Part shown: positions 1-64,000 of the stretch, piece after piece
Numbering within the stretch: position 1 is the stretch's first letter
Layout: each line of letters begins with the position of its first letter
Translations under genes and position numbers: made by a program
The notes under the pieces: model-generated
Seen by the model: the letters and a program-made list of their open reading frames with translations, nothing else
Told to the model about the DNA's origin: nothing
Databases searched by the model: none
From: Candidatus Pyrohabitans jungbluthii
Lineage (GTDB): Archaea > Hydrothermarchaeota > Hydrothermarchaeia > Hydrothermarchaeales > BMS3B
Assembly: GCA_002010065.2 (NCBI GenBank)
Contig: MTMD02000014.1
Span: 68,534 to 132,533, forward strand
Direction of reading: 5' to 3'
Length of the DNA stretch: 64,000 nucleotides

Positions 1-2
1 TG

Positions 3-791
3 CTCGAATCCTGTGAGTTCTGTGAGCGCAGGTGTAAAAGAAACCGCAGGAAGGGCGAAATTGGCTTCTGCGGCGTTGCTGGCGAGGCAAGGCTGAGCAG
101 CGAGTTCCTGCACATGGGTGAGGAGGCTTGTCTAGTGCCCAGCCACACCTTTTTCTTCATAGGGTGCAACTTTTATTGCGTTTACTGCCAGAACTGGCCG
201 ATCTCGCGGCATGTGGAAAAGGGCTTGCCTGTAACCGGGGAATACCTGGCGGAGCTTGCTAGGAAGCGCAGACTGGGCGAAGGCAGTCGCAACGTTAACT
301 TGGTGGGAGGCTCACCCACACCAAGCTTGCATGTTATTTTAGACATGCTTGCAAAGCTGGACGTGAATGTGCCCATAGTGTGGAACAGCAACATGTACAT
401 GAGCCAAGAAGCCATGGCTCTGCTCCATGGCGCTGTGGACGTCTATCTAGGAGACTTCAAGTACGGCAACGACGAGTGTGCCATGCGTTTATCCAGGGTG
501 CCCCGCTACTTTGAGGTGGTGACGCGCAACCTCCTGCTCGCAAGGGAGCAGCAGGCGGAGCTTCTCATCCGCCACCTCGTACTTCCCAATCACGTGGAGT
601 GCTGCACCCGCAAAATTCTGGAGTGGATAACCAAGAACCTTGGAAACAAGGCGAGGGTGAATATAATGGGGCAGTACCGCCCAGAGTTTGAGGCGTACAA
701 GCATGCGGAGATATCACGGAAAGTTACCAGCGAGGAGATGGGCAGAGCCTTCGCTATTGCAAAGGAGCTCGGGCTTTGGAACCTGGACTGA
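3..791 (+). CDS. PflX-like radical SAM protein, 5' end outside window
   Basis: The frame is open from base 3, so the ORF-track start at 114 is internal and the gene begins upstream of the window; 262 residues are visible. An N-terminal cysteine cluster (CEFCERRC, then GFCG) precedes the radical SAM motif CNFYCVYC (CxxxCxxC) that binds the 4Fe-4S/SAM cluster. This layout matches the PflX group (COG1313), relatives of pyruvate formate-lyase activating enzyme. The substrate is unknown. The next gene follows after 9 bases, so the two are probably cotranscribed. Confidence 0.8.
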   Translation, partial: LESCEFCERRCKRNRRKGEIGFCGVAGEARLSSEFLHMGEEACLVPSHTFFFIGCNFYCVYCQNWPISRHVEKGLPVTGEYLAELARKRRLGEGSRNVNLVGGSPTPSLHVILDMLAKLDVNVPIVWNSNMYMSQEAMALLHGAVDVYLGDFKYGNDECAMRLSRVPRYFEVVTRNLLLAREQQAELLIRHLVLPNHVECCTRKILEWITKNLGNKARVNIMGQYRPEFEAYKHAEISRKVTSEEMGRAFAIAKELGLWNLD

Positions 792-800
792 GGTGGGGAA

Positions 801-1430
801 ATGGAGATAGTACCTATAATTTCTAAAGGCTACGATTCGAATGTGTATGTTATCAAGGATGAGAAGGTGGCGGTTATAGACACGGGGCTGAGCGAATCCT
901 GGCTGGAGCGCAAGCTTAGCGAGGTAGTTGCCCCTGAGCGCGTGGACTACGTGATAAACACCCACGCTCACGTAGACCACTGCGGGGGCAATGCGCTTTT
1001 CAAAAACGCGAAGACGCTCATCCATGAGCTTGATGCCCAAGCTTTGAGCGACGGCAGGTTCTACGGCACTGCCTCGCTTTTCGCTCAGGGTAAGAGCCTG
1101 AGGTATGACCGCGTGCTTAGGGAGGGCGATGTTATAGATCTGGGCGAGGCTAAGCTTGAGGTGCTCCACACCCCCGGGCACACCCCGGGAAGCGCGTGCT
1201 TCTATATCTCCAGCATAAAGGCGCTCTTCTCAGGCGACACCCTTTTTGCGGGAGGAAGCTTCGGACGCGTAGACTTGGGAGGCAACATGGAGCAGCTCAA
1301 GGCTTCTTTGCGACGCCTAGCTAAGCTGGATATCGATGTGCTCTACCCTGGGCACATGGAGGTTGTGGAGGGCGAGGAAGCCAGGGAAAGTGCACGCCTG
1401 GCATGGGAGATTGCGGAGGAGTATTACTGA
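801..1430 (+). CDS. MBL-fold metallo-hydrolase (glyoxalase II-like)
   Basis: A 209-residue metallo-beta-lactamase-fold hydrolase. It carries the metal-binding THAHVDHCGG (HxHxDH) motif, the second histidine in HTPGHTPGS, the bridging aspartate in FSGDTLF and the last histidine in YPGH, so the binuclear metal site looks complete. Size and motif spacing fit the glyoxalase II-like subgroup; the true substrate (thioester, persulfide or other) cannot be told from sequence. The purine-rich GAGGTGGGGAA just before the ATG acts as ribosome binding site and overlaps the end of the radical SAM gene. Confidence 0.85.
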   Translation: MEIVPIISKGYDSNVYVIKDEKVAVIDTGLSESWLERKLSEVVAPERVDYVINTHAHVDHCGGNALFKNAKTLIHELDAQALSDGRFYGTASLFAQGKSLRYDRVLREGDVIDLGEAKLEVLHTPGHTPGSACFYISSIKALFSGDTLFAGGSFGRVDLGGNMEQLKASLRRLAKLDIDVLYPGHMEVVEGEEARESARLAWEIAEEYY

Positions 1431-1465
1431 AGACTTTCTAGGCTTCGCGTTGCTAAGCCTGGCAA

Positions 1466-1573
1466 ATGAGGTCCCGCAACGTCCTTGCCAAGGTGCTCGG
1501 GAATAGGACAAAGGTGAAGCTGCTCAGGGCGTTTTTCACCTATCCTGGCAAGGAATTTTTTCTAAAATCCTAA
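1466..1573 (+). pseudogene. truncated winged-helix domain remnant
   Basis: A 35-codon frame too short for the ORF track. It begins MRSRNVLAKVLGNRTKVKLL and runs on as RAFFTYPGKEFFLKS before TAA. The pattern LGNRTKVKLLRAFFTYPGKEF resembles the first helices of archaeal winged-helix domains, such as those in front of minimal nucleotidyltransferases or ArsR-like regulators, where the recognition helix would follow. Here the protein stops before it. The neighbouring bases have no long frame, so this is probably a gene relic. Confidence 0.45.
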
Positions 1574-1758
1574 GGAGTTCAGCTTCGAACCTCTCACCGA
1601 CCTTTTGAATGTAGGTTGGGGTCACTAATTTTCCTATAGTGCTGTAGGTTCCTATAACCTGTGACGCTTCCTATGGGAGCATATCTTTTGTAGCGAATCT
1701 TCCAGATTTGCAAACCCGCCAAAATATTTAAGTAAAAGCTTTCTACAAACAAAAATCG
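1574..1758. other. non-coding or decayed stretch
   Basis: No convincing gene. The minus strand has a roughly 44-codon frame without a start codon (reading IGTYSTIGKLVTPTYIQKV and on to about base 1545) that looks protein-like and may be a fragment, but I do not recognise it. The AT-rich part near 1720-1745 (AAATATTTAAGTAAAAGC) could be the promoter of the HNH gene. Confidence 0.35.
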
Positions 1759-1818
1759 ATGGTGTGGTTGCCTTGGGGGAATTCAGGAAAATACTGGGCA
1801 CGAACGGGGGAGTAATGC

Positions 1819-2403
1819 ATGCCGCCACGGGCGATAAAAACAGTTAGAGACTTAATATACTGGCAATATGCAAAAATAATCGCCGACTCTGCAGGTTTTG
1901 GTAAAAGACACTGGCGCTTTGTGATGAGCAGATTCAAAAAGTTTCAGCAAGGAGAAATATTCTGGAACGAAATCAGAGAATACGTAAAGGAGAGAGAAAA
2001 AAGAGACGAGTGTATATTTTGCGGCAATAAAGCTTCCCTTACTTTAGAGCACATGTTTCCAAGAGCTTTAGGTGGTCCAAATGATGAGAAGAATATTGTA
2101 TGGGTGTGTCCCTCCTGCAACTCTTCGAAGAGGGACAGAAGGTTATACGAATATTATGCTCTGAAGGGAGGGTTGAAGACCGCAAAGTATGACGTTCCCA
2201 GAATCGCCGAGGGAAAATACCTGAAGTTCCTCTATGAAATGTTTAGAGATAAGGGTTTGCTTGATGCTGATATAGAGTACTTAAAAGAAAAAGTCTGTCC
2301 GCATTGTGATTTAAGAGAGACATGTGTCAAAGAGAAGAGTGAGGGGAAACTTTCTCCACTCTGTCTGGATGGGCTGGCTACGTTGTGTTTAATGGGGGAA
2401 TAA
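1819..2403 (+). CDS. HNH endonuclease family protein
   Basis: A 194-residue protein with an HNH/zinc-finger nuclease core near residues 65-110: CIFCGNKASLTLEH, then a histidine-asparagine region and CPSCNSSKRD. The two CxxC pairs bind structural zinc and the LEH histidine would be catalytic. The first 60 residues are basic and helical, the C-terminal part has another cysteine/histidine cluster (CPHCDLRETC). It points away from the adjacent restriction operon. An in-frame TAA at 1813 lies just before this ATG, so translation cannot begin further upstream. The target is unknown; a defence role is possible from the location. Confidence 0.75.
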   Translation: MPPRAIKTVRDLIYWQYAKIIADSAGFGKRHWRFVMSRFKKFQQGEIFWNEIREYVKEREKRDECIFCGNKASLTLEHMFPRALGGPNDEKNIVWVCPSCNSSKRDRRLYEYYALKGGLKTAKYDVPRIAEGKYLKFLYEMFRDKGLLDADIEYLKEKVCPHCDLRETCVKEKSEGKLSPLCLDGLATLCLMGE

Positions 2404-2460
2404 CGCGCCGTTGGTGTAAGAAATAGGTGGTATATCATAGGAGGTGGTAGATCATTCCTC

Positions 2461-2655
2461 TCAACAAACTCCTTCTTTGAATTCTATATCAAAAAGGTCT
2501 TTATTAAACCGCCTCTTAAAAATATCTTCTGCAAGCTTTTTAAACTCCGGAAACTCCCTCGCAAACTGGACAAACAGCTCTCTTGCATAATAAACACACC
2601 CACCATCAGCAGAAACCATTATTTTAAGAATCTTTTTTGCTTCTTCTTTATTCAT
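2461..2655 (-). CDS. 64-residue protein at end of type I RM operon
   Basis: The ORF track gives 119 residues, but the first ATG preceded by a strong GGAGAGGAGG ribosome site is at 2655, giving a 64-residue protein starting MNKEEAKKIL. It overlaps the last bases of the DUF45 protease gene, so translation is coupled. It is helical and charged with two cysteines; I recognise no family. As the last gene of the restriction operon it may be a small partner or regulator, which is inference from position only. Confidence 0.6.
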   Translation of the reverse strand: MNKEEAKKILKIMVSADGGCVYYARELFVQFAREFPEFKKLAEDIFKRRFNKDLFDIEFKEGVC

Positions 2656-3412
2656 GTATACCTCCTCTCCATTCCCTCCATGATACCTCTGAAAATCTAT
2701 GAGCTTGGAAACATGCCTTATTACCATTAAAAATCGGCAGCTTATAGCCAGTGTGGATATAAAACCAATACTCAGTAAGCTTCTTTTCATTGGCTTTAAA
2801 GTCTTCAAACTCCTTTTCAACGATGCTCCAGAATCTCTTGCTGTGCCTCTTCTCTTTTAGATGTACTACTTCATGGAAAACCACATACCTCATCAACTCC
2901 TCTGGAAGCACAGCCAGCTTCAAATTAAAGCTAAGATTGCCGTTTGAGGAGCAGCTTGCCCACTTGCTCCTCTGATTTTTAATGAAAATTTTCCCAGGCT
3001 TCAGACATAACTTCTCAGAATATTCCTCCACAGCTTCCTCAATTTTCTCTCTGAGGATTTTCCTGATCTGCTTTTTAATCTTCCTGTGGTGTGCTTCACT
3101 TTCAGGATTTATTAATACCTTACCCCTCTCAAAATCGATGCTTGGTTCTTCAGATGGGACTATCTTTAACTTCCTGCCGAAAAGGATAGCCTCATCTTCA
3201 TCGAGGCTTTCATTTATCTTATTTACAACCTCCTGAATTTCCCTGTACTTCCGAATTATCCAGCTTTTCTTCCTCTCTAAAATATCCTCCTCGCTCTTCA
3301 TATTCTCGGGAAGCACCACAAGAAGCGAGCCCGTTTTGAACTCCAGCCTGGGGTACTTCACTCGCCTCTTCTCTACTCTGTATTCAACTTCAACCCCGTT
3401 GGCTTTAAACAC
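2648..3412 (-). CDS. YgjP/DUF45 zinc metalloprotease of the RM operon
   Basis: A 254-residue protein with the YgjP-like (DUF45) metallopeptidase signature: RSKWASCSSNGNLSFN followed by FHEVVHLKEKRHSKRFW, where HEVVH supplies two zinc histidines and the glutamate and the downstream histidine is the third ligand. I chose the GTG one base after the hsdR stop rather than the ORF-track start, which lies 60 bases inside hsdR. To my knowledge these proteases are often found next to type I restriction genes, but their substrate is not established. Confidence 0.8.
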   Translation of the reverse strand: MFKANGVEVEYRVEKRRVKYPRLEFKTGSLLVVLPENMKSEEDILERKKSWIIRKYREIQEVVNKINESLDEDEAILFGRKLKIVPSEEPSIDFERGKVLINPESEAHHRKIKKQIRKILREKIEEAVEEYSEKLCLKPGKIFIKNQRSKWASCSSNGNLSFNLKLAVLPEELMRYVVFHEVVHLKEKRHSKRFWSIVEKEFEDFKANEKKLTEYWFYIHTGYKLPIFNGNKACFQAHRFSEVSWREWRGGIHE

Positions 3413-3413
3413 A

Positions 3414-6400
3414 TCAGTCCAGCTCTTCAAAGCCCTGCATGATCTTCTCATGTATCTCCTTCCTATCCTCAAAGCTCAGCTTATCCTTGAACCTCCTCAA
3501 AAACCTCATCAGCTCCCTGCCCACCTCCTTCTTAGTGGTGCTCTTCCTGCTCCACCCCTGGAATAGCTTCCCCTTTTCCACGAGCTGCTGAACAAAACCT
3601 TTTACATCTTGAATTAGCTCCTCAGCTTTGCTCAGCCTCTCCTCCAGCACCACAAGCATTAGATACTCGTGCTCGCTGAGCTTGAGCCTCTTCTTCCTCT
3701 CCTCAAGCTCAATGAGATTTTTAACCTCCTTCTCAAGCTGTGAGTAAGCCTCCTCTATCGCTAACTTCCTCTGCTTCCACTTTTTTATTATCCTCTCCAC
3801 CCTCTCGGCGATGGGCTCATACACCGGGTTGCTCGCCTTGTCAACGAGCACGTACCTGTTTAGGGTGAAAATCATGTCGTATATCTTCGCCTCAGCATCG
3901 CCATAGGCTTTGCTCAGCTTCTCCAAGTAATCCTCATCCAGCCTGAGAATTGGGAACTCCTCTTTTATCCTGTCAACCTCAATGCTTCTGTGTATCGCCT
4001 CAAGCGTCTTGGGGTAGTACTCCTCTACTTTTTCTCTCACCACCAGAGCTTTAGGCTCCTGCTCGGGGTACTCTGCCTCCTCACTGGGGTCTCTCCTCTT
4101 TGCGTATCTGCTGTAGGCGATGTAAACCTGAGTTAGCCACCCGAAGCGCGAGGCATGCTGTGCCTTAACCGGATGAGAGCCCAGAAACTCAAAGAGGTTT
4201 CTGAGCTTTCTGTAGTTTTTGAGAAAGAGCTTTGCCTTTTTTTCATCCTTAGCTAATAATTTTACAGCAGACATCAGCGTAGCCCTGTCGTCTTTGCCCT
4301 TATCAATCCCCTGGAATATCTCCTCTGTGTCCCCAAGAAGTGTGACGAACTCTTGAGCCTTTTCATCGATGCTTATGAGCACCCCTTCAACGTCTTGCTT
4401 CTCGTAGTCTTCTAAGGCTTTCTCGAATTCTGCGAGAATGCCCACGTAGTCAATAATCAGCCCCGCTTCTTTAACGCTCCTGTACGGGCGGTTGGTTCTC
4501 GCCACCGATTGGAGAAGCCTGTGCCCTTTCAGTGGCTTGTCCAGATACATAACCTGTAGCACAGGTGCATCGAAACCCGTGAGTAGCATGTCGGTAACCA
4601 CGAGTATCTTGGGCAGCTTGCCATTTTTGAACTTCTCTACAATCTCCTCCTTTATCTCCCCCACATCCTTGCCCGGGAACCTCTCTCTAAGCTCCTTAAG
4701 GTAGTCAGAGATAATCTTTTCCTTCTCAACCCTGTTGTAGGTCATCACCACCTCAACATAGCCTTTCGGTAAAAGCGTGTCCAACTCCCTCTTGTAGTGC
4801 ACGCATGAAGCTCTATTCACCGCCACAACCATGGCTTTAAACTTCCCGTCCACCTCCCGCAAAAAGTGCTCTGCAATATCGCTGGCGACCCTCTTTATCC
4901 TTCTCGGATTGGAGAGCACCACCTTAATTTTGTCCAGCTTTCTGCTTATCTTCTTCTCCACCTCTTCCTTCAGCTCTTCAGGAATTTCCTCCTCTTCATA
5001 CTCAAGAAAAGCCCTGAGGAGGTTTTTTCTCAGCACTATGTCGCTCTCCATCCTCGTTTGAAAGACTATGGGCAGGGTGAAGCCGTCCTTCAGCGAGTCG
5101 AGAACAAAGTACTTGTGCAGGTAGAGCTCTCCTTTATCTGGATAGGCAAACTCCAAAAAGGTGTCTCTCCCCTTCTTTGATATGGGCGTACCCGTGAAAG
5201 CAAAGAAGAAGGCGTTTCTAAGTATGTTCTTCATCTGCGAGGCAAGGAGACCGTACTGAGTGCGGTGTCCTTCGTCTATGAACGCTATAACGTTCTTCCT
5301 TGTTGCTATCGTCTCTCCTAAGCCCTGCGCTTCCAGCTCTCTGGCAAGCTCCTCAAGCTCCTTAGGCTGGAACTTGTGGATAAGGGTGATGAATATCCCC
5401 CTCTTTCCTCGCCCGGAGTCGTGGCTCAGCACCTCTCTCAGCTTGGCTATGGAGTCTATCACCTCCGGCTTTATCTCCACATCGAGTGCTGAAAACTCCT
5501 GCCTGAGCTGCTCCTGAAGCTCCACTCTATCGACAACGAAAAAGATGGTGGGGTTCTCTAAGCTTCTGTGCCTGTACAGCTTGAGCGCCGCGAATATCAT
5601 TGTCAGCGTCTTTCCGCTGCCCTGCCAGTGCCACACTAGCCCGTGGTTTCTTTGGTCTTCTCCCCTCAGGTTGCGGAGCACCCTCTCGTAAATCATGTTC
5701 GCAGCTTCGTACTGCATGTATCTGGGCAGCACCTTCGTTATCCTGCCCCTCTCTTCCCTCACAAAGGTGAAGTTCGCCAGTATGTCCAGCAGAGTGCGCC
5801 TCCGCAGCATCTCCAGCGTCGCCTCAAGCTCGTCCAGCTCACCAGCGCGCCAGCGGTATATGCTTACCTCGTCTGCCTCCCTCACATTGGGGAAGTACCT
5901 CGCCTCCTGCTCCGCGGCGATGCTGAACTGCACATATTTAAAAAGCTCGGGCACCGTGCTCTCATACTCCTTGACCTGCCTGTAGGCATCCCGCCATGAG
6001 ACGCTTGCATCCGCAGGATTCTTGCACTCTATCAGCACCAGAGGCATGCCGTTAACGTATAGCACAAGGTCGGCTCTTATTCTCTCAGCAGCACCCTCAA
6101 AGCTCACCTGCCTGCTCACCACAAACTCATTCTTTGCAATATCCTCTAAGTCAACCAAACGAGCAAGCATCAACTCCCTGCTCTTCTCCAGCTTTATCCC
6201 CACACCCCGCCTGAAAAACCTCAGAAACTGCCTCGTGCCATGTATAGACGCGGGCAGGCTCTTTAGCTCCACAAGTATCCTGTTTATGTCCCCCTCTGTA
6301 AGCTTCTCCCCGTTTATCCTCCTCAGAGCACTGGCTAAGCTCCTCTCCAGCAGGGGCTCAGCCAAGCTCTCCCTCTCTAACGCCTGCGCTGGCACAAAGC

Positions 6401-6470
6401 GCCAGCCCTCTTCCACGAGTTTTTCAATGATGTAGTCCTCGACGGCGCTCTTCTCGGTGAAGGTGGGCAT
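3414..6470 (-). CDS. hsdR: type I restriction enzyme R subunit
   Basis: The 1018-residue restriction/translocation subunit. The N-terminal PD-(D/E)xK nuclease has D134 and E148-x-K150 (ADLVLYVNG, LIECKNP). The SF2 motor follows with Walker A WQGSGKT near 272-278, DEGH near 389-392 and the later motif SVARTNRP. A long helical C-terminal part would dock on HsdM/HsdS. The length is normal and all key residues are present, so it looks functional. Its start overlaps the end of the HEPN-like gene by 47 bases, and its stop is one base from the start of the DUF45 gene. With HsdM and HsdS it would cleave unmodified foreign DNA in the cytoplasm. Confidence 0.95.
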   Translation of the reverse strand: MPTFTEKSAVEDYIIEKLVEEGWRFVPAQALERESLAEPLLERSLASALRRINGEKLTEGDINRILVELKSLPASIHGTRQFLRFFRRGVGIKLEKSRELMLARLVDLEDIAKNEFVVSRQVSFEGAAERIRADLVLYVNGMPLVLIECKNPADASVSWRDAYRQVKEYESTVPELFKYVQFSIAAEQEARYFPNVREADEVSIYRWRAGELDELEATLEMLRRRTLLDILANFTFVREERGRITKVLPRYMQYEAANMIYERVLRNLRGEDQRNHGLVWHWQGSGKTLTMIFAALKLYRHRSLENPTIFFVVDRVELQEQLRQEFSALDVEIKPEVIDSIAKLREVLSHDSGRGKRGIFITLIHKFQPKELEELARELEAQGLGETIATRKNVIAFIDEGHRTQYGLLASQMKNILRNAFFFAFTGTPISKKGRDTFLEFAYPDKGELYLHKYFVLDSLKDGFTLPIVFQTRMESDIVLRKNLLRAFLEYEEEEIPEELKEEVEKKISRKLDKIKVVLSNPRRIKRVASDIAEHFLREVDGKFKAMVVAVNRASCVHYKRELDTLLPKGYVEVVMTYNRVEKEKIISDYLKELRERFPGKDVGEIKEEIVEKFKNGKLPKILVVTDMLLTGFDAPVLQVMYLDKPLKGHRLLQSVARTNRPYRSVKEAGLIIDYVGILAEFEKALEDYEKQDVEGVLISIDEKAQEFVTLLGDTEEIFQGIDKGKDDRATLMSAVKLLAKDEKKAKLFLKNYRKLRNLFEFLGSHPVKAQHASRFGWLTQVYIAYSRYAKRRDPSEEAEYPEQEPKALVVREKVEEYYPKTLEAIHRSIEVDRIKEEFPILRLDEDYLEKLSKAYGDAEAKIYDMIFTLNRYVLVDKASNPVYEPIAERVERIIKKWKQRKLAIEEAYSQLEKEVKNLIELEERKKRLKLSEHEYLMLVVLEERLSKAEELIQDVKGFVQQLVEKGKLFQGWSRKSTTKKEVGRELMRFLRRFKDKLSFEDRKEIHEKIMQGFEELD

Positions 6471-7443
6471 TTTTAGTCACTCTTTTTAGATGTTTTTCTA
6501 ATTCTACATCAAAATTTTTGATTATATTACCTAAAATTATAAATATTTTGTCTAAAGAATCTACTATGCCAAGTCCTGGCTTATAATCTGTTGGCTTAAG
6601 TTTTCCATCTGGATACCTCGTATATGAAAAATGTGGATAAGTAATTACAGATAATATAAAAATACAACCAGAAATTCCAAAGAGTTTAATTATTTTATCT
6701 ATATTTTCATGAGTATAAGTTAAATTTCTGTCTATAGAATTCAATTCATGTTCGGGTAAATTTACCTTTTTTAGATTTTTAAGTAAATCTATTTTGAATT
6801 TTTTTATAGTTTTGCGGAGCTGTCTTATATCCACATTTTTATCAATTTTAATGAATTTTTTACATAACTCTAAATAAACATAAATTTCATTTTTATCCAT
6901 TTTTGCTAATCGTTCTGGTTTACGTTCTATGTATTTTTTTAGTTTATCTATATCAGATTTATTAATTTTCTTTTTCAAATAATTGCATTTATTCAAACAA
7001 TCAATTACCTTTTCCATATTATTAAGAAATATAAAAAATGTTCTCGGCGTAATATGGCTGATAGTTTTATTTTCATCATTCTTCCTAAATAATTTGGTTA
7101 ATAAACCACCTTTTATTTCTTTTTTCCTGCCGTATAAGTCATTCTTTTTGATGATGCCTAAATATAGGCCATATCCTTTGGAAATTTTCTCTACAGCTTG
7201 CTGTAAATGATATACTGACAATGACCAAATTTTTTCTTTACTTAATAATTTTGCTGCTTTATAATCCTCTTTTGCACAATATAAAAGAGAAGAAATATAT
7301 TCTGCATTTCTAATATGTGTTTGGTTATGAATATATTTTTCAAGGTATTGATATAGCTCTAACACGTCTTTTAAACTAATATTTAGGCCGGCAGTTTTAT
7401 TTGCAGTATTAATCGCAACTTGAATAGCCTTAATATTTGTCAA
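6424..7443 (-). CDS. HEPN-like protein inside the RM operon
   Basis: A 339-residue, lysine- and isoleucine-rich protein. Residues about 55-95 (AKEDYKAAKLL, then YHLQQAVEKISKGYGL) match the HEPN four-helix pattern in which an HxQQAxEK helix is typical. Further on, R239-N240 to H245 (RNLTYTH) resembles the Rx4-6H catalytic motif of HEPN ribonucleases, though one residue longer than the commonest spacing. A hydrophobic stretch near 255-270 could be buried or membrane-touching. It starts in the ATGA-type overlap with the hsdS stop and overlaps hsdR, so it is made with the RM subunits. Base composition is much more AT-rich than hsdR. The ribonuclease role is inference. Confidence 0.6.
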   Translation of the reverse strand: MTNIKAIQVAINTANKTAGLNISLKDVLELYQYLEKYIHNQTHIRNAEYISSLLYCAKEDYKAAKLLSKEKIWSLSVYHLQQAVEKISKGYGLYLGIIKKNDLYGRKKEIKGGLLTKLFRKNDENKTISHITPRTFFIFLNNMEKVIDCLNKCNYLKKKINKSDIDKLKKYIERKPERLAKMDKNEIYVYLELCKKFIKIDKNVDIRQLRKTIKKFKIDLLKNLKKVNLPEHELNSIDRNLTYTHENIDKIIKLFGISGCIFILSVITYPHFSYTRYPDGKLKPTDYKPGLGIVDSLDKIFIILGNIIKNFDVELEKHLKRVTKNAHLHREERRRGLHH

Positions 7444-9203
7444 ATTTTCACCCTCCTTCTCCCTGTGAGCAAATCATTCATCAACCCCTTCTTAATCCTC
7501 TCTAGCTTCTCCTTTCGCTTCTTCTCCAGCTCCAGTTTTTTGTCCATTGTGCTCAGGATTTCGGCGATTTTTTGTTGTTCGGGAAGGGGTGGAAGTGGGA
7601 TTTTAAAATTCTTTATAATTCTAACATTTAATTGTGGCTGAGCAGTACCATACGCAATCCTCTTAATTTGAGTTTTAAGAAAAGGTGTTCTAAAAAGTAA
7701 ACATAGGAATTTGTTATCAATATTTTTATTTTTGTTTCTAAGGATGACCATTCCTGAGTTTATTCGTATGTGTTCATAGGGCACATTATCATCATAATAT
7801 CCAACATTTCCAATTGTTCCACGAGTGGTTAAAACAATATCGTATCTTTTCAATTTTCCCTTGCCCATTTTAGAATCTTTTTCTTTAGAAATGAATTGAG
7901 TTTCTGTAAATTTAAATCCACTTTCGGTAACATTTTTTGCATTTAAAAAGAGACAAAATCCTTTATTCGAAAAATCTGATTGTTTAGGATAATTCACTCC
8001 CCTATCTCCATCTATTACTTCTATATTGGCATGTACTAGCCTAACCACCTCCCATTCCTCTGGAATCCTACCAATCTCGGAATCCTTAAATTTTCTATAT
8101 TCTCCCTTCAAAAATTGCTCAAATGTTATGGCATGTCCACCAAATTCAGTGGTTACTAATCTCAGATTTTTGTCATTGCTTACAAGAATTAGATTATTTT
8201 TAATGGAAGTTTCGGCTATTAGTGCATCTCTTATTTGATTTTCTTTTGTTTTTTTTCCAGTTTTTTCATCTAATTCTTGAAGCTTCAATAATATTCTATC
8301 ATATAAATCTCCTTCACCAAATTTTGAATTATCCCATCTAGAAATGTCGAAAACTGTTGTTTCTGTCAGAATTACGTTTTGTTCTAATTTTTTAAAAATT
8401 TCTAAAAGATTGCTTCTTCTTTCTAATTTCTCAGTTTTTTTAATGTTTTCAATTTCATCTTTTTGAATGTGTGTAATGTAATAGTTATATTTGGTAGGGA
8501 GTTGATCCACACTTATTTTACCGTCTAATATGGCATCAAATATATTAGTATCAAACATAAAACCATTAATAATTCCTTTTGTCAAAAGCTCCTGCATCAA
8601 GCCCCTCTTCAGCCTCTCAGTCTTGGCTATGACGGCGCTGACTTTCTGGATGGCATTGTCCACCGTGCTTAAGATTTCGGCGATTTTGTGTTGTTCTGGG
8701 AGTGGTGGAAGGGGGATTAGGAGATTTTCTAGGTTTTTTCTACTAATTCTTGACCTTGTTGCCCCTGCTGATAATCTCATTGCTTCTGCTAATATCTTGG
8801 GACTATTTAAAATATATACTAGGAATCTTTTATCTACTCTTTTTTTATTTACTTTAAGTATTGTAATATCTACAGCAACAATATAAGGATAGGGAAGTTC
8901 TGGAGCAATGCATGCTCTCCCTATTGGTTCAGGCATTCTTGAAATTAAAATATCCTCTTTTGGTCGCACAAAAGTACAACTTAGTTTTTTTGCTGAATCA
9001 TATGAAATAAATCTATTTGATTTATCTAAAAATCTACCTATTCCAATATCCCCAACTTGTAAGAGTCTAACACCCTCAGAAGTATAATATTTTTTAAGTA
9101 TCCAATCACCATCTTTTAACTTTCCAATTTCCTTATCCCCAAGCCTCATAACCTCCCAATCCTCTGGGATTTCTCCGATTGGGGTTTGCTTAAATTTTGT
9201 CAT
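7440..9203 (-). CDS. hsdS: type I specificity subunit with internal PIN domain
   Basis: A 587-residue HsdS, about 150 longer than usual. Order: first target-recognition domain (1-160), conserved helical linker (161-211, LLIPLPPLPEQHKIAEILST), a complete PIN-type nuclease domain (about 212-368), second recognition domain (372-535) and second linker (PLPPLPEQQKIAEILSTMD to the end). Normal HsdS runs from LTKGI straight into KFKDSEIG; here the PIN domain sits exactly at that joint. Its acidic residues D218, D249/E250, D326 and D344 fit a metal-dependent ribonuclease site. The frame is open throughout. Overlaps of 4 bases join it to the rhomboid-like and HEPN-like genes. Confidence 0.9.
   Translation of the reverse strand: MTKFKQTPIGEIPEDWEVMRLGDKEIGKLKDGDWILKKYYTSEGVRLLQVGDIGIGRFLDKSNRFISYDSAKKLSCTFVRPKEDILISRMPEPIGRACIAPELPYPYIVAVDITILKVNKKRVDKRFLVYILNSPKILAEAMRLSAGATRSRISRKNLENLLIPLPPLPEQHKIAEILSTVDNAIQKVSAVIAKTERLKRGLMQELLTKGIINGFMFDTNIFDAILDGKISVDQLPTKYNYYITHIQKDEIENIKKTEKLERRSNLLEIFKKLEQNVILTETTVFDISRWDNSKFGEGDLYDRILLKLQELDEKTGKKTKENQIRDALIAETSIKNNLILVSNDKNLRLVTTEFGGHAITFEQFLKGEYRKFKDSEIGRIPEEWEVVRLVHANIEVIDGDRGVNYPKQSDFSNKGFCLFLNAKNVTESGFKFTETQFISKEKDSKMGKGKLKRYDIVLTTRGTIGNVGYYDDNVPYEHIRINSGMVILRNKNKNIDNKFLCLLFRTPFLKTQIKRIAYGTAQPQLNVRIIKNFKIPLPPLPEQQKIAEILSTMDKKLELEKKRKEKLERIKKGLMNDLLTGRRRVKI
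7549..7600. repeat. direct repeat copy 1 in hsdS conserved region
   Basis: Encodes the second PLPPLPEQ linker of HsdS. It matches 8665-8716 in the same orientation at about 45 of 52 positions by eye. The copies are 1.1 kb apart and bracket the PIN domain plus the second recognition domain, so recombination between them could delete or swap that block. Confidence 0.7.
8100..8570 (-). other. PIN ribonuclease domain inserted in HsdS
   Basis: Domain-level annotation within hsdS. The segment begins FMFDTNIFDAIL (strand 1 with the first aspartate), has QKDEIENI (second acid), RDALIAETSIKNNLILVSND (third and fourth aspartates) and ends TFEQFLKG, the usual end of a VapC-like PIN fold. It has its own methionine (M216) just before FDTN, so the insert is the size of a complete free-standing PIN protein. 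A weak AAAGGAA lies about 15 bases before that ATG, so internal initiation giving a separate PIN protein is conceivable but unproven. Confidence 0.8.
8665..8716. repeat. direct repeat copy 2 in hsdS conserved region
   Basis: Partner of the repeat at 7549-7600, encoding the first PLPPLPEQ linker. Such paired conserved regions are normal in HsdS and drive shuffling of recognition domains; what is unusual here is that the PIN insert lies between them. Confidence 0.7.
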
Positions 9204-10153
9204 CTTAAAAGCCTCCGGCTCAATTTTTCACATATCTGATAAAGTTGTGGTATCTTCTCCATGACTGAGGGTACAATCACACCAAAACAAAAGCCAACAT
9301 AATGTGCCAATATGTTAATCAAGTTGGTACCTCTTCGTATTTCAGAAGGTATTAGATTTGGTAGGGAAAATAGATAAACTATAGCTATTACAAAAACTCC
9401 CACTCTATAAGATAAAATAGGCGGGTGATTAACAAGCTCTTTTAGTTTTTTGAGATAGTGAATAGATATTTTTTGCATGGTTTTAAGATTGATTAAAAGA
9501 AACACAATTGAAATAACAGCCAATAGTACTTTTATATGTATTGGTGTGCCTAAATTAATAATTCCCACTATTGAGAGATTTACAAGGATAAGAAAGCTAA
9601 AAAATTCTGCTTTTACTGAGAGAGTTGATACCTTCTTTAAATAATTATAGACTGCAAAAATAAAATAACCTATCAAACCAGAAACAATTGCAGAAAAACC
9701 ACTTATTTTGGGGATGTTTGGCGTAAAAATAATGTTACTTAAAGAAGATACAAAAGGTAAAATAATAAAAATTAAAAATGATGATACATAAAAGATTTTC
9801 TTATTTGTCTCAACATTGAATATCAAAAAGATTATAAGAAAATATGTGATTATGTTGCTTAAAAAATGTTTATACTCTAAATGGGTGTAATGGGAGAGGA
9901 ACATAGTTAATATCGTTGGGTTTGAGACTATTAAGGTAAAAGATTCCTTCATATCTGGAGGTAATGAATATATTAATACGAGGATTCCAGGCAAGATCAA
10001 GAAGAAAAGCAAAAAGTCATACAGATTCCAGATAACCAGGACTGGATTAAGTTTTATCACTTTTTCAATACATTTCCTTTTGACCAAATAATCTCCAAAA
10101 ACGCCAAGTAATTGCCAAATAATTGCCAAGTTATTTGAGGACATAGTGGACAC
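9200..10153 (-). CDS. rhomboid-like intramembrane serine protease
   Basis: A 317-residue membrane protein with at least six hydrophobic helices. It shows three rhomboid landmarks: HFLSN (H96 to N100, the oxyanion-side HxxxN of helix 2), SGFSAIVSGLIGY (candidate nucleophile S154, GxSx) and AHYVGFCFG (candidate catalytic H284, AHxxGxxxG). Sequence is divergent and AT-rich. It lies between the AlbA_2-type gene and hsdS with short overlaps to both, so it is made as part of the restriction operon. A rhomboid there is unexpected; a role in releasing or sensing something at the membrane is speculation. Confidence 0.65.
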   Translation of the reverse strand: MSTMSSNNLAIIWQLLGVFGDYLVKRKCIEKVIKLNPVLVIWNLYDFLLFFLILPGILVLIYSLPPDMKESFTLIVSNPTILTMFLSHYTHLEYKHFLSNIITYFLIIFLIFNVETNKKIFYVSSFLIFIILPFVSSLSNIIFTPNIPKISGFSAIVSGLIGYFIFAVYNYLKKVSTLSVKAEFFSFLILVNLSIVGIINLGTPIHIKVLLAVISIVFLLINLKTMQKISIHYLKKLKELVNHPPILSYRVGVFVIAIVYLFSLPNLIPSEIRRGTNLINILAHYVGFCFGVIVPSVMEKIPQLYQICEKLSRRLLR

Positions 10154-11483
10154 CTCGTCCCTTCCCTCTTACCTGAAGAATGCCCTTTGCGACCAGCTCA
10201 TTCAAATCAAGCCTGGCGCCTTCATCTGAGAGTCCAGAGAGTTCTCTATATTCCCTATTCGTAATCCTCCCCTTCTCCTTTACGTACATCACCGCCTTGA
10301 TCTGCCTTTCATTCAATCCCAGGCTGCGGAGGTATTCTTCTGTGTAGATGTCCTTTCTGAAGATCACCCAGAAGCCCCGGCGCTCCTCAAACTCGGGCTC
10401 AGGAAGCGATGCGCTGAGGCAGGCTTTTCTCATCTTGTCTATGCCGGAGCCCCACTGTTCGATTAGCCCCATGTCGTAGAAGACTCCTGCGATGCCCTTG
10501 TTTCTGAGTACTGAGGAGTGGGGTTTGTAGAGGTCTTCGATGGTGATGCCGTAGGGTAAGCCTCCAGGGCTCCACACTACAAGCCTGTCGTCGTATATCC
10601 TGATTTCAACGCTGGCAGGGATGGTGTAGTCCCTGTGGCAGACGGCGTTGATAACCGCCTCCCTCAAAGCTTCCAGAGGATATTCCCAGACCTCCTCCCT
10701 CTGGGGTTCGCCTGTCATCACAAAGCTTACGCTGATGTGCTTGCGAATAAAGTCCATTGCTTCGTCCACCTGCTCAATTACTGTGCCGCCTATCATGCGG
10801 TCGTCGATTATCGTGGTTTCTCCTCTGAACCTGCCGCAGTGCACCGTCGCTTGAGAGAGAATACGCTGAGGTTCTCTGCCGAAGAGAAGCAAAGCCGCCC
10901 AGGTGGGCTGATTGTCTTTTATCAGGTCTAACTTTTCAAGAACCTGAAGGTGGTCTTCGTCCTCGGAGATATTCCTCCTTCCTGCGCTGTTGGCTCTCTT
11001 TATATATCTTTTTACCTTCTCGGGGTCTATATCCTCCAAGGTTGCGTCCCTCGCTGGGAGCTTGTCCCAGCTCATCCCAGCGGAGGCGAAATGCACCTGG
11101 GCAATCTCCTGGGGCTGCATAGCTCTGTTGCTGTTTCCCACCCTTCTGTAACATCTTCCTCGCACAGATACCGGCTTGATTGGAAACTCTTTAATCGTTA
11201 TAACAACAACCTTTTTCCCATCTGCCTCCTCAAGCTCAACCTCAGGGATAACTCTCGGCTCTGTGCTCTGAGAAATCTGATTTGCCCACTCTCGCAGAGT
11301 TTCTTTTCCGATATCCACGCCCTTAATCTCGCCGCTGTCGGAGACGCCTATGATTATTGCCCCACCCCTTGTGTTGGCAAAGGCTCCGGCGGTGACGATT
11401 ACCTCCCTGTTGAAGTATTCCTTAAATTCGACGGTATCTGACTCTCCTTTACTTATTAGTTCATTTAAATCCACCATCACCAT
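10131..11483 (-). CDS. AlbA_2/Schlafen-type protein with HATPase_c_4 and wHTH
   Basis: About 450 residues. The N-terminal AlbA_2 (Schlafen-like) domain shows ESDTVEFKEYFN, then NTRGGAIIIGVSDSG. The middle resembles the COG2865 ATPase-type region (EALREAVINAVCHRDY, VWSPGGLPYGI, GLIEQWGSGI) and the last 70 residues form a winged helix (EKGRITNREYRELSGLSD). COG2865 proteins are called putative transcriptional regulators or RecG-like accessory ATPases. I start at the ATG at 11483, 23 bases inside hsdM; an ATG at 11477 is also possible. The track start at 11513 is probably too long. In this operon it could be a regulator or an added nucleic-acid effector. Confidence 0.8.
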   Translation of the reverse strand: MVMVDLNELISKGESDTVEFKEYFNREVIVTAGAFANTRGGAIIIGVSDSGEIKGVDIGKETLREWANQISQSTEPRVIPEVELEEADGKKVVVITIKEFPIKPVSVRGRCYRRVGNSNRAMQPQEIAQVHFASAGMSWDKLPARDATLEDIDPEKVKRYIKRANSAGRRNISEDEDHLQVLEKLDLIKDNQPTWAALLLFGREPQRILSQATVHCGRFRGETTIIDDRMIGGTVIEQVDEAMDFIRKHISVSFVMTGEPQREEVWEYPLEALREAVINAVCHRDYTIPASVEIRIYDDRLVVWSPGGLPYGITIEDLYKPHSSVLRNKGIAGVFYDMGLIEQWGSGIDKMRKACLSASLPEPEFEERRGFWVIFRKDIYTEEYLRSLGLNERQIKAVMYVKEKGRITNREYRELSGLSDEGARLDLNELVAKGILQVRGKGRGVHYVLK

Positions 11484-13251
11484 TAAACCCCAGCTCCGCC
11501 AGATAATCCTCAATCTTCTCCTCTACGCTGGCGATCTCCCTCTCTATAGCCCTGAGCTCTTCCCACTCCTTGGCTACGTCTATCTCCTCAAGCTCCTCCT
11601 GCGGGAAGACGTAGAGGGTGACGTTGAGGTTGAAATCGTTCACTTTAATCTCATCAAGGCTCACAACCCTTGAAAATCCGTCCCCGTCCTTGAATTCTCT
11701 ATATGCCTGGGCTATCTTTGAGATGTGCTCCTCGCTGAGGCGGTTGAGCTTCCTCACCTCGGGGTGCTGCTCGTACTCCTGAGAGGCGTTGATGAATAGC
11801 ACCTTACCCCTTCGCTCTTCAGGCTTGTTCTTGTTGAAGATAAGCACAGCGCCTGGTGCACCAGTGTTGTAAAACAGCTTCTCAGGGAGCAGAATCACAC
11901 ACTCTACTAAGTCTTCCTCCAGCGCCCTCTGCCTTATGGCTCGCTCTTTGCCTCCGCGGAATAGGCAACCGTTGTCAATAACCACGCCTACCCTACCCTT
12001 TTCGTCATCTGCGCTCGCCAGCATGTGCTGAATCCATGCCCAGTCTGCTGACTGCTTCGGGGTAAAGCCGTACTTGTACCTCTCCCTCCAGAAGTCCGCC
12101 TTTTTTAAAACGCTCTCGTCGTAACCGTCCTGATTCCATGGGGGATTTGCTATAACCACGTGGAATTTCTTAAACATGCTGTCCTGGAGAAACTTTGGAT
12201 AGATCAGGGTATCACCCTGCCTAAGCTCTGCATCCCTAATATCGTGAATGTAGAGGTTCATCTTGCACAGCGCCAAGGTAGTGGCGTTGGCTTCCTGACC
12301 GTAGAGGAAGAGCCTCTTTGCCTCCTCTGGACCGTGCTTCTCCTTAACGTGGTTGTAGGCGAGGATGAGCATGCCTCCAGAGCCACAGGCTGGATCATAA
12401 ACTTCCTCTCCCGGCTTGGGATCGAGAATCTCAACCAGTAGCTTTATAACCTCCCGTGGGGTATATACCTCGCCCTCCTTTGCCTTCTGCGGTGCAAAAT
12501 AGCGCAGAACCCATTCGTAGGCGTCGCCTAAAATATCCGGCGAAACATGGTGGAGTTTTCTGGCGCTGAATAGCTCAACAAGCTGCCTGAGAATCTCAAA
12601 GTTCTCAGTGCTGCTGGTGAACTGAAGAAAGTCTGCCCTGTCAACGACGTCTTTAAGCTCCGGGTTGCGCTCAGCGATAACCTTAAGCGCCTGGGAAAGC
12701 TTCACAGGTAGCTGGTTCACATCCCTTCTGATATTCTCCCACAGGTACTCCTGGGGTATATCAAAATCGTGGTAATACTTGCTCTTCGCCTCCTCCCTCG
12801 CCTCTTCTTCGGTTAAACCATCGGCAAGAGCTTCCCTGTAAGCCCGCTCGTACTCCAGCTCCCACTTGTCGCTTATCCTCTTGAGGAAGAGGAGAATGAG
12901 GATAAACTTGTAGTCCACCCTGGTTCTTATTAAATCTGCCGCCTTCTTTAGAAGACTCTCCAGCTCCTCACGGGTTAGCTTCTCTCCGGGGGAAAGTCCC
13001 TCTCTGATTATGTCCCTCTTGCTCTTCAAGATATACACCCGCCTTCTGGCGTCGGCTTCGTCTATTCTCGCTTCAAGCCAGCCCGCTTTCCTAAGCTCTG
13101 AGAGGATTACGTTAATGTTATTCTTAGGGTCTTTAAACCTCTCCCTCAATACCCGGTAGGCATCTTCTCTTGTAAAAGCTTTTTCTTGGAACACTTCAAA
13201 AAGGGCTTCGTGCCTTACTTCGAGCCACCTGGGGAGTGTAATTTCACCCAT
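11461..13251 (-). CDS. hsdM: type I modification methyltransferase, wHTH-fused
   Basis: The 596-residue adenine-N6 methyltransferase. The SAM-binding motif DPACGSGGML is at about 286-295 and the catalytic NPPW at about 369-372. The HsdM helical bundle precedes the catalytic domain (about 85-270). Residues 1-80 (RHEALFEVFQEKAFTREDA, NNINVILSELRKAGWLE) look like an extra winged-helix domain, which might allow autoregulation of the operon. It is the first gene of the minus-strand operon and has its own TATA-like promoter. Confidence 0.93.
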   Translation of the reverse strand: MGEITLPRWLEVRHEALFEVFQEKAFTREDAYRVLRERFKDPKNNINVILSELRKAGWLEARIDEADARRRVYILKSKRDIIREGLSPGEKLTREELESLLKKAADLIRTRVDYKFILILLFLKRISDKWELEYERAYREALADGLTEEEAREEAKSKYYHDFDIPQEYLWENIRRDVNQLPVKLSQALKVIAERNPELKDVVDRADFLQFTSSTENFEILRQLVELFSARKLHHVSPDILGDAYEWVLRYFAPQKAKEGEVYTPREVIKLLVEILDPKPGEEVYDPACGSGGMLILAYNHVKEKHGPEEAKRLFLYGQEANATTLALCKMNLYIHDIRDAELRQGDTLIYPKFLQDSMFKKFHVVIANPPWNQDGYDESVLKKADFWRERYKYGFTPKQSADWAWIQHMLASADDEKGRVGVVIDNGCLFRGGKERAIRQRALEEDLVECVILLPEKLFYNTGAPGAVLIFNKNKPEERRGKVLFINASQEYEQHPEVRKLNRLSEEHISKIAQAYREFKDGDGFSRVVSLDEIKVNDFNLNVTLYVFPQEELEEIDVAKEWEELRAIEREIASVEEKIEDYLAELGFNGDGGFK

Positions 13252-13271
13252 ATTCTTATCGTGAAAGAAGA

Positions 13272-13280
13272 AGTATAAAA
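13272..13280 (-). promoter_or_regulatory. TATA box of the type I RM operon
   Basis: On the minus strand TTTTATACT lies 21-29 bases before the hsdM ATG, the distance expected for a leaderless archaeal transcript, and there is no good ribosome site before that ATG. A second AT-rich block (TTATATAATT, 13301-13310) lies further up and could be an alternative promoter. Both are in the only gap of the 11-kb operon. Confidence 0.5.
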
Positions 13281-13330
13281 AAGTTACTATTTTATGAGCT
13301 AATTATATAAGCTTAATTGTATTGAACTTA

Positions 13331-14863
13331 TTAAAATTTAATTCTCCCATTTTCCACCGGCAACACCACCTCAACCCCATCCAACCTCTCCACAAAGAAC
13401 TCCGGCCTCTCGGTATGCACCGGCACCACCACCTCGGGTTCAATCTCCTCCACCATCCTGATAATCTCATCGCCTGAGGCGTGTCCGCTAGCGTGGTAGC
13501 CGCGCTGGAACTCTGGCACTGGCTTGCCGTTTTTCTCAACAATCTCGAAGCCCCTGACCTCGAGGTTGAAAAACTTCAGCCAGTTGTATAAGCGCAGGAA
13601 GTCGATGACCTGCTCCTCTGTGTATGCCTCGCTGCTTGAGTAAATGTATGTTCCGCCTTCTGGTTTAATGTCCAGCAGGTGCTTCATGTCCCAGAAGCTG
13701 AAGCACAGGATGTAGCTCTCTGGCGAGGTGGCTATCTCGCTGGGATCAACCAGCTTGTCCTCATACCTCTCGTGCACCTCTCTTTCAAAGGCGTCCCTCT
13801 TTGCCTTTAACTCCTTATAAACCAAAAGCTCATTCATTCTATCAACGCACTGGGCACATCTCAGAGCGTCAAGGAGATAGGCGTCCTTAGCTAGGACTAC
13901 GAGCTCTCGCCCAGCCTCTTTTGCAATCCTTGCGAAGGTGTCCAGGCGCTCAAAGTTTCTCGGCGAGAAGTCGGCAATCACCAGCTGCTCTTCATCAAGT
14001 GTAGCCTCAAGGCAGGTCTCATACACCTGCTGCTCCGAAACCTCAGCCTCTTCAACCCCCGCTCTTGTGCCCTCGATTATGAGAACCTGCGGGGCGAGCG
14101 CCTTCGCCTCTTTAATAAACCTCTCAGTCTTCTCTTTAAACGTGCCATGGGCGCGGATATCGCCTGTGTAGACCACCCAGCCGGCTGAGGTTTCGACGGC
14201 GCAGGCAGCTGCACCATAGATGGAGTGGTCTACATCAAACACCTTAACCTCAAGGCCAAGCTCGTCTAAGGTTTTAAGCTTCCCCGCATCCAAGCCTCTG
14301 GAGCTGGGGCAGCGCTGCCAGAAGTCCTCAAGTTCGCTGTTTGCATCGCCTGCTATAACATAGTCCCTGCCAATGTATGGTGCCTTTCTCCAGTGGCTGG
14401 TGTTGAGCACTCTCGCATCGCCGGGAAAAGCCTCCCTGGGTGCGGAGTAGGCAACCTCTGCGTTGAAGCTCAAGCCACAGTCGTTCATCGCTTTGAGTAT
14501 CGCCGCCGTTGTGGGGGTTGCTATCGTGGGGATATCCAGGTCAAGCAGGCCCAGGTTGCCCGCATGGTCGAGGTGCGCATGGGAGATGAACACAGCTTCT
14601 ATGTTAAGCCTCGGCATGCGTGAGAGGTCAACATCGCTGGGGATTAGGTCGGAGCGGTAGTTGTTTATCCAGGGTATCAGGCCCATGTGCAGCAGGTCGT
14701 GGATACCTCTCGCTGGCCTGGGGCTGAGAAACTCCTCGTAGAAGTCGTACATCTTCTTATAGTTGATTCCGAAATCGAGGAGAATGCCTCTGCCATCGCT
14801 TTCCAGGAAAATCTTGTTACCCCCGATGCTCCTCGCCCCGTCGAAGATGGTTATGCTGGGCAT
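13331..14863 (-). CDS. beta-CASP/RNase J-like metallo-beta-lactamase nuclease
   Basis: About 510 residues from the ATG at 14863, which has AAGGTGG upstream; the track start adds an unlikely hydrophobic leader. The metallo-beta-lactamase core has ISHAHLDHAGN and YTGDIRAHG; the beta-CASP part follows (ADFSPRNFERL); the C-terminal HASGHASGDEI and VVPVHTERPEFF fit beta-CASP motifs B and C. This points to an RNA-processing exo/endonuclease of the RNase J class. It is longer than typical archaeal RNase J (about 450), with extra sequence around residues 335-420. It is transcribed toward the RM operon but separated by about 80 bases. Confidence 0.8.
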   Translation of the reverse strand: MPSITIFDGARSIGGNKIFLESDGRGILLDFGINYKKMYDFYEEFLSPRPARGIHDLLHMGLIPWINNYRSDLIPSDVDLSRMPRLNIEAVFISHAHLDHAGNLGLLDLDIPTIATPTTAAILKAMNDCGLSFNAEVAYSAPREAFPGDARVLNTSHWRKAPYIGRDYVIAGDANSELEDFWQRCPSSRGLDAGKLKTLDELGLEVKVFDVDHSIYGAAACAVETSAGWVVYTGDIRAHGTFKEKTERFIKEAKALAPQVLIIEGTRAGVEEAEVSEQQVYETCLEATLDEEQLVIADFSPRNFERLDTFARIAKEAGRELVVLAKDAYLLDALRCAQCVDRMNELLVYKELKAKRDAFEREVHERYEDKLVDPSEIATSPESYILCFSFWDMKHLLDIKPEGGTYIYSSSEAYTEEQVIDFLRLYNWLKFFNLEVRGFEIVEKNGKPVPEFQRGYHASGHASGDEIIRMVEEIEPEVVVPVHTERPEFFVERLDGVEVVLPVENGRIKF

Positions 14864-14973
14864 CAAGTCCACCTTGCAAAATAAGGTATCTACGATGTGA
14901 GATAAATAATATGTGGCGTAAAGGAGAGGGAAAATTGCTTTAGGTGAAGATGCAACTATCACAATGGTGGCTC

Positions 14974-15588
14974 ATGAATGGAATAAAAGAGGAAAAACAA
15001 AAGCTGAGGGAATACGTCTGGAGGAGGCTTGAAGAAGCGGGAGTGGCGAGATTTCCTCCACCTTACGGAAGGATACCCAACTTTGAGGGGGCAGAAATAG
15101 CGGCGGAGAGGTTAAGCAAGTTGGAGGAGTGGAGAAGGGCAAAGGTGGTGCTCGCAAATCCCGACTCGCCTCAGAGGAAGGTGAGGGAGCTCGCCCTTAA
15201 ACAGGGAAAGATGCTCATCATGGCATCCCCCAAGCTCAAGAGGGGATATCTTAAGATAGACCCTGCGGATGTGAAGGGAAGGGAGAGGGAGGCTTCCAGT
15301 ATTAAGGGAGCCTTCAAATATGGCAGGACTATCAGCCTGGACGAGGTGGGGGGCATAGACTTGGTAATCACTGGCTGTGTCGCTGCCACAGAGGGAGGCG
15401 TAAGGCTCGGCAAGGGTGGCGGCTACGGCGACAGGGAGATAGCAGCAGTGCGCGAAAGATTTGGGGACGTAGCTGTGGCAACCACTCTGCACGAGCTTCA
15501 GATACTTGAGAGAATCCCTGAAGAAAAGCACGACCAGAGGGTTAGCATAATAGCAACGCCGCGCAGGGTGGTTAGAGTCCAGGAGTAG
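14974..15588 (+). CDS. 5-formyltetrahydrofolate cyclo-ligase family protein
   Basis: About 204 residues from the ATG at 14974, which is preceded by GGTGG; the track start 30 bases upstream lacks this. The MTHFS fold is shown by KEEKQKLREYVWRRL at the N-terminus, a middle KVVLANPDSPQ segment, and the phosphate-binding loop GVRLGKGGGYGD. The bacterial enzyme converts 5-formyl-THF to methenyl-THF; in archaea with tetrahydromethanopterin the substrate may differ. Divergent from the RNase J-like gene, convergent with the next. Confidence 0.8.
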   Translation: MNGIKEEKQKLREYVWRRLEEAGVARFPPPYGRIPNFEGAEIAAERLSKLEEWRRAKVVLANPDSPQRKVRELALKQGKMLIMASPKLKRGYLKIDPADVKGREREASSIKGAFKYGRTISLDEVGGIDLVITGCVAATEGGVRLGKGGGYGDREIAAVRERFGDVAVATTLHELQILERIPEEKHDQRVSIIATPRRVVRVQE

Positions 15589-16240
15589 CGCCTCTGCCAC
15601 GCCCTCCGGGGCACACATCGGTGCAAAGGGTGCACTTTCTGAAGCTTCCCCCACGCTCGAAGCGAAGGTTGTACTCGTAGCACCGCCTCGCATCGAAGGT
15701 TTCACCTATAGCGCTGGCTGGACATGCCTCTATGCAAGCGTTGCACTCCAGGCAGAGGTCGGGCACGCTCTGCTCAGAGCCTGAGAGTATGGCGCTCGTG
15801 GCTACGCCAGCGAACCTGGCGCGGGGGCCAAATTCTGGAGTTATCACAAGACCATTTCTGCCAATTGTGCCCACGCCGGCGATAGCTGCTAATCTGCGTA
15901 TGTCAGCGCTCGGCTGCGAGGAGCTTATAACCTCACTCTCGTATCCCATTTTAAGCAGGAGGTTTGAAACCTTATAAGCTACGAGGTCGAGAATCTGGTC
16001 AACAAACTGCTTCGCTCTATTCCAGCCTTCCTGCCTGACGCCAACCAGAAGCTCCTTCTCCTTTATACCCAGACCAAAAACAATTACGCTTCTCGCCCAG
16101 GGAAAACCTGTGAGGGGTGCTGCGTACGCTCCGCAGTAGCACCCGAAGATGTCCATTCCCTCTTCAACGACGATAGCCTTAACCTCATCCTTCAGCGCCC
16201 AGAGGCGCGACTGAAGCAAAGCTCTAGACTCTGCTGCCAC
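15572..16240 (-). CDS. QueG-like 4Fe-4S protein
   Basis: About 222 residues. The C-terminal third has two 4Fe-4S motifs (CLECNACIEACP and CTLCTDVCP); the part before has AGVGTIGRNGLVITPEFGPR, typical of epoxyqueuosine-reductase-related proteins. It is much shorter than QueG and lacks a clear cobalamin-binding region, so a reductase of another corrinoid or an electron carrier is possible. I use the GTG at 16240, one base after the AhpD stop and preceded by GGAGAGGAAG, instead of the track start inside the AhpD gene. Confidence 0.7.
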   Translation of the reverse strand: MAAESRALLQSRLWALKDEVKAIVVEEGMDIFGCYCGAYAAPLTGFPWARSVIVFGLGIKEKELLVGVRQEGWNRAKQFVDQILDLVAYKVSNLLLKMGYESEVISSSQPSADIRRLAAIAGVGTIGRNGLVITPEFGPRARFAGVATSAILSGSEQSVPDLCLECNACIEACPASAIGETFDARRCYEYNLRFERGGSFRKCTLCTDVCPGGRGRGATPGL

Positions 16241-16241
16241 T

Positions 16242-16709
16242 CTACTTCCTCTCCTTTGCGCTTCCTTCAATCTCACACATTCCATAGTCGCAGGCGCACT
16301 CCTCTCCAGCGGCGCTCTCAACTTCCAGGAACTTTCTCAGCCCTACTGCGAGGGATGAAGTTTCTGCCACGTGGCTGGCGATGAGCACAGCATCGAGAAC
16401 CTCCTCCTTGCTAGCGCCATTGGCGAGGGCACGCTTCATGTGGCTGAGAGCGCAGGCATCGCAGCGCAGGGCTACAGCAGAGGCTAAAGCGACTAGCTCC
16501 GCAACCTTTGGCTCAAGGGTGCTGCCTAATATGAGGTTCGAGCTTTTAATAAAATTCGGGATAAAAATCTCAGGCTTGGTGCTCAAAACTCTGGAAACAA
16601 GGGGCACCTCGCCGTACCTCTCCTCTATCATGCTGAGTATCTCCTTCACCGTCGCTTCCTTGTCCTCAAAAAGTAAGCGCACCTTGGAATTGAGGTTGAC
16701 ATGAGCCAT
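16242..16709 (-). CDS. AhpD/carboxymuconolactone decarboxylase-family protein
   Basis: About 155 residues from the ATG at 16709. The motif CDACALSH is the CxxCxxxH redox site of AhpD-like proteins, so the protein probably handles peroxide or thiol redox chemistry. The C-terminus has another CACDYGMC cysteine group, which may bind metal. The next gene (QueG-like) starts directly after the stop. The 324-residue plus-strand frame in the adjoining region is an antisense shadow. Confidence 0.8.
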   Translation of the reverse strand: MAHVNLNSKVRLLFEDKEATVKEILSMIEERYGEVPLVSRVLSTKPEIFIPNFIKSSNLILGSTLEPKVAELVALASAVALRCDACALSHMKRALANGASKEEVLDAVLIASHVAETSSLAVGLRKFLEVESAAGEECACDYGMCEIEGSAKERK

Positions 16710-16730
16710 TGGGATAAAATACAATCTTGG

Positions 16731-16739
16731 TATATTTAA
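16731..16739 (-). promoter_or_regulatory. TATA box for the AhpD-like gene
   Basis: On the minus strand TTAAATATA lies about 22-30 bases before the ATG at 16709. There is no ribosome site, so the message is probably leaderless. Confidence 0.5.
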
Positions 16740-16783
16740 CATTTTTGGTATATTGTCCAATAAAAAATAGAAGAAGTTGGATA

Positions 16784-17215
16784 TTATTCTTTCTTCAACT
16801 CTATGTCATACAGCTTCACAAAGTCCGTCGCAGAGAGTATGCCTACCGGAATGGGGAGGCTGCCCACGGGCTTCTTCTGGGTTATCACCAGGCGGTGGAT
16901 GTTCTTCTCCAGCATCACTTTCGCCGCTTCTTCCAGGTTCGACTCCGGTGCGATGTCTATGGTGTGTGGCGTCATTATGTCCTCTGCGGTAAGGCTGAGA
17001 ATCTCCTCCTTAGTCTTGCCGGTGAAGTTCTTCAGGATGTCGACGCTGGAGATAACCCCCATGGTCTCACTCTGGTTGTTCACAACCACGACGGCGGTTA
17101 CATCGTTCTCCACCATAGCATCGAGAACCTCTTTCACACCAGCTGTGAAGTTCACTGTGACTACGCCCCGTGTCATTACATCTCTCACAGCAAACTTACT
17201 GAGAAGGTCTCCCAC
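16784..17215 (-). CDS. two-CBS-domain protein
   Basis: 143 residues made of two CBS modules: VRDVMTRGVVTVNF to GVISSVDILKNF, and AEDIMTPHTIDIAP to GILSATDFVKLYD. Paired CBS domains form a sensor for adenosyl ligands such as AMP, ATP or SAM. The gene starts 14 bases after the methyltransferase upstream, so it is in the same transcript and may sense SAM or adenylate charge for that enzyme; this is inference. Confidence 0.9.
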   Translation of the reverse strand: MGDLLSKFAVRDVMTRGVVTVNFTAGVKEVLDAMVENDVTAVVVVNNQSETMGVISSVDILKNFTGKTKEEILSLTAEDIMTPHTIDIAPESNLEEAAKVMLEKNIHRLVITQKKPVGSLPIPVGILSATDFVKLYDIELKKE

Positions 17216-17229
17216 TATTCAGCCCCCTA

Positions 17230-18246
17230 CTACCTGACTGCACCGATAAAGGCCTTTATGTTATCTAGGGGCACCGTGGGCGGGATATCGCAACCGGGGC
17301 AGAGCACGTATCCACCGCCCTCAGCGGCGGCGGAGATGCATTCCTGCGCTGCCTTCTTCACATCCTCGGGTGTGCCCTCGGTGAGCACAGCTACGGGGTT
17401 AACGTTGCCAGCGATGCATATTTTGCCGGATAACTCTCTCTTGGCTGTGGCAAGGTCAACCTTGTGGTCTAAGCTGAAGCAGCCTGCTTTGCTCTCTGCT
17501 ATTTCATGGAGCTTGTCGCTGGTGTTGCCGCAGATGTGCAGGAATGTGCGCGCGCCCATCTTCTCAATCTCTTGCACAAGCTCCTTGAGCGCTGGCAGAG
17601 CGTATTCCACAAACTGCTTCTTTGATATTAAATCACCGCTCGCCGTGGGGTCAGCGATGCTCACAGCCTCCATGCCCACGTCCCTTATAAGCGGCTCATA
17701 GAAGGCAAGGATAAGCTCCTTTGCGAAGTCAACCACCTGCTTGACAAACTCCTTGTTTTTGTAGGTGTCGCGCATCAGCCTCTCCACACCACGAAGGTTA
17801 GCTGCCTTTGTGAAGGGTCCCCACGCGGTAGTGCCCACGAGGTACTTATCGCCTATGCGCTCGTACACAATCTCAGAGGCACGCCAGACTGTGCGTATCG
17901 CCTCGCTCTCGGAAATCTTCTCTACATCCAGCGCTTCTAGGTCTTCGGGCGAGTCTATTATTGGTGCTTCTAGGTCGGGTGCACCTACGCGGCGAACCTT
18001 TATCTTTCCTCCAATCGCCGCCGCCAGGAAGTTGTTGTAGCCGGAGCCAGGGAAGACCATATCCGACTGGATTAACTCGGCGGTCTTTATTATGGTCTCC
18101 GCGTACTCCTCTGGCTTGCCTATAAAATCCATGAAGGTCTTTCCCGCATTCTTTATAGTCCACATCCCCCCGCCGTAAATTACGGCGGGCACCCTCTCGG
18201 GCGTGCCCAACTCAAAAGCTTCGAGAAGTATATCCTTCGGCTGCAT
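17230..18246 (-). CDS. UroD/MtaA-type corrinoid methyltransferase (copy 1)
   Basis: 338 residues of the uroporphyrinogen decarboxylase superfamily. It has the zinc motif HxC (FLHICGNTSD) and the later cysteine (CPGCDIPP), which together form the H-x-C-xn-C thiol-activating site of MtaA/MtbA methylcobamide:coenzyme M methyltransferases, so it is a methyltransferase and not a heme enzyme. The partner corrinoid is not adjacent; the nearest is at 27.6 kb. A CBS protein follows. GAGGTGGTAGGAC precedes the ATG, and a TATA box next to an inverted repeat lies further up. Confidence 0.85.
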   Translation of the reverse strand: MQPKDILLEAFELGTPERVPAVIYGGGMWTIKNAGKTFMDFIGKPEEYAETIIKTAELIQSDMVFPGSGYNNFLAAAIGGKIKVRRVGAPDLEAPIIDSPEDLEALDVEKISESEAIRTVWRASEIVYERIGDKYLVGTTAWGPFTKAANLRGVERLMRDTYKNKEFVKQVVDFAKELILAFYEPLIRDVGMEAVSIADPTASGDLISKKQFVEYALPALKELVQEIEKMGARTFLHICGNTSDKLHEIAESKAGCFSLDHKVDLATAKRELSGKICIAGNVNPVAVLTEGTPEDVKKAAQECISAAAEGGGYVLCPGCDIPPTVPLDNIKAFIGAVR

Positions 18247-18298
18247 GTCCTACCACCTCAGTTTAAGTATAATTGTTGTACCAGACGTATATAAATTT

Positions 18299-18314
18299 AT
18301 CCTAGTGTTAGGAT
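18299..18314. promoter_or_regulatory. inverted repeat between divergent genes, likely operator
   Basis: ATCCTA-GTGT-TAGGAT, a perfect 6-base-arm dyad. It abuts the TTTATATAC TATA box of the minus-strand methyltransferase, where a bound protein would block TFB/TBP. The same 180-base gap holds a second imperfect dyad near 18376-18400 (TATGGGGATA...TATCCATA) closer to the plus-strand gene. The binding protein is unknown. Confidence 0.45.
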
Positions 18315-18427
18315 TTTTTTCAAATCTATGGATATAAATATGGACTGTTTTTAGATTAATTAGTAAAATTTAAATATGGGGATAAGCAAATATCCATACC
18401 GGAGGTGACTCCAGGAGGTAGCATTGG

Positions 18428-18844
18428 ATGGCAAATGAGTGTGAGGAATATGTAAAGGAGAAGATGAAGATAGTACCCAGGTTTTTGAAGCCAATCTGCC
18501 AGGTGCACCCCGAGGCTGCGAAGCGCTTCGCAGACTTCTATGAAACGATTTTCGGCGATGGCGCGCTGGACAGGAAGACAAAAGAGCTTATTTTTACTGC
18601 GATAGGCGTTGCCACGGCTTCACCTCGCTGCATAGTCCACGTTATCCCTGCGATTGAGGCTGGGGCAACAGACGAGGAGATTCTCGAGGCTGTGGCGGTG
18701 GGCTTCGTAGGTGCAGGATTCTATCCAAATAACCCCGGTATCCCCTACTGTTTCGAGTATGCCGCCAAGGTGCTCGAAATAGCGCAGAAGTACAGAAAGG
18801 GCGAGGACTGGGAGTACCTCAAGCCTCCAGAGTTCAGGGGCTAA
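18428..18844 (+). CDS. carboxymuconolactone decarboxylase-family protein, single Cys
   Basis: 138 residues with the AhpD/CMD helix pattern (DRKTKELIFTAIGVA, AIEAGATDEEILEAVAVG). The usual CxxC is reduced to SPRCIVHV, with one cysteine and the histidine. So it may not act as a disulfide reductase. A strong AGGAGGTAG ribosome site lies a few bases before the ATG. Divergent from the MtaA-type gene, and its end is convergent with the HdrD-like operon. Confidence 0.8.
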   Translation: MANECEEYVKEKMKIVPRFLKPICQVHPEAAKRFADFYETIFGDGALDRKTKELIFTAIGVATASPRCIVHVIPAIEAGATDEEILEAVAVGFVGAGFYPNNPGIPYCFEYAAKVLEIAQKYRKGEDWEYLKPPEFRG

Positions 18845-18849
18845 GCCCC

Positions 18850-19098
18850 TTATCTTTTCTTTTCCGGCAGCGTGTATTTTCCCTTTTTGAGATACTTTCT
18901 TACCACGTAGGGCATGTACCTGCACTCCCCACAGTGCTCGCCGAAGTCGTTTTCTCCAGGGCAGAGCTCACCTCCCATGTAGTTCAGCGTTACCTCTCCT
19001 TCGTGCACCTCCACCTTCTCCATGGGGTCGAGGAAGAAAGATTTGATAACCTCAAGGTCTTCTTCGCTCACCTCTAATAGTTTAACTCTGCACAGCAT
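18850..19098 (-). CDS. small cysteine-rich protein next to HdrD-like gene
   Basis: 82 residues from the ATG at 19098, which has GGAGGCGTGAG before it; the track start is inside the upstream gene. Cysteines occur as LCPGENDFGEHCGECRYM, suggesting a metal or Fe-S site, and the C-terminus is basic. I do not recognise a family. It starts 11 bases after the HdrD-like stop and is probably cotranslated, so it may be a small partner or electron carrier of that protein. Confidence 0.6.
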   Translation of the reverse strand: MLCRVKLLEVSEEDLEVIKSFFLDPMEKVEVHEGEVTLNYMGGELCPGENDFGEHCGECRYMPYVVRKYLKKGKYTLPEKKR

Positions 19099-19109
19099 AC
19101 TCACGCCTC

Positions 19110-20363
19110 CTAAAGAAAGCTTACCGCGTACTGGAGCACGTCGTTGCACTTAACGCCGCTCTTAAACGCGCGCCATTCTTTGCCGTAGGGCTCTGGAAGG
19201 CGCCTCGCCACGTACATCGCATAGCACGCGGGACAGTTCATGAGCAGCGTCTCAGCACCAGTGCGCTCTGCATCGCGTAAAAAGAGCTTGCCTATCTCCA
19301 GGGCAACCTCCGGCCTTGCTCCGCGTATTCCCCCGCCAGCGCCGCAGCACTTTGTCAGCCTTCCGTGGCGCTCAAGCTCGACCAGCTCCACCCCGGGCAG
19401 GTGTTGTATTACTGTGCGAGGCTCCTCGTATATGCGGGGTCCGCGAAAGCCTCGTGTAAGCTGACAGGGGTCGTGGTAGGTAACCTTTTCTTTTCTTTCT
19501 TTTGTAAACTTGAGCCTGCCATCCTCAACAGCTTCGGCTATTATCTGGGTAATGTGGAGCACCTCAAAGGGAAGCTTCCCTGCATAGCCTCGCCACACTT
19601 CGCGAATCTGCTGAAGGCAGCATGGGCAGCTCACTGCAAGCGTGGCTATGCCCTTCTCCTCGAGCTTGGCGATATTGTTCTCCACCAGCTCTTCCTGAAG
19701 CTCCCACATGCCAGCGACGGCGAGGGGCCAGCCGCAGCACCAGGCTTGAGAAGCTTCCAGAAGTGTGAATTCTATGCCTGCCGCATTGAGCAGGCGAACC
19801 GCTGCCTCTGCCATCGCAGGCGCATCCCAGGCGACGCCACACCCCTCGAAGTAGCAGAGCTCTGCGCTCTCGGCCACCTTCACCTCTGGCGGTAGCCAGA
19901 TTTTGTAGCGCAGCTCGAGAGGTGAGGGAAATATGCTGTGGTGCTTCCTTGCGTTTTCCAGCAGCTTGGGCAGCGTGCCTGGCGCGGAGTAGCCCATGCC
20001 CACAAGCTCTTTTCGCATAGCCCACCAGAGCTTCTGCGTGTCGATGCCCACCTCGCAGGTTTCGCCGCAGGCGCCGCAGGTGGTGCAGGCGTAGAGTGCG
20101 TCGAGGAAGCGGATAACCTCCTCCTCCGCAGGCTTTTTTGCTCCCAGAAGCTTCGCCCTTAAGCCGTGCACCGCCTCAATGAAGCCCTTATACTCGGCTA
20201 TCTTCGCGGGCGGCGAGATGTCGCGATTCTGCGTTGTCTCCTGAACAACGCACGCGTCGAAGCAAGCGCCGCAGCGCACACACGCTTCAAGCTCCAGCAT
20301 CTGCTTCCGGGTAAGCTGGGTGAGAAAATCTTTCTTAGGCAAAGCCCGTGCTTTCTCCAGCAT
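19110..20363 (-). CDS. HdrD-like protein (two 4Fe-4S plus two CCG domains)
   Basis: 417 residues. The N-terminal ferredoxin part has CVRCGACFDACV and CTTCGACGETCEV. Two cysteine-rich CCG domains follow (CYFEGCG, WCCGWPL, CPCC and HDPCQLTRG, KCCGAGGG, CPAC), the site where heterodisulfide reductase cleaves CoM-S-S-CoB at a special Fe-S cluster. The length fits HdrD; GlpC/LutA-like oxidoreductases share the fold. A likely b-type cytochrome partner (HdrE/NarI-like) is at 31.2 kb, so substrate and partner are inferred. Confidence 0.8.
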   Translation of the reverse strand: MLEKARALPKKDFLTQLTRKQMLELEACVRCGACFDACVVQETTQNRDISPPAKIAEYKGFIEAVHGLRAKLLGAKKPAEEEVIRFLDALYACTTCGACGETCEVGIDTQKLWWAMRKELVGMGYSAPGTLPKLLENARKHHSIFPSPLELRYKIWLPPEVKVAESAELCYFEGCGVAWDAPAMAEAAVRLLNAAGIEFTLLEASQAWCCGWPLAVAGMWELQEELVENNIAKLEEKGIATLAVSCPCCLQQIREVWRGYAGKLPFEVLHITQIIAEAVEDGRLKFTKERKEKVTYHDPCQLTRGFRGPRIYEEPRTVIQHLPGVELVELERHGRLTKCCGAGGGIRGARPEVALEIGKLFLRDAERTGAETLLMNCPACYAMYVARRLPEPYGKEWRAFKSGVKCNDVLQYAVSFL

Positions 20364-20522
20364 GGTATAATTTATACGGTTGTGATATAAAAAGATAAAC
20401 CGTGGTATTTATAAAGGGAAAACTAAACTGGGCTCCCTGGAAATCGAAGTTGTGGAATTTTCAGAAACAGAGAAGGTGGAATACTGGGAATGTGAAAAAT
20501 GCTTCGCTGGAGATTAAAAGCT

Positions 20523-20762
20523 TTAATTGAGCTTTTTAATCAGGTAGATAATCCTCTCTCCTTCGTCTCTCACCTCCAGCAGCTCATTTCCTGTTCTCTT
20601 CACGCACGCTGGGATGTCTGTTTTCGAGGCTTTATCTGTGGCTATTACCATCAGCACCTCTCCTGGGCGCATTTTCTTCAGCGCATTTCTTGCTTTAAGT
20701 ACAGGCTGCGGGCACACAGCGCCGCTAACATCCAGCACCACATCCGCCTTTACTTCAGCCAT
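20523..20762 (-). CDS. TusA-like sulfur carrier
   Basis: 79 residues from the ATG at 20762. The start VVLDVSGAVCPQPVLKARNAL contains the TusA CPxP motif whose cysteine carries persulfide sulfur. It lies 4 bases after the DsrE-like gene. Together they form a sulfur relay pair; targets could be tRNA thiolation, Fe-S or molybdopterin sulfur, or persulfide disposal. No tus or dsr reductase genes are in the window. Confidence 0.85.
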   Translation of the reverse strand: MAEVKADVVLDVSGAVCPQPVLKARNALKKMRPGEVLMVIATDKASKTDIPACVKRTGNELLEVRDEGERIIYLIKKLN

Positions 20763-20766
20763 AACA

Positions 20767-21135
20767 TCACCCCAGTGAGATAACATTATTTGCCTCAAGT
20801 GCCAGGTCTATGAGCGTCGCCGCCCCAGAAACCTTCGCTTCGTCGATAAGGTCTTCCTCCTTGATTCCCTTCACCTTCATTGTCTGCTCGCACACCAGTA
20901 TCTCTACGCCGGCTTCGATGGCTTCCTCTAGGCGCTGCTTTATCGTTGGTACGCCCGGCTTTGCCTCCTCTTTATCCAGGGCGCCCTTGACCATTATCTC
21001 AGCGCCCTCCTGAACGCAGAAGAGTATGGTCTCAACGTCCATTGCAGCGCTTATAGAAGCGAACATGAGCGTTGCGCGGGTAACGCCGGGTGAGTTGAAG
21101 CCCGTGGTTAAGACGAAGACCAGCTTGTCTCCCAT
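20767..21135 (-). CDS. DsrE-like sulfurtransferase subunit
   Basis: 122 residues from the ATG at 21135. The Rossmann-like DsrE fold is shown by KLVFVLTTGFNSPGVTRATL and a central cysteine in ILVCEQTMKVKGI, where family members hold a persulfide. It sits between the OsmC-like and TusA-like genes in the same operon, suggesting sulfur transfer to or from TusA. Confidence 0.8.
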   Translation of the reverse strand: MGDKLVFVLTTGFNSPGVTRATLMFASISAAMDVETILFCVQEGAEIMVKGALDKEEAKPGVPTIKQRLEEAIEAGVEILVCEQTMKVKGIKEEDLIDEAKVSGAATLIDLALEANNVISLG

Positions 21136-21167
21136 TGAAACCACCTGCAAAAAAGTAAAAAGGGGGT

Positions 21168-21701
21168 TTATACTGTGCGCCTGCTTTCCAGCGTTACCTC
21201 CACGTTGACAGGGTTGCGCAAGGTACTACCCACAGGCGAGGTTTTCACAACGTCTTCGTGAAGCTTCTGAAGCTCTTCCTTGCTCACAGGCGTCTTGGTC
21301 TTGAGGAACACCCTGGCGCGGACGTTGGTAAACCCTGGCCACACCTTCTCAGGCGGCTCAAGGGCAAGGAAGCCTGGAAGATCTATATCACCCTCAACTT
21401 CAACCTCAACCTTCGCAAGCTCTATTCCGCGAACAGCGGCGTTCATAACGTAGCCCACAATTAGGCAGGCGCCGAAGGCACCGAGAACGAACTCCACCAT
21501 GTTGGGCGCAGTGTTTGTGCCTCCTAGGTCAAGGGGCTCGTCCATTCTTATGGTGAAGTCCCTTATTCTCACCTCTTCCTTGAAGCCTCCCTTCCACTTG
21601 GCGCTGGCGCGCCACAGAGTCTTTCCGAGCTCAGGGTTTGCCTTTACTGTCTCCACCACCTTCTGGAGGTACTCCACATCCAGGCCGTTCACAACTTTCA
21701 T
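21168..21701 (-). CDS. OsmC-family protein
   Basis: 177 residues from the ATG at 21701, preceded by GAGGTGTTGAG. The OsmC core is shown by TNTAPNMVEFVLGAFGACLIVGY, containing one conserved cysteine, and a C-terminal TSPVGSTLRNPVNVEV where the second redox cysteine is absent. OsmC proteins act on organic peroxides or thiols; without the second cysteine this one may instead bind or transfer sulfur, in keeping with its DsrE and TusA neighbours. Confidence 0.8.
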   Translation of the reverse strand: MKVVNGLDVEYLQKVVETVKANPELGKTLWRASAKWKGGFKEEVRIRDFTIRMDEPLDLGGTNTAPNMVEFVLGAFGACLIVGYVMNAAVRGIELAKVEVEVEGDIDLPGFLALEPPEKVWPGFTNVRARVFLKTKTPVSKEELQKLHEDVVKTSPVGSTLRNPVNVEVTLESRRTV

Positions 21702-21774
21702 TCTCAACACCTCAGGTAAAAATGCGCTAACCAGATATGATAAAAAAAGTGGCAGAAAAAGGGTCAAAACATGG

Positions 21775-23331
21775 TTAGAATATAAGCCGCTTTCCCTTCT
21801 CACTCACGCTGAGGAACTTGTTCCTCCCCGCTCTTTCCTCCACAAGCAAACCTTTGCCAAGCAGGATTTTCACTCTCTTCCGTGCTGTGGTGCGGGTAAC
21901 GCCCAGCTTCCTGGTTACGTCCTTGTACGAGGGCTTTACTCCTTTAAGGTTTTGCTCATGAACAAAGCTAAGAAGGGCGTAAAGTTCTTCGGTGAGCTCC
22001 GCCTCCCCTTTAACTCCAACAGCCCTGGTCTCCTTCTCCAATAGGTTTGCCTCCCTCTCATCCAGCGTCGCAGGATCCACGGAAATCAGGATCACCGCCC
22101 TGCTCAGGTATGCTAAGTCACGAAGCTTCTGAAGCAGAGCAAGCGCCGAGCGGAAGCCCCATAGGGTTATCAGGTAATCAAACCTATCTACCAAGACGAC
22201 GCTTGTCCTTGTCACAAACTCCCGAATTCTGGTTTCTACAACCTCAGGCTCGGGCTTAATTGTGTCCTCTCCTTCGCCATACTCGCTGAGCCAGTAGCAG
22301 GCAACGCCTTCGCCAAAAATTCGCCTTGCCTCTGCCACTGGTAGCCTGGAAAGCACCATCCCCTTAAAGCCGCAGTTAATCATATCCCTGAGGATGCTCC
22401 TGCTCCTCTCATAGTTTTTCTCCTTCACAAGGTAGAGATTGCCCCTCTTTATGTCGTAGGAGAGCATCCTCTCCATCAGCTTCTCCTGCTCCCTCTTCAT
22501 ATCGGTTATATCCACGAGCACATAGAGGGTGCCTCCCGCACCGCGAAGCGGAGAGGCGCTGACAAGCAGGTGCACCTCTTTCCCCGACTTTTTCTTGAAG
22601 TTTATCTCATACCTGTCCTGGGAGTGTCTCTCCAGCCCCGGAAGCACGAAATCGGCGCGCTTTCCAACAACCTCATCCCTTTTGTAACCAGTAAGCCTTT
22701 CAAACACAGGATTAACAAAGGTTATAAAGCCCTCTGCATCCACTATCACAACGCCTTCTTCCATAGATTGAATTATGTTCTCGTTGAACCTCTTGAGTTC
22801 CTCCATTTTTTTGAAGAGTCTTGAGTTTCTAATAGCTATAGCAGCATGACTGGCGAAAATCGTGAGCAGCTTTAAATCTTTGTCTGTAAAACCACCTCCA
22901 CCAGCCTTGCCGAAGGCAGCAAGCCCGCCGATTATCTTTCCCTTAAAAACAAGCGGCACAACTATGGCTTCGTTTACATTCAGCTTTTTCACCAGCTCCC
23001 TGTTAATCCTGTTGTCGCTCCACAGCGAATTGGTTAGTATCGGCTTGCGATGCTTCACAACCCAGGCGCAAAGCCCGCCTTCGCTCATCGGCAGACTCAT
23101 ACCCTTCAGCAGATCTCTGTTCTTCCCCGCCGCCTCCTCGTAGGTTATGGTTGAGCGGTCCTCGCTGATAACTGGAATTGCCACGGTCTCGGCATTGATG
23201 AGCATCCTCGCCTTCTCTGTTATAAGCCGGAAAACCTCCCGCGTATCCAACTCACTCAAAATAGCCATGCACACTTCCTGAAGGGCGACAAGCTCGAGGT
23301 CACCCTCCACTCTATCAATCATCTGAATCAT
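21775..23331 (-). CDS. GAF-PAS-DUF835 sensor with C-terminal winged helix
   Basis: 518 residues: GAF domain (about 15-175, with LCAWVVKHRKPILTN), PAS domain (about 185-290, GVVIVDAEGFITFVNPVFERLTGY), DUF835 (about 295-435) and a winged helix (about 450-518, YKDVTRKLGVTRTTARKRVK). So it is a one-piece intracellular signal sensor and DNA-binding regulator. There is no histidine kinase part. Its start overlaps the stop of the MtaA-type gene by 4 bases. It likely controls the methyltransferase and sulfur genes of this operon; the ligand is unknown. Confidence 0.85.
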   Translation of the reverse strand: MIQMIDRVEGDLELVALQEVCMAILSELDTREVFRLITEKARMLINAETVAIPVISEDRSTITYEEAAGKNRDLLKGMSLPMSEGGLCAWVVKHRKPILTNSLWSDNRINRELVKKLNVNEAIVVPLVFKGKIIGGLAAFGKAGGGGFTDKDLKLLTIFASHAAIAIRNSRLFKKMEELKRFNENIIQSMEEGVVIVDAEGFITFVNPVFERLTGYKRDEVVGKRADFVLPGLERHSQDRYEINFKKKSGKEVHLLVSASPLRGAGGTLYVLVDITDMKREQEKLMERMLSYDIKRGNLYLVKEKNYERSRSILRDMINCGFKGMVLSRLPVAEARRIFGEGVACYWLSEYGEGEDTIKPEPEVVETRIREFVTRTSVVLVDRFDYLITLWGFRSALALLQKLRDLAYLSRAVILISVDPATLDEREANLLEKETRAVGVKGEAELTEELYALLSFVHEQNLKGVKPSYKDVTRKLGVTRTTARKRVKILLGKGLLVEERAGRNKFLSVSEKGKRLIF

Positions 23332-24335
23332 GAGCCCAAACTCTTCACAGTCTCAACCATGGCGCGAAGGTTCCTATTTGGCGTTAGCGGCGAGATGGCG
23401 CACCCCGGGGCGATTATGTCTATACCCGCCTCTATAGCTCGCTTCGTCTCGGCAATCACCTCCTCGGGGGTGCCAAAGGCTAGGGCGTAGACAGTGTCGA
23501 TGTTGCCCATAATAGACGCCTTACCTCTGGATACCTCCACAGCATGCCTGGCGTCGGTCTTGGAATCTATGCTCAGGCAGGTGGCGCCGGTTTCTATCAT
23601 CTTATCTATAATCTTCGTGCCATCGCCGCAGATGTGGAGAATCGTCGGGCCTTTAATCTTTCGTATAAGCTCACGGTCGAAGGGCTGGGCAAAGTTAACA
23701 TAACCCTTGACACCCATAATATCCACAGAGGCAAACATGTTCTCTATTACAATTGCATCCGCGCCGTGCTCCAGCATGGCGTTGGCATACTCTGCTATCG
23801 CCTCAAGGCCAAGGTTTGTGAACTCCTTGACAATCACCGGGTTCTTTATGGACATCTTCAGAATCTTCTCCATGTTCGCAAGGTGGGCTGCGAGGGAGAA
23901 GGGGCCTATTACGTGTCCCATTATTGGCACCTCATCTCCGTACTCCTCCTTGAGAATCTCTATCGCTTCCAGCACCACCGGAATCCTTCCCCGCTCCAGA
24001 AAGTTCTCCGGCACCTCAACACCCTCTGGTGTTGAATAGCCTTTGAAGGGCGCCTCTGGGATGTCTGTCTTTCTCTTGCCCCACTTCACCTCAAGCCCGA
24101 AAATCTCAGCTTCTACCGTCTGGCAAAATGGGACGCCTATGCCTTCCAGACCAACCTGCTCCCAGGCAGCGGCAGCTAGTTTTGCCATCTTGCGTGCGTC
24201 GCGGTAGGCGTCTGGGAAGTATATTCCCAGCTTGTCCATCTGTTCTATGGTTGCTGTCTGGTTTGGAGAAGTCACAGGCGGGCGGTCAACCTTTTTAAGA
24301 TGCAGGGCCTTGAGGAATCTTTCCCTCGGTGTCAT
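23328..24335 (-). CDS. UroD/MtaA-type corrinoid methyltransferase (copy 2)
   Basis: 335 residues with the MtaA/MtbA zinc site: HICGDGTKII (HxC) and the later cysteine in APGCAISP. The start MTPRERFLKALHLKKVDRPP is typical. It is placed between an Lrp regulator and the GAF-PAS-DUF835 regulator, with close spacing to both, so it is under dedicated control. Substrate thiol and cognate corrinoid are not known. Confidence 0.85.
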   Translation of the reverse strand: MTPRERFLKALHLKKVDRPPVTSPNQTATIEQMDKLGIYFPDAYRDARKMAKLAAAAWEQVGLEGIGVPFCQTVEAEIFGLEVKWGKRKTDIPEAPFKGYSTPEGVEVPENFLERGRIPVVLEAIEILKEEYGDEVPIMGHVIGPFSLAAHLANMEKILKMSIKNPVIVKEFTNLGLEAIAEYANAMLEHGADAIVIENMFASVDIMGVKGYVNFAQPFDRELIRKIKGPTILHICGDGTKIIDKMIETGATCLSIDSKTDARHAVEVSRGKASIMGNIDTVYALAFGTPEEVIAETKRAIEAGIDIIAPGCAISPLTPNRNLRAMVETVKSLGS

Positions 24336-24347
24336 GTCAATCCTCCA

Positions 24348-24845
24348 CTACTCGCAGAACAGTTTCTTAAGAACATCATCACTGTAGTTCACAAGCAGCC
24401 TTTTCTCCTCCTTAATAGTGGAAGCCACGAAGTGGGTGCCTGTCTTAACCACCCCGTCTATGGCGTGCATCTCGCGGAGGATTCTCTTCAAATCTTCCCT
24501 GTCTTTAGCTTTGGCAATGACGATGAAGTCAAAGTCGCCAAGCACATAATAAACAGTAAAAACGCCTGAGATGGAAGCGAGTTTCTCCCCTATCTCCTCT
24601 GCAGTGGTGTTCTCATAACTGACGTTCACAAAGGTGACGGCGGTCATGTCCAGACCCAAAACCTGGGGGTCAAGCTCAACAAAGGTGCCCTTAATAAGTC
24701 CCATCTTCTCAAACTTCTTCAGCCTGTAGTGCACCGTCGAGCGGCTTATGCTTGTGCGCTTTGATATCTCATCGAGGTTGCAGCTTCCATCCTCGTCGAT
24801 GCATCTGAGTATTTTAATATCCTTCTCTTCAAGCTTTACGGACAT
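24348..24845 (-). CDS. Lrp/AsnC-family regulator
   Basis: 165 residues: an N-terminal winged helix (LRCIDEDGSCNLDEISKRTSISRSTVHYRLKKFEKMGLI) and a C-terminal RAM ligand domain (DFDFIVIAKAKDREDLKRIL). It is the first gene of a minus-strand set with the MtaA-type enzyme and the GAF-PAS regulator. An amino acid or methylated compound is a likely ligand by family, but this cannot be read here. Confidence 0.92.
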   Translation of the reverse strand: MSVKLEEKDIKILRCIDEDGSCNLDEISKRTSISRSTVHYRLKKFEKMGLIKGTFVELDPQVLGLDMTAVTFVNVSYENTTAEEIGEKLASISGVFTVYYVLGDFDFIVIAKAKDREDLKRILREMHAIDGVVKTGTHFVASTIKEEKRLLVNYSDDVLKKLFCE

Positions 24846-24870
24846 GATGTTTTATTGTTTTTTGTATTAC

Positions 24871-24880
24871 TATATATAAA
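24871..24880 (-). promoter_or_regulatory. TATA box of the Lrp gene
   Basis: On the minus strand TTTATATATA lies about 25 bases before the ATG at 24845, with no ribosome site between. This suggests a leaderless transcript starting the Lrp-MtaA-GAF/PAS-OsmC-DsrE-TusA operon. Confidence 0.55.
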
Positions 24881-24910
24881 ATTAATGCAGAAGTTGGATA
24901 TTTTTCAAAG

Positions 24911-25090
24911 TCACTCCTGGCGCTCGTCTCCTACCTTCATTCTGAGCACTCCCCAGTCCACCAGGAGCTTGGCTGCAGCATAGGTGTCCTCTGGCGAAAG
25001 GTTGAGCTCAGAGGCAAGCTCACACAGGTTTATGCTCTTCCGTTGGTGCATCGCCCTGAGTATCATCTTTACGGCGATGTCCTTTTGCAT
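24911..25090 (-). CDS. small winged-helix protein
   Basis: 59 residues from the ATG at 25090; the track start adds hydrophobic residues from the promoter. The sequence (IAVKMILRAMHQRKSINLCELASELNLSPEDTYAAAK) is a single helix-turn-helix. A TATA box, TATATATATC on the minus strand, lies about 21-30 bases before the ATG, so the message is leaderless. It is divergent from the FrhB-like gene and likely regulates it or itself. Confidence 0.7.
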   Translation of the reverse strand: MQKDIAVKMILRAMHQRKSINLCELASELNLSPEDTYAAAKLLVDWGVLRMKVGDERQE

Positions 25091-25177
25091 GATATACAAT
25101 ACTGATTTCAGATATATATACTTTATCCAAATAAGTAGCGAAATATTTAAATATAATCCAAACAATATGGGTACGTG
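25091..25177. promoter_or_regulatory. divergent promoter region
   Basis: Holds a minus-strand TATA box (25111-25120) for the small regulator and a plus-strand TATA-like ATTTAAATAT (25144-25153) about 25 bases before the FrhB-like ATG. The two core promoters are only about 25 bases apart, so one bound repressor could shut both. Confidence 0.55.
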
Positions 25178-26488
25178 ATGAAAAGACGCCTGCTCACACT
25201 GATAGGCGGTATAGGTGTAGACGAAGACAGATGCATAGGGTGCGGAAACTGCGAGGCTGTGTGCCCAGGCAACTATGAACTCCTCTGCAGGGGTATAGAG
25301 GGGAGAGGCACTCTTGTGGTGAGGAATGGTGTCGCGAGTTTTGTCTCAGCCGAGTGCTGCCGCAGGGACATACCCGAGAGCGCCTGCAGGCAGTGCTACG
25401 ACGCCTGCCCAATGCGTGCGGTAATTTATCCTGATAGTGAGGGATTCCAGAGACTGGAAGCTGAGATTATAAACGCTGGAAAATGCACCGGCTGCGGTGC
25501 ATGCGCTGCTGTCTGCCCGGATAAAATTATAGAGATAAATGAATATCCTATACTCAGAGGCGAGTGCATAAACTGCGGCTTTTGCCTAGTTCACTGCCCA
25601 TCAATGCGGAGAGCGTCCACCAAGGGAGAGATCTCGCTCATAGACGAACCTCTTGGGGAGTACAGGAAGCTGGTGGCTGCAAGGGCTAGTGCAGCAAGAA
25701 TCGCCAGCGTAGCTCAGGATGGCGGAATTGTTACTGCGCTTCTCACCTATGCGCTGAGGAAGGGCATAATAGATGCTGCAGTAGTTGCGGTGAATAGTTC
25801 GCAGCCCTGGAAGCCTGTGCCACTGATAGCCTCAACTGAGGAGGAGATAATCGCTGGGGCAGGAACCAAATATACAAACTCTCCAACACTTGCGGCACTG
25901 AAAAAGGCCCGTGAAAGTGGTTTTAAAAAGCTCGGGATTGTGACGCTTCCCTGCCAGAGCAGAGCACTTCAACGACTTGAAACTTCAGAACTTGGTAGGG
26001 AGCTTATGGACATTGTTGCCCTTAACATAAGCCTCTTCTGCAAGGCTAACCTCCACTACGCCGGGATACTTGAACTCTCACAAAAGTATGGATTCTCCCT
26101 CAATGAAGTGAAGAAGTTTGCAATCAAGGGCAAAAGTCTCTACGTGACAACGCCAGCTGGGGTTGTGGATATCCCACTTAAAGAAGCTCTGAGGTACTGC
26201 AGACCCGCATGCAAGTGCTGCGCTGACTTTACGTCGGTGCATGCGGATATCTCAGTTGGCGCGGTGGGCTCACCCAAAGAGTTCTCCACGGTAATTATCA
26301 GAACCAGGAAAGCTGAGGAAATATTTGAAAACATGGTAAAAGAGGGTATAATTGAGGTTAAAGAGGTTAATGATAAGGGTTTCAGCCTTTTGATGAAGCT
26401 TGCGGCTCAGAAAAGCAAAAATACTCAAAATCTCAGTGAGCCTGGAAAGGTGGTTGCAATGATGCGAGCAGGTGGTGGTGGCCATTAG
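25178..26488 (+). CDS. FrhB/FpoF-like F420-reducing flavoprotein with ferredoxin domains
   Basis: 436 residues. The N-terminal 160 contain several 4Fe-4S motifs (CIGCGNCEAVCPG, CRQCYDACP, CTGCGACAAVCP, CINCGFCLVHCP). The rest is the FrhB/FdhB fold (QDGGIVTALLTYAL, GAGTKYTNSP, VTLPCQSRAL) that binds FAD and reduces F420. It probably couples ferredoxin or Hdr electrons to F420. The first ATG of the leaderless transcript is at 25178; the track GTG is one codon upstream. It lies just before the methyl-transfer operon. Confidence 0.82.
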   Translation: MKRRLLTLIGGIGVDEDRCIGCGNCEAVCPGNYELLCRGIEGRGTLVVRNGVASFVSAECCRRDIPESACRQCYDACPMRAVIYPDSEGFQRLEAEIINAGKCTGCGACAAVCPDKIIEINEYPILRGECINCGFCLVHCPSMRRASTKGEISLIDEPLGEYRKLVAARASAARIASVAQDGGIVTALLTYALRKGIIDAAVVAVNSSQPWKPVPLIASTEEEIIAGAGTKYTNSPTLAALKKARESGFKKLGIVTLPCQSRALQRLETSELGRELMDIVALNISLFCKANLHYAGILELSQKYGFSLNEVKKFAIKGKSLYVTTPAGVVDIPLKEALRYCRPACKCCADFTSVHADISVGAVGSPKEFSTVIIRTRKAEEIFENMVKEGIIEVKEVNDKGFSLLMKLAAQKSKNTQNLSEPGKVVAMMRAGGGGH

Positions 26489-26557
26489 GAAAAAATCTAA
26501 GTATTTCTGTGAATTATTGAAAATTGTATTGCTTACCAAAGAAAAATTTAAATATTG

Positions 26558-26573
26558 TATCAGGTATATGATA
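26558..26573. promoter_or_regulatory. dyad in the leader of the methyl-transfer operon
   Basis: TATCA-GGTATA-TGATA between the AT-rich TATA-like block AAATTTAAATATT (about 26544-26556) and the ATG at 26588. Possibly an operator; the short arms make this weak. Confidence 0.3.
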
Positions 26574-26587
26574 AGTGGGGTAGCAAC

Positions 26588-27607
26588 ATGACGCCGAAAG
26601 AGAGAGTGATGAACACACTGGAAAAGAAGGAAGTTGACCGCGTGCCAGTGTTCAGCGGAATGGGCAACGTCACCGTGGCTGGGATGCAGAAGTACGGCAT
26701 CGACTTTGCCTCGTCGCATGCGAATGCTGAGCAGATGGCAACGCTCGCGTGCTCTACCTACGAGCTTTTTGGATTTGAGTGTGCTGTCGTACCCTTCGAC
26801 CTGTGCGTGGAAGCAGAGGCGCTGGGCTGCGAAGTGAACTTCTACGCTGGCAAGCAGAACATACTCTATCCTACAATAAAGTCGAAGATTCTCAAGGTAG
26901 GTGAGGAGCTTCAGGTGCCTGAGAACCTGCTTGAGCGGGGCAGGATACCTCTGGTAAAGGAGGCAATCTCGCTTTGCAAGGAGAAGCTCAACGGCGAGGT
27001 GGCGGTTGGAAGCTATATTCTCGGGCCATTTACACTTGCGGGGCAGATCCTCGACCTGAACGACCTCCTCAAGAGTTCATTTAAAAAGCCGAATGATGTC
27101 AAAGCTCTGCTGAGCCAGCTGGTTGAGCCGCTGGTTGATATAGCCAATGCATTCCACGAGGCTGGCGCTGACTATATAACAGTGCGCGAGATGGGAGCAC
27201 CCAGCGACGTTATCTCGCCGCGCATGTTCAAGATGCTGGTGCAGCCATATCTCAAGGAAACCATCGCCGGCATAAAGGCGCCGACTATTCTGCACATGTG
27301 CGGCGACACCAACATGCTGGTGGAGATGCTCTATGAGTGCGGTGCAAATGCGATAAGCGTGGAGCAGAAGAACGACGTCGCTGCTACACGCCAGAAGCTT
27401 GGCGAGGAGGCGGTGATTCTGGGCAATCTGGATGCATATGGTGTCATAGTTAAGGGCACACCTGAGGAGGTGGAGCAGTCGGTTAAGCAGGCGATCGAAG
27501 CGGGCGTCGACGGTGTAATGCCAGGATGCGACATCTGGCCCGAGGTGCCCGAGGATAACATGCATGCGCTCATAAAAGCTGTGGAAAAATACGGCGCAAA
27601 AAGCTGA
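26588..27607 (+). CDS. UroD/MtaA-type corrinoid methyltransferase (copy 3)
   Basis: 339 residues from the ATG at 26588, which has GTGGGG upstream; the track start lies upstream of a TATA-like region. The zinc motif HMCGDTNML (HxC) and MPGCDIWP complete an H-x-C-xn-C site. It heads the operon with a corrinoid protein, its activator, an MtrH-like methyltransferase and a cytochrome. It either passes methyl to or from a thiol such as coenzyme M, or is the demethylase for an unknown methyl donor. Confidence 0.85.
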   Translation: MTPKERVMNTLEKKEVDRVPVFSGMGNVTVAGMQKYGIDFASSHANAEQMATLACSTYELFGFECAVVPFDLCVEAEALGCEVNFYAGKQNILYPTIKSKILKVGEELQVPENLLERGRIPLVKEAISLCKEKLNGEVAVGSYILGPFTLAGQILDLNDLLKSSFKKPNDVKALLSQLVEPLVDIANAFHEAGADYITVREMGAPSDVISPRMFKMLVQPYLKETIAGIKAPTILHMCGDTNMLVEMLYECGANAISVEQKNDVAATRQKLGEEAVILGNLDAYGVIVKGTPEEVEQSVKQAIEAGVDGVMPGCDIWPEVPEDNMHALIKAVEKYGAKS

Positions 27608-27619
27608 GAGGTGAGGAAG

Positions 27620-28297
27620 ATGACCGAGGACAAGAAGCAGCTTCTGGAAGAGATAAGGAAGGCAGTTATAGAATTCGACGAAGACCGCGTGAAGGAGCTT
27701 GCCAACAAGTGGATTGAGCTGGGCTATGATGCCAACGAGGCAATTTTTGAGGGCTTGGCCGCGGGCATGGAGGTTGTGGGCGATCTATTCGCAAAGAACG
27801 AGTACTTCGTGCCCGAGGTGCTCATGTGCGCCGATGCGCTCTACGCAGGCCTCGACATTCTGCGCCCCCACATAAAGGCGGAGGATAAGACGGAAACTAA
27901 AGGCGTGGTGGTAATAGGCACCGTGGAGGGCGACGTGCACGACATAGGTAAGAACCTGGTGAAGCTCATGTTCGAGGTTGCAGGCTTTGAGGTGCACGAC
28001 CTCGGCAAAGACGTACCCCTGGAGAAGTTCGTTGAGGAGCAGCTAAAGACAGACGCAGACCTCGTGTGCCTCTCAGCGATGATGACTACCACAATGCCAG
28101 GGATGAAGAAAGTTATTGAGATGCTTCGCGAGCGCAACCCGAATGTTAAGATCATGATTGGCGGTGCCCCAGTGTCGGAGAAGACAGTGGAGATGTACGG
28201 TGCCGACGCCACGGGCAAGGACGCTGCAAGCGCCCTTGAAGAGGCTATAAAGATGGTTGCCTCGCTTAGAGAGATGAAGAGGAAGAAGGAGATCTGA
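27620..28297 (+). CDS. corrinoid protein (MtaC/MtbC/MtoC-like)
   Basis: 225 residues from the ATG at 27620, preceded by GAGGTGAGGAAG. The N-terminal helical cap (DANEAIFEGLAAGMEVVGDLF) is followed by the B12-binding domain with the lower axial histidine in EGDVHDIGKNL (DxHxxG) and later SAMMTTTMPGMK and IMIGGAPVS. It carries the methyl group on cobalamin between the methyltransferases on either side. Confidence 0.95.
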   Translation: MTEDKKQLLEEIRKAVIEFDEDRVKELANKWIELGYDANEAIFEGLAAGMEVVGDLFAKNEYFVPEVLMCADALYAGLDILRPHIKAEDKTETKGVVVIGTVEGDVHDIGKNLVKLMFEVAGFEVHDLGKDVPLEKFVEEQLKTDADLVCLSAMMTTTMPGMKKVIEMLRERNPNVKIMIGGAPVSEKTVEMYGADATGKDAASALEEAIKMVASLREMKRKKEI

Positions 28298-28306
28298 GGT
28301 GCTGTG

Positions 28307-30244
28307 ATGAAGTACAAGGTGATCTTCCAGCCCTCGGGGCGCAGAGGGGAAATAGAGGAGGGCAAGACCCTCCGTGAGGCTGCGATTGAGCTGGGTGTGG
28401 GCATAGAGCAGGTGTGCGGCGGCAACAAGGTTTGCGGAAAGTGCAAGGTTCAGATTCAGGAAGGCTACTTTGCAAAGTTCGATGTCCACTCCAGCATGAA
28501 CAACCTCTCGCCCATAGGCAAGGAAGAGCTCAGGCTTCTTAATGAAGAGGAGGTTAAGAACAACTATCGCCTAGCCTGTGCTGCCCGCGTGCAGGGCGAT
28601 GTGCTTGTGTTTGTGCCTGAGGAGAGCCGTGTTGGCGGGCAGATTGTGAGGAAGGCAGCGGGCGAGATAAACATTGAGCTCGACCCTGCAGTGCGGAAGT
28701 ACTACGTCGAGCTACCTCCTCCCACCCTGGAGGACCCTGAGGGAGACTATGAGCGCCTGATGCGCGCCCTCAAGGAGCAGCACGGTCTCGAGGGCTTGAG
28801 CATGGACTACCATGCTCTTAGGGCTCTGCCGTTGGCGCTGAGAGAGGGCAAGTGGAAGGTCACCGTAACAGTGTGGAACGATCGAGAGATAATAGGCGTG
28901 GAGCCGGGCTATAACGACCGCACCCTGGGCATAGCCTTCGACGTGGGAACGACGACGGTGGTGGGCTACCTCACCGACATTAACACCGGCAAGGTTATCG
29001 CCATAGACTCCATGATGAATCCGCAGGTAAGCTTCGGCGAAGACGTGATGGCGCGCATCACCTATGCTATGGAGCACGAAGATGGGCTGCAGAAGATGCA
29101 TGAGGCAATCATCGGAGGGATAAACAAGATCATCTCAAACCTGTGCAATAAGGCTCAAGTTGGAGTGGAGGAAATTTCAGAGATAGTGCTCGTGGGCAAC
29201 ACTGCAATGCACCACATATACCTGAACATCTACCCGGAGTACCTCGGCGTATCACCCTTTACGCCCGCGGTGCACCGCAGCCTAGACATAAAGGCGAGGG
29301 ACCTCAACATCAAGGCGGCGCCCGGCGCTAATGTGCACGTCCTGCCAATAGAGGCAGGCTTCGTAGGCGCCGACAACATGGGTGTGGTTGTAGCCCTTGA
29401 GCCCGAGAAGAAGGACGACATCTGGCTCATCATAGACATAGGCACCAACGGCGAGATAGTGCTGGGCAACAAGGACAAACTGCTCTCGACTAGCTGCGCT
29501 ACAGGTCCAGCGTTTGAGGGTGCGCAGATTACGCACGGCATGAGAGCAGCGCCCGGAGCGATAGAGCGCGTGCGCATTGACCCGGAGACAAAGGAGCCCC
29601 GCTACAAGGTCATAGGCAAGGAAGAGTGGAGCGACGAAGTTAAGAGCGAGGCTCGCGGAATATGCGGCTCGGGTATAATAGAAGTAGTGGCAGAGATGTT
29701 CAAGGCTGGCATTATAAAGAACAGCGGCGTCTTCAATACCAAGCTCGACACCCCGCGTATACGCAAAGGCGAAAACGGCCAGCCAGAGTATGTGCTCGCC
29801 TGGGCGGATGAGACTGCGATAGGCAAGGACATAACCGTTACCCAGAGCGACGTGCGCGCGGTTCAGTTAGCGAAGGGCGCACTGTACACCGGCTGCAAGA
29901 TTCTCATGAAGCGCTATGGCATAGATGCTGTGGACAAGGTGATTCTCGCTGGAGCCTTCGGAAGCTACATAGATAAAGAAGCCAGCATGGTCATAGGCAT
30001 GTTCCCGGACTGCGATCTGGACAAGGTTGTAGCCGTGGGCAACGCCGCCGGCGATGGCGCGCGTATAGCGCTGCTCAACCGTAGGAAGCGCGAGGAGGCT
30101 AACGCCGTAGCGAGGCGCATAAAGTACATTGAGCTTACAGTGGACCCCGACTTCCAGACGGAGTTCATGCAGGCGATGTACTTCCCACACATGAAGGACA
30201 AGTTCCCCCACATCCAGCACATCCTTGATAAGATACCCAAGTAG
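28307..30244 (+). CDS. RACo-type corrinoid reductive activator
   Basis: 645 residues from the ATG at 28307. The N-terminal 2Fe-2S ferredoxin has CGGNKVCGKCKV and a downstream cysteine; the long C-terminal ASKHA ATPase (DUF4445) part has AFDVGTTTVVGYL, VGNTAMHH, IDIGTNGEIVLG and LAGAFGSYID. Such proteins use ATP to reduce inactive Co(II) corrinoid to Co(I). Its place directly after the corrinoid gene fits that job. The same type is called MtoD in O-demethylation operons. Confidence 0.92.
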   Translation: MKYKVIFQPSGRRGEIEEGKTLREAAIELGVGIEQVCGGNKVCGKCKVQIQEGYFAKFDVHSSMNNLSPIGKEELRLLNEEEVKNNYRLACAARVQGDVLVFVPEESRVGGQIVRKAAGEINIELDPAVRKYYVELPPPTLEDPEGDYERLMRALKEQHGLEGLSMDYHALRALPLALREGKWKVTVTVWNDREIIGVEPGYNDRTLGIAFDVGTTTVVGYLTDINTGKVIAIDSMMNPQVSFGEDVMARITYAMEHEDGLQKMHEAIIGGINKIISNLCNKAQVGVEEISEIVLVGNTAMHHIYLNIYPEYLGVSPFTPAVHRSLDIKARDLNIKAAPGANVHVLPIEAGFVGADNMGVVVALEPEKKDDIWLIIDIGTNGEIVLGNKDKLLSTSCATGPAFEGAQITHGMRAAPGAIERVRIDPETKEPRYKVIGKEEWSDEVKSEARGICGSGIIEVVAEMFKAGIIKNSGVFNTKLDTPRIRKGENGQPEYVLAWADETAIGKDITVTQSDVRAVQLAKGALYTGCKILMKRYGIDAVDKVILAGAFGSYIDKEASMVIGMFPDCDLDKVVAVGNAAGDGARIALLNRRKREEANAVARRIKYIELTVDPDFQTEFMQAMYFPHMKDKFPHIQHILDKIPK

Positions 30245-30253
30245 GTGAGTAAA

Positions 30254-31237
30254 GTGTTCAGCCTGAATAATAAGAATCAGAAGGTCGTGAAGATAGGGAA
30301 TGTGAAGTTCGGCGGGCGCCCTGGGGAGAATCCCACAGTGCTCATCGGCACAATGTTCTACAACGGTCACAAAATCCTCGGCTCCCGCAAAAAGGGCGAG
30401 TTCGACAAGAAGCGAGCTGAAGAGCTAATAAACCGCCAGGAGGAGCTGAGCGACGCCACAGGCGTGCCCTGCATGCTTGACATAGTTGCCACATTTGGCG
30501 AAGAGGCAAAGCGCTACATCGACTTCGTGGCAGAGGTTACAGACATGCCCTTCTCCACAGATATATGGACAGAGCAGCCCAAGGTGGAGGCGGCGCAGTA
30601 CATCGCTGAGGTAGGGCTTCAGGATCGCCACCTGTACAACAGCCTTGCACCATGGGCGAAAGACCCAGAGTATGAGGTAAACGAGCTGAGCAAGCTTGGT
30701 TTGAAGAATGTTCTGCTCGTTGCCTTCAACATGCAGAACCCCACGCCCCAGGGCAGGGTGGAGCTTGTCAAGGATGTTCTGCTCCCGCGGGCAGAGAAAG
30801 CTGGATTCAAGAATATCCTGGTAGACACATCGCTTATGAGTATCCCCTCCTCTCCCTTCTCCTTTTTGGGAAGCAGGCTGGTCAAGGAGGAGCTGGGCTT
30901 TCCAGTGGGCTGCGCTCCCTCGAACGGCACAGACTTGGTTAAGAAGGACGCAGAGGCTAAGTGGGGCAAGCTCGGCTTCGTGGGCATAGACAGCGCTGCC
31001 CATGCGCTGGGCGCAGTCTTCTGGAGCGACTTCCTGCTCTATGGCCCAATAGAGAGCGCCCCATGGATATTCCCAGCCATAGCCAACGCCAATGCGATGC
31101 TGGCAACCTTCGTCTACGACGAAATCGGCGAGCTTCCAGCGAGCGAGAACCATCCGATATACAAGTTCTACCAAGACTTCGTGAATGAGCTCAAAGCTGG
31201 CAAGGCTTCGCTCAAGGAAATGGAGGCGGAAGGATAG
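30254..31237 (+). CDS. MtrH-like methyltransferase (methyl-H4MPT forming)
   Basis: About 327 residues. I start at the GTG at 30254 because AGGTGAG lies just before it; the track GTG at 30245 has none. The sequence is close to MtrH, the subunit that moves methyl between tetrahydromethanopterin and a corrinoid (KIGNVKFGGRPGENPTVLIG, LDIVATFGEEAKRYIDF). Other mtr genes are absent from the window, so it is a stand-alone methyltransferase like MtoA. It gives the link from methyl corrinoid to the H4MPT C1 pathway. Confidence 0.9.
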   Translation: MFSLNNKNQKVVKIGNVKFGGRPGENPTVLIGTMFYNGHKILGSRKKGEFDKKRAEELINRQEELSDATGVPCMLDIVATFGEEAKRYIDFVAEVTDMPFSTDIWTEQPKVEAAQYIAEVGLQDRHLYNSLAPWAKDPEYEVNELSKLGLKNVLLVAFNMQNPTPQGRVELVKDVLLPRAEKAGFKNILVDTSLMSIPSSPFSFLGSRLVKEELGFPVGCAPSNGTDLVKKDAEAKWGKLGFVGIDSAAHALGAVFWSDFLLYGPIESAPWIFPAIANANAMLATFVYDEIGELPASENHPIYKFYQDFVNELKAGKASLKEMEAEG

Positions 31238-31244
31238 CTTAGCC

Positions 31245-31994
31245 ATGGAGTACATGGTGATTCCCCCTGCCCTGAAAACACATTTTTATTTTATTGCCCT
31301 TATTTTGTCTTTTGTTTTTTTGACGGGGGTTGGCTTCAAGATAATGCTTATATCCAGCACTCGAGACACAACTGGCAGGCTCTCTATCTTTAGGATCGCT
31401 TGGATGAGCCTCACTTCCCTTTTCTCCCCAGAATGCCTTCTCGCCAGGCGGGTTTTTCCAAGGAGCTGGCTTCGCGGCGCAATGCTCGTGCTCATAATAT
31501 GGAGCTTTCTGCTAATCATAGCCGGCGGTGTGCTGAGCTATTCTTCTCGCTTGGTCGGGGTCCCGCTCCGCTCCACCTATCACCTCCTCAGCCTTTCCGT
31601 TGACACCGCCGGCTTTCTTCTTCTATTAGGCGTGCTCTACGCCATCGCAAGGCGATATTTGCTCGCAAGGGAAGAAGTGTTCACCATGCCAGAGGACGGC
31701 GTCTTCCTCGGCTTATTTCTTCTTATCCTGCTCTCCGGCTTTGCTGTTGAAGGTGCGAGGCTGGCGATAACATCTGCCAGCGACGCGTACTCGCCTTTTG
31801 GAAGCCTCGTGGCGGAGCTGCTCTCCCCAGCAACCTTAGAAATGCAGGGGAAGGTATTCGTCTACGCCAAGCTTTTGCACTTCACCGCAGCCTTTGCCCT
31901 TCTCGCATATATCCCCTTCTCAAAGGCGATGCACATGTTTGCAGCGCAAATCACCACACGCTTTGCAAAAGAAAAAGAGAGGCTGTATTATTAA
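31245..31994 (+). CDS. HdrE/NarI-like cytochrome b membrane subunit
   Basis: 249 residues from the ATG at 31245. About five transmembrane helices, for example FYFIALILSFVFLTGVGF and VLIIWSFLLIIAGGVL, with histidines in STYHLLSLSVD and KLLHFTAAF that could ligate heme b. Length and layout match HdrE/HmeC/NarI-type subunits that connect a quinone or phenazine pool to a cytoplasmic Fe-S protein. It follows the MtrH-like gene by 7 bases. The best HdrD-type partner in the window is 11 kb away. Confidence 0.75.
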   Translation: MEYMVIPPALKTHFYFIALILSFVFLTGVGFKIMLISSTRDTTGRLSIFRIAWMSLTSLFSPECLLARRVFPRSWLRGAMLVLIIWSFLLIIAGGVLSYSSRLVGVPLRSTYHLLSLSVDTAGFLLLLGVLYAIARRYLLAREEVFTMPEDGVFLGLFLLILLSGFAVEGARLAITSASDAYSPFGSLVAELLSPATLEMQGKVFVYAKLLHFTAAFALLAYIPFSKAMHMFAAQITTRFAKEKERLYY

Positions 31995-32309
31995 TCACCT
32001 CTCAAACTCCATCCTCACCGCCTTGGGCGTCGCTGCACCAGTTTCAATCTCCACGGCGCGAATAACTGCCGCCGGTACAGGGCAGCCGGGATGTAGCCTC
32101 GCACGAGTAGCCGCCTGGTAAATTGCCGAGTCGCACATGCCGACGAGAACTTCCTTCGTCCAGTCGAGGCTCTTAACATCCTCTGCAAACGTTTTAACCT
32201 TCTCGCACCCCGAGGTTATGCGTATCTCCACTCTCTTTCCGTGCCTCTCAACGCTTATGCGGGTTACAAACTTACAGGAACCGGCGTCTACCTCTGCTCG
32301 CGTCGTCAT
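31995..32309 (-). CDS. conserved cysteine-containing protein of unknown function
   Basis: 104 residues with spaced cysteines (GSCKF, SGCEK, GMCDS, PGCPVP), suggesting a metal-binding role; I do not recognise a named family with certainty. The ATG lies 1 base after the CobW stop and the ribosome site GGAGGT is in the end of cobW, so the two are coupled. It may be a client or accessory of the metallochaperone. It is convergent with the cytochrome gene. Confidence 0.65.
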   Translation of the reverse strand: MTTRAEVDAGSCKFVTRISVERHGKRVEIRITSGCEKVKTFAEDVKSLDWTKEVLVGMCDSAIYQAATRARLHPGCPVPAAVIRAVEIETGAATPKAVRMEFER

Positions 32310-32310
32310 C

Positions 32311-33186
32311 CTATACCTCCAGAATCCTCTTTAACGCCTCCTTGTCAATCTTGCTGCCTATAGCCACGAAGCTTGGCTCCGCCTCAGAGGGAAGCTCCTC
32401 TCTGCTAACCCTCCCCGAGGAAAGGTCATAGTACCAGCTTTTTCCGCCTGCTCTGAAGATCCCCTTCGCCCTTATCACCCTTCCAAACTCTCCACGCTTA
32501 AGCCTCTCAAAAAGCTCGTCGGCTTCATCAGTACTCATCTCTCTGGGCTTAGCCGAGAAGGAGTCGAAGAGCAGGTGGACGCCCTCGCTTACCCTGACTT
32601 CAACGCCGGGAAGCTTCTCAGGGAGCGTCACCTCACCGAAGGAGGAGCGAAGCACCAGAGCTGAGGGGTTTATCTCCCTCACTGTGCGCTCTACATTGAG
32701 AATCCCCTTCTCGCTGACTAGGTCCACCTTGTTTATTACCACCGCCGAAGCGTTGGCTATGGCATCTCGATAAAGGTGCTGAAAGGTCTCAAGGGGGTAC
32801 AGCTCTGAGAAGGCGCTGGCGTCGATCACGCTTATCACGCCCTCAAGTTCGGCGATGCCTTTAAGGTGGGGCTCCTGTAGAGCTTCTACGATGCTGGAGG
32901 TCATAGAAACGCCAGAGGGTTCCAGGAACACCCTCTCGGGTGAAAATCTCTCCCTCAGCTCGGTGAGGGTCTCGCTGAGGTCTGCGCGCAGTGTGCAGCA
33001 CACGCACCCGCTGGCAAGCTCTGCAACCTCTAGCTTGCCTGAACTCGAAACCAGCTCGCGATCTATACCAACATCGCCGAACTCATTGACTATTACGGCA
33101 GTCTTCGAGTCTGCGTTTGAGATAATTCTACGTATTAGCGTTGTCTTTCCAGCTCCGAGAAAGCCAGAAATTACAGTAAGCTTCAT
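32311..33186 (-). CDS. CobW/G3E-family GTPase metallochaperone
   Basis: 291 residues. Walker A GFLGAGKTT, the metal-binding CxCC in GCVCCTLRADL, and the G3E nucleotide motif NKVD are visible, followed by the C-terminal CobW domain. Such GTPases deliver zinc or cobalt. With zinc methyltransferases and corrinoid genes in the neighbourhood a supply role is plausible but inferred. Confidence 0.9.
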   Translation of the reverse strand: MKLTVISGFLGAGKTTLIRRIISNADSKTAVIVNEFGDVGIDRELVSSSGKLEVAELASGCVCCTLRADLSETLTELRERFSPERVFLEPSGVSMTSSIVEALQEPHLKGIAELEGVISVIDASAFSELYPLETFQHLYRDAIANASAVVINKVDLVSEKGILNVERTVREINPSALVLRSSFGEVTLPEKLPGVEVRVSEGVHLLFDSFSAKPREMSTDEADELFERLKRGEFGRVIRAKGIFRAGGKSWYYDLSSGRVSREELPSEAEPSFVAIGSKIDKEALKRILEV

Positions 33187-33354
33187 CCTCTTAGATTAGA
33201 AGAGCAACGAGGTTAAGGTTGAAATTCAAATATCATTTATAACTGCTTGGAATAGCCTCGCCGTATTTCAAGAAGGCTCATGCCGCCTTTAAAAGTTCTA
33301 AAATAGTTGATGCTGATTTCTGAGCAAAAATAGAAAAGAGATAGAAGATGAAGC

Positions 33355-34638
33355 TCACGCAAACATGAGCTCATTTGAGCCGAGCTTGCTCGCTGTCTGC
33401 TCTATCTTGCCCATCACCTTGCTTATAGCGTGCTGGAAGTCTAGGAAGGTTACCTCATTGCGGTCCTCGCGTATGGCAAACATCCCGGCTTCGGTGCAGA
33501 TCGCTTTGATGTCTGCGCCCGTAGCACCCTCGGTTAGTGCCGCAAGCTCTTCCATGCTCACATCGCTGCTCAGGTTCATTCTCCTCGTATGAATAGCGAA
33601 TATCTGCGCTCTACCCTTCTCGTCCGGCAGGGGAATCTCTATCAGGCGATCGAACCTGCCCGGGCGGAGTATGGCCGGGTCGAGTATGTCAGGGCGATTT
33701 GTAGCCGCGATAATGCGCACATCGCCACGGGCATCGAAGCCATCCATCTCTGCCAGGAGCTGCATAAGGGTGCGCTGCACCTCGCGGTCGCCGCTGGTGA
33801 GCGAGTCTGTGCGCCTGGCTGCGATGGCATCTATCTCGTCGATAAACACTATGCTGGGCGCCTTCTCCTTTGCGAGCTGGAAAAGCTCTCTTACTAGGCG
33901 AGCGCCCTCGCCTATATACTTGCGCACAAGTTCAGAGCCGATAAGCTTTATGAATACTGAGTTTGTCTCCCTCGCCACAGCCTTGGCGATGAGCGTCTTA
34001 CCAGTGCCCGGCGGGCCGTAGAGTAGCACGCCCTTCGGCGGGTCTATCCCCACCTTCTCGAAGGCCTCAGGCTTGAGCAGGGGCAGTTCCACAGTCTCGC
34101 GTATCTCCTGAATCTGCTTCTCAAGCCCGCCTATATCGGAATAGCTCTCCTCAGGCTTCTCCACAATCTCCATCGCGAGCACCGCGGGGTCCTTCTCCAT
34201 AGGTAGGACGTCCACAACTGCTAAGCTCTGCTGGTTCATCGCCACCCTGGCGCCGGGCACAAGCTTACTCCTGTCTATAAACTGGGAGGTGTTCACCAGG
34301 AACGTTGGGCCAGAGGTGCTCCTCACAACCAGCTTGCCGCTATCGAGGACATCTACTATGGTTCCTATAATCAGCGGCATGGAGCGCAGCCTCTCAAGCT
34401 CTGAGCGAAGCCTGCGAATTTCTCGCTCCATCTGGATGCGCTCGCTCTCCAGCATGCGCTTTCTGTCCTCTAACCAGCGCAGTCGCTGTGCATAGCCGCT
34501 CTTTATGCGGTTGTTCTCATTTTTAAGCTGAACGCACTCCCGTTCAAGCTCGCGCACCTTGCTGAGAAGGTACTGGGTTATGTCCTCCCCATTCTCCGGG
34601 TTTATCTTATCGTCTTTAACTTCCTCGCTCATTTTCAT
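33355..34638 (-). CDS. pan: proteasome-activating nucleotidase
   Basis: 427 residues: N-terminal coiled coil (about 20-90), OB domain (about 95-150) and the AAA domain with Walker A GPPGTGKT and Walker [15 protein letters not shown]. It unfolds substrates for the 20S proteasome. The extreme C-terminus is LMFA where the usual motif is hydrophobic-tyrosine-any; here it would read M-F-A, a phenylalanine variant. No proteasome subunit gene is in the window. Confidence 0.95.
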
Positions 34639-34725
34639 CTTCCTATAATATATTTTTCGGTGGAGTTAAATATCTATCGCCTGTATATTCAGCGGCTTTT
34701 AACCATCGCATATCCAATTGCAAAA

Positions 34726-35907
34726 TCAGGCGAGCAAAAGGCGGTTGAAGCTTGTGGCCTCTATTAAACCCAGGCTACCAGCGCTGCACGCGCGCTCTGA
34801 GAAGCTCTCCACACTGTCGCCACGCAGCCTTGGCGAGAGTACAGCGAAAGGCACTGGCTCAGAGGTGTGGGTTTTCACCCTTATCGGCGTAGGATGGTCT
34901 GGCAGCACGGCGATGGCAGTGTCGTCGTTTAAATTATCAAGAAGCCTGCCTATGAGCTTTTCATCCAGGTCTTCTATTGCTTTAATCTTCATCTCCACGC
35001 TGCCCTCATGCCCAGCCTCGTCAGGCGCTTCAACGTGGATGTAGCAGTAGTCTACACTTTCAAGAGCCTTGAGGGCGTACTCCGCCTTGGCTGCATAGTC
35101 AGTATCGTAGTAGCCCGTGGCACCAGGCACATGCACAACCCGCATTCCAGCTAAGCAAGCGATGCCCCGAATCAGGTCCACAGCCGAGATAACCGCTCCC
35201 TCTACTCCGTACTTCTCGGAAAAGGGCTCAAGCTCTGGCTTTCTCCCCTGTCCCCAGAGCCACACCATGTTCGCAGGCCTCTTACCCTGCTCCACCCTCT
35301 TCAGATTAACCTCATGCTCAGTGAGCACCTCCCTTGAGCGGAGCATCATCTCGTTGAGCTTCGCCGCGCTCTCGTTCTGTCGTGGCTTGAGCAGATAATC
35401 ATCTATGCTCTCCCCAACTATATCGTGGGGAGGCGTCGCCCTGAGCTCCTCGCCGAAGGAGCACACAAAGAGGTTGCGGTAGCTCACCCCTGGATAAAAC
35501 TTTCCAAAGGGTGCAATCTCAGCCTCGTTCAACGCAGAGAGCAGCGCTTTGGCTTCCTCGCTGCTCACATGCCCTGCGGTGAAGTCGGCAATTTTACCAT
35601 TCTCCACTGTTATCAGGTTGCACCTGAAGGCGACGTCGCCCGGGCCAAGCTCAACGCCTATACTCGCTGCCTCAAGGGGACCCCGCCCCGTGTACACCCT
35701 TCGCGGGTCGTAGCCTAGGATAGCCAGGTTAGCGATGTCGGAGCCCGCGTCCATGCCTTTGGGGATAGTGCGAATCATACCTGTGGCGCCTTTCCTGGCT
35801 ATATAATCCATATTGGGCGTATTCGCCTCCTCCAGGGGTGTTTTCCCGCCAAGCTCTTCCAGCGGGTAATCCGCCATTCCGTCGCCCACTACCACGAGGT
35901 ACTTCAT
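34726..35907 (-). CDS. apgM: archaeal cofactor-independent phosphoglycerate mutase
   Basis: 393 residues starting MKYLVVVGDGMADYP, with the metal-binding DAGSDIANLAILGYDPR and the C-terminal DEAGHEG and DHPTPIRVKTH. This is ApgM, interconverting 2- and 3-phosphoglycerate in glycolysis or gluconeogenesis. The stop-to-start distance to thrC is 4 bases, so the two are cotranscribed. Archaeal ApgM is related to phosphonopyruvate decarboxylase-like proteins but has the standard length. Confidence 0.93.
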   Translation of the reverse strand: MKYLVVVGDGMADYPLEELGGKTPLEEANTPNMDYIARKGATGMIRTIPKGMDAGSDIANLAILGYDPRRVYTGRGPLEAASIGVELGPGDVAFRCNLITVENGKIADFTAGHVSSEEAKALLSALNEAEIAPFGKFYPGVSYRNLFVCSFGEELRATPPHDIVGESIDDYLLKPRQNESAAKLNEMMLRSREVLTEHEVNLKRVEQGKRPANMVWLWGQGRKPELEPFSEKYGVEGAVISAVDLIRGIACLAGMRVVHVPGATGYYDTDYAAKAEYALKALESVDYCYIHVEAPDEAGHEGSVEMKIKAIEDLDEKLIGRLLDNLNDDTAIAVLPDHPTPIRVKTHTSEPVPFAVLSPRLRGDSVESFSERACSAGSLGLIEATSFNRLLLA

Positions 35908-35911
35908 TGCC

Positions 35912-37126
35912 TCACCCGTTGATGACCTTCTCCAGCGCCTCTATACTTGGCTCTATCTCAATGGGCTTCTCGTAACGATGGAAGATTATCTCCGGGTCTT
36001 TGAGCGCATGCCCTGTGGTCACGCAAACAATGCGCTCGCTTCTGTCTATTTCGCCTGCTTCCACAAGTTTCTTTAGCCCGGCGACGCTGGCAGCACTCGC
36101 GGGTTCAACGCCAACGCCAAGCTTGCGCGCCAGTAACTTCTGTGCTTCGATTATCTCCTCGTCAGTAACGCTCTCCGCAATTCCACGACTCTCCTTCAGG
36201 GCGAGAAGCGCCTTAGGCGCATTCACGGGTGCGCCTATTCTTATCGCCGTGGCGATTGTCTCAGGCTTGGGCTCAGGGGTGACGCTGCTTTCACCAGCTT
36301 TGAAAGCTCTGACGAGAGGTGAAGCTCCTTCAGCTTGAATACCAGTCATCACGGGCAGTTCATCTATAAGCCCAAGCTCATGGAACTCCTTGAAACCCTT
36401 CCATATCGCCGAGATGTTTCCGCAGTTGCCCACGGGTACGACTACTCGATCGGGAGCCTCGAAACCGAGCTGGTCGGCGATCTCAAAAGCTTCGCTCTTC
36501 TGCCCCTCTAAGCGCCACGGATTTATAGAGTTGAGCAGGTAGATATTGTGCTTTGCGCATATCTCACGTACCAGCTTGAGTGCGACGTCGAAATTGGCTT
36601 TAATTCCCACAACGATGGCGCCATGCAGCAGCGCCTGGGCGAGCTTTCCTATGGCGATTTTTCCCGCTGGAAGAAGTACAAGGCATTTAATGCCTGCCTT
36701 TGCTGCATAGGCTGCTAGCGATGCTGAGGTGTTGCCCGTGGAAGCGCAGCCAACCGCCGTTGCCCCAAGCTCCAGTGCCTTGGTAACGCCAACTGTCATC
36801 CCGCGGTCCTTAAATGAGCCCGTGGGATTGGCACCCTCGTTCTTTATATAAAGCTCCTTGACTCCAATCTCCTCAGCGATGGTATCGGCTCTGTACAGGG
36901 GGGTTCCACCCTCATTGAGACTAACCACCCTCGTGTAATCCTCCACAGGCATCAGCTCGCGGTACCGCCACAGGTTGAAAGCACGGCTTTCAATCTCAGC
37001 TTTTGTTACTGAAATCTCGCTCAGGTCGAAAACGACCTCGAGCAGCCCCGAGCAGCGAGGGCACTGGTATATGACCTCTCTGCGGTCGTAAACCTCTCCG
37101 CATGCGATGCATCTAAGATGGAACAT
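35912..37126 (-). CDS. thrC: threonine synthase
   Basis: 404 residues. The N-terminal zinc ribbon (CIACGEVY, CPRCSG) is followed by the PLP lysine in NPTGSFKDRGM and the PLP-phosphate loop VGNCGNISA. It converts O-phosphohomoserine to threonine. It overlaps the preceding membrane protein gene by one base and precedes apgM. Confidence 0.93.
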   Translation of the reverse strand: MFHLRCIACGEVYDRREVIYQCPRCSGLLEVVFDLSEISVTKAEIESRAFNLWRYRELMPVEDYTRVVSLNEGGTPLYRADTIAEEIGVKELYIKNEGANPTGSFKDRGMTVGVTKALELGATAVGCASTGNTSASLAAYAAKAGIKCLVLLPAGKIAIGKLAQALLHGAIVVGIKANFDVALKLVREICAKHNIYLLNSINPWRLEGQKSEAFEIADQLGFEAPDRVVVPVGNCGNISAIWKGFKEFHELGLIDELPVMTGIQAEGASPLVRAFKAGESSVTPEPKPETIATAIRIGAPVNAPKALLALKESRGIAESVTDEEIIEAQKLLARKLGVGVEPASAASVAGLKKLVEAGEIDRSERIVCVTTGHALKDPEIIFHRYEKPIEIEPSIEALEKVING

Positions 37127-37959
37127 CAGGACTTACCTCCTTGCGATACTGCATCAACATAAAAGACTGCCCTGTAGGTGTACATGAAACACGTTGCGAT
37201 AGTATTGGTAATTATGAGGATGAGGATTAAAACCACCCCGAGCCCAAAGCTGGGCGCCGGGAGAGTGCCTGCCTCAAGTTCTGCGACGCTAAGCTCAGGG
37301 ATAGTGCTGAGGGCATGGTAGAAGAACACCAGTGCCATGGGTATATAGAGCAGGAGCATGGTAAAGGCAGATAGCAGAAGAAAGCCCAGCACAGAGATGG
37401 CATGAGATTTAACAAAGTTAAAGCTGTTTTTGAAGGTCTTTATGGGGTCGAGTCCATCTATGGCAACGCCCACATCATAGAAGTTCAGCATTATGAGCAC
37501 CGCGCCCAGCAGCAGAAAGCCAAGTAGTATAAAAATCAATGCAGAAGCAAGGGCGAAGTCCGGAGAGAACAGTGCCTTCGCAGCCAAGGCAAAGATTACT
37601 CCTATAATTATCAGCACAACAACACCCACAACGATGAGTATTAAGTAAATTATGCTTGCCAGCAGTAAGTAGATGTATCTCTTCTTCGCATTGCTCAGGA
37701 AACTGCTCACACTCACCTCGCTGCGAAGCGCCTCAGCAGCGGTTGCGAGTAATCCACCTGTAAAGAATGGAGTGAGGAGCCACAGTAGTAGGGAGTAGGC
37801 TACACTCACCGCGACCACGCCGGCGCTTGTGCCGGAGTAGAAAAGCTGGAGGAGCATCTGGGGCAGAGAGAGGATGGTGTAGATAAGCGCGGGAAGAAGC
37901 AGCGCATGCCTGGTAAGCGCCAGCTTCCACGCGGCAGGAAAAGAGCTCAATGCACCCAT
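37126..37959 (-). CDS. polytopic membrane protein, function unknown
   Basis: 277 residues with about six hydrophobic helices, for example YIYLLLASIIYLILIVVGVVV and LGFLLLSAFTMLLLYIPMAL, and a conserved-looking loop LDPIKTFKNSFNFVK. This resembles the family of archaeal membrane proteins distantly related to bacterial glycerophosphodiesterase membrane domains, but I cannot assign a job. It is the first gene before thrC and apgM, overlapping thrC by one base. Confidence 0.75.
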   Translation of the reverse strand: MGALSSFPAAWKLALTRHALLLPALIYTILSLPQMLLQLFYSGTSAGVVAVSVAYSLLLWLLTPFFTGGLLATAAEALRSEVSVSSFLSNAKKRYIYLLLASIIYLILIVVGVVVLIIIGVIFALAAKALFSPDFALASALIFILLGFLLLGAVLIMLNFYDVGVAIDGLDPIKTFKNSFNFVKSHAISVLGFLLLSAFTMLLLYIPMALVFFYHALSTIPELSVAELEAGTLPAPSFGLGVVLILILIITNTIATCFMYTYRAVFYVDAVSQGGKS

Positions 37960-37996
37960 GAGTGATGGAATGGCAAAGGGAGTATATAATCTTTCC

Positions 37997-38251
37997 CTAC
38001 TGCTCCTCTATAAGCTCAGACAGAGTGCCACTTGCAACCTCTGCTTTTCTTTCAGCGCTCTCAGGTTTTTGAGCACCCCTTTTGAGGTGTTCTCCACCCT
38101 TCACCCAGATTTTCTTAAGGGCGAAGATCAGCAGGGCAATCAGCAGAACTATGTTTGCAGAGAGAATAAAAATGAATACTTCCAGTGGGATTCCAACATT
38201 AGTAGAGGTCTGAGCAAGCCAGAGATTGAAATCTTCCAGGAGTGAAGCCAT
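37997..38251 (-). CDS. single-pass small membrane protein
   Basis: 84 residues with one transmembrane helix (VFIFILSANIVLLIALLIFAL) and a charged cytoplasmic tail of mixed lysine and glutamate. No family is recognised. It ends 37 bases before the membrane protein start of the thrC operon and may belong to it. Confidence 0.55.
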   Translation of the reverse strand: MASLLEDFNLWLAQTSTNVGIPLEVFIFILSANIVLLIALLIFALKKIWVKGGEHLKRGAQKPESAERKAEVASGTLSELIEEQ

Positions 38252-38334
38252 GAAAGAGTTTTAGCCTGATTGTGATATATACCTTATCCTTGATTATTCA
38301 GGCGTTAATCTTCATGCTATGCATCGGTGATAGA

Positions 38335-39159
38335 ATGAGGATTAAAGTGCTGATGGAAAATAGTGTGTTGAACCCTATTAGAGCGTGCGGTGAGCATGGG
38401 CTGGCGCTCCTCATAGAAACGCAGGGGAAGCGCTTCCTTTTTGACACAGGGCAGAGCGAGAGGATTGTTGAGAATGCTCTTACGATGAGGGAGGAACTCA
38501 GAGACCTGGATGGGATAATAATCAGTCATGGGCACTATGACCATACCGGCGGGCTTAAAGCTGTTATTGAGGCTGCTGGAGGGGTGGACGTATACGCTCA
38601 CCCCGACATCTTCACACCTAGATACGGAAAAGAGCCCTTCAACAGGTACATTGGCGTGCCCTTCAGGAGGGAAGACCTGGAAAGCATAGGCGCGAGATTC
38701 ATACCCGTGGTTGAGCCGGTGGAAGTTGTTCCCGGGCTGTGGATAAGCGGAGAGGTTCCAAGGAGAACAGACTTTGAGGGTAGGGATAAAAATCTGTATG
38801 TGCTTGAGGGCGATGAGGAGAGAGTCGACCCCTTCAGGGATGACCTGAGCCTCTACGCGACTCTGGCTGAGGGGGTGCTGGTGATACTTGGATGTGCCCA
38901 CGCAGGTGTGGTTAACATCATAGAGCACGCCAAGGAGGTAACAGGGAAGAAGGATGTTTATGGAATACTGGGTGGGACCCACCTCGGGTTAGCGGGTGAG
39001 GAGCAGAGGAGTAAAACCATAGAGTACTTCAAAAACCTCAATCTGAAATTTCTTGCACCAAACCACTGCACCGGCTTGGCAATTATTTCAGAACTCAGGG
39101 CGATGTACGGCGATAAAATGCACTTCGCATCGGTTGGGGCTGAGTTCGAGTTTGAGTGA
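38335..39159 (+). CDS. COG1237 metallo-beta-lactamase-fold hydrolase
   Basis: 274 residues from the ATG at 38335, which has GGTGATAG before it; the track start lies in a hydrophobic frame upstream. The metal motif is IIISHGHYDHTGG, then LGCAHAGVVNI and LGGTHLGLAG. COG1237 includes the enzyme linked to the 7,8-dihydropterin 5'-phosphate step in methanopterin synthesis, which would fit an H4MPT user, but the family is broader. Confidence 0.8.
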   Translation: MRIKVLMENSVLNPIRACGEHGLALLIETQGKRFLFDTGQSERIVENALTMREELRDLDGIIISHGHYDHTGGLKAVIEAAGGVDVYAHPDIFTPRYGKEPFNRYIGVPFRREDLESIGARFIPVVEPVEVVPGLWISGEVPRRTDFEGRDKNLYVLEGDEERVDPFRDDLSLYATLAEGVLVILGCAHAGVVNIIEHAKEVTGKKDVYGILGGTHLGLAGEEQRSKTIEYFKNLNLKFLAPNHCTGLAIISELRAMYGDKMHFASVGAEFEFE

Positions 39160-39193
39160 GATATCTCCCTACGGCGTGAGATGAGGAATAGGC

Positions 39194-40564
39194 ATGGAAG
39201 ACTCTTCAAACAAAAGAATCGCCTTACTTATTGCCACAATGGGCTCTTTCCTCACACCTTTCATGGTTTCCTCTGTGAACATTGCCCTCCCATTAATTGC
39301 GGAAGAATTTGCAATGGACGCTGTGCTGCTTGGCTGGGTTGCCACCTCATTTCTCTTGGCCGCGGCTATGTTTCTTGTCCCTTTTGGGAGGATAGCAGAC
39401 ATACATGGAAGGAAGAGGATTTTTACCTGTGGAATCTTAATTTATACTTTTTCATCTTTTCTTTGTGCGATTTCGACCTCTTCAGCTCTGCTCATCTCTT
39501 TCCGAATTTTGCAGGGAATAGGGAGTGCGATGATATTTGGTACTGGGGTAGCGATTCTAACCTCAGTGTTTCCTGCCCAAGAAAGGGGTAAAGCCCTAGG
39601 AATAAATGTTGCTTCTGTCTACTTGGGACTTTCTCTTGGACCATTCTTTGGCGGATTTTTAGCGCAGCACTTTGGGTGGAGAAGCATTTTTCTTGTAAAT
39701 GTGCCTTTAGGCTTGCTAATAGCTGCTCTTATTTTCTGGAAATTGAAGGGTGAGTGGGCTGAAGCGAAGGGAGAGAGCTTTGACTTTACGGGTTCTATAA
39801 TCTACAGCTTAACGCTTATAGCGGTAATGTATGGTTTTTCTCTGTTGCCAGCAAGGGCAGGTGCATGGCTGATTTTAATAGGTGCCTTGGGGATTTTTGC
39901 TTTTGTTAAGTGGGAAACTAAGCAGGAGAGTCCTGTTCTGGATATAAATTTCTTCAGAAAAAATAAAGTATTCGCTTTCTCTAACTTAGCGGCGTTGATT
40001 AATTACAGCGCCACATTTGCTGTGAGCTTTCTTCTAAGCCTTTACCTGCAGTATATTAGATCACTCAGCCCGCAAAATGCAGGCTTGGTGCTGGTTTCTC
40101 AGCCCGTTGTTCAGGCAATTTTTTCACCCTTTGCTGGAAGGCTATCAGACAGGATTGAGCCACGAATAGTTGCTTCAATAGGAATGGCGTTTACATTTTT
40201 GGGACTTTTTCTTTTCACTTTTTTAAACGAAAGAACGCCTTTGGAGTTCATTTTGGCCAGCTTAATCCTTCTCGGTTTTGGCTTTGCCCTTTTCTCATCT
40301 CCGAATACAAATGCTGTTATGTCTTCAGTTGAAAATAGATTTTACGGGGTAGCCTCGGGAATACTCGGGACTATGAGACTTATTGGGCAGATGCTAAGCA
40401 TGGGAATTGTTATGCTGATATTCGCATTATATATTGGAAGAGTGGAAATTACACCTGAATATTATCCTGCTTTTCTTAGGAGTGTGAAAATAGCATTCTT
40501 CATTTTCGCATTCCTTTGTTTTGGGGGTATATTTGCATCCCTTGCAAGAGGTAAGGTAAGGTGA
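39194..40564 (+). CDS. MFS multidrug-type exporter (EmrB/QacA family)
   Basis: 456 residues with about 14 predicted helices. Motif A is PFGRIADIHGRKR, and QGIGSAMIFGTGVAILTSVFP is the drug/proton antiporter motif C region. It would export a hydrophobic compound using the proton gradient. Base composition is AT-richer than the flanking genes, so it may be an import. It precedes sepF by only 61 bases but sepF has its own promoter. Confidence 0.88.
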   Translation: MEDSSNKRIALLIATMGSFLTPFMVSSVNIALPLIAEEFAMDAVLLGWVATSFLLAAAMFLVPFGRIADIHGRKRIFTCGILIYTFSSFLCAISTSSALLISFRILQGIGSAMIFGTGVAILTSVFPAQERGKALGINVASVYLGLSLGPFFGGFLAQHFGWRSIFLVNVPLGLLIAALIFWKLKGEWAEAKGESFDFTGSIIYSLTLIAVMYGFSLLPARAGAWLILIGALGIFAFVKWETKQESPVLDINFFRKNKVFAFSNLAALINYSATFAVSFLLSLYLQYIRSLSPQNAGLVLVSQPVVQAIFSPFAGRLSDRIEPRIVASIGMAFTFLGLFLFTFLNERTPLEFILASLILLGFGFALFSSPNTNAVMSSVENRFYGVASGILGTMRLIGQMLSMGIVMLIFALYIGRVEITPEYYPAFLRSVKIAFFIFAFLCFGGIFASLARGKVR

Positions 40565-40582
40565 TTAAGCTGCTCGAAACCC

Positions 40583-40625
40583 TTATATATCCCCCGTTTT
40601 TATAATATCCTAAAGGAGGAATAGT
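40583..40625 (+). promoter_or_regulatory. promoter and ribosome site of sepF
   Basis: TTATATAT (40583-40590) with a strong AAGGAGGA ribosome site (about 40613-40620) directly before the ATG at 40626; the transcript would have a short leader of about 14 bases. It drives the sepF-ZPR1-NIP7-FKBP operon. Confidence 0.6.
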
Positions 40626-41054
40626 ATGGGACTGAAAGACCTTTTTACAAAGTTTCAGGGGAGCACTTCCAGAACTTATACTAACCTTGAAGATTATGTG
40701 GAGATTGAGATTCAGGAGGGTATGCCCGAGGAGAGAGGCAGCGCCGGGAAGTATGTTAAGGTGTGCAAGCTCGGTGGCTTTGCAGACGTAGACATCTCCG
40801 CAAGGGAGCTTAGCAATGGCAATGTGGTTATACTTGACATTAAACCCCTCGCCGAGAGGAGCATGAATGAACTAAAGCATGCGGTGGATGAGATAAAGGA
40901 AATAGTATCGAGCATGGGAGGGGATATCGCTGGGCTCAGTGAGTATCTGCTCATACTAACCCCGCCCTACATGAAGATAGAGAGGAGTACCGAAGCTCGA
41001 GCTACTGACTTCGAAGAAGCCATGGAACGGGTGAGGAAGAGGGTTGCAAAGTAA
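40626..41054 (+). CDS. sepF: archaeal SepF cell-division protein
   Basis: 142 residues. The start MGLKDLFTKFQG is the amphipathic membrane-binding helix, and the core (EIEIQEGMPEERGSAGKYVKVCKL to EYLLILTPPYMKI) is the SepF fold that binds the FtsZ tail. It anchors the division ring to the membrane. No ftsZ is in the window. The next gene (ZPR1) overlaps its 3' end. Confidence 0.85.
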   Translation: MGLKDLFTKFQGSTSRTYTNLEDYVEIEIQEGMPEERGSAGKYVKVCKLGGFADVDISARELSNGNVVILDIKPLAERSMNELKHAVDEIKEIVSSMGGDIAGLSEYLLILTPPYMKIERSTEARATDFEEAMERVRKRVAK

Positions 41055-41586
41055 TGTAAAGCTGTCTACGCCCTGCCCTGCGTGCGGTAACGAAAAAGCT
41101 ACCCTTGAGTTCTTTCAGTTTAACATACCTTACTTTGGGGAGGTAATGGAAAGCGTTCTTCTGTGCAGGCGCTGCGGCTATCGCCACACCGATGTGATGG
41201 TGCTTGAGCAGAAGGAGCCAGCCAAGTACACCCTGGTTATTGACAGCGCCGAGGACATGTACATTCGAGTTATACGTTCGAGCAGCGCAACTATAGAAGT
41301 GCCGGAGCTTGGAATAGAGGTTACCCCTGGGAGCGAGGCTCAGGGCTTCGTTTCAAACGTGGAGGGCGTGCTTCTGCGTATGGAAGAAGCGGTGCGCACT
41401 GCCCAGAGGTGGGCGGAGAGCGAAGCCGCCAAAAAGCGTGCAAAGGAGCTTTTGAGGGAGATAGCTGAGATTAAGGCAGGGAAGAGGCGGGCTACGCTGA
41501 TAATCTCTGATCCCACAGGCAACAGCGCCATAATATCAGAAAAAGCCAGGAAGGAGGCATTAGGTGAAGATAGCCCGGGCGAGTAA
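41044..41586 (+). CDS. ZPR1-type zinc finger protein
   Basis: 180 residues with TPCPACGNEKATLEFFQFNIPYFGEVMESVLLC to CRRCGYRH, the single ZPR1 domain of archaea. The TTG at 41044 is the only plausible start, lying inside the end of sepF with GAGGAAGAGGG upstream. ZPR1 in eukaryotes binds translation factor eEF1A; the archaeal role is less clear. Confidence 0.85.
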   Translation: MQSNVKLSTPCPACGNEKATLEFFQFNIPYFGEVMESVLLCRRCGYRHTDVMVLEQKEPAKYTLVIDSAEDMYIRVIRSSSATIEVPELGIEVTPGSEAQGFVSNVEGVLLRMEEAVRTAQRWAESEAAKKRAKELLREIAEIKAGKRRATLIISDPTGNSAIISEKARKEALGEDSPGE

Positions 41587-42058
41587 AGGCGAGAGGGAGG
41601 TCATAAGGCGGGGGGTGGAGAAGTACGGCGCAAGCTTGAAGGAGGTGCTTCATGGCAGGGAGCTTCTCGTTGCAAAAAATGGCAGACGCGTGGTGAGTGT
41701 CGCCTCCCGCAAAGTGCTTGAAACACTGAAAAGGATGAGGCGCGAGCCCTACAGCGCAGGGCTTGCGATAGGAGAAATAAAGAGGGGAGAGTTCAAGCTC
41801 GGCTTGGAAGGCGCTTACCTAATAGCAGGACGGGCAAAGAAGTATGTGAAGGTGAATGAAAAGGGGGAACAGTTAGTTTTATATGGGAGAGATGTCTTTA
41901 TAAACTCGGTAGTTGAGCAGGGCGAGATAGAGAAAGGAGACCCCTGCTTTATACTCAATCTGCGCGGCGAGCCTCTCGCTCTAGGCAGAGTGCGCATGGG
42001 AAATATTTTTGTGGAAAACCTGCAGGACAGAGGCATGTATTTGAGGAAAGGAGAGTAG
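41564..42058 (+). CDS. Nip7-like PUA-domain protein
   Basis: 164 residues. The order, with a helical N-terminus (REVIRRGVEKYGASLKEVL), a beta segment (SAGLAIGEIKRGEFKLGLEGAYLIA) and a PUA end (LVLYGRDVF to PLALGRVRMG), matches Nip7, an RNA-binding ribosome biogenesis factor. The start is inside the ZPR1 gene and the end is 4 bases from the FKBP gene, so the four genes are tightly coupled. Confidence 0.8.
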   Translation: MKIARASKGEREVIRRGVEKYGASLKEVLHGRELLVAKNGRRVVSVASRKVLETLKRMRREPYSAGLAIGEIKRGEFKLGLEGAYLIAGRAKKYVKVNEKGEQLVLYGRDVFINSVVEQGEIEKGDPCFILNLRGEPLALGRVRMGNIFVENLQDRGMYLRKGE

Positions 42059-42062
42059 GGCT

Positions 42063-42833
42063 ATGGTTCTGGAAAAGGGTGATTTTGTAAAGATAAATTA
42101 TACGGGCAGGATAAAGGACGGCGAGGTATTTGACACCACCATTGAGGAGGTTGCCAAGGAGCACGGAATTTACGACCCCAGGGTTAGGTTCAAGGCTCAG
42201 GCTATTGTTATAGGTGCCGGGCACGTAATCCCCGGCCTGGACGAAGCCCTCGTTGGTATGGAAGTTGGAGAGAAGCGCGTGATCGAGGTTCCGCCTGAGA
42301 AGGGCTTCGGGTTGCGGGATCCCAGCAAGGTTAAGGTTGTGCCTCTGCGCGAGTTTAAGAAGCAGGGGTTGAAGCCATACCCCGGGATGCGCATAGAGGC
42401 AGAGGGCAAGGTAGGCAGGGTGCAGAGCGTCTCAGGCGGCCGCGTGCTGGTGGACTTCAACTCTGAGCTAGCCGGCAAGACGCTCGTTTATGAGGTGAAT
42501 GTGGAGGAGAAGATAAACAAGCTGGAGGAGAAGATTCGCCTGCTGCTGGAGAGGCACTTCCCGTACGCTGACCCCAATGAGCACGAGATTCGCTGTGAGG
42601 ACGGCAGGGCGATTATTACTCTGAGCGACGCTGTTAAGCTGCGAAGCGATGCCTTTATCGCCAAACATCTCGTTGCAAAGGAGATATTCGAATACCTGGA
42701 CGGAATAAACGAAGTGGAGTTCCAGGAGATATTCAAGAAGCCGGAGGAGAAAAAAGAGGAGAAGGTTGAAGAGAAGAAGCAGGAGAAAAAGAAGGCAAAG
42801 CCGAAGAGGAGGAGAAGGAAGAAGTCGAGTTAG
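42063..42833 (+). CDS. FKBP-type peptidyl-prolyl isomerase (SlyD-like)
   Basis: 256 residues. The FKBP core with inserted flap (KINYTGRIKDGEVFDTT, VIPGLDEALVGMEVGEKR) is followed by a C-terminal domain and an unusually basic/acidic tail of alternating lysine and glutamate ending KPKRRRRKKSS. It is the long archaeal FKBP form, acting as a folding chaperone; the tail suggests ribosome or nucleic-acid binding. Confidence 0.92.
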   Translation: MVLEKGDFVKINYTGRIKDGEVFDTTIEEVAKEHGIYDPRVRFKAQAIVIGAGHVIPGLDEALVGMEVGEKRVIEVPPEKGFGLRDPSKVKVVPLREFKKQGLKPYPGMRIEAEGKVGRVQSVSGGRVLVDFNSELAGKTLVYEVNVEEKINKLEEKIRLLLERHFPYADPNEHEIRCEDGRAIITLSDAVKLRSDAFIAKHLVAKEIFEYLDGINEVEFQEIFKKPEEKKEEKVEEKKQEKKKAKPKRRRRKKSS

Positions 42834-43041
42834 GGTTTATGCATTTTGCTTTAAACCTACCTTCTTCTTTTAAAATCCTATAGGATTATATAAGCCATCT
42901 GGAACTTTCTTTCGAGTTGCAACAAAACAACCACATTATTTTCTAAAACTACTCCAAGCACCAATATTTCAGAAATAAAATTGGCAATCTAGCCCTCAAT
43001 ACCATGCGCAATATTTAAATCTCAACGCAAACTAGGACAAC
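42834..43041. other. intergenic region with 14-base palindrome
   Basis: Between convergent genes. It has the perfect palindrome AATCCTATAGGATT at 42874-42887, similar to the dyad ATCCTA-GTGT-TAGGAT at 18299, followed by TATATAA. No gene is seen. It may be a terminator-associated or protein-binding site. Confidence 0.35.
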
Positions 43042-44151
43042 CTACTGAAACCTCCTCAAAATATTGTAAAGCGTATCCCTCTGCGCCGCCGGACGCGAGA
43101 TCTGCTTGATCAGCGCGACTATTCTCTCGGGAGGGAGGTAACGCGTTTCATAGCCCGTAGCCTTTACCACATTCTCCTCTATCATCGTACCCCCAAAGTC
43201 GTTGGCGCCGCTGCAGAGCGCAAGCTGCGCCATGCGTTCGCCCTGGGTAAGCCACGAAGCTTGGATGTTTCTGAAGCTTTCGCCCAGCACCAGCCTCGCT
43301 ACAGCCACGACGGTGAGGTAGTCTATCCCCCCTGCCTCATACATGCGCTGCTTCGCTGCAAGTGCGGTGTTGCCCGGTTTAAAACTCCAGGGTATGAAGG
43401 CGGTGAAGCCATGCGTAGCCTCCTGCATCTCTCTCAGGCGCAGAAGATGCCTGGCGCGGTCTTCGTTGCTCTCTCCAAGACCGAAAACCATCGTTGCAGT
43501 CGTGGGAATGCCGAGCTCATGCGCAACCAGCATCACCTCGCGCCACTCCCGCCAGGAGATTTTATTGGGGCTCACTTCACGACGAATGCGGTCGCTGAGA
43601 ATCTCCGCCCCGCCGCCGGGCATGCTCTGCAGTCCAGCTTCTTTTAACCGAGACAGTACCTCGCGTATGCTGAGCCCTTCAACCCTGGCAATGTGCACTA
43701 TCTCGCTGGGCGAGAAGAAATGGCGCTGCACCTGCGGGAAGCGCTCCCTTACGCGTTGAAGCACCTCCTCGTAGTACTCGATGCTCAACTCCGGGTTGAG
43801 TCCGCCCTGGAGCAGCACCTGCGTGGCGCCCAGCTTTACAGCGCGGGCTATCTTCTCAAGAATCTCCTCTACGCTAAGAGTATAAGCCTCGCTGCTCCCA
43901 GGCGCGCGATAGAAGGCGCAGAACTTGCACGCGCTCACGCAAGCGTTGGTGTAGTTTATGTTTGTGTCGATGACGAATGTTACGAGGTCACCCACTTGGC
44001 GGCTACGAAGCTCGTCCGCAGCTAGGGTTATAAGCTTCAGCTCCCTAGACTCGAGAAGCAGGGTAACCTCCTTCAGGCTGAGCTTTTCTCCAGCCAGCGC
44101 CTTTTCCAGCGTCGCTATAACTTCGCTGTCAGCGCTTTCTAAAAGCTTCAT
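43042..44151 (-). CDS. mqnC: cyclic dehypoxanthinyl futalosine synthase
   Basis: 369 residues, radical SAM enzyme with ACVSACKFCAFYRAPG (CxxxCxxC). TQVLLQGGLNPEL and FIPWSFKPGNT distinguish MqnC from MqnE. It makes the bicyclic naphthoquinone precursor in the futalosine route to menaquinone. It is the last gene of the mqnE-mqnA-mqnC operon and overlaps mqnA by 4 bases. Confidence 0.88.
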   Translation of the reverse strand: MKLLESADSEVIATLEKALAGEKLSLKEVTLLLESRELKLITLAADELRSRQVGDLVTFVIDTNINYTNACVSACKFCAFYRAPGSSEAYTLSVEEILEKIARAVKLGATQVLLQGGLNPELSIEYYEEVLQRVRERFPQVQRHFFSPSEIVHIARVEGLSIREVLSRLKEAGLQSMPGGGAEILSDRIRREVSPNKISWREWREVMLVAHELGIPTTATMVFGLGESNEDRARHLLRLREMQEATHGFTAFIPWSFKPGNTALAAKQRMYEAGGIDYLTVVAVARLVLGESFRNIQASWLTQGERMAQLALCSGANDFGGTMIEENVVKATGYETRYLPPERIVALIKQISRPAAQRDTLYNILRRFQ

Positions 44152-44978
44152 CTCTCTCCTCCCACAAGTCTTATCTCCGGCGGCGAAGGTATTATCCCGT
44201 GCTTTGAAGCAAGCTCAAAGAACCTGCGAAGCCCGCGAAGGTTAGCTTCGCTCAGGCTGTAATCCAAGCAGCGAAGGTGCTCCTCCATTGCTTTAGAAGG
44301 GATGCCCAGCTGGGCAGCGAGCTGGGCAGCAAGCTCTGAAAAGTGCTCATAAGCGTAGCTCCTCGCTTCATTCAGCGTAAGCTTTAGCTTCTCCACCTCT
44401 TCCCTGCGGTGTGCAAAGCTCTTCCTCACCAGCCACAGCGCATAAACCATTGGCAGGCGCGTTAAAGCATGCCACTCCTCGCCCAGGTCGGCGATTACAA
44501 GCTCGCGCCTATGGTACCCCTCTACTATGGCATGATCGCCTATGAGAAGCGCAGCCTCAGCATGGCGAAGCATCTCCTCCAAGCGAGGGCTCTGGTTCTT
44601 TATGAGCCGGGCATTAATCCCACGCTCCCTTAGCAGGATTTCAAGCAGCGCCACGGAGCTTGCGCTTGTGCTTGTGGTTGCGATGCTCTTACCATCTAGC
44701 TCCTCGAGGCATGAGGCTTCTCTTGAAAACACCAGAATGCTGCCCGTTCCAGCAGGCGCGCTTATGGAGAATCCGTCAAGTATGAAAAACTCTCCTGGAT
44801 GGAGGGCATATACTATCGACGACGTAGGTGCAGCGTCAACCTCACCGCGATGCAAAAGCTCGCCAAGCTCAGGCGGGTGTGCCCTGACAAGCTCCACCCC
44901 TGCGGAGTTAACAACGCCGCTACGAATCGCGTGGTATATGAAGTCGGTGTTCTTGAAATGGGTCTCTCCAAGGCGCAA
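44148..44978 (-). CDS. mqnA: chorismate dehydratase
   Basis: 276 residues with the periplasmic-binding-protein-like fold of MqnA (EVDAAPTSSIVYAL, AALLIGDHAIVEG). It dehydrates chorismate to 3-enolpyruvylbenzoate, the first step of the futalosine pathway. It is placed between mqnE (stop adjoining) and mqnC (4-base overlap). mqnD is not in the window. Confidence 0.85.
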   Translation of the reverse strand: MRLGETHFKNTDFIYHAIRSGVVNSAGVELVRAHPPELGELLHRGEVDAAPTSSIVYALHPGEFFILDGFSISAPAGTGSILVFSREASCLEELDGKSIATTSTSASSVALLEILLRERGINARLIKNQSPRLEEMLRHAEAALLIGDHAIVEGYHRRELVIADLGEEWHALTRLPMVYALWLVRKSFAHRREEVEKLKLTLNEARSYAYEHFSELAAQLAAQLGIPSKAMEEHLRCLDYSLSEANLRGLRRFFELASKHGIIPSPPEIRLVGGER

Positions 44979-46097
44979 TTAATCCCACCTCTGGATTATC
45001 TCGTAATCTGTGGAGCGCTGCGCGGGTATGCGCTTCGCCTCGCGTATCAGCTTGATAAGCTCCTCTTTGGTCGCAAGCTGCGCCGTTTTTGCCCCTGCAG
45101 CATGGGCTACACGCTCCTCCACGACGGTGCCGTCTAAATCGTTGGCGCCGTAGTGCAGCGCCACCTGGGCAAGCTTCTTGCCCAGCATCACCCAGTATGC
45201 GCGGATGTTGCGGATGCTATCGCCCAGAAGCACCCTTGCCACGGCGATGGTGCGCAACACGTCTATGGCAGAGGTGCGCATCAGCTCGGGGTGAGAGCGC
45301 TTCAGCGGGGTGTTCTCCGGGTGGTAAACCAAAGGAATAAAGGACATAAACCCTCGCGTAGTCTTCTGAAGCTCCCGCAGCTTGAGCATGTGGTCTACGC
45401 GCTGGCGCAGGCTTTCCACGTGACCAAAGAGCATGGTTGCGTTGCTCTTTATCCCAAGCTCATGCGCACACCGCATCACCTCTAACCATTCCTTCGCAGA
45501 AGCCTTGTTGGGGCAGAGCTTTTTCCTCAGCTCCTCGTCAAGAATCTCAGCCCCACCGCCTGGCATACTCCTCAAGCCTGCCTCCTTAAGGCGAGAAAGC
45601 ACCTCTCGCACACTCATCCCGAAATTCTTGGAGAAGAAGGCTATCTCTGTGGCGGTAAATGCCTTGAGATGGAGCTGGGGAAAGCGTCGCCTAATCTCGC
45701 GCAGCATTTCCTCGTAGTACTCGAAGGGTAGTTCAGGGTTGTGCGAGCCCACGATGTGAAGCTCGGTAGCGCCTTCGCGAGCCGCTTGCGAAGCTTTCTC
45801 CAGTACCTCCTCGATGCTCAGCGTGTAAGCCTCGTCACTTTCAGGCGTGCGGTAGAAGGCGCAGAAGTCGCACGCGCTTACGCAGGCGTTGGTGTAGTTT
45901 ATCTGACGGTTAACCACAAAGGTTACAATATCGCCCACCTGGCGTCGGCGAAGCTCGTCGGCGAGGGTGCCTAAGAGGAAGAGGTTGTCGCTCTCTATGA
46001 GCGCATACCCATCTTGCCTCGAAAGCTCCTCTCCCGCGAGAGCCTTCTCAGCGATTTCGTAAGCCTCGCTGTCTCTGAGTTCGCGGAGCAGCCTCAT
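44979..46097 (-). CDS. mqnE: aminofutalosine synthase
   Basis: 372 residues, radical SAM enzyme with ACVSACDFCAFYRTPE. The substitutions HIVGSHNPELPFEYY, KAFTATEI and FIPLVYHPENT identify MqnE rather than MqnC. It joins 3-enolpyruvylbenzoate to a SAM-derived adenosyl group to form 6-amino-6-deoxyfutalosine. It heads the operon. Confidence 0.87.
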   Translation of the reverse strand: MRLLRELRDSEAYEIAEKALAGEELSRQDGYALIESDNLFLLGTLADELRRRQVGDIVTFVVNRQINYTNACVSACDFCAFYRTPESDEAYTLSIEEVLEKASQAAREGATELHIVGSHNPELPFEYYEEMLREIRRRFPQLHLKAFTATEIAFFSKNFGMSVREVLSRLKEAGLRSMPGGGAEILDEELRKKLCPNKASAKEWLEVMRCAHELGIKSNATMLFGHVESLRQRVDHMLKLRELQKTTRGFMSFIPLVYHPENTPLKRSHPELMRTSAIDVLRTIAVARVLLGDSIRNIRAYWVMLGKKLAQVALHYGANDLDGTVVEERVAHAAGAKTAQLATKEELIKLIREAKRIPAQRSTDYEIIQRWD

Positions 46098-46127
46098 CCT
46101 GTGCTGGAGAAAAACTTAACGGGCGCA

Positions 46128-46310
46128 TTAAAACTTGCGGCTATCCTTCAGGTTGAGTGCAGCCACCTCAAAGAGAATCGCCCACAGCAGGTACTGAATC
46201 ATGTAGAGCGCAGCTAGGGCATCGTCCACCTCTCTAACAGCGCGGTATATCCCGCCAATTACCGCCAGCACCGCTAACAGGTGCATAGCAAGGGTTACCC
46301 TCTCCTTCAT
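46128..46310 (-). CDS. 60-residue membrane protein
   Basis: 60 residues with two hydrophobic stretches (AMHLLAVLAVIGGIYR and ALYMIQYLLWAILFEVAAL). The ATG is preceded by GGTGGGAG. No family is recognised. It lies between cobT and mqnE on the same strand, so it may be cotranscribed with the menaquinone genes. Confidence 0.55.
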   Translation of the reverse strand: MKERVTLAMHLLAVLAVIGGIYRAVREVDDALAALYMIQYLLWAILFEVAALNLKDSRKF

Positions 46311-46352
46311 TCTCCCACCGGGTTTACTTTCCCGCGGGAGGTATATAAAACT

Positions 46353-47411
46353 TCACTCTATCTTCTCACTCACCCCTGCCTCTGCGAATGTTGCCATTTC
46401 GTTGAGGATTCTAACCCCTGCTTCTACTAGGCAAATACCAAGCGCTGCACCTGTGCCTTCGCCAAGGCGAAGGTTGAGGTTGAGCAGCGGTTTAAGCCCG
46501 AGGTGTTCCAGCATCACCCTATGCCCAACTTCCTGGGATAGGTGGCTCGCAATCATGTACTGCTTAGCCAGAGGAGCAAGCTCACCAGCGATAAGCGCTC
46601 CTGCGGTGGCTATAAACCCGTCGATTACCACGGCTACGCGGTGCGCCGCTGCTGCTAAAGCCACGCCAGCTATACCAGCGATTTCATACCCACCAACCTT
46701 CGCAAGCACATCTATTGCATCGCTCGGGTCAGGGCGGTTAACTTCTAGGGCGCGCTTAATCACTTCCACCTTGCGCTTCCAGGCTTCGTCGTCTATACCC
46801 GTGCCCCTTCCTGTAACCTCCTCCACGGCTCGGCGGGTGATAGCTGCGCATATTGCCGCGCTGGGCGTGGTGTTGCCAATGCCCATATCTCCCACGCCTG
46901 CGATGTCCACGCCTCGCTTGAACTCCTTCTCAAAAACCTCTATTCCAGCCTCTATAGCTTCGACAGCCTGCTCCCGCGTCATCGCAGGTTCGCGTGCCAT
47001 GTTGCGCGTGCCGTAGGCGACCTTCTTCTTCACCAGTCCCTCCTCAGCCTCTATGTCAGCGGCCACGCCCATGTCGACGACGACAACACGAGCGCCAGCG
47101 TGGCGGGCAAGCACATTTATCGCCGCACCCCCGCGCAGGAAGTTGTACACCATCTGAGGCGTAACCTCCTGCGGATATGCGCTTACGCCTTCCTCAACTA
47201 CGCCGTGGTCGCCAGCCATGGTAAATATAACCTTATTCTCAATCTTTGGTCTGGGGGCGCGCTGTATACCAGCCATCTTTATGCTCAGCTCCTCAAGAAT
47301 GCCCAGACTGCCCTGGGGTTTGGTGAGGTTGTCCTGCCTCTCCTTCGCAAGCTTCATTGCTTCCTCGTCAATGGGCTCAATCTTCTCTATTATCTCATCA
47401 AGCCTGCTCAT
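46353..47411 (-). CDS. cobT: nicotinate-nucleotide phosphoribosyltransferase CobT
   Basis: 352 residues from the ATG at 47411. It shows the CobT motifs [45 protein letters not shown] and [20 protein letters not shown]. It transfers ribose phosphate to the lower-ligand base of cobamides, fitting the corrinoid enzymes of the window. It points toward the mqn genes. Confidence 0.92.
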
Positions 47412-47675
47412 AAGCTTAAACCTCACATGTTTTTTGCTTAGATTTTAATAATAGTACGATATTTAAGCATTTCCTAAAATTTTCTTGATTTGCAACGCAA
47501 GCTTTTTTGATAAAACTTCGCCATTCGAAGAAGAGAGGATGATGAGGAAAAGACTCAGTGAGTCCTCACAGCACTGTCCTTATATTAGAAAAGTTTATAG
47601 GAATAAGAATGTACCATAAGACGTAAGATATACCGTTTTGTATCAGACAGCAACCAATAGGGGTGCAGAAAGAAA

Positions 47676-47991
47676 ATGCAGGCAGAGTACAACTTAGAAT
47701 TTACAAAATTATTCGTTAAGCAATTTGAAAAATTAGATCGCGCAAATCAAAAAAGAGTTTATAAAAAAAATCTTGGAATTGAAGAAAGATCCATTCAGAC
47801 ACAGGGCACTTACAGGACCTTTCAAAGGTTGTCATAGGATGCATGTAGGTAAATACAGAGTCATATATTTGCCCAAAAAAGATATAAGAAAAGTATTCCT
47901 CATCGATGTGGACCTCAGATCGAGGGTTTACCAGAAGGATATTAGAAAAATTATAGAGCGAATTTCCGAACAAATTCTTTCTCAGAAATAG
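47676..47991 (+). pseudogene. RelE-family toxin with frameshift in an A-run
   Basis: The N-terminal part (MQAEYNLEFTKLFVKQFEKL) is in one frame and the rest (KKDPFRHRALTGPFKGCHRMH, KYRVIYLPKK) in another; the break is at a run of eight A's (47763-47770). Removing one A gives a continuous 104-residue RelE/ParE toxin, a ribosome-dependent mRNA interferase fold. The frameshift may be a decayed gene, a sequencing error in the homopolymer or programmed slippage. A RelB-like antitoxin lies tail-to-tail on the other strand. Confidence 0.7.
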
Positions 47992-48127
47992 TCTCTCCCG
48001 CCTCCGCCTGCTCAATAGATTTCAGTATCCTCACAGCTGTTTTTACGTCTGAAAGAATCTCCAGTGTTTCTTTCATCGCCTCATACTCTTTCTTCGGGAT
48101 TTCTATCAATTCTTCTTTTGCAGCCAT
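47951..48127 (-). CDS. RelB-like antitoxin
   Basis: 58 residues from the ATG at 48127 (GGTG upstream). ELIEIPKKEYEAMKETLEILSDVKTAVR resembles RelB-type antitoxins, and the end AGETISEKEFVRKF is the toxin-wrapping tail. It is convergent with the RelE gene and overlaps its last 41 bases, whereas such pairs normally lie on one strand with the antitoxin first. Either an inversion happened or it is an orphan. Confidence 0.6.
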   Translation of the reverse strand: MAAKEELIEIPKKEYEAMKETLEILSDVKTAVRILKSIEQAEAGETISEKEFVRKFAL

Positions 48128-48509
48128 GGTAACACCAACTATTTCTGAATTTCTGAGAACATACATCATATTTATTGTAGTACCTGAATTTTCCATGTAC
48201 CTTAACGAAGAATACAGTTGTTGCATTTTCCATCACACCAGGTAGACCTAAAACTGCAAACCTTTACTACCATCTTCTTCCAGCAGTATCACCGTAAATG
48301 CACCGCCTAATTTTGCCTACCGTCCGCAAAGAAGCGAAAGGTTTAAGGGAGATTGAAAGCAGAAAGATAACGCTACTGTAATTTGGATAGGGTAGGAAAG
48401 GGAGAGATGGTAAATGCTTTAGTTAATATAACCTTCGTAGGCGATTATCTAAATAAACGACTAATACGATCGAAAACCTCCTTATAAATGTATATTCGCC
48501 CGGATTTGT
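48128..48509. other. intergenic stretch without a gene
   Basis: I see no gene in these 382 bases. Short frames are below 60 codons and do not look protein-like. It contains the upstream side of the antitoxin gene and an AT-rich block near 48480-48495 (CTTATAAATGTATA). Confidence 0.5.
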
Positions 48510-49491
48510 TCAATAACAGTAGCCAGAGCAGCATTTTCCCGAAGACGTGCAGGGCTCACCTACTTGCTTTCCAGTACATTCGCATTCGCCTTGTGTACAT
48601 GATTGACAGTTCCATACCTGTGAGGCACAGGTTCCCTGGGAGCAGTAGTATTCGTTCAGCCTTGTATCACTCACAGTAATCGCTAACAGACTGAAATGCA
48701 TCCGTACACGTCCCAGGTTGATATGGATTATTTCCATTGTCGGTATCTGTACATGTGCAGTTTCCGGATGAAACGTCATAACATTGTCCATTATTCCAGC
48801 AACATGCGGAATTAGATTCGCATTCCTGCTGATCGGTTATCGCGGAACAAGACTGGCATTCCGAAGAGGATTTATCGTAGCATGCTCCATTAACCCAGCA
48901 GCAATTCGGGCTAGATTCGCAGGACGTTTTTGAGGTATAGCCCTGACATCCAAGAGGCTCACAATAATATCCACCTTTTCCATCTGGTTTGAGATTGTAT
49001 CCATTTGGGCAACATTCTCTCACGCCGATTATCGTTTTTACATTCCTAACATTAGGTGATACCTCTGTTTCTGGACAAGTAAAAGAATCTAAAGGAAGAT
49101 TCTCATAAAATCTCCAATCCGTAGAATAAGTTACTGATTCACCATAATTAATTTTCTGAGAAAAATCAACAGTATATTCAAATGGTACCCAATCGCCTAA
49201 ATTTAGAAAACCACAACTTCCAACTGATGCGCCACCTTCTATACACTCGTAAGTTAAAGGTGGGATTATCATTTTTGCTGATTTTACATGAGTATTAAAA
49301 ACATCGCATGCTTCTATATATCCCTTCACATAATCGATTTCGCAGTATCCGTTTTTTATATTACAAGTATATGTTACGCTTCCACCATTTTCGTAATAAG
49401 AATACCAATTCGTGCACTGTTGCGAGAAACCGAAGGGTAGTAAAATAAAGAATACGAAAAGGAATGATAATATTATTTTTTCTAATTTCAT
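48510..49491 (-). pseudogene. secreted cysteine-rich protein with frameshift
   Basis: Two frames join into one 326-residue protein if a single base near 48672 is removed. The first 25 residues are a signal peptide (IILSFLFVFFILLPFGFSQ). The C-terminal half has two repeated units with CCWVNGACYD and CCWNNGQCYD and a final CTSSGKCCSGYCY, giving many disulfide-type cysteines. So it is an exported, disulfide-stabilised protein. In the window frame it ends early at VSDYCE. The gene may be decayed or the base an error. The next gene upstream overlaps by 4 bases. Confidence 0.65.
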
Positions 49492-49979
49492 AAAATCACA
49501 TTCAATAATTTTTCCATCAGTTTTTTCTCCTTACCTTTCATTCCGTATAAAATATTATCTCTTTTCCATAAAAATATATTCAGAGATTCGTTCCCCACAG
49601 CAACGGCGTAAAAACCTATTTTCGTTCCGTTTATATTGAAAGATTCCGTCTCGTCAGCGTAAGGAGATATACTCGAGATAAAATTACTCAGATAATTTTC
49701 CGCTTGGGAAGATGAGGAATATCTGCCTATATGAAGAATTATCGCCCCGTCATCGGTTTTATATGTAACCACAACCCCGCTTTCCGCGCCTGAAAACATG
49801 AGTTCGGTTGTGTTTGTGTAGCCGAGATAGGAGAGACCGGCAGGAAGAATGTTTGTCGGGAAAAGTTCTGTTAAATCTTCTTTCTGCTTTTGAAAGGAGA
49901 ATATAAAAAAATAAGATAAAATTCCTATTAGCACAATTAGGAATAGAAGAATTTTCCAATTACTTTTGGATATATACAT
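49488..49979 (-). CDS. membrane-anchored extracellular protein of unknown function
   Basis: 163 residues. One N-terminal transmembrane helix (ILLFLIVLIGILSYFFIFSF), then a hydrophilic outside part with GLSYLGYTNTTELMFSGA and HIGRYSSSSQAENYL. No family is recognised. Its 4-base overlap with the cysteine-rich gene suggests a common transcript. Confidence 0.6.
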   Translation of the reverse strand: MYISKSNWKILLFLIVLIGILSYFFIFSFQKQKEDLTELFPTNILPAGLSYLGYTNTTELMFSGAESGVVVTYKTDDGAIILHIGRYSSSSQAENYLSNFISSISPYADETESFNINGTKIGFYAVAVGNESLNIFLWKRDNILYGMKGKEKKLMEKLLNVIL

Positions 49980-50013
49980 AATAAATTAAATAACTCTCAT
50001 CTATTATAAATTT

Positions 50014-51165
50014 TTACAATTCATGCCAATTTTTTACTTTCCTTATCTTTTTTTCTTCCTTCATTTTTTTATAAAGCTTATCTCTACAATCCCAAAGTAA
50101 CTTACCAATATATTCATGTTCTTCGCTAAGAGACTTAAAACGTTTTCTTTCACCAGTCTGTTCAATTTTGTTGTGAAGCATTTCATGAAGAATGCCATCA
50201 GCCAAATGATAAGGTCCGTAGTAAAAAACACTTTCTCTACCAATTAGTATTTCTCCGTCACCTCCAGCAAATATTTGTGTATTGTAAAGCTGTATCCTAT
50301 TCACATATCTTGCAATATCCTCATATTCTTTCGGACAAGTTTCATTAATAATATCCAAAGCCTTCTTTATTTTTTCGAATGGATGCATTTGAGAAGTATT
50401 TTGTTTTTTCATCTCTCTTCTAAACTCAACGGACATGATTAACAATATATCACCATCTCCTATATCGAGACCGTGGTGGTATTCATCTACGTTTTCATCG
50501 ATAAATTCCTTTATTTCTTCACGCGCCTCTGAGGCATTTGCGATATAGCTAATTCTATCTAAAAATAATGGTGCAAAATGTTCTGAATACATTATTCCAT
50601 CTTTGAAAGTGTATGTTATAAAATTCTTCTTTACCAATTCCGCATCATCCTTTCCTACTTTTTCTGCCAATGCATCGTAGAATTCTTTTCTCAGCATTTC
50701 TTTCAATTTTATTTGTCTTTCCACTTCCGGTGTTAAATACGGATCTGTTCCCCTCTGAATTTCTTCCCAGTCGGAAACACCGTCTCCGTCGCTATCCATT
50801 CTTTTGAGTTTATATGTTTCGCGATCGAAAACGAATTCGTATGCATCTTTAAGTTTTTTATTCGTATAATCCTTAAAACCAGAGTCGAAATAATATGCTG
50901 CTCCGAAACCGGCCAATGCTGTTAGACCTGCAACTATACCGTAAAGTATTTTCTTCGTCTTACTCGATTCTGTTTCTCTCTCGCTCTTCTTTTCAGGTTC
51001 GGTAGATGGATATTCTGCTAATCTTTCTTGATGAACAAAACCACCATGTAGAATTGTATATGGGTCCGGTATTGGAATGCTTCCTTCTTCCTCGTATATA
51101 AATCTACTTCCTTCTTCTCCTAATTCTTTTGCAAGTTCTATTGCTTTTTTTAGCGTGGTGCTCAC
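50014..51165 (-). CDS. membrane-anchored putative HExxH metalloprotease
   Basis: 383 residues. A helix near 70-95 (ILYGIVAGLTALAGFGAAYYF) is probably membrane-spanning. A calcium-binding DSDGDGVSDWEEIQRGTDP motif (thrombospondin type 3/EF-hand-like) follows. Near the C-terminus is DGILHEMLHNKIEQT, an HExxH zinc site, and EEHEY further on could supply a third ligand. The domain family is unknown, so the protease call is from the motif alone. Confidence 0.55.
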   Translation of the reverse strand: MSTTLKKAIELAKELGEEGSRFIYEEEGSIPIPDPYTILHGGFVHQERLAEYPSTEPEKKSERETESSKTKKILYGIVAGLTALAGFGAAYYFDSGFKDYTNKKLKDAYEFVFDRETYKLKRMDSDGDGVSDWEEIQRGTDPYLTPEVERQIKLKEMLRKEFYDALAEKVGKDDAELVKKNFITYTFKDGIMYSEHFAPLFLDRISYIANASEAREEIKEFIDENVDEYHHGLDIGDGDILLIMSVEFRREMKKQNTSQMHPFEKIKKALDIINETCPKEYEDIARYVNRIQLYNTQIFAGGDGEILIGRESVFYYGPYHLADGILHEMLHNKIEQTGERKRFKSLSEEHEYIGKLLWDCRDKLYKKMKEEKKIRKVKNWHEL

Positions 51166-51405
51166 AATAACAATTTAACCACTTTAAATTTAAAAATGTA
51201 ACGATTTGATATTAGGTGTGTCATCTGCAAGAGATTTCGCCTGTGCAGCATTTTTGCAAGACCATTTGCTGAAGCTACTGCAGGTGATAGGGGGAAGCTG
51301 CTCGGACTGCTGTGGCTGTGGTTTAAGCACCCCTTTGTTTCACCGTTCCGCCAGAAGACCGTCGAACAGCCGCTAAAACCTCAGAAAGGGATAAAAAGGG
51401 AAGAG

Positions 51406-51726
51406 TTGAGCATCGCTTTAGGGTCGCAGGGATTCAGAGAAGAATTATTCCCGCTGGAAGTGCTCCTCCGGCACAACCACTTGAGACAGCCCATAAACCA
51501 GAACTGGAGAAAATTGTTGAGGATGATTCCAAATACCTCTCTACTTTCATTGCCAGAGGAGATGTATAAAAAGATTGTAGAATTTAGAAAAACCATAAAC
51601 TTGGATTTTGATGATGCCTATCAATATGGCGTGGCTAAGTATTTTGGACTCAAAATAGTCACTATGGATAGAGATTTTGAGAAAGTGAAAGACGTGGAAG
51701 TTGAGTTCTTACAGGATGTCGCCTAA
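51406..51726 (+). pseudogene. C-terminal fragment of a PIN-domain toxin
   Basis: 106 codons from a TTG. The C-terminal 70 residues (LDFDDAYQYGVAKYFGLKIVTMDRDF) are the second half of a VapC-like PIN domain with two of its acidic residues. The N-terminal half with the DTN aspartate is absent; the frame upstream (open from 51201) is not PIN-like. No antitoxin is adjacent. So it is a truncated gene. Confidence 0.6.
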
Positions 51727-51833
51727 AGCTGAGCTAGCATGCCTCAGCGTTAGCCAGACCTCTTACAGCTGTTTTTAATTAATAAATTTCCATTAATAAT
51801 TTAGATGTGAAAAAACTTTGCGAACAATAAAAT

Positions 51834-52100
51834 ATGGAGTCACCTGTAATGCCTCCTCACTATAGAAAAGGTTTCTGGATGGAGCCAGGGAGGGAGTACC
51901 AGTGTGCCTCCTGCGGCGTGAAGTTTGGCACCAGCTATCCGCGCTTTATCCGCGATTGTCCCTCCTGCCACCACGAGTTTATCGCCTACGTTGAAGAGGA
52001 CGAAGAGGAGATAGCCTGCCTCCACAGAATGGAGATGGTCACAAAGATAACCTGCCACTTCTGCAGGCTCCGCAGGCATGGGCTCTGCGACGGTGGCTAA
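51834..52100 (+). CDS. zinc-ribbon protein
   Basis: 88 residues with YQCASCGVKFG and DCPSCHHEF (one zinc ribbon) and a second group CLHRMEMVTKITCHFCRLRRHGLC. The ATG at 51849 is an alternative start. Unknown role; nucleic-acid or protein binding is likely. It is followed after 35 bases by the conserved winged-helix gene. Confidence 0.6.
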   Translation: MESPVMPPHYRKGFWMEPGREYQCASCGVKFGTSYPRFIRDCPSCHHEFIAYVEEDEEEIACLHRMEMVTKITCHFCRLRRHGLCDGG

Positions 52101-52135
52101 TTTCTTTGTCTTTGCTAAAGTTTTCTTGATTTGGC

Positions 52136-52921
52136 ATGCGCGCCCTCGCTACAAGCTTTCTTGTGCTCGCTGAAATAGCTGCGAGGCAGCCCAGCGTGAG
52201 GCAGGCTGAGATCGCCAAGGAGCTGGGCATCAGTGCGCAGGCGGTGTCGGAGTGCGTTAAGTCGCTGATTAAAGCTAAGCTGGTGGAGAGCAGCGGGAAG
52301 GGGAGCTATACCCTCACACCCAAGGGCTATGAATATCTCTTCACCAACGCAAGGGAGCTTAGAGACCTGTCGAGTTTTATCCTGGAGGAGGTTGTCTCAG
52401 GGCTGCGCGTGTACACTGCAGTTGCTGCCGAGGATTTGGAGGCTGAGGAGGAGGTTTCCCTGTGGATGGAGCGCGGGCTACTCTATGCCGGCAAGCGCAG
52501 CGGCAGAGCGCAGGGAAAAACGCTGAGCGCAGCGCAGCGCGGCGAAGACGTCGCCGTGGTCGAGGTTCGCGAGCTTGTGGCTCCACCTCCCGGCATGGTT
52601 ACGGTTGTGAAGGTGCCCAGGGTTGAGAAAGGTGGGAGCAGAACCGCTAACTTGGGCATGCTCCAGCATTTAGCAGAGGATGCAGAGTTTGTCGCAGCGC
52701 TGGGTGTAGAGGCAAAGGTTGCCCTTGAGAAGGCAGGCATAGGCTGCGATGCCTTTTTCGGCGCGCCTCATGCGTGCGTGGAGGCGGCGCTTCATGGCAT
52801 GCCTGTGCTCGTGGCTGCGGTTGAGGATGAGCTTCACCTCCTGCTCAGAAAACTTGAAAGGGCAGGGCTGAGTTATCGCGTAATTGATGCAAGCGTAAGG
52901 AGGCAGGCGAATGAAGGTTGA
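52136..52921 (+). CDS. archaeal winged-helix regulator (COG3888-like)
   Basis: 261 residues. The N-terminus is a MarR-like winged helix (VRQAEIAKELGISAQAVSECVKSLIKAKLV). The C-terminal domain has DAFFGAPHACVEAALHGMPVLVAAVEDE, which looks like a small-ligand binding site. This resembles a widespread archaeal regulator. It overlaps the following small gene by 11 bases. No ribosome site is clear at the ATG. Confidence 0.75.
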   Translation: MRALATSFLVLAEIAARQPSVRQAEIAKELGISAQAVSECVKSLIKAKLVESSGKGSYTLTPKGYEYLFTNARELRDLSSFILEEVVSGLRVYTAVAAEDLEAEEEVSLWMERGLLYAGKRSGRAQGKTLSAAQRGEDVAVVEVRELVAPPPGMVTVVKVPRVEKGGSRTANLGMLQHLAEDAEFVAALGVEAKVALEKAGIGCDAFFGAPHACVEAALHGMPVLVAAVEDELHLLLRKLERAGLSYRVIDASVRRQANEG

Positions 52922-53102
52922 GCTGGAGCTTCTTGACGTGGCAAGGGAGAATGTGGAGAAGCTGACGCGAGAGGTACATCGCTACGATATCGCAGATGGT
53001 GTAATCTACCTCATGTATGAGGATAAGGTGGAGATTTTCCCCCTGGACAGGCTACACCGAATGATGGTAATGAAGGGCGAGGAGGGCGAAGGGACATTAT
53101 AG
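52911..53102 (+). CDS. small conserved protein, 63 residues
   Basis: 63 residues, acidic, with an alternating strand pattern (YDIADGVIYLMYEDKVEIFPLDRLHR). Translationally coupled to the regulator by overlap, with AAGGAGGC before the ATG. No family is recognised. Confidence 0.6.
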   Translation: MKVELELLDVARENVEKLTREVHRYDIADGVIYLMYEDKVEIFPLDRLHRMMVMKGEEGEGTL

Positions 53103-53669
53103 CTCCTGCTTTCCGTACCTCTCTTCCCTCCATGCATTGCCCCGCATGTGGTACCCCCTCGCCTCCCAGAACCCTGGCTTATTCTCAGCCATGAACTCTA
53201 TGCCTACCACCCACTTTGCACTCTTCCAGAAGTAGAGCCTCGGAATCACTAGCCTCACAGGTGAGCCATGCTCAGGGGTTAGAGGTTTGCCGTTGAGCTT
53301 TACAGCGAGAAGCGCATCCTCAGCGAAGAACTCAGCAAGCGGGAGGTTGGTTGTGTACCCATCGGCAGAGTGAACCATAACATACTTCGCCTCAGGCAAA
53401 AGGTGCACAAGCTTCTTAATCTCGCGGGTGCTGACCCCTTCCCAGGTTAAGCCCAGCTTCGACCAGCCGGTAACGCAATGAGCGTCTAAATTAACCGTAA
53501 CTCGCGGGAGGGACATGAGGTTAGCGTAACTCAGCTCCACCTCCTCCTTCACCAGCCCGAATATCCTGAGGCTCCACTTTGAGATGTCAATGTGGGGTAT
53601 TCCGTCAAAATGAAGAATAGGCAGATGCTCAACCACTTTTTGCCCCGGTGGCAGCTTGGGTGAGGGCAT
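53097..53669 (-). CDS. molybdopterin oxidoreductase (sulfite oxidase/YedY family)
   Basis: 190 residues. The molybdenum-ligating cysteine is in DAHCVTGWSKLGLTWEGV, then ADGYTTNLPL and GSPVRLVIPRLYFWKSAKWV. There is no signal peptide or heme domain, so it is a cytoplasmic, minimal member of the family. Substrate unknown; S-oxide or sulfite-like compounds are possible. It is the last gene downstream of dapB with 2 bases between. Confidence 0.85.
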   Translation of the reverse strand: MPSPKLPPGQKVVEHLPILHFDGIPHIDISKWSLRIFGLVKEEVELSYANLMSLPRVTVNLDAHCVTGWSKLGLTWEGVSTREIKKLVHLLPEAKYVMVHSADGYTTNLPLAEFFAEDALLAVKLNGKPLTPEHGSPVRLVIPRLYFWKSAKWVVGIEFMAENKPGFWEARGYHMRGNAWREERYGKQEL

Positions 53670-53671
53670 AC

Positions 53672-54499
53672 CTAAATCCCAAGCACGTCGAAGGTGGAGT
53701 AGACCCTGCCCCTCTCCGCTTTGGCCACGAAGCGCGCTGCCTTTATAGCGCCTTCCACGAAAGCCTGCCTTGAGTGGGCGCGGTGAATAAGCTCCACTCG
53801 CTCGCCCTCGCCGGCGAATATCACTATGTGCTCTCCCACCACGTCGCCCGCTCGAACCGCGTGGAAGCCTATCTCTTCATCGCTGCGCTCGCCTATTAAG
53901 CCTCGCCCTCTTGAATATCTGGCGCATTCCTCAAGCCTCTTTCCCTGGGCTTCTGCTATAAGCTCGCCAACGCGGAGCGCTGTGCCGGAGGGCGCATCCT
54001 TCTTGTGGCGATGGTGTATCTCTATAATCTCCACGTCGTAATCCTTAAGCACCCGCGCAATCTGTGCCGCGATTTTGAAAAACACATTGACGCCCGTAGC
54101 CATATTCGGCGAAATCACCGCGGCGATGCCATTTTCTTCCACAGCGCGGACAATTTCCTGCTTTTCCTCCTCTGCAAATCCGGTGGTGCCTATCACCAGG
54201 TTAACTCCCAGCGAGGCGGCAATCTTGGCTGTGCTCACGCACGCTTTGGCTGTGGTGAAGTCGATCAGCACCTCTGGCTTTGCTTCAATCAAAACCTCGC
54301 GCAGCTCATCGGCGGTGCTCAATGCTACGCCACACTTGCCCACGCCAATGAGCTCGCCCACGTCTTTACCTCTCTCCTCCTTCCCTGGCGCCTCTATAGC
54401 TGCGACCAGCTTCATATCATCCTGAGCAAGAACGCTCTTAACTATCCCGCTCCCCATTCTTCCAAGAGCTCCGGTTACAGCTACGCGTATCAAGGGCAT
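53672..54499 (-). CDS. dapB: 4-hydroxy-tetrahydrodipicolinate reductase
   Basis: 275 residues from the ATG at 54499 (the track adds a GTG codon). NAD(P)-binding VAVTGALGRMGSGI, IDFTTAKA, the catalytic EIHHRHKKDAPSGTAL. It reduces the dapA product in lysine and diaminopimelate synthesis. The ribosome site TAGGTG is over the dapA stop, so it is coupled to dapA. Confidence 0.95.
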   Translation of the reverse strand: MPLIRVAVTGALGRMGSGIVKSVLAQDDMKLVAAIEAPGKEERGKDVGELIGVGKCGVALSTADELREVLIEAKPEVLIDFTTAKACVSTAKIAASLGVNLVIGTTGFAEEEKQEIVRAVEENGIAAVISPNMATGVNVFFKIAAQIARVLKDYDVEIIEIHHRHKKDAPSGTALRVGELIAEAQGKRLEECARYSRGRGLIGERSDEEIGFHAVRAGDVVGEHIVIFAGEGERVELIHRAHSRQAFVEGAIKAARFVAKAERGRVYSTFDVLGI

Positions 54500-54502
54500 C
54501 AC

Positions 54503-55387
54503 CTAAATAATGCCCAGTTTGGCAACTACTTCGCGTATGCGCTCCCGCTTCTCCTGCGAGGTCTCGCACAGAGGTAAGCGGAAGCCTCCTGCTGGTAAGC
54601 CCGCGAGCGCCATCGCCTCCTTGATTGGTATCGGGTTTGTATCAATAAAGAGCACATCAAAGAGCTCACTCAGCTCGCGGTGCTCCTTCTCCATGGCAGC
54701 AAAGTCTCCCTTCAAGCCCAGCTCAACAAAGCGCTGCATTCGCCCAGGGATTAAATTGGAGGCAACTGAAATAACTCCCTTCGCGGCGTAGTCCCGCATT
54801 AAGGCGAGGGTATCACCGTCGTTGCCCGAGAGTATGAGAAAGTCCTCGCCGCAAAGCTCGCGAATCCTGCGCCAGACTTCGGGATTTCCGCTCGCTTCCT
54901 TAACACCTATAATATTCGAGTGCTCCTCCTTCAGCCTCGCCATGGTCTCGGGCGCTATCTCGCGAGCACTTCGCCCGGGGATGTTGTAAAGTATGTGCGG
55001 TATATCAACCCGCTCCGCTATCGCCGAGAAGTGGCGGAACAGCCCCTCCTGATTCGGCTTGTTGTAGTAGGGGCAAACTTGCAACGTAGCCGCGGCGCCC
55101 ACATCGCTGGCATGCCTGCTGAGCTCAATCGCCTCCCAGGTGCAGTTTGAACCCGTGCCAGCAATAACAGCGCAGCACGCATGCTCAACAGTAGCTTCTA
55201 TAACCTTATTGTGCTCCTCATGGCTGAGCACCGGCGATTCGCCGGTTGTGCCTACTGCGACGATACCAGCAACGCCACCCTCATTCTGCATCTCCACTAG
55301 GCGAGCGTAGGCATCTAAGTCAAGCTCAGGCTTAACGCCGGTGTCTTTAAAAGGTGTAACAATCGCCGTAAAGCAGCCCTGGAACAT
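54503..55387 (-). CDS. dapA: 4-hydroxy-tetrahydrodipicolinate synthase
   Basis: 294 residues. GTTGESPVLSHEEH, the Schiff-base lysine in IIGVKEASGNPEVW and YNIPGRSA are the DapA marks. It condenses pyruvate with aspartate semialdehyde. It starts one base after the rps17e stop and precedes dapB. Confidence 0.95.
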   Translation of the reverse strand: MFQGCFTAIVTPFKDTGVKPELDLDAYARLVEMQNEGGVAGIVAVGTTGESPVLSHEEHNKVIEATVEHACCAVIAGTGSNCTWEAIELSRHASDVGAAATLQVCPYYNKPNQEGLFRHFSAIAERVDIPHILYNIPGRSAREIAPETMARLKEEHSNIIGVKEASGNPEVWRRIRELCGEDFLILSGNDGDTLALMRDYAAKGVISVASNLIPGRMQRFVELGLKGDFAAMEKEHRELSELFDVLFIDTNPIPIKEAMALAGLPAGGFRLPLCETSQEKRERIREVVAKLGII

Positions 55388-55388
55388 C

Positions 55389-55610
55389 TCACTCCCTTAC
55401 CCGCTGCCTCTGCTTCAGTATGCGCGTGACGTAGCCGGCTATTCTATTTGCCAGCATCTTGCCCTGTAGGTCAAGCACGCGCTCCACAAACTCGCGGTTC
55501 TTCTTGAAATCAAGGGTGAGCGCGTCACCATAGCGGTCCACCAACTCCAGGGCGGTGCGCTTTATGTACTTCTGCCTGATTCTTCCCAAATTTTCACCTC
55601 CAAAAGGCAT
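55389..55610 (-). CDS. rps17e: ribosomal protein S17e
   Basis: 73 residues (GRIRQKYIKRTALELVDRYG), the archaeal/eukaryotic 30S protein eS17. It heads an operon with dapA and dapB, a linkage seen in some archaea. It shows no unusual residues. Confidence 0.92.
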   Translation of the reverse strand: MPFGGENLGRIRQKYIKRTALELVDRYGDALTLDFKKNREFVERVLDLQGKMLANRIAGYVTRILKQRQRVRE

Positions 55611-55759
55611 GTCAACTTATTTCTTCGCGAGATGGGTAACTCCGTCACCCTATCACTTCGTGACACGGGTAACCTCAGAAAATCTTAAATTTCATATGAG
55701 GTTAACTAAGGGGTGATATTCACAGAGGTGATATTTATACTTTACTTTGGAGGAGGAAG

Positions 55760-56665
55760 ATGAACAGGAATCTTTTAATAGTAGTGGCTATAGCAGTTGC
55801 GGTGATTGGAATCTCTATTCTGGGCGCTTACCTGATTTCAAAACCAAGCGACGGGATAATCTCCGGTGACAAGGTTGCTGTTATAAGGATTGACGGAGTT
55901 ATATCCATGGACTCGGGGGAGGGTGTGTTTTCCACCGAAGCGACAACGCCGGAGGAGTTCAAATCCCAGCTTGACCGCGCACTAAGCGACGGCTCTGTGA
56001 AGGCAATTCTCATAGAGATAAACTCTCCCGGGGGCAGCGTCGTTGCCAGCGAGGAGATTGCAGAGGCGATTAAAGAGGCAAAAGAGAAGAAGCCCGTCGT
56101 CGCCTGGCTAGGGGAGATCGCCACCTCGGGCGGGTACTACGTTGCCAGTGCGAGCAGCTATATAGTCGCAGATCCCGGCACCATCACCGGAAGCATAGGC
56201 GTAATTTCGGTGTTTCCGGAATATTCGAGGCTGCTGGAGAAGCTGGGGATAAACATGACTGTAATCAAGGCGGGGGAGTACAAGGACTTCTCCACCGGGT
56301 ATCGCCCTCTCACCGAGGAAGAACGCAGGATGGTAGAGGAAATAATCTACGACTTCTATGAGCTTTTTATCGCTGAGGTGGCGCAGAACCGCAATCTCAG
56401 CGTTGAGCACGTGAAGCAGGTGGCGGAGGGCAGAATATACTCTGCAAGGCGAGCGAAGGAGTTAGGGTTGGTGGACGAGGTTGGCACCCGCAGGGTTGCG
56501 ATTAAGAAGGCGGCTGAGCTGGCTGGCATAGAGGGCGAGCCCCATTTGGTGAGCTACGAGAGGAAGGCACTCTTCAGGGAGATTTTTGGCACCGGTATGG
56601 AGCGCCTTGGCTATGGGTTTGCAAAAGCACTGCTCGAGAGAGATGCCAATCCTGCGCTGAGGTAG
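55760..56665 (+). CDS. sppA: signal peptide peptidase SppA
   Basis: 301 residues of family S49. An N-terminal membrane helix (LLIVVAIAVAVIGISILGAYLI) anchors the protein; INSPGGSV and the nucleophile serine in EIATSGGYYVASA are followed by the general-base lysine in VIKAGEYKDFSTGYR. It digests cleaved signal peptides. GGAGGAGGAAG precedes the ATG, and ATATTTATA (55731) is a possible TATA box. Confidence 0.93.
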   Translation: MNRNLLIVVAIAVAVIGISILGAYLISKPSDGIISGDKVAVIRIDGVISMDSGEGVFSTEATTPEEFKSQLDRALSDGSVKAILIEINSPGGSVVASEEIAEAIKEAKEKKPVVAWLGEIATSGGYYVASASSYIVADPGTITGSIGVISVFPEYSRLLEKLGINMTVIKAGEYKDFSTGYRPLTEEERRMVEEIIYDFYELFIAEVAQNRNLSVEHVKQVAEGRIYSARRAKELGLVDEVGTRRVAIKKAAELAGIEGEPHLVSYERKALFREIFGTGMERLGYGFAKALLERDANPALR

Positions 56666-56669
56666 TCAG

Positions 56670-57668
56670 ATGCATGAGCTTTTTGTGCTCCTCAGCGATG
56701 ATGTTATGGCGAGGGTACGGGATTACCTTAGGGATGATAGGGAGTTTTTGGAGGAGCTTTATTTAGTGTTGGCTCCTGAGCCTGTGCTGGAGATTGACGA
56801 CGATGCCCTTGAGCTGCTCAGGGATAATCTCGCGCTTTGGAGGCGTGGATATGCGATTCCCCTCGCGGCGCTTGAAGAGGCGAAGCGTTTCGTCACGGGT
56901 AACGCCTCGCTTCGCAGCTTGCAACGCGGGTTTTTGGTGATGCTGAGCAGTGAGGAGCTTGAGGCAGAGCCGGACGCTAACTACGCCTTTGCCAAGGAGT
57001 TCTGCAGTTCTGTGAAAGGGGAGAAGGTTCTGGATGTGGCGAGCGGTTTTGGCTGGGTGCCGGTGCTCCTCAGCGAGAGGGCGCATGTCTATGCGCTGGA
57101 CAGCGCCTACAAAAACCCCATAATCTACGAGGAGGATAGGATATACATCGATGGCACAACGATAGAGCTTTTCCCTGGCTTTCCGGAGGGTCAGGCGTTT
57201 ATTCGCGCAAACCGCGAGAAATTCACCTGCTACGCCGACTTTGCAAGGCTCTTCTGGGAGAAGCACGGCGCTAAGCTTGAGAACATAACACTGCTCCAGG
57301 GAGACGCCTCTAACTTAAGCAGTGTGCGCAGCCTGGGCGGTGATTCACCATTGACGCTTACCGAAGCCTTCGACAGCGTAACAATCTTCTTCGGGCTAAA
57401 CCACATAGGCAAAGCGTGGCGGCGCGTGCTCAGCGAGGCTTCGCGTGTTCTCCGCAGGCATGGCAAGCTTCACGTGGCGATTTACCGCGAGTACCTTGCG
57501 AAATTCCCGCTCAAGGGCGCGTACAACTGGGCAGAGCAGCTTGGGATTGAGATTATACCGCTGGAGGAGCTTCTGAAGGAAGCTGAGGCGCTTGATTTAA
57601 AGGCGAAGGTTAAGAGGCACTCTGGGGAGAAGCTCTACCACATGGTGGAGATGGAGAAGAGGGAGTAG
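56670..57668 (+). CDS. SAM-dependent methyltransferase
   Basis: 332 residues. A class I Rossmann core after an N-terminal helical part: VLDVASGFGWVPVLLSERAHVYALD is motif I/II, LLQGDASNLSS and SVTIFFGLNHIGKAWRRVLSEASRVL the later motifs. The substrate cannot be predicted. It follows sppA by 4 bases. Confidence 0.78.
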   Translation: MHELFVLLSDDVMARVRDYLRDDREFLEELYLVLAPEPVLEIDDDALELLRDNLALWRRGYAIPLAALEEAKRFVTGNASLRSLQRGFLVMLSSEELEAEPDANYAFAKEFCSSVKGEKVLDVASGFGWVPVLLSERAHVYALDSAYKNPIIYEEDRIYIDGTTIELFPGFPEGQAFIRANREKFTCYADFARLFWEKHGAKLENITLLQGDASNLSSVRSLGGDSPLTLTEAFDSVTIFFGLNHIGKAWRRVLSEASRVLRRHGKLHVAIYREYLAKFPLKGAYNWAEQLGIEIIPLEELLKEAEALDLKAKVKRHSGEKLYHMVEMEKRE

Positions 57669-57673
57669 CTCGG

Positions 57674-58255
57674 CTACGGCTCAATCTTGGTGCCGAGCAG
57701 CTCCAGAAACTTCGCCAGCCATTCAGGATGCGCGGGCCACGCGGGAGCGGTGACGATGTTTTTATCCACATGAGCTTTGTCCACTGGCACGTCTACCCAC
57801 TTAGCCCCTGCGGCCTTCACCTCGGGCGAGACCGCAGGGTAGGCTGTGCACGCTACGCCTTCAATAACCCCTGCCGCAGCAAGTACCTGTGCTCCGTGGC
57901 AGATTGCAGCGATGGGTTTACCAGCCTGAGCGAAGTGGCGCACAATCTCTAGCACGCGCTCGTTGAGGCGGATGTACTCGGGCGCACGCCCACCAGGGAT
58001 TACCAGAGCGTCATACTCCTCTGGGTTAATTTCATCGAAGGTGGCGTTAAGTGCAAAGTTGTGCCCCGGCTTCTCGCTGTAGGTCTGGTCGCCCTCAAAG
58101 TCGTGTACAGCGGTGCGAACCTTCTCCCCAGCCTTCTTGTCGGGACACACCGCGTGCACCTCGTGTCCAACCATCTGTAGCGCTTGGAACGGCACCATGG
58201 CTTCGTAGTCCTCCACATAGTCCCCCACAAGCATCAATATCTTCTTGGCACCCAT
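57674..58255 (-). CDS. DJ-1/PfpI-family protein
   Basis: 193 residues. The nucleophile cysteine elbow is in [15 protein letters not shown], with the glutamate in [11 protein letters not shown] and a histidine in the core. Archaeal members act as glyoxal/glyoxalase III or intracellular protease-like enzymes; the class is still debated. It stands alone, convergent with the methyltransferase. Confidence 0.9.
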
Positions 58256-58364
58256 ATCTACACCTCCCTAAGCTCACGAAAATTCAAACATTACTACATT
58301 TGCAGGCATGACATAAGAATGTATTTGCCTCTAGGCTTGTAGCAATAAAATTTAAAGAAAGGTG

Positions 58365-58958
58365 CTACAGCTGCTCCTTAATCCTGTGGAGAAGCTCCGC
58401 TGGCGTTTTTACCGGGTACTCCAGCTTTTCCAGAATCTCCTCCGCCTTTCTGTCTTTTATCACAAGCCCACGAAGTCTCTCTATTAGCTGCTCCTTCTCT
58501 ACGGGGAAATCCAGCCCCTTTATGCGCGCCAGCACGTGCACCGCCCAGTCGATGCCAAGAACCTCAGCTTCACGCTGTGCAAGCCTCACCTCTTCGCCCA
58601 GGCGCCCCTCCTTCTTCAGCTTCCTGTAGGCGAGCTTGGCTAGGCCGCCGGCGATGTGCTCATCTGCGCTCTCCACCTCCTGCGCAAGGTATGCCCTAAC
58701 TTTCTCCTCGTCCGCCGTAGCTATGTTTCGCGCCGTCTGCTCAGTTATGCCGAGCTCTCTGGCAATCTCCGCATAGCTCTTCATCGCCTCATTTCTGAGC
58801 ACCACCACGTATGCCGCCTCCGCCAGGGATGGAAGCCAGGTGAGGTTGCGGTACTCCACCAGCTTCTTCAGCCCGCCAAGAAGGGAGATGCTCTCGGCAA
58901 ACACCTGCTCTGCCATCGTATCAATGCTAGTAGCTACGGGTTTTGAAATAACCTCCAT
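58365..58958 (-). CDS. KaiC-associated helix-turn-helix regulator (AF_0794-like)
   Basis: 197 residues from the ATG at 58958, which has GGGAGGTGGTGG before it. The helix-turn-helix YAEIARELGITEQTARNIA is in the middle; the rest is helical (EHIAGGLAKLAYRKLKKEGRLGEEV). By position next to the KaiC protein and by sequence it looks like the partner I recall as the AF_0794 family. It probably controls or is controlled by KaiC. Confidence 0.7.
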   Translation of the reverse strand: MEVISKPVATSIDTMAEQVFAESISLLGGLKKLVEYRNLTWLPSLAEAAYVVVLRNEAMKSYAEIARELGITEQTARNIATADEEKVRAYLAQEVESADEHIAGGLAKLAYRKLKKEGRLGEEVRLAQREAEVLGIDWAVHVLARIKGLDFPVEKEQLIERLRGLVIKDRKAEEILEKLEYPVKTPAELLHRIKEQL

Positions 58959-58973
58959 TTCCACCACCTCCCT

Positions 58974-59816
58974 TCACTTCTTTATGTACTCCTCAAGGGG
59001 AGCGATTATGTCTATGACCCCGAGGTCGGAGATATCAAACACCCAGGTGCGAGAGTCATGCGGAGCCAGGCGGCATCCGTCTATGCGCAGTGTGCGCAGC
59101 ACACTCCCAAGAGGCAAGTGGTAGAGCGAGACATCCCACCTGGTCTCTATTATCTTCTTATCCAGCACTATGGTGCCGTCGACGATGTGCGCCACAGCCA
59201 AGCCGCCGGCTGCCTCTGCGCTCTCGCTCGCCTGCGCAGAGCGCTTCTGAGATACTAAAAGAGCGGTCTGGTGCCATTTTTTGAGGAAATTGAAAAACTG
59301 CCTTACAATCTGCCTTGCCGCGACCTCCTTGTGCTCATATAAACCTGTGATGCTGTCTATAATTACGTTTGTAATCTTCTTTTCCTTAATTGCGTACGCC
59401 ATGGTATCGAGCAGCGCCCTGGGGTTCTCCCTCAGTTCCTCGTTATCCGAGGCGTCTATCACCACAATGTTCTTCTCCACTGTAGCGAAGTCAGCGCCCA
59501 GCGCCTCGCTCTTCTGCTTCAGCGCCGTGTATAGAAAATTCGCTGGACTTTCCACTGTAACATAAAGCACCCTGTAGCCCGCGCTTGCTTGAGCTACTGC
59601 GAACTGCTCGGCTAGAATGCTCTTGCCGGTGTCGGGTATTCCGGTGATGTTCATCACCGCAAGGTATGGTATTCCCCCGAGAGGCTTGCGCTCATAGCCC
59701 TGCTCACCCTTCTCAATCTTGTAAAACAGCTCATCCAGCTTTGTGCCAGTGGGTATGCCGAACAGCTTCGGCGCTTTACCCTCAAGCTCCGCCAAGGTAT
59801 AGTACTCCCCCACCAT
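58974..59816 (-). CDS. KaiC-like RecA-fold ATPase (AF_0795-like)
   Basis: 280 residues. Walker A is GIPDTGKSILAEQF, with the glutamate pair in VTVESPANFLY and Walker B-type NVIIDSITGLYE. A single KaiC domain, unlike the two-domain circadian KaiC, and archaeal versions are thought to act in signalling. It starts the pair with the regulator downstream. Confidence 0.85.
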   Translation of the reverse strand: MVGEYYTLAELEGKAPKLFGIPTGTKLDELFYKIEKGEQGYERKPLGGIPYLAVMNITGIPDTGKSILAEQFAVAQASAGYRVLYVTVESPANFLYTALKQKSEALGADFATVEKNIVVIDASDNEELRENPRALLDTMAYAIKEKKITNVIIDSITGLYEHKEVAARQIVRQFFNFLKKWHQTALLVSQKRSAQASESAEAAGGLAVAHIVDGTIVLDKKIIETRWDVSLYHLPLGSVLRTLRIDGCRLAPHDSRTWVFDISDLGVIDIIAPLEEYIKK

Positions 59817-59913
59817 ACATTATGATTAAAGTAACCTAACGTGAAAAAATAATGGAATGGCTTATAGTATGCTAAGGCAAAAACTTTGCGCAATCAGCGC
59901 AAAAGGAAAATGC

Positions 59914-61116
59914 TCAGAAGGTGGTTAGCTCACCCTTAATGAACATATCCGTAATTTTGGTTATATTTGCAAGATTTTCATCCACTATACCTGAGATGTC
60001 GCTCTCAATTGCGCTGAGGCTAACACCATCCTCGAGGATGAGCTGCACGCTTGCTGCCTTTGGCTGGTCTATGGGTTTGCCTATCTGCGAGAGGAGGCGC
60101 ACATATACCTCCTTAACTCCTGAAACCTCGCGGGTAATCTGCTCCGCTATCCTGGGCGCGAGCAGGTTGTAGATTTTGCCTACGTGGTTTACAGGATTCT
60201 TGCCTGCCGCCGCCTCCATACTCATGTGGCGGTTAGGTGTAATTAGCCCGTTAACCCTGTTCCCCCTGCCCACGCTGCCGTCGTCACCCATCTCAGTGGA
60301 GGTGCCTGTTACAGTCAAGTAGACTGTCTTCCTCTCATAGTCATCGCCTGTGTTTAGGAAGACCTCCACCTCGCGCTCGGTTATCTTCGAGGCGAGCTTC
60401 TCTACCTCCTCCTTTATCTGCTGCACCACGCTTATGTAGTGGTCTAGGTCGGGGACGTGCTTTGCCACCATAGCCATTGAAATCGTCAGAGCTATGCGGT
60501 CACCCTCGCGGAGACCCATCACCTTTATATCCTCCCCGCTCTCTGGGAACCTCTTCTTAAATTCATCGCTGTTCAGGTAGCGCTCTGTCTGGTAGCACAG
60601 CCTTTCAACGTCGCTGAGAGGTGCGAAGCCCACACCAAAAGAGGTGTCATTTGCAAGGGGCACCTGCTGAGAGCGCTTAAAAACATCCACCAGGTCTACG
60701 CTACCCTGACCAATGCGGGAATCTATAATAACGTCGCTTTCCACGTCGAGGTTTCTTACGGCGCCGGTAAGATACTCCTTAGCAGCCTTAATGGCGATTT
60801 TGTGTACAGGCACAACCTTCTCATCTACGATGGTGGTCGCTCTTCCCGAGAGCAGGATGTATATCGGCTTTATTACCTTTCCACCTCCGAACCTCACATC
60901 AGCCTGGCCGCCAACAAGCTCCACCTGGTCTGTGTTGTGGTGCATAACATAGCCAAACTCCTCGATATACTCCCTGCACAGTGCCCTGCTCACGGCGTCG
61001 GCGATGCCGTCGGCCAGGCTATCTGGATGACCTATACCCTTCCTCTCCACAAGCTCAACCCGCTGCTCTTCCACGGGGGTGCGTACAACCTGCTCAACAA
61101 AGATATTCCGCGGCAT
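59914..61116 (-). CDS. mat: archaeal S-adenosylmethionine synthetase
   Basis: 400 residues of the archaeal type ([46 protein letters not shown]). It makes SAM from methionine and ATP, feeding radical SAM enzymes and methyltransferases. It has a clear AAGGAGGATTG before the ATG and a TATA-like AAATATTTA at 61152-61160. Confidence 0.95.
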
Positions 61117-61242
61117 AACAATCCTCCTTAAAAGGGATATCCCGGGTAGAATAAATATTTTACCAAGGGAAAAGGAATTGTGGTTGAGCGGGTTAGGTAT
61201 TGATTTGGTTTTTATTTTGCCTTGTAATTGTATGTGTACACA

Positions 61243-62175
61243 TCACTTCATCGAAAACCTGCGCTGCGGTTCAATTGTGAGCACAACCTTGCCATCTTTA
61301 AACACGCGCACTATGCCGCCGCTCTGGCTCACGGTGATGCCTATGCTCCGCGTTTTTGCTGTCGTCGCTGCCACTGCAGCGTGCCTCGAGCCTAAACCGC
61401 GGGGTATGTCAACGCTGCTGGTGTCAACGTTGAGGTAAACCCCAGCGGACTCTATAATCCCCTCGCTGCTTATAACAAACACCCCATCCAGCTGAGCAAG
61501 CTCCTTGATGGTCTCCTTTATCTCTGGGTTGAGCACTGAGCGCTCTCCCACGAGATGTCCTTCGAAGGGGTTGAGGATGAGCTGCCTTGAGTTTGCCAGT
61601 ATCTTCTTCGAGTCGCCTATCAGGAAGGCGGTGCCTATCATCCTGCCCTCTCTTCCTTCTTTACCTATCTCAAGGGCGATGTTCAGCACCGCCTCAAACA
61701 CCTCAGGCTTGACCTCTATGTCGCGGAGGAAGTGGTAAAGCGCCAAGTCGAGGGCTTCTGCTTTTACCTCGTAGTAGAAGATGGAGTTTGCCTCTGTGTT
61801 CAGCGTCGAACCCACTGCTACAACCACATCCTTATCGTGGATAATTCCCTTCTCAATCCCGCGCACAATCGCATCTTCAATCATCTCCGCCACGGAGCTT
61901 TTCCTTGTCAGGAGCTTGAGCACGTGCACCTCAGGCAAGCTGCGCTTCACCTCCTTGTCCACAAATTCAACTTCAAGGGTGCTTTCCGTTGCTTCTTTAA
62001 GCATATTCTGAAACAGTTCCTCTGAGGCTGTGGCGAAGATTACTGGCAAGCGCAGCCTTGCCTTTTTAAACTCTTCAAAGCTGTCCCCAGTCTCAGTTAC
62101 AACTACTATTGCAGAAGCTTCAAGCTTTTTGGCTATATCAATGGCGCTGTTGATAATTACCTCTACATGCTTCAT
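61243..62175 (-). CDS. dacZ: DacZ-type diadenylate cyclase
   Basis: 310 residues. The DAC domain in the C-terminal half has LDGVFVISSEGIIESAGVYL (DGA-type motif) and IPRGLGSRHAAVAATTAKT (RHR-type motif, here RHA). The N-terminal domain (SAIVVVTETGDSFEEFKKARLRLPVIFA) is the pyruvate-kinase-C-terminal-like part seen in archaeal DacZ. It joins two ATP to c-di-AMP. No phosphodiesterase is in the window. Confidence 0.85.
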   Translation of the reverse strand: MKHVEVIINSAIDIAKKLEASAIVVVTETGDSFEEFKKARLRLPVIFATASEELFQNMLKEATESTLEVEFVDKEVKRSLPEVHVLKLLTRKSSVAEMIEDAIVRGIEKGIIHDKDVVVAVGSTLNTEANSIFYYEVKAEALDLALYHFLRDIEVKPEVFEAVLNIALEIGKEGREGRMIGTAFLIGDSKKILANSRQLILNPFEGHLVGERSVLNPEIKETIKELAQLDGVFVISSEGIIESAGVYLNVDTSSVDIPRGLGSRHAAVAATTAKTRSIGITVSQSGGIVRVFKDGKVVLTIEPQRRFSMK

Positions 62176-62208
62176 TAATTAAGAATTCCAGGCCGCACAA
62201 TATAAAGC

Positions 62209-63177
62209 TTAGGTAAGCACCTCTCCCAGCTTCTCCGCAAGCAGAAGCACGTCGTCTCTGCTCATGCTGAGCACATCCAGCTTTTTAAGCTCAACGCAGA
62301 AACCATGCTCAAGAAAGCGGTCATAATTTGGACAGGTGGTAATGAGGCTCTTTCCAAGGTCTGTTATTAATCCACAAGAGCGCGCTCTTCTGGCAACCTC
62401 CTTCGGCTCAGGGTGCAGCACGCCTACACATACCCCTCGCCTCTCAGTGTGAACAACATTGGGTAGCCTAGCCTTGAGAAGTGAAGCAAACCCCGTCAAT
62501 CGTTCTACTACGCTCGGAGCAATTTTGAGCTCTTCCACAAGCCCAGCGGCGAGAACACCGCTGAGGCGGCAAGCTTTAATTACCTTTGCCGCTCGCCTCA
62601 AAAACTCTTCATCGTTGGTTGAGATAAAACCGCCTGCGGTGAGATTGGCGATTTTCGGGTCTCCGGTGGAGCAGATAATTACATCGGCATTCTCGCCCTT
62701 CGCGAGTTTTTTATCCCCTATGGCTGAGGAGGCGTCCTCGATTAGGAGAACCCCATACTCCTGGCAAATCCGGTGAATCCCGCGCAAATTCTGCTCAGCG
62801 ATGTAGCCAGCGAAGGAGGTTATAATTAGAGCCTCAGGCTTCTCGCGCTCAAGCGCCTCCTCAAGTACCTCAAGGCGAATCACCCCCAGCTCGGTTTCAA
62901 CCTCGCACACCTCTTTACCCAGAAGCTGGGCATACGCCTTAAAGCCCCTCCATCCCCCCTGGTCGGGAAGCATCACTTTGTTTTCCACGGCGCTTAACGC
63001 AGCCAGCGCGGCGCAGCTTCCACTCGCCACCAGCTTGGCGAATTCGTGGCGGGTGAGCTTCGCTATAGCCTCACTTGCCTTCTCCACCATTTCGGCGCTA
63101 GATTCAACGTCCAGGGACATAGCCGCCTGGGATATCGCCAGCTTCGCCGCCTCGGAGGGCCTCCTGTGGGGAAACAT
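62209..63177 (-). CDS. PLP-dependent aminotransferase-like protein
   Basis: 322 residues, fold type I. VLLIEDASSAIGDKKLAKGENADVIICSTGDPKIANLTAGGFISTND has the PLP aspartate and the likely lysine, as in DegT/DnrJ sugar aminotransferases, but is divergent and short. The biochemical role is unknown. It is divergent from cobJ. Confidence 0.7.
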   Translation of the reverse strand: MFPHRRPSEAAKLAISQAAMSLDVESSAEMVEKASEAIAKLTRHEFAKLVASGSCAALAALSAVENKVMLPDQGGWRGFKAYAQLLGKEVCEVETELGVIRLEVLEEALEREKPEALIITSFAGYIAEQNLRGIHRICQEYGVLLIEDASSAIGDKKLAKGENADVIICSTGDPKIANLTAGGFISTNDEEFLRRAAKVIKACRLSGVLAAGLVEELKIAPSVVERLTGFASLLKARLPNVVHTERRGVCVGVLHPEPKEVARRARSCGLITDLGKSLITTCPNYDRFLEHGFCVELKKLDVLSMSRDDVLLLAEKLGEVLT

Positions 63178-63228
63178 AGCTAAGAGTCCACCGGAAAATA
63201 TTAAAAACTTGTCTTTGAAGTTGGAGGT

Positions 63229-63981
63229 ATGTCGGGCAAGCTATACCTCGTGGGAATAGGACCTGGAAGCCTGGAGCATGCAACGCCTCGAGCGATTGAG
63301 GCAATTAAAGAGAGCGATGTAGTGGTCGGCTACAAAAGCTACCTGAAGCTTGTGGAAGACCTGCTCTCGGGCAAAGAAGTGGTATCCTCGGGGATGCGCA
63401 AGGAGGTGGAGCGGGCTAAGCTGGGGGTGGAGCTTGCGCTTCAGGGGAAGAAGGTGGCAGTGGTGAGCAGCGGGGACCCTGGTGTTTATGCAATGGCAAG
63501 TGTTGTGCTGGAATACCTCGCCGAAAATTCAGCCAAGCTGGAGGTAGAGATCATCCCCGGCATAACTTCTGCCAATGCCTCCGCCGCGCTGCTGGGCTCG
63601 CCCCTGGGTAACGACTTCGCAGTAATAAGCCTCAGCGATCTCCTTGTGCCATGGGAGGAGATAGAGCGCCGCATTGAGTTAGCTGCTAAGGGCGACTTTG
63701 TTATTGTGCTGTACAATCCGAGAAGTTCCAGGAGAAACTGGCAGCTTGACAAGGCGAGAGAGATTGTGCTCAGGTATCGCGAGCCAGAAACGCCAGTTGG
63801 CATTGTAAAGAACGCCTACCGCGAGGGTTGCACCGTCGAAGTTACCACCCTGGGTGAGATGGATACAGAGCAGGCGGACATGCTCACCACCGTCATAATA
63901 GGCAACTCCCAGAGCTTTGTTTACGATGGCAAAATCATCACCCCCCGCGGGTATAAGAGGAAGTACTCTCTGAGGGGGTAG
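63229..63981 (+). CDS. cobJ: precorrin-3B C17-methyltransferase
   Basis: 250 residues. The start LYLVGIGPGSLEHATPRAIEAI and the VVSSGDPGVYAMA and LYNPRSSRRNWQL motifs are those of CobJ/CbiH, which carries out the ring contraction in corrin synthesis. GTTGGAGGT precedes the ATG. The next gene starts one base later, so this is the start of a cobalamin operon that leaves the window. Confidence 0.93.
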   Translation: MSGKLYLVGIGPGSLEHATPRAIEAIKESDVVVGYKSYLKLVEDLLSGKEVVSSGMRKEVERAKLGVELALQGKKVAVVSSGDPGVYAMASVVLEYLAENSAKLEVEIIPGITSANASAALLGSPLGNDFAVISLSDLLVPWEEIERRIELAAKGDFVIVLYNPRSSRRNWQLDKAREIVLRYREPETPVGIVKNAYREGCTVEVTTLGEMDTEQADMLTTVIIGNSQSFVYDGKIITPRGYKRKYSLRG

Positions 63982-63982
63982 C

Positions 63983-64000
63983 ATGCTCTGGGTGCTCGCA
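63983..64000 (+). CDS. start of next gene in the cobalamin operon, partial
   Basis: Only six codons are visible, MLWVLA. GAGGGGGTAG before the ATG is a good ribosome site. The sequence would fit a Rossmann-type start such as precorrin-6 reductase, but this is a guess. Confidence 0.35.

Follow-up and report, generated by a model that had tools for sequence, protein, structure and literature searches.

The locus analysed here raises the question of why a gene resembling those of rhomboid intramembrane proteases lies among the genes of a type I restriction-modification (RM) enzyme, and whether its product is part of that enzyme. The gene, here called rho, lies in the window (the whole stretch of 64,000 nucleotides analysed, from a host genome of 1.99 Mb whose gene content reads as archaeal), and we confirmed its location within an hsd operon on the minus strand with the order hsdM, AlbA_2, rho, hsdS, HEPN, hsdR and YgjP (Table 1). 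As a sequence-only reading had proposed, rho lies between the AlbA_2 gene and hsdS and overlaps both, by 14–23 nt on the AlbA_2 side, according to the start codon taken (GTG, with an ATG also present three codons in), and by the 4 nt of an ATGA junction on the hsdS side.

Table 1. Features of the rho-containing operon in the window
Feature	Position	Strand	Evidence and remarks
hsdM, type I methyltransferase	11461..13251	(-)	N6_Mtase E 2.4e-115, HsdM_N E 1e-15
AlbA_2/Schlafen-type ATP-binding protein, other cargo of the hsdM-hsdS slot	10131..11513	(-)	SLFN_AlbA_2 E 6.1e-24, HATPase_c_4 E 1e-25
rho, rhomboid-family intramembrane serine protease (predicted)	9200..10153	(-)	317 aa, ~8 predicted TM helices, N-in and C-in; family profile, predicted fold
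Asn100 codon of HxxxN (oxyanion-type Asn), TM2 start	9854..9856	(-)	50/50 relatives; aligned with HxxxN
Ser154 codon (GFSA), predicted catalytic, TM4 start	9692..9694	(-)	sequence; 50/50 relatives; aligns with GxSG of canonical rhomboids
His284 codon (AHYVGFCFG), predicted catalytic, start of last TM helix	9302..9304	(-)	sequence; 50/50 relatives
ATGA overlap, rho stop/hsdS start, 4 nt	9200..9203	(-)	equal overlap in G001 (L003 1495-1498)
hsdS, two target-recognition halves	7440..9203	(-)	Methylase_S E 3.3e-53; AT-rich, GC3 0.27
PIN-like domain between HsdS halves	~8079-8564	(-)	PIN E 3.6e-4, just below cut-off; GC3 0.19
HEPN protein between hsdS and hsdR	6424..7443	(-)	339 aa; HEPN E 9e-6; GC3 0.19
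hsdR, type I restriction subunit	3414..6470	(-)	TIGR00348 704 bits
YgjP-like metallopeptidase, operon end	2648..3472	(-)	E 4.9e-41

Landmarks, predicted fold and predicted topology of the rho protein

The residues singled out as rhomboid landmarks in the sequence-only reading were found in the reading frame exactly where it had placed them, within H96-F-L-S-N100, G152-F-S154-A (GFSA, 152–155) and A-H284-Y-V-G-F-C-F-G (283–291). All 50 aligned archaeal relatives share N100, G152, S154 and H284, and 48 of the 50 share H96, which is replaced by Gly in the two nearest relatives (G001 and G002); the GxxxG following the predicted catalytic His is kept at G287 in 49/50 and at G291 in 47/50. Since four of these residues are invariant in all 50 relatives, the landmark match is not a matter of chance. 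His206 was considered as an alternative catalytic His and rejected, as it is not conserved among relatives.

A profile of the rho family matched canonical rhomboids of the same phylum with 93.6% probability (E 2e-7), HxxxN being aligned on HxxxN and GFSG on GASG. The window protein itself scored 14.2 bits against Pfam Rhomboid (PF01694), under the cut-off of 22.6, which is a model threshold and not a biochemical criterion of rhomboid membership; its relative L007 exceeds the same cut-off with 29.6 bits. The best NCBIfam match was rhombosortase TIGR03902 (E 2.3e-7, residues 87–178), in which membership was rejected, since 30.9 bits falls short of the cut-off of 84. No match for rho was returned by a PDB sequence search or by PADLOC. 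An AlphaFold2 model built from 8 sequences was of moderate quality (pLDDT 64, pTM 0.62). The comparison with GlpG suggested earlier leaned towards a rhomboid fold: the 20 best PDB matches of this model found by Foldseek were all GlpG (probability 0.89–1.00), though with weak E values of 0.06–0.6; the best match covered ~122 columns at ~3.4 Å, and no match reached E 0.001.

Hydropathy and the AlphaFold2 model both point to about eight transmembrane (TM) helices, and the loops carry 18 Lys and Arg residues on the predicted inside versus 4 on the outside. In this topology S154 and H284 would each stand at the start of an out-to-in helix and hence on the same side of the membrane, a predicted placement on which helix order in the model, hydropathy and charge bias agree; the opposite-sides arrangement that would have spoken against a rhomboid is not what is predicted. 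Relative to GlpG, an extra TM pair with a basic loop (~205–263) is predicted between the Ser and His parts of the protein.

Taken together, the invariant residues and the profile match uphold the earlier claim of rhomboid identity. The assignment draws on the family profile, the predicted fold and the L007 score above the Pfam cut-off, with marginal matches to curated models, and on these grounds the rho protein is almost certainly a rhomboid; it appears catalytically complete and is predicted to be an active protease. The analysis thereby draws attention to a family of archaeal rhomboids that has additional helices and is mostly missed by curated models.

The rho gene in a second and a third genome

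The slot, gene order and junction recur in G001, a genome of another genus in the same family, in which the operon reads hsdM-rho-hsdS-MNT-HEPN-hsdR and ATGA again joins rho and hsdS. Among the 23 genomes of the phylum compared, the other four genomes of the window genus are devoid of rho. The genome G002 is closely related to G001 (~94% DNA identity in the rho flanks), and its RM operon has decayed (L010 5346-6990): what is left around an open rho frame of 301 codons, 92% identical to G001 rho, is the last ~30 nt of hsdM and a stop-broken piece of hsdS, and an MNT-HEPN pair lies upstream of these remnants. Over ~900 nt at 8% divergence, G001 and G002 rho show no net frameshift, while the adjacent hsdS has decayed, and Ser, His, Asn and an open frame are present in the rho of all three genomes. 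The dN/dS ratio between G001 and G002 was 0.54 for rho versus 0.12–0.36 for neighbouring genes, which indicates mild constraint, so that selection on the orphan G002 copy is weakly shown. Each of the three nearest rho copies has HEPN genes next to it or in its operon. MAG assemblies, it should be borne in mind, may be chimeric.

Relatives outside the phylum and contents of the hsdM-hsdS slot

Starting points for further neighbourhoods were genomes of Methanohalobium, Natrinema, Culexarchaeum and Thermococcaceae as well as haloarchaeal plasmids, the relatives sampled being archaea reachable from these loci, with bacteria covered as far as the matches listed in one pattern scan. About 50 rho relatives outside the phylum are standalone genes, and a single one of these (in G573) lies near an RM operon, in convergent orientation and beyond YgjP; linkage to RM is thus not conserved across the family (one of ~50 relatives outside the phylum). 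On a Halobaculum plasmid, DNA methyltransferase genes lie ~6–10 kb from rho, too far for a link. On a Haloplanus plasmid (L004 11914-14737), a rho copy and an AlbA_2-like gene (E 8e-4) are ~1 kb apart, akin to the window, which may be coincidence. The search for rhomboids in RM loci proposed by the sequence-only reading yielded a second genus with the same ATGA junction, but also some 50 other copies that are mostly standalone.

The HEPN gene of the operon follows another pattern. Of the ten HEPN relatives examined, eight belong to type I RM operons, where most of them stand immediately downstream of hsdS, with hsdR next and often YgjP behind it (hsdS-HEPN-hsdR-YgjP); the other two come from short contigs or from the end of a contig. 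The HEPN protein is a conserved partner of archaeal type I RM, and the neighbourhood pattern of rho is unlike that of this partner. The HEPN protein, followed in L161-L167 and L170 as well as in the window, has a hydrophobic stretch near its C terminus and a motif resembling 'IITYPHxxxxRYP'. The YgjP-like metallopeptidase gene occurs repeatedly after hsdR (window 2648-3472; L135 8227-8907; L162, L163, L165-L167).

In related archaeal operons, the hsdM-hsdS or hsdS-hsdR gaps hold PIN and VapBC-like genes, MNT-HEPN pairs, AAA ATPases, genes of SIR2-like, GmrSD-like and AlbA_2 type and a number of small membrane proteins, named by eye except where matched by phmmer; judged likewise by eye, the share of membrane proteins among this cargo is not above genome level. 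Many toxin-like and defence-like genes were seen in such variable slots (L162-L170, L056, L058, L135), and in G020 and G498 a separate PIN-like gene stands between hsdM and hsdS. The type I RM operon of G498 also encodes a 382-aa protein, nucleotidyltransferase-like by eye, adjoining a TM protein, a pair (L167 5474-6622 and 6742-7245) that could be a nested second defence module.

Lateral history of rho

At identical residues, the same codon was used in window and G001 rho at a rate of 0.65 versus 0.43 after shuffling (z 6.6), compared with 0.39 versus 0.35 for hsdM (z 2.0), 0.44 versus 0.38 for hsdS (z 1.7) and 0.375 versus 0.37 for hsdR (z 0.3). Between window rho and an unlinked Culexarchaeum rho, the rate was saturated (0.42 versus 0.41, z 0.2). 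The high codon identity of rho, with hsdM, hsdS and hsdR near saturation, indicates that rho moved between lineages after the hsd genes had split. The DNA block common to the window and G001 extends ~50 nt into hsdS.

GC3 is 0.29 in rho, 0.27 in hsdS and 0.19 in HEPN versus 0.62–0.68 in hsdM, the AlbA_2 gene (0.62, a native composition), hsdR and the surrounding genes, so that positions 6424–10153 form an AT-rich block inside a GC-richer operon. Codon identity, and GC3 in the comparison with hsdM and hsdR, thus speak against a history common to rho and the three hsd genes. In the tree, the RM-linked rho copies cluster together (SH-aLRT 93), and their sister lineage consists of standalone genes of Culexarchaeum type. 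No rho relatives were found in the viral contigs or phage records searched, and hence there is no direct sign of a viral origin.

Mobile cargo as the best explanation, and its rivals

These results suggest a model in which the variable slot between hsdM and hsdS of a type I RM operon carries, as laterally mobile cargo, the gene of an archaeal eight-TM rhomboid. Through the ATGA overlap, rho would be translated together with hsdS; the protein would be inserted with both ends inside and, by analogy with known rhomboids, would cut a TM substrate near its outer face by means of a Ser154-His284 dyad, most likely independently of the DNA-cutting enzyme. Among the proteins of the window and G001 operons, no clear single-pass membrane protein or other TM substrate was found, the HEPN protein alone having a borderline hydrophobic stretch, and the substrate is therefore probably a TM protein encoded elsewhere, presumably of the envelope or of an incoming genetic element. 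As Haloferax rhomboid mutants differ in S-layer glycosylation, motility, adhesion and cell shape (PMC4343526, PMC11985538), the most natural guess by analogy would be that the protein acts on the envelope and might thereby influence the entry of viruses, and any benefit to the host may be envelope- or defence-related. Because its relatives are mostly standalone, rho looks like mobile cargo and not like a working part of the restriction enzyme. We accordingly favour, with moderate confidence, mobile cargo that is translated with hsdS, has its substrate elsewhere and acts apart from DNA cutting.

The sequence-only reading had instead tied rho to the RM machine, a link that is not supported in view of a mostly standalone family, a history of its own, its survival beyond the RM genes in a third genome and the varied cargo of its slot in other operons; nor does the sequence lend support to the suggested membrane damage sensing or suicide role. 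A rather unlikely variant is that rho is a functional arm of the RM system: its product, made with HsdS, would form a second layer of defence in infected cells and would work in the membrane, where it might cut viral entry or envelope proteins or free an anchored effector. The slot, gene order and ATGA junction directly before hsdS, alike in two genera, could reflect real coupling to hsdS instead of passive cargo, and the HEPN genes close to the nearest three copies point the same way, as does the HEPN hydrophobic stretch (KD 2.03, residues 251–269), which is present in several relatives too. This stretch, however, is less pronounced in some relatives and could be a helix buried within the protein, the two operons encode no clear TM substrate, and membrane proteins in the cargo of other operons are, by eye, not clearly more frequent than in genomes at large. 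Moreover, rho was exchanged independently of hsdM, hsdS and hsdR, outlasted the loss of hsdM and hsdS in G002 and belongs to a mainly standalone family. Distinctly less probable still is the proposal that a rhomboid co-translated with the specificity subunit cleaves a membrane protein in infection, the target being either a protein of viral entry or the hydrophobic stretch of the partner HEPN protein, and thereby couples an envelope event to the nucleases of the operon.

It is similarly improbable that rho is a recent neutral hitchhiker, brought in by recombination at the hsdS 5' end and heading for loss. Its AT-rich foreign composition, fast protein change (dN/dS ~0.5), absence elsewhere in the genus (four genomes) and the shared DNA block reaching into hsdS would all fit such a course. 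Against it stand the occupation of the same slot in two genera, the intact reading frame that retains Ser, His and Asn in each of the three genomes, and the lack of a net frameshift over ~900 nt at 8% divergence while the adjacent hsdS decayed. The weak Pfam match, the loss of H96 in the two nearest relatives and the unusual presence of two more TM helices between those bearing Ser and His might suggest an inactive rhomboid-like membrane protein, that is, a pseudoprotease or scaffold; the invariance of Ser154, His284, Asn100 and Gly152 in 50 members would be unexpected for an inactive family and makes this very improbable indeed.

Should the rhomboid serve defence, intramembrane proteolysis would join the repertoire of restriction loci. 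As cargo, it would instead show that archaeal type I operons have a variable hsdM-hsdS slot that collects unrelated genes, in which a shared operon and gene overlap are no proof of membership in the enzyme.

Comparison with known rhomboids and restriction loci

Archaeal rhomboids vary in their number of TM helices, the RhoI and RhoII proteins of Haloferax volcanii having nine and six, respectively (PMC4343526, PMC11985538), and RhoII additionally a zinc finger and an operon shared with endV (PMC11985538). In this variation they resemble rho; RhoI and RhoII have envelope phenotypes and, unlike rho, neither is described as lying in an RM operon (PMC4343526, PMC11985538).

With GlpG-type rhomboids (MEROPS S54, PF01694), rho has in common the TM2 HxxxN, the GxS at the start of TM4, the His with GxxxG in the last TM helix and a predicted N-in topology. 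It differs from them in its predicted eight or so TM helices, of which a hairpin, together with a basic loop, separates the Ser helix from the His helix, in its score below the Pfam cut-off and in the Ala, instead of Gly, that follows the predicted catalytic Ser in the window protein. Rhombosortase (TIGR03902) provides its best NCBIfam match, yet at 30.9 bits versus the cut-off of 84.

We found no record in the open-access literature of a rhomboid among the accessory genes of RM loci. The rlo and mlo genes of Campylobacter are unrelated genes, some of them of AlbA_2 type, situated between the hsd genes of type I RM loci, and what they share with the slot occupied by rho is precisely this presence of unrelated inserts between hsd genes, those of AlbA_2 type included.

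Follow-up and report, generated by a model that had tools for sequence, protein, structure and literature searches.

A conserved corrinoid module that may link thiols with H4MPT-bound one-carbon units in Hydrothermarchaeota and Archaeoglobales

The analyzed window was a stretch of 64,000 nucleotides from the genome of Candidatus Pyrohabitans (Hydrothermarchaeota), a thermophile of the deep subsurface. An operon of five genes was confirmed on its plus strand at positions 26588-31994, in the order that the first-pass annotation had given: an MtaA-like enzyme, a corrinoid protein, an activator, an MtrH-like protein and a NarI-like membrane protein, separated by 3, 6, 0 and 4 nt. The first gene (26588-27607) encoded a UroD-family zinc His-Cys-Cys methyltransferase similar to soluble coenzyme M (CoM) methyltransferases (Pfam URO-D, E-value 1e-76), designated MtaA1. 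It was followed by the genes of a corrinoid protein with a DxHxxG motif, the predicted methyl carrier (27611-28297; Pfam B12-binding, 5e-29, and B12-binding_2, 9e-23), and of a RACo-type ATP-dependent corrinoid reductive activase with a 2Fe-2S domain (28304-30244; Pfam RACo_C_ter, 1e-105, Raco_middle, RACo_linker and Fer2). The fourth gene (30245-31237) encoded a stand-alone MtrH, presumed to be a methyl-corrinoid:H4MPT methyltransferase, which matched Pfam MtrH with 228 bits against a gathering score of 22.8 (2e-67). The last one (31242-31994) encoded a membrane protein similar to NarI, HdrE and EtfD, for which roughly five helices were predicted (Pfam Nitrate_red_gam, NarI, 5e-8). Congeners shared the gene order with identities of 64-99%, and distant relatives with identities mostly of 56-75%; the order is therefore not due to chance. 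A gene of an FrhB-like F420-binding iron-sulfur protein (25175-26488, plus strand; Pfam FrhB_FdhB N- and C-terminal domains) lay 99 nt upstream of MtaA1; it was kept in congeners and was found in Pyrohabitans only.

The operon was the core of a larger module spanning 17230-32309, of which the originally delimited interval covered less than half. An Lrp/AsnC-type regulator, recognized by Pfam and found in the same place in relatives (65-96% identity), was encoded divergently from the operon at 24348-24845 on the minus strand. The same strand carried a second His-Cys-Cys CoM methyltransferase-like enzyme, MtaA2 (23328-24335), a GAF/PAS/DUF835 sensor-regulator assigned by Pfam (21775-23331), an OsmC-like protein (21168-21803; Pfam OsmC, 79-96% identity to counterparts in relatives' modules), a DsrE-like sulfur-relay protein conserved in the module (20767-21150; Pfam DsrE), a TusA-like sulfurtransferase (20523-20798; Pfam TusA) and an HdrD-like iron-sulfur protein with two CCG motifs (19110-20363; Pfam CCG, 2e-31). 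A shorter, downstream start was likely for the OsmC-like gene. Downstream of HdrD, a small cysteine-containing protein was encoded at 18850-19149 on the minus strand; its orthologue, 56% identical, followed HdrD in H. profundi. A CMD/AhpD-family protein (18428-18844, plus strand; Pfam CMD, 61-88% identity in the module of relatives) lay between this small gene and that of UroD3, a third and more distant His-Cys-Cys UroD-family methyltransferase and a candidate substrate enzyme (17230-18246, minus strand), which was 73-74% identical to its Archaeoglobales orthologues. At the other end of the module lay a DUF6951 protein recognized by Pfam (31995-32309, minus strand). Hydrothermarchaeota and a single branch of Archaeoglobales, to which the cultured Ferroglobus placidus belongs, shared most of the module. 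A search of plasmid records returned only matches of 22-29% identity and no close plasmid-borne relative.

Further, the three UroD-family enzymes were compared with reference methyltransferases. The thiol site that had been noticed in the first enzyme was located on the zinc-ligand columns of MtaA H237, C239 and C316; it was not unique to that enzyme, as all three module enzymes carried it. The same ligands were present in MtaA/MtbA and mlp-type enzymes and absent from MtoB. MtaA1 and MtaA2 scored 298 and 365 bits against PRK06252 (cut-off 244), and the UroD fold of MtaA1 is settled by this family assignment together with the ligand columns. Both stayed under the NCBIfam equivalog cut-offs for MtaA (286 and 333 bits, cut-off 400) and MtbA (202 and 279 bits, cut-off 600). 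In the phylogenetic tree, MtaA1 and UroD3 formed their own clades at 100/100 and MtaA2 its own clade. MtaA1 and MtaA2 were placed among the soluble CoM methyltransferases at 88/91, with mlp-type proteins in the same larger clade, and branch support within the MtaA part was weak. A grouping of MtaA1 with MtaA alone was disfavoured (AU p = 0.0055), and one with MtoB was rejected (AU p = 3.5e-9, 100/100 separation). Gly119-Arg120 of MtaA and other positions invariant in MtaA/MtbA were kept in MtaA1 and MtaA2 and absent from UroD3 and MtoB. Since the His-Cys-Cys site was present and MtoB kinship was rejected, thiol-type chemistry rather than O-demethylation is supported for the module enzymes, in line with the first-pass annotation. 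The MtaA/MtbA systems of methylotrophic methanogens, with their partners MtaC/MtbC, shared with the module the UroD fold, the zinc site, a corrinoid partner and, in MtaA1 and MtaA2, many invariant positions; the module differed in the sub-cut-off scores of its enzymes, in having MtrH in the same operon and in a host lacking Mcr and Mtr.

The host genome was 99.95% complete and had no match to McrA. No PF04208 match to MtrA was found in it either, while the positive control was detected, and the operon MtrH was its single MtrH match. A complete mtr operon and a close kinship to MtoB had both been looked for and neither was found. Since MtrA and McrA were absent and MtrH was single, methyl transfer independent of the membrane Mtr complex, as proposed at the outset, is supported in this host. 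In the trees, the operon MtrH formed a clade apart from both MtoA and the MtrH of Mtr complexes, and the corrinoid protein belonged to a module-only clade (support 99). Like the Mtr complex (MtrA-H), which also contains an MtrH-family protein, the module would connect CoM, a corrinoid and H4MPT; unlike it, the module is predicted to be soluble, without a sodium pump and without a match to MtrA. In L063, a paralogous operon (UroD, corrinoid protein, MtrH, MtaA-like) again gathered MtrH and an MtaA-like enzyme around one corrinoid protein. Of the methylamine and betaine enzymes, those of the MTTB type were searched for in the host genome, and none was found.

The capacity for CoM synthesis was assessed at steps before the final CoM synthase (marker 16), with profiles of cysteate synthase and both sulfopyruvate decarboxylase subunits. 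Cysteate synthase (548 bits, cut-off 324.9) and sulfopyruvate decarboxylase alpha (191 bits, cut-off 148) and beta (224 bits, cut-off 221.5) were encoded side by side in one operon of the host genome, which appears able to make CoM. The presence of these genes strengthened the link to CoM that had been suspected from the operon. A threonine synthase-like gene in the window (35912-37126) was rejected as a cysteate synthase, as it scored 377 bits against thrC and 90 bits against cysteate synthase. The ComA route had no match in 25 genomes; this result was uninformative, because a Methanosarcinaceae reference had no match as well. CoM synthesis genes recurred in most module carriers. Among Archaeoglobales, ComDE was found in 7 of 10 genomes with the module versus 3 of 47 without it (Fisher p = 4.6e-5). 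Exceptions occurred in both directions, namely three Archaeoglobales genomes, of which one was 99% complete, that had the module and no ComDE, and three Geoglobus-like genomes that had ComDE and no module. In H. profundi, orthologues of the cytochrome, HdrD and the small protein directly adjoined the CoM operon, and in another genome (L192) the CMD and DUF6951 genes did so.

The cytochrome had been expected to tie the operon to membrane electron flow. Such a tie depends on HdrD synteny in other genomes: the HdrD orthologue adjoined a cytochrome gene in L037 and in H. profundi (L187), and in the window both genes were present and apart. It is weaker than first proposed: the NarI-like gene was specific to the Pyrohabitans version and lay outside the core operon of H. 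profundi and Ferroglobus. Of the four heme ligands of an HdrDE-type unit, located in helices 2 and 5, the alignments showed the conserved helix-5 histidine pair and no helix-2 histidines. Heme binding is uncertain, since only these two histidines were conserved. The structure model was of medium confidence (pLDDT 70), matched EtfD and NarI, and supports only a NarI/EtfD-type fold. The best NCBIfam match of HdrD was TfrB (thiol:fumarate reductase; 160 bits, under the cut-off). Judged by synteny, HdrD probably pairs with the NarI-like protein as a unit of the HdrDE type. HdrDE, DsrMK and EtfD-type units likewise consist of a CCG protein and a membrane partner related to NarI; the module proteins differ from them in lacking the helix-2 heme histidines, and in the window their genes are split.

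We consider it moderately probable that this soluble corrinoid module connects thiols with the pool of one-carbon units on H4MPT in archaea that have neither methyl-CoM reductase nor the Mtr complex, and the exchanging thiol is most likely CoM. In such a scheme RACo, judged by its family, would keep the corrinoid protein as Co(I). MtaA1, MtaA2 and UroD3, from their family and site, would each bind the sulfur of a thiol or methyl-thioether on zinc and swap the methyl group with cobalt, and one or both of the MtaA-like enzymes would most likely use CoM. MtrH would exchange the methyl group between cobalt and H4MPT, so that the corrinoid protein, MtaA and MtrH together would perform the chemistry of MtrA, MtrE and MtrH without a sodium pump. 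The HdrD/NarI-like unit would probably link the quinone pool to a disulfide by electron exchange, and DsrE, TusA, OsmC and CMD probably handle sulfur or an oxidized thiol. The likelier net direction would be from methylated sulfur compounds to the Wood-Ljungdahl pathway. This scheme was favoured because of the His-Cys-Cys ligands, the placement among CoM methyltransferases and the kept MtaA positions, and also because of the absence of McrA and MtrA, the CoM genes over their cut-offs, the association with ComDE, the neighbours of CoM operons and the L063 operon. The missed MtaA equivalog cut-off, the AU p of 0.0055, the imperfect coupling to ComDE, the lack of a known use for methyl-CoM in a host without Mcr and the weak support in the MtaA part of the tree count against it.

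CoM in archaea is regarded as a cofactor of methane and alkane metabolism, and to our knowledge methyl-CoM has no use without Mcr. A wider proposal, possible yet more tentative, is that archaea lacking Mcr and Mtr, Ferroglobus placidus included, run a complete CoM economy. It would comprise CoM synthesis, a soluble corrinoid hub that exchanges methyl groups between CoM and H4MPT and replaces the Mtr pump, and membrane-coupled CoM thiol/disulfide chemistry; methyl-CoM would then be an intermediate in sulfur metabolism or in methylotrophy without methanogenesis. The occurrence of mtrH without mcr in Hydrothermarchaeota, and a possible other fate of methyl-CoM there, have been described (Carr et al. 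2019, PMC6775978). The module is a concrete candidate, conserved in two archaeal lineages and linked to CoM synthesis by neighbourhood and distribution. It bears on the question of whether genes of this kind were left behind when methanogenesis was lost or put its chemistry to a use of their own, and it is testable in Ferroglobus placidus, a cultured iron-reducer with a closed genome.

The strongest alternative, which we regard as unlikely, is a CoM-free salvage of methyl-sulfur or methyl-selenium compounds similar to that of type 1 mlp clusters (Kountz and Balskus, PMC10418091), which include a methanococcal dimethylselenide system. The His-Cys-Cys UroD enzymes would then share one corrinoid protein in the demethylation of methanethiol, dimethylsulfide, methylthio compounds or methylselenols, MtrH would pass the methyl group to H4MPT and the CoM genes would serve something else. 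The parts list agrees, as type 1 mlp clusters combine several His-Cys-Cys UroD enzymes with one corrinoid protein, a bacterial-type activase and nearby sulfur genes, here TusA, DsrE, OsmC and CMD; the CoM genes were also not strictly coupled to the module. The position of mlp S/Se-methyltransferases in the same part of the tree counts against CoM use by MtaA1 and MtaA2; we know of no CoM use by those enzymes. However, none of the three module enzymes fell into the mlp-type clades, whose references were identified by gene context. The module also contained MtrH, whereas the described type 1 mlp clusters have no H4folate methylase (PMC10418091), and orthologues of HdrD, the cytochrome, CMD and DUF6951 adjoined CoM genes.

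Less probable still is that CoM serves as the low-molecular-weight thiol of the cell and that the module repairs and recycles it. The MtaA enzymes would demethylate accidentally S-methylated CoM and deliver the methyl group to H4MPT, HdrD with its membrane partner would reduce the CoM disulfide, and OsmC and CMD/AhpD would remove peroxides. The surroundings of the operon (OsmC, CMD, DsrE, TusA and HdrD) and the Geoglobus-like genomes with ComDE and no module fit such a role, as does the protection of methanogens from oxidative stress by CoM over-production (PMC12713407). Three methyltransferases with a dedicated activase and MtrH, in turn, look more like equipment for metabolism than for repair.

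It is very improbable that the module is a diverged system of the Mto type that O-demethylates methoxylated aromatics: the resemblance to the mto set of Methermicoccus and Archaeoglobus (PMC8630106, PMC8359953), also noticed in the first-pass annotation, held for the four parts (UroD-type enzyme, corrinoid protein, activase and MtrH-type H4MPT methylase) and went no further, membership being rejected by the UroD tree and AU test, by the zinc ligands and by the separate clades of the corrinoid protein and MtrH. The presumed A. fulgidus genome carried a separate mto cluster with approximately 25% UroD identity to the module.

All five genes that the first-pass annotation had grouped as a corrinoid operon were found at 26588-31994 on the forward strand, encoding the zinc methyltransferase MtaA1 (26588-27607), a corrinoid protein, RACo, MtrH and a NarI-like membrane protein. 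Because the intergenic gaps were 3, 6, 0 and 4 nt, the five genes very probably form one transcript. However, the module continued beyond this operon, to 17230 on the other strand. The opposite-strand arm, from 24845 down to 17230, comprised the genes of an Lrp regulator, MtaA2 (23328-24335), a GAF/PAS regulator, OsmC, DsrE, TusA, HdrD, a small protein and UroD3 (17230-18246), with a forward-strand CMD protein gene lying within it; a DUF6951 gene and a CobW-like gene were located downstream of the operon. The window MtrH was 96% identical to that of JdFR-17. The Ca. Pyrohabitans genome (Hydrothermarchaeota) is a MAG (1.99 Mb, 15 contigs, 99.95% complete), and the module genes were also found in four congeners and one closed isolate genome.

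The H-x-C-xn-C thiol site noted earlier in the first enzyme was present, and His-Cys-Cys was found in MtaA2 and UroD3 as well. In the alignment, the zinc-ligand columns held His-Cys-Cys in all module enzymes, whereas MtoB, the UroD-family enzyme of the methoxy-aromatic O-demethylase system (Mto), had Leu-Glu-Gly. Kountz and Balskus (PMC10418091) associate His-Cys-Cys with methyltransferases of S and Se, and a substituted Cys with O-demethylases. In a tree of 48 UroD-family proteins, MtaA1, MtaA2 and UroD3 formed three distinct, well-supported clades of their own, and MtoB fell outside them with a support of 100/100. A constrained tree grouping MtaA1 with MtoB cost 89 log units (AU p = 3.5e-9), and the close MtoB kinship that the first-pass annotation had set against its thiol reading was rejected. 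The corrinoid protein and MtrH each formed a module-only clade. The genome presumed to be A. fulgidus, partly from the position of its mto genes, carried its own mto cluster, 38-42% identical to the module in the components common to both, with the UroD enzymes at about 25% identity; the names Methanosarcinaceae, Methanococcus and Geoglobus are likewise presumptive, in part from gene content. The UroD tree, the AU test, the zinc ligands, the separate A. fulgidus cluster and the corrinoid protein and MtrH clades speak strongly against the module being an Mto system.

The MtaA1-corrinoid protein-RACo-MtrH core was conserved, at least at its RACo-MtrH end, in all eight Hydrothermarchaeota loci with contig coverage, and divergent Lrp/MtaA2 genes adjoined it in four among those with contigs reaching that far. 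Archaeoglobales also carried CMD, UroD3, OsmC, DsrE, MtaA2, Lrp, MtaA1, corrinoid protein, RACo and MtrH, one carrier being a closed genome assigned to Ferroglobus placidus (2,196,266 bp; PMC3236036). In the latter, an ABC transporter lay 3' of MtrH, and its binding protein was closest to aliphatic sulfonate binding proteins, under the family cut-off. A paralogous operon at locus L063 (UroD-corrinoid-MtrH-MtaA-like) again combined an MtrH with an MtaA-like enzyme around a single corrinoid protein, the arrangement that a soluble replacement of the membrane Mtr complex would require. A second UroD and corrinoid protein pair in the same genome as the window (G000:C2:294799-296473, locus L065) had HdrD-like genes nearby and no MtrH of its own. 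A variant operon (L159, genome G442) placed a more distant MtrH (39%) beside an MtaA1 orthologue (61%), with no ComDE match in that genome. Two family members without the module held an MtrA domain within a 375 aa open frame (G005:C84:7437-7907 and G007:C67:9087-9551).

When mcr and mtr were sought in the rest of the Pyrohabitans genome, as had been suggested earlier, neither McrA nor MtrA was matched and MtrH occurred once; ComA had no match there either. Contig C8 of this genome carried an operon encoding cysteate synthase (548 bits against a cut-off of 324.9) together with a sulfopyruvate decarboxylase fusion (alpha part 191, cut-off 148; beta part 224, cut-off 221.5). Judged by sequence, these are predicted genes of the Methanosarcina-type coenzyme M (CoM) route for these steps. 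The decarboxylase beta part scored comparably in each of the five Pyrohabitans genomes searched and in H. profundi, genome G016, Ferroglobus and several further carriers of the module; cysteate synthase adjoined the decarboxylase in every locus read; the F. placidus CoM genes scored somewhat under two of the three cut-offs. The beta part was not found in A. fulgidus or in G005. Among 57 Archaeoglobales genomes, ComDE (the decarboxylase) occurred in 7 of 10 with module MtrH, one fragmentary match included, versus 3 of 47 without (Fisher p = 4.6e-5, kinship ignored). In H. profundi, orthologues of the window cytochrome (36%), HdrD (52%) and small protein (56%) stood in a row adjoining the CoM operon, with the methyl module lying about 20 kb away. 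The CoM operon of G016 (L192) had neighbours orthologous to DUF6951 (42%) and CMD (67%). Third in the CoM operon was a gene (L185:8333-9241; orthologues in L187, L188, L190, L191 and L192) for a protein of sulfonate-binding (SsuA/NMT1) fold whose N-terminus showed no clear signal peptide. This protein may act as a sulfonate enzyme or sensor, perhaps substituting for a CoM synthesis step.

Pfam and a structure model of medium confidence both placed the operon membrane protein, annotated earlier as a cytochrome, with NarI/EtfD-type proteins. HdrE and NarI are reported to bind two hemes through ligands in helices 2 and 5 (PMC9478090). The operon protein retained the helix-5 histidines with a spacing of 18 residues, which matches NarI, but no compared sequence of the protein had a helix-2 histidine, and it is outside the core module. 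It is best called a putative NarI-like partner of HdrD.

Judged by their families, RACo would activate the corrinoid, MtrH would act on H4MPT, and the UroD zinc enzymes would shuttle methyl between sulfur and cobalt. As to the substrate and the direction of methyl flow, we infer that one MtaA-like enzyme would use CoM, and that a methylated compound would be the substrate of UroD3 or of the remaining MtaA-like enzyme. Electron exchange linking a disulfide to the quinone pool would fall to HdrD and the NarI-like protein. The window encodes futalosine-type menaquinone genes at 43-46 kb, where a VitK2_biosynth protein is flanked by two radical SAM CofH/MqnC-like proteins (43042-46097). Hydrothermarchaeota with mtrH and without mcr were reported by Carr et al. 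2019 (PMC6775978), who proposed another fate for methyl-CoM; a later remnant study names Hydrothermarchaeota but is not known to describe the module or CoM synthesis there. No published description of the module was found in the literature searched, mostly outside subscription journals.

Elsewhere in the window, a Type I restriction-modification locus occupied 2648-13251. Its HsdS (7440-9203) had an apparent PIN-like insert separating its specificity halves (PIN score 21.6 bits, marginally below the cut-off), and HEPN, Schlafen/AlbA_2 and a membrane gene without an assigned family lay in between.
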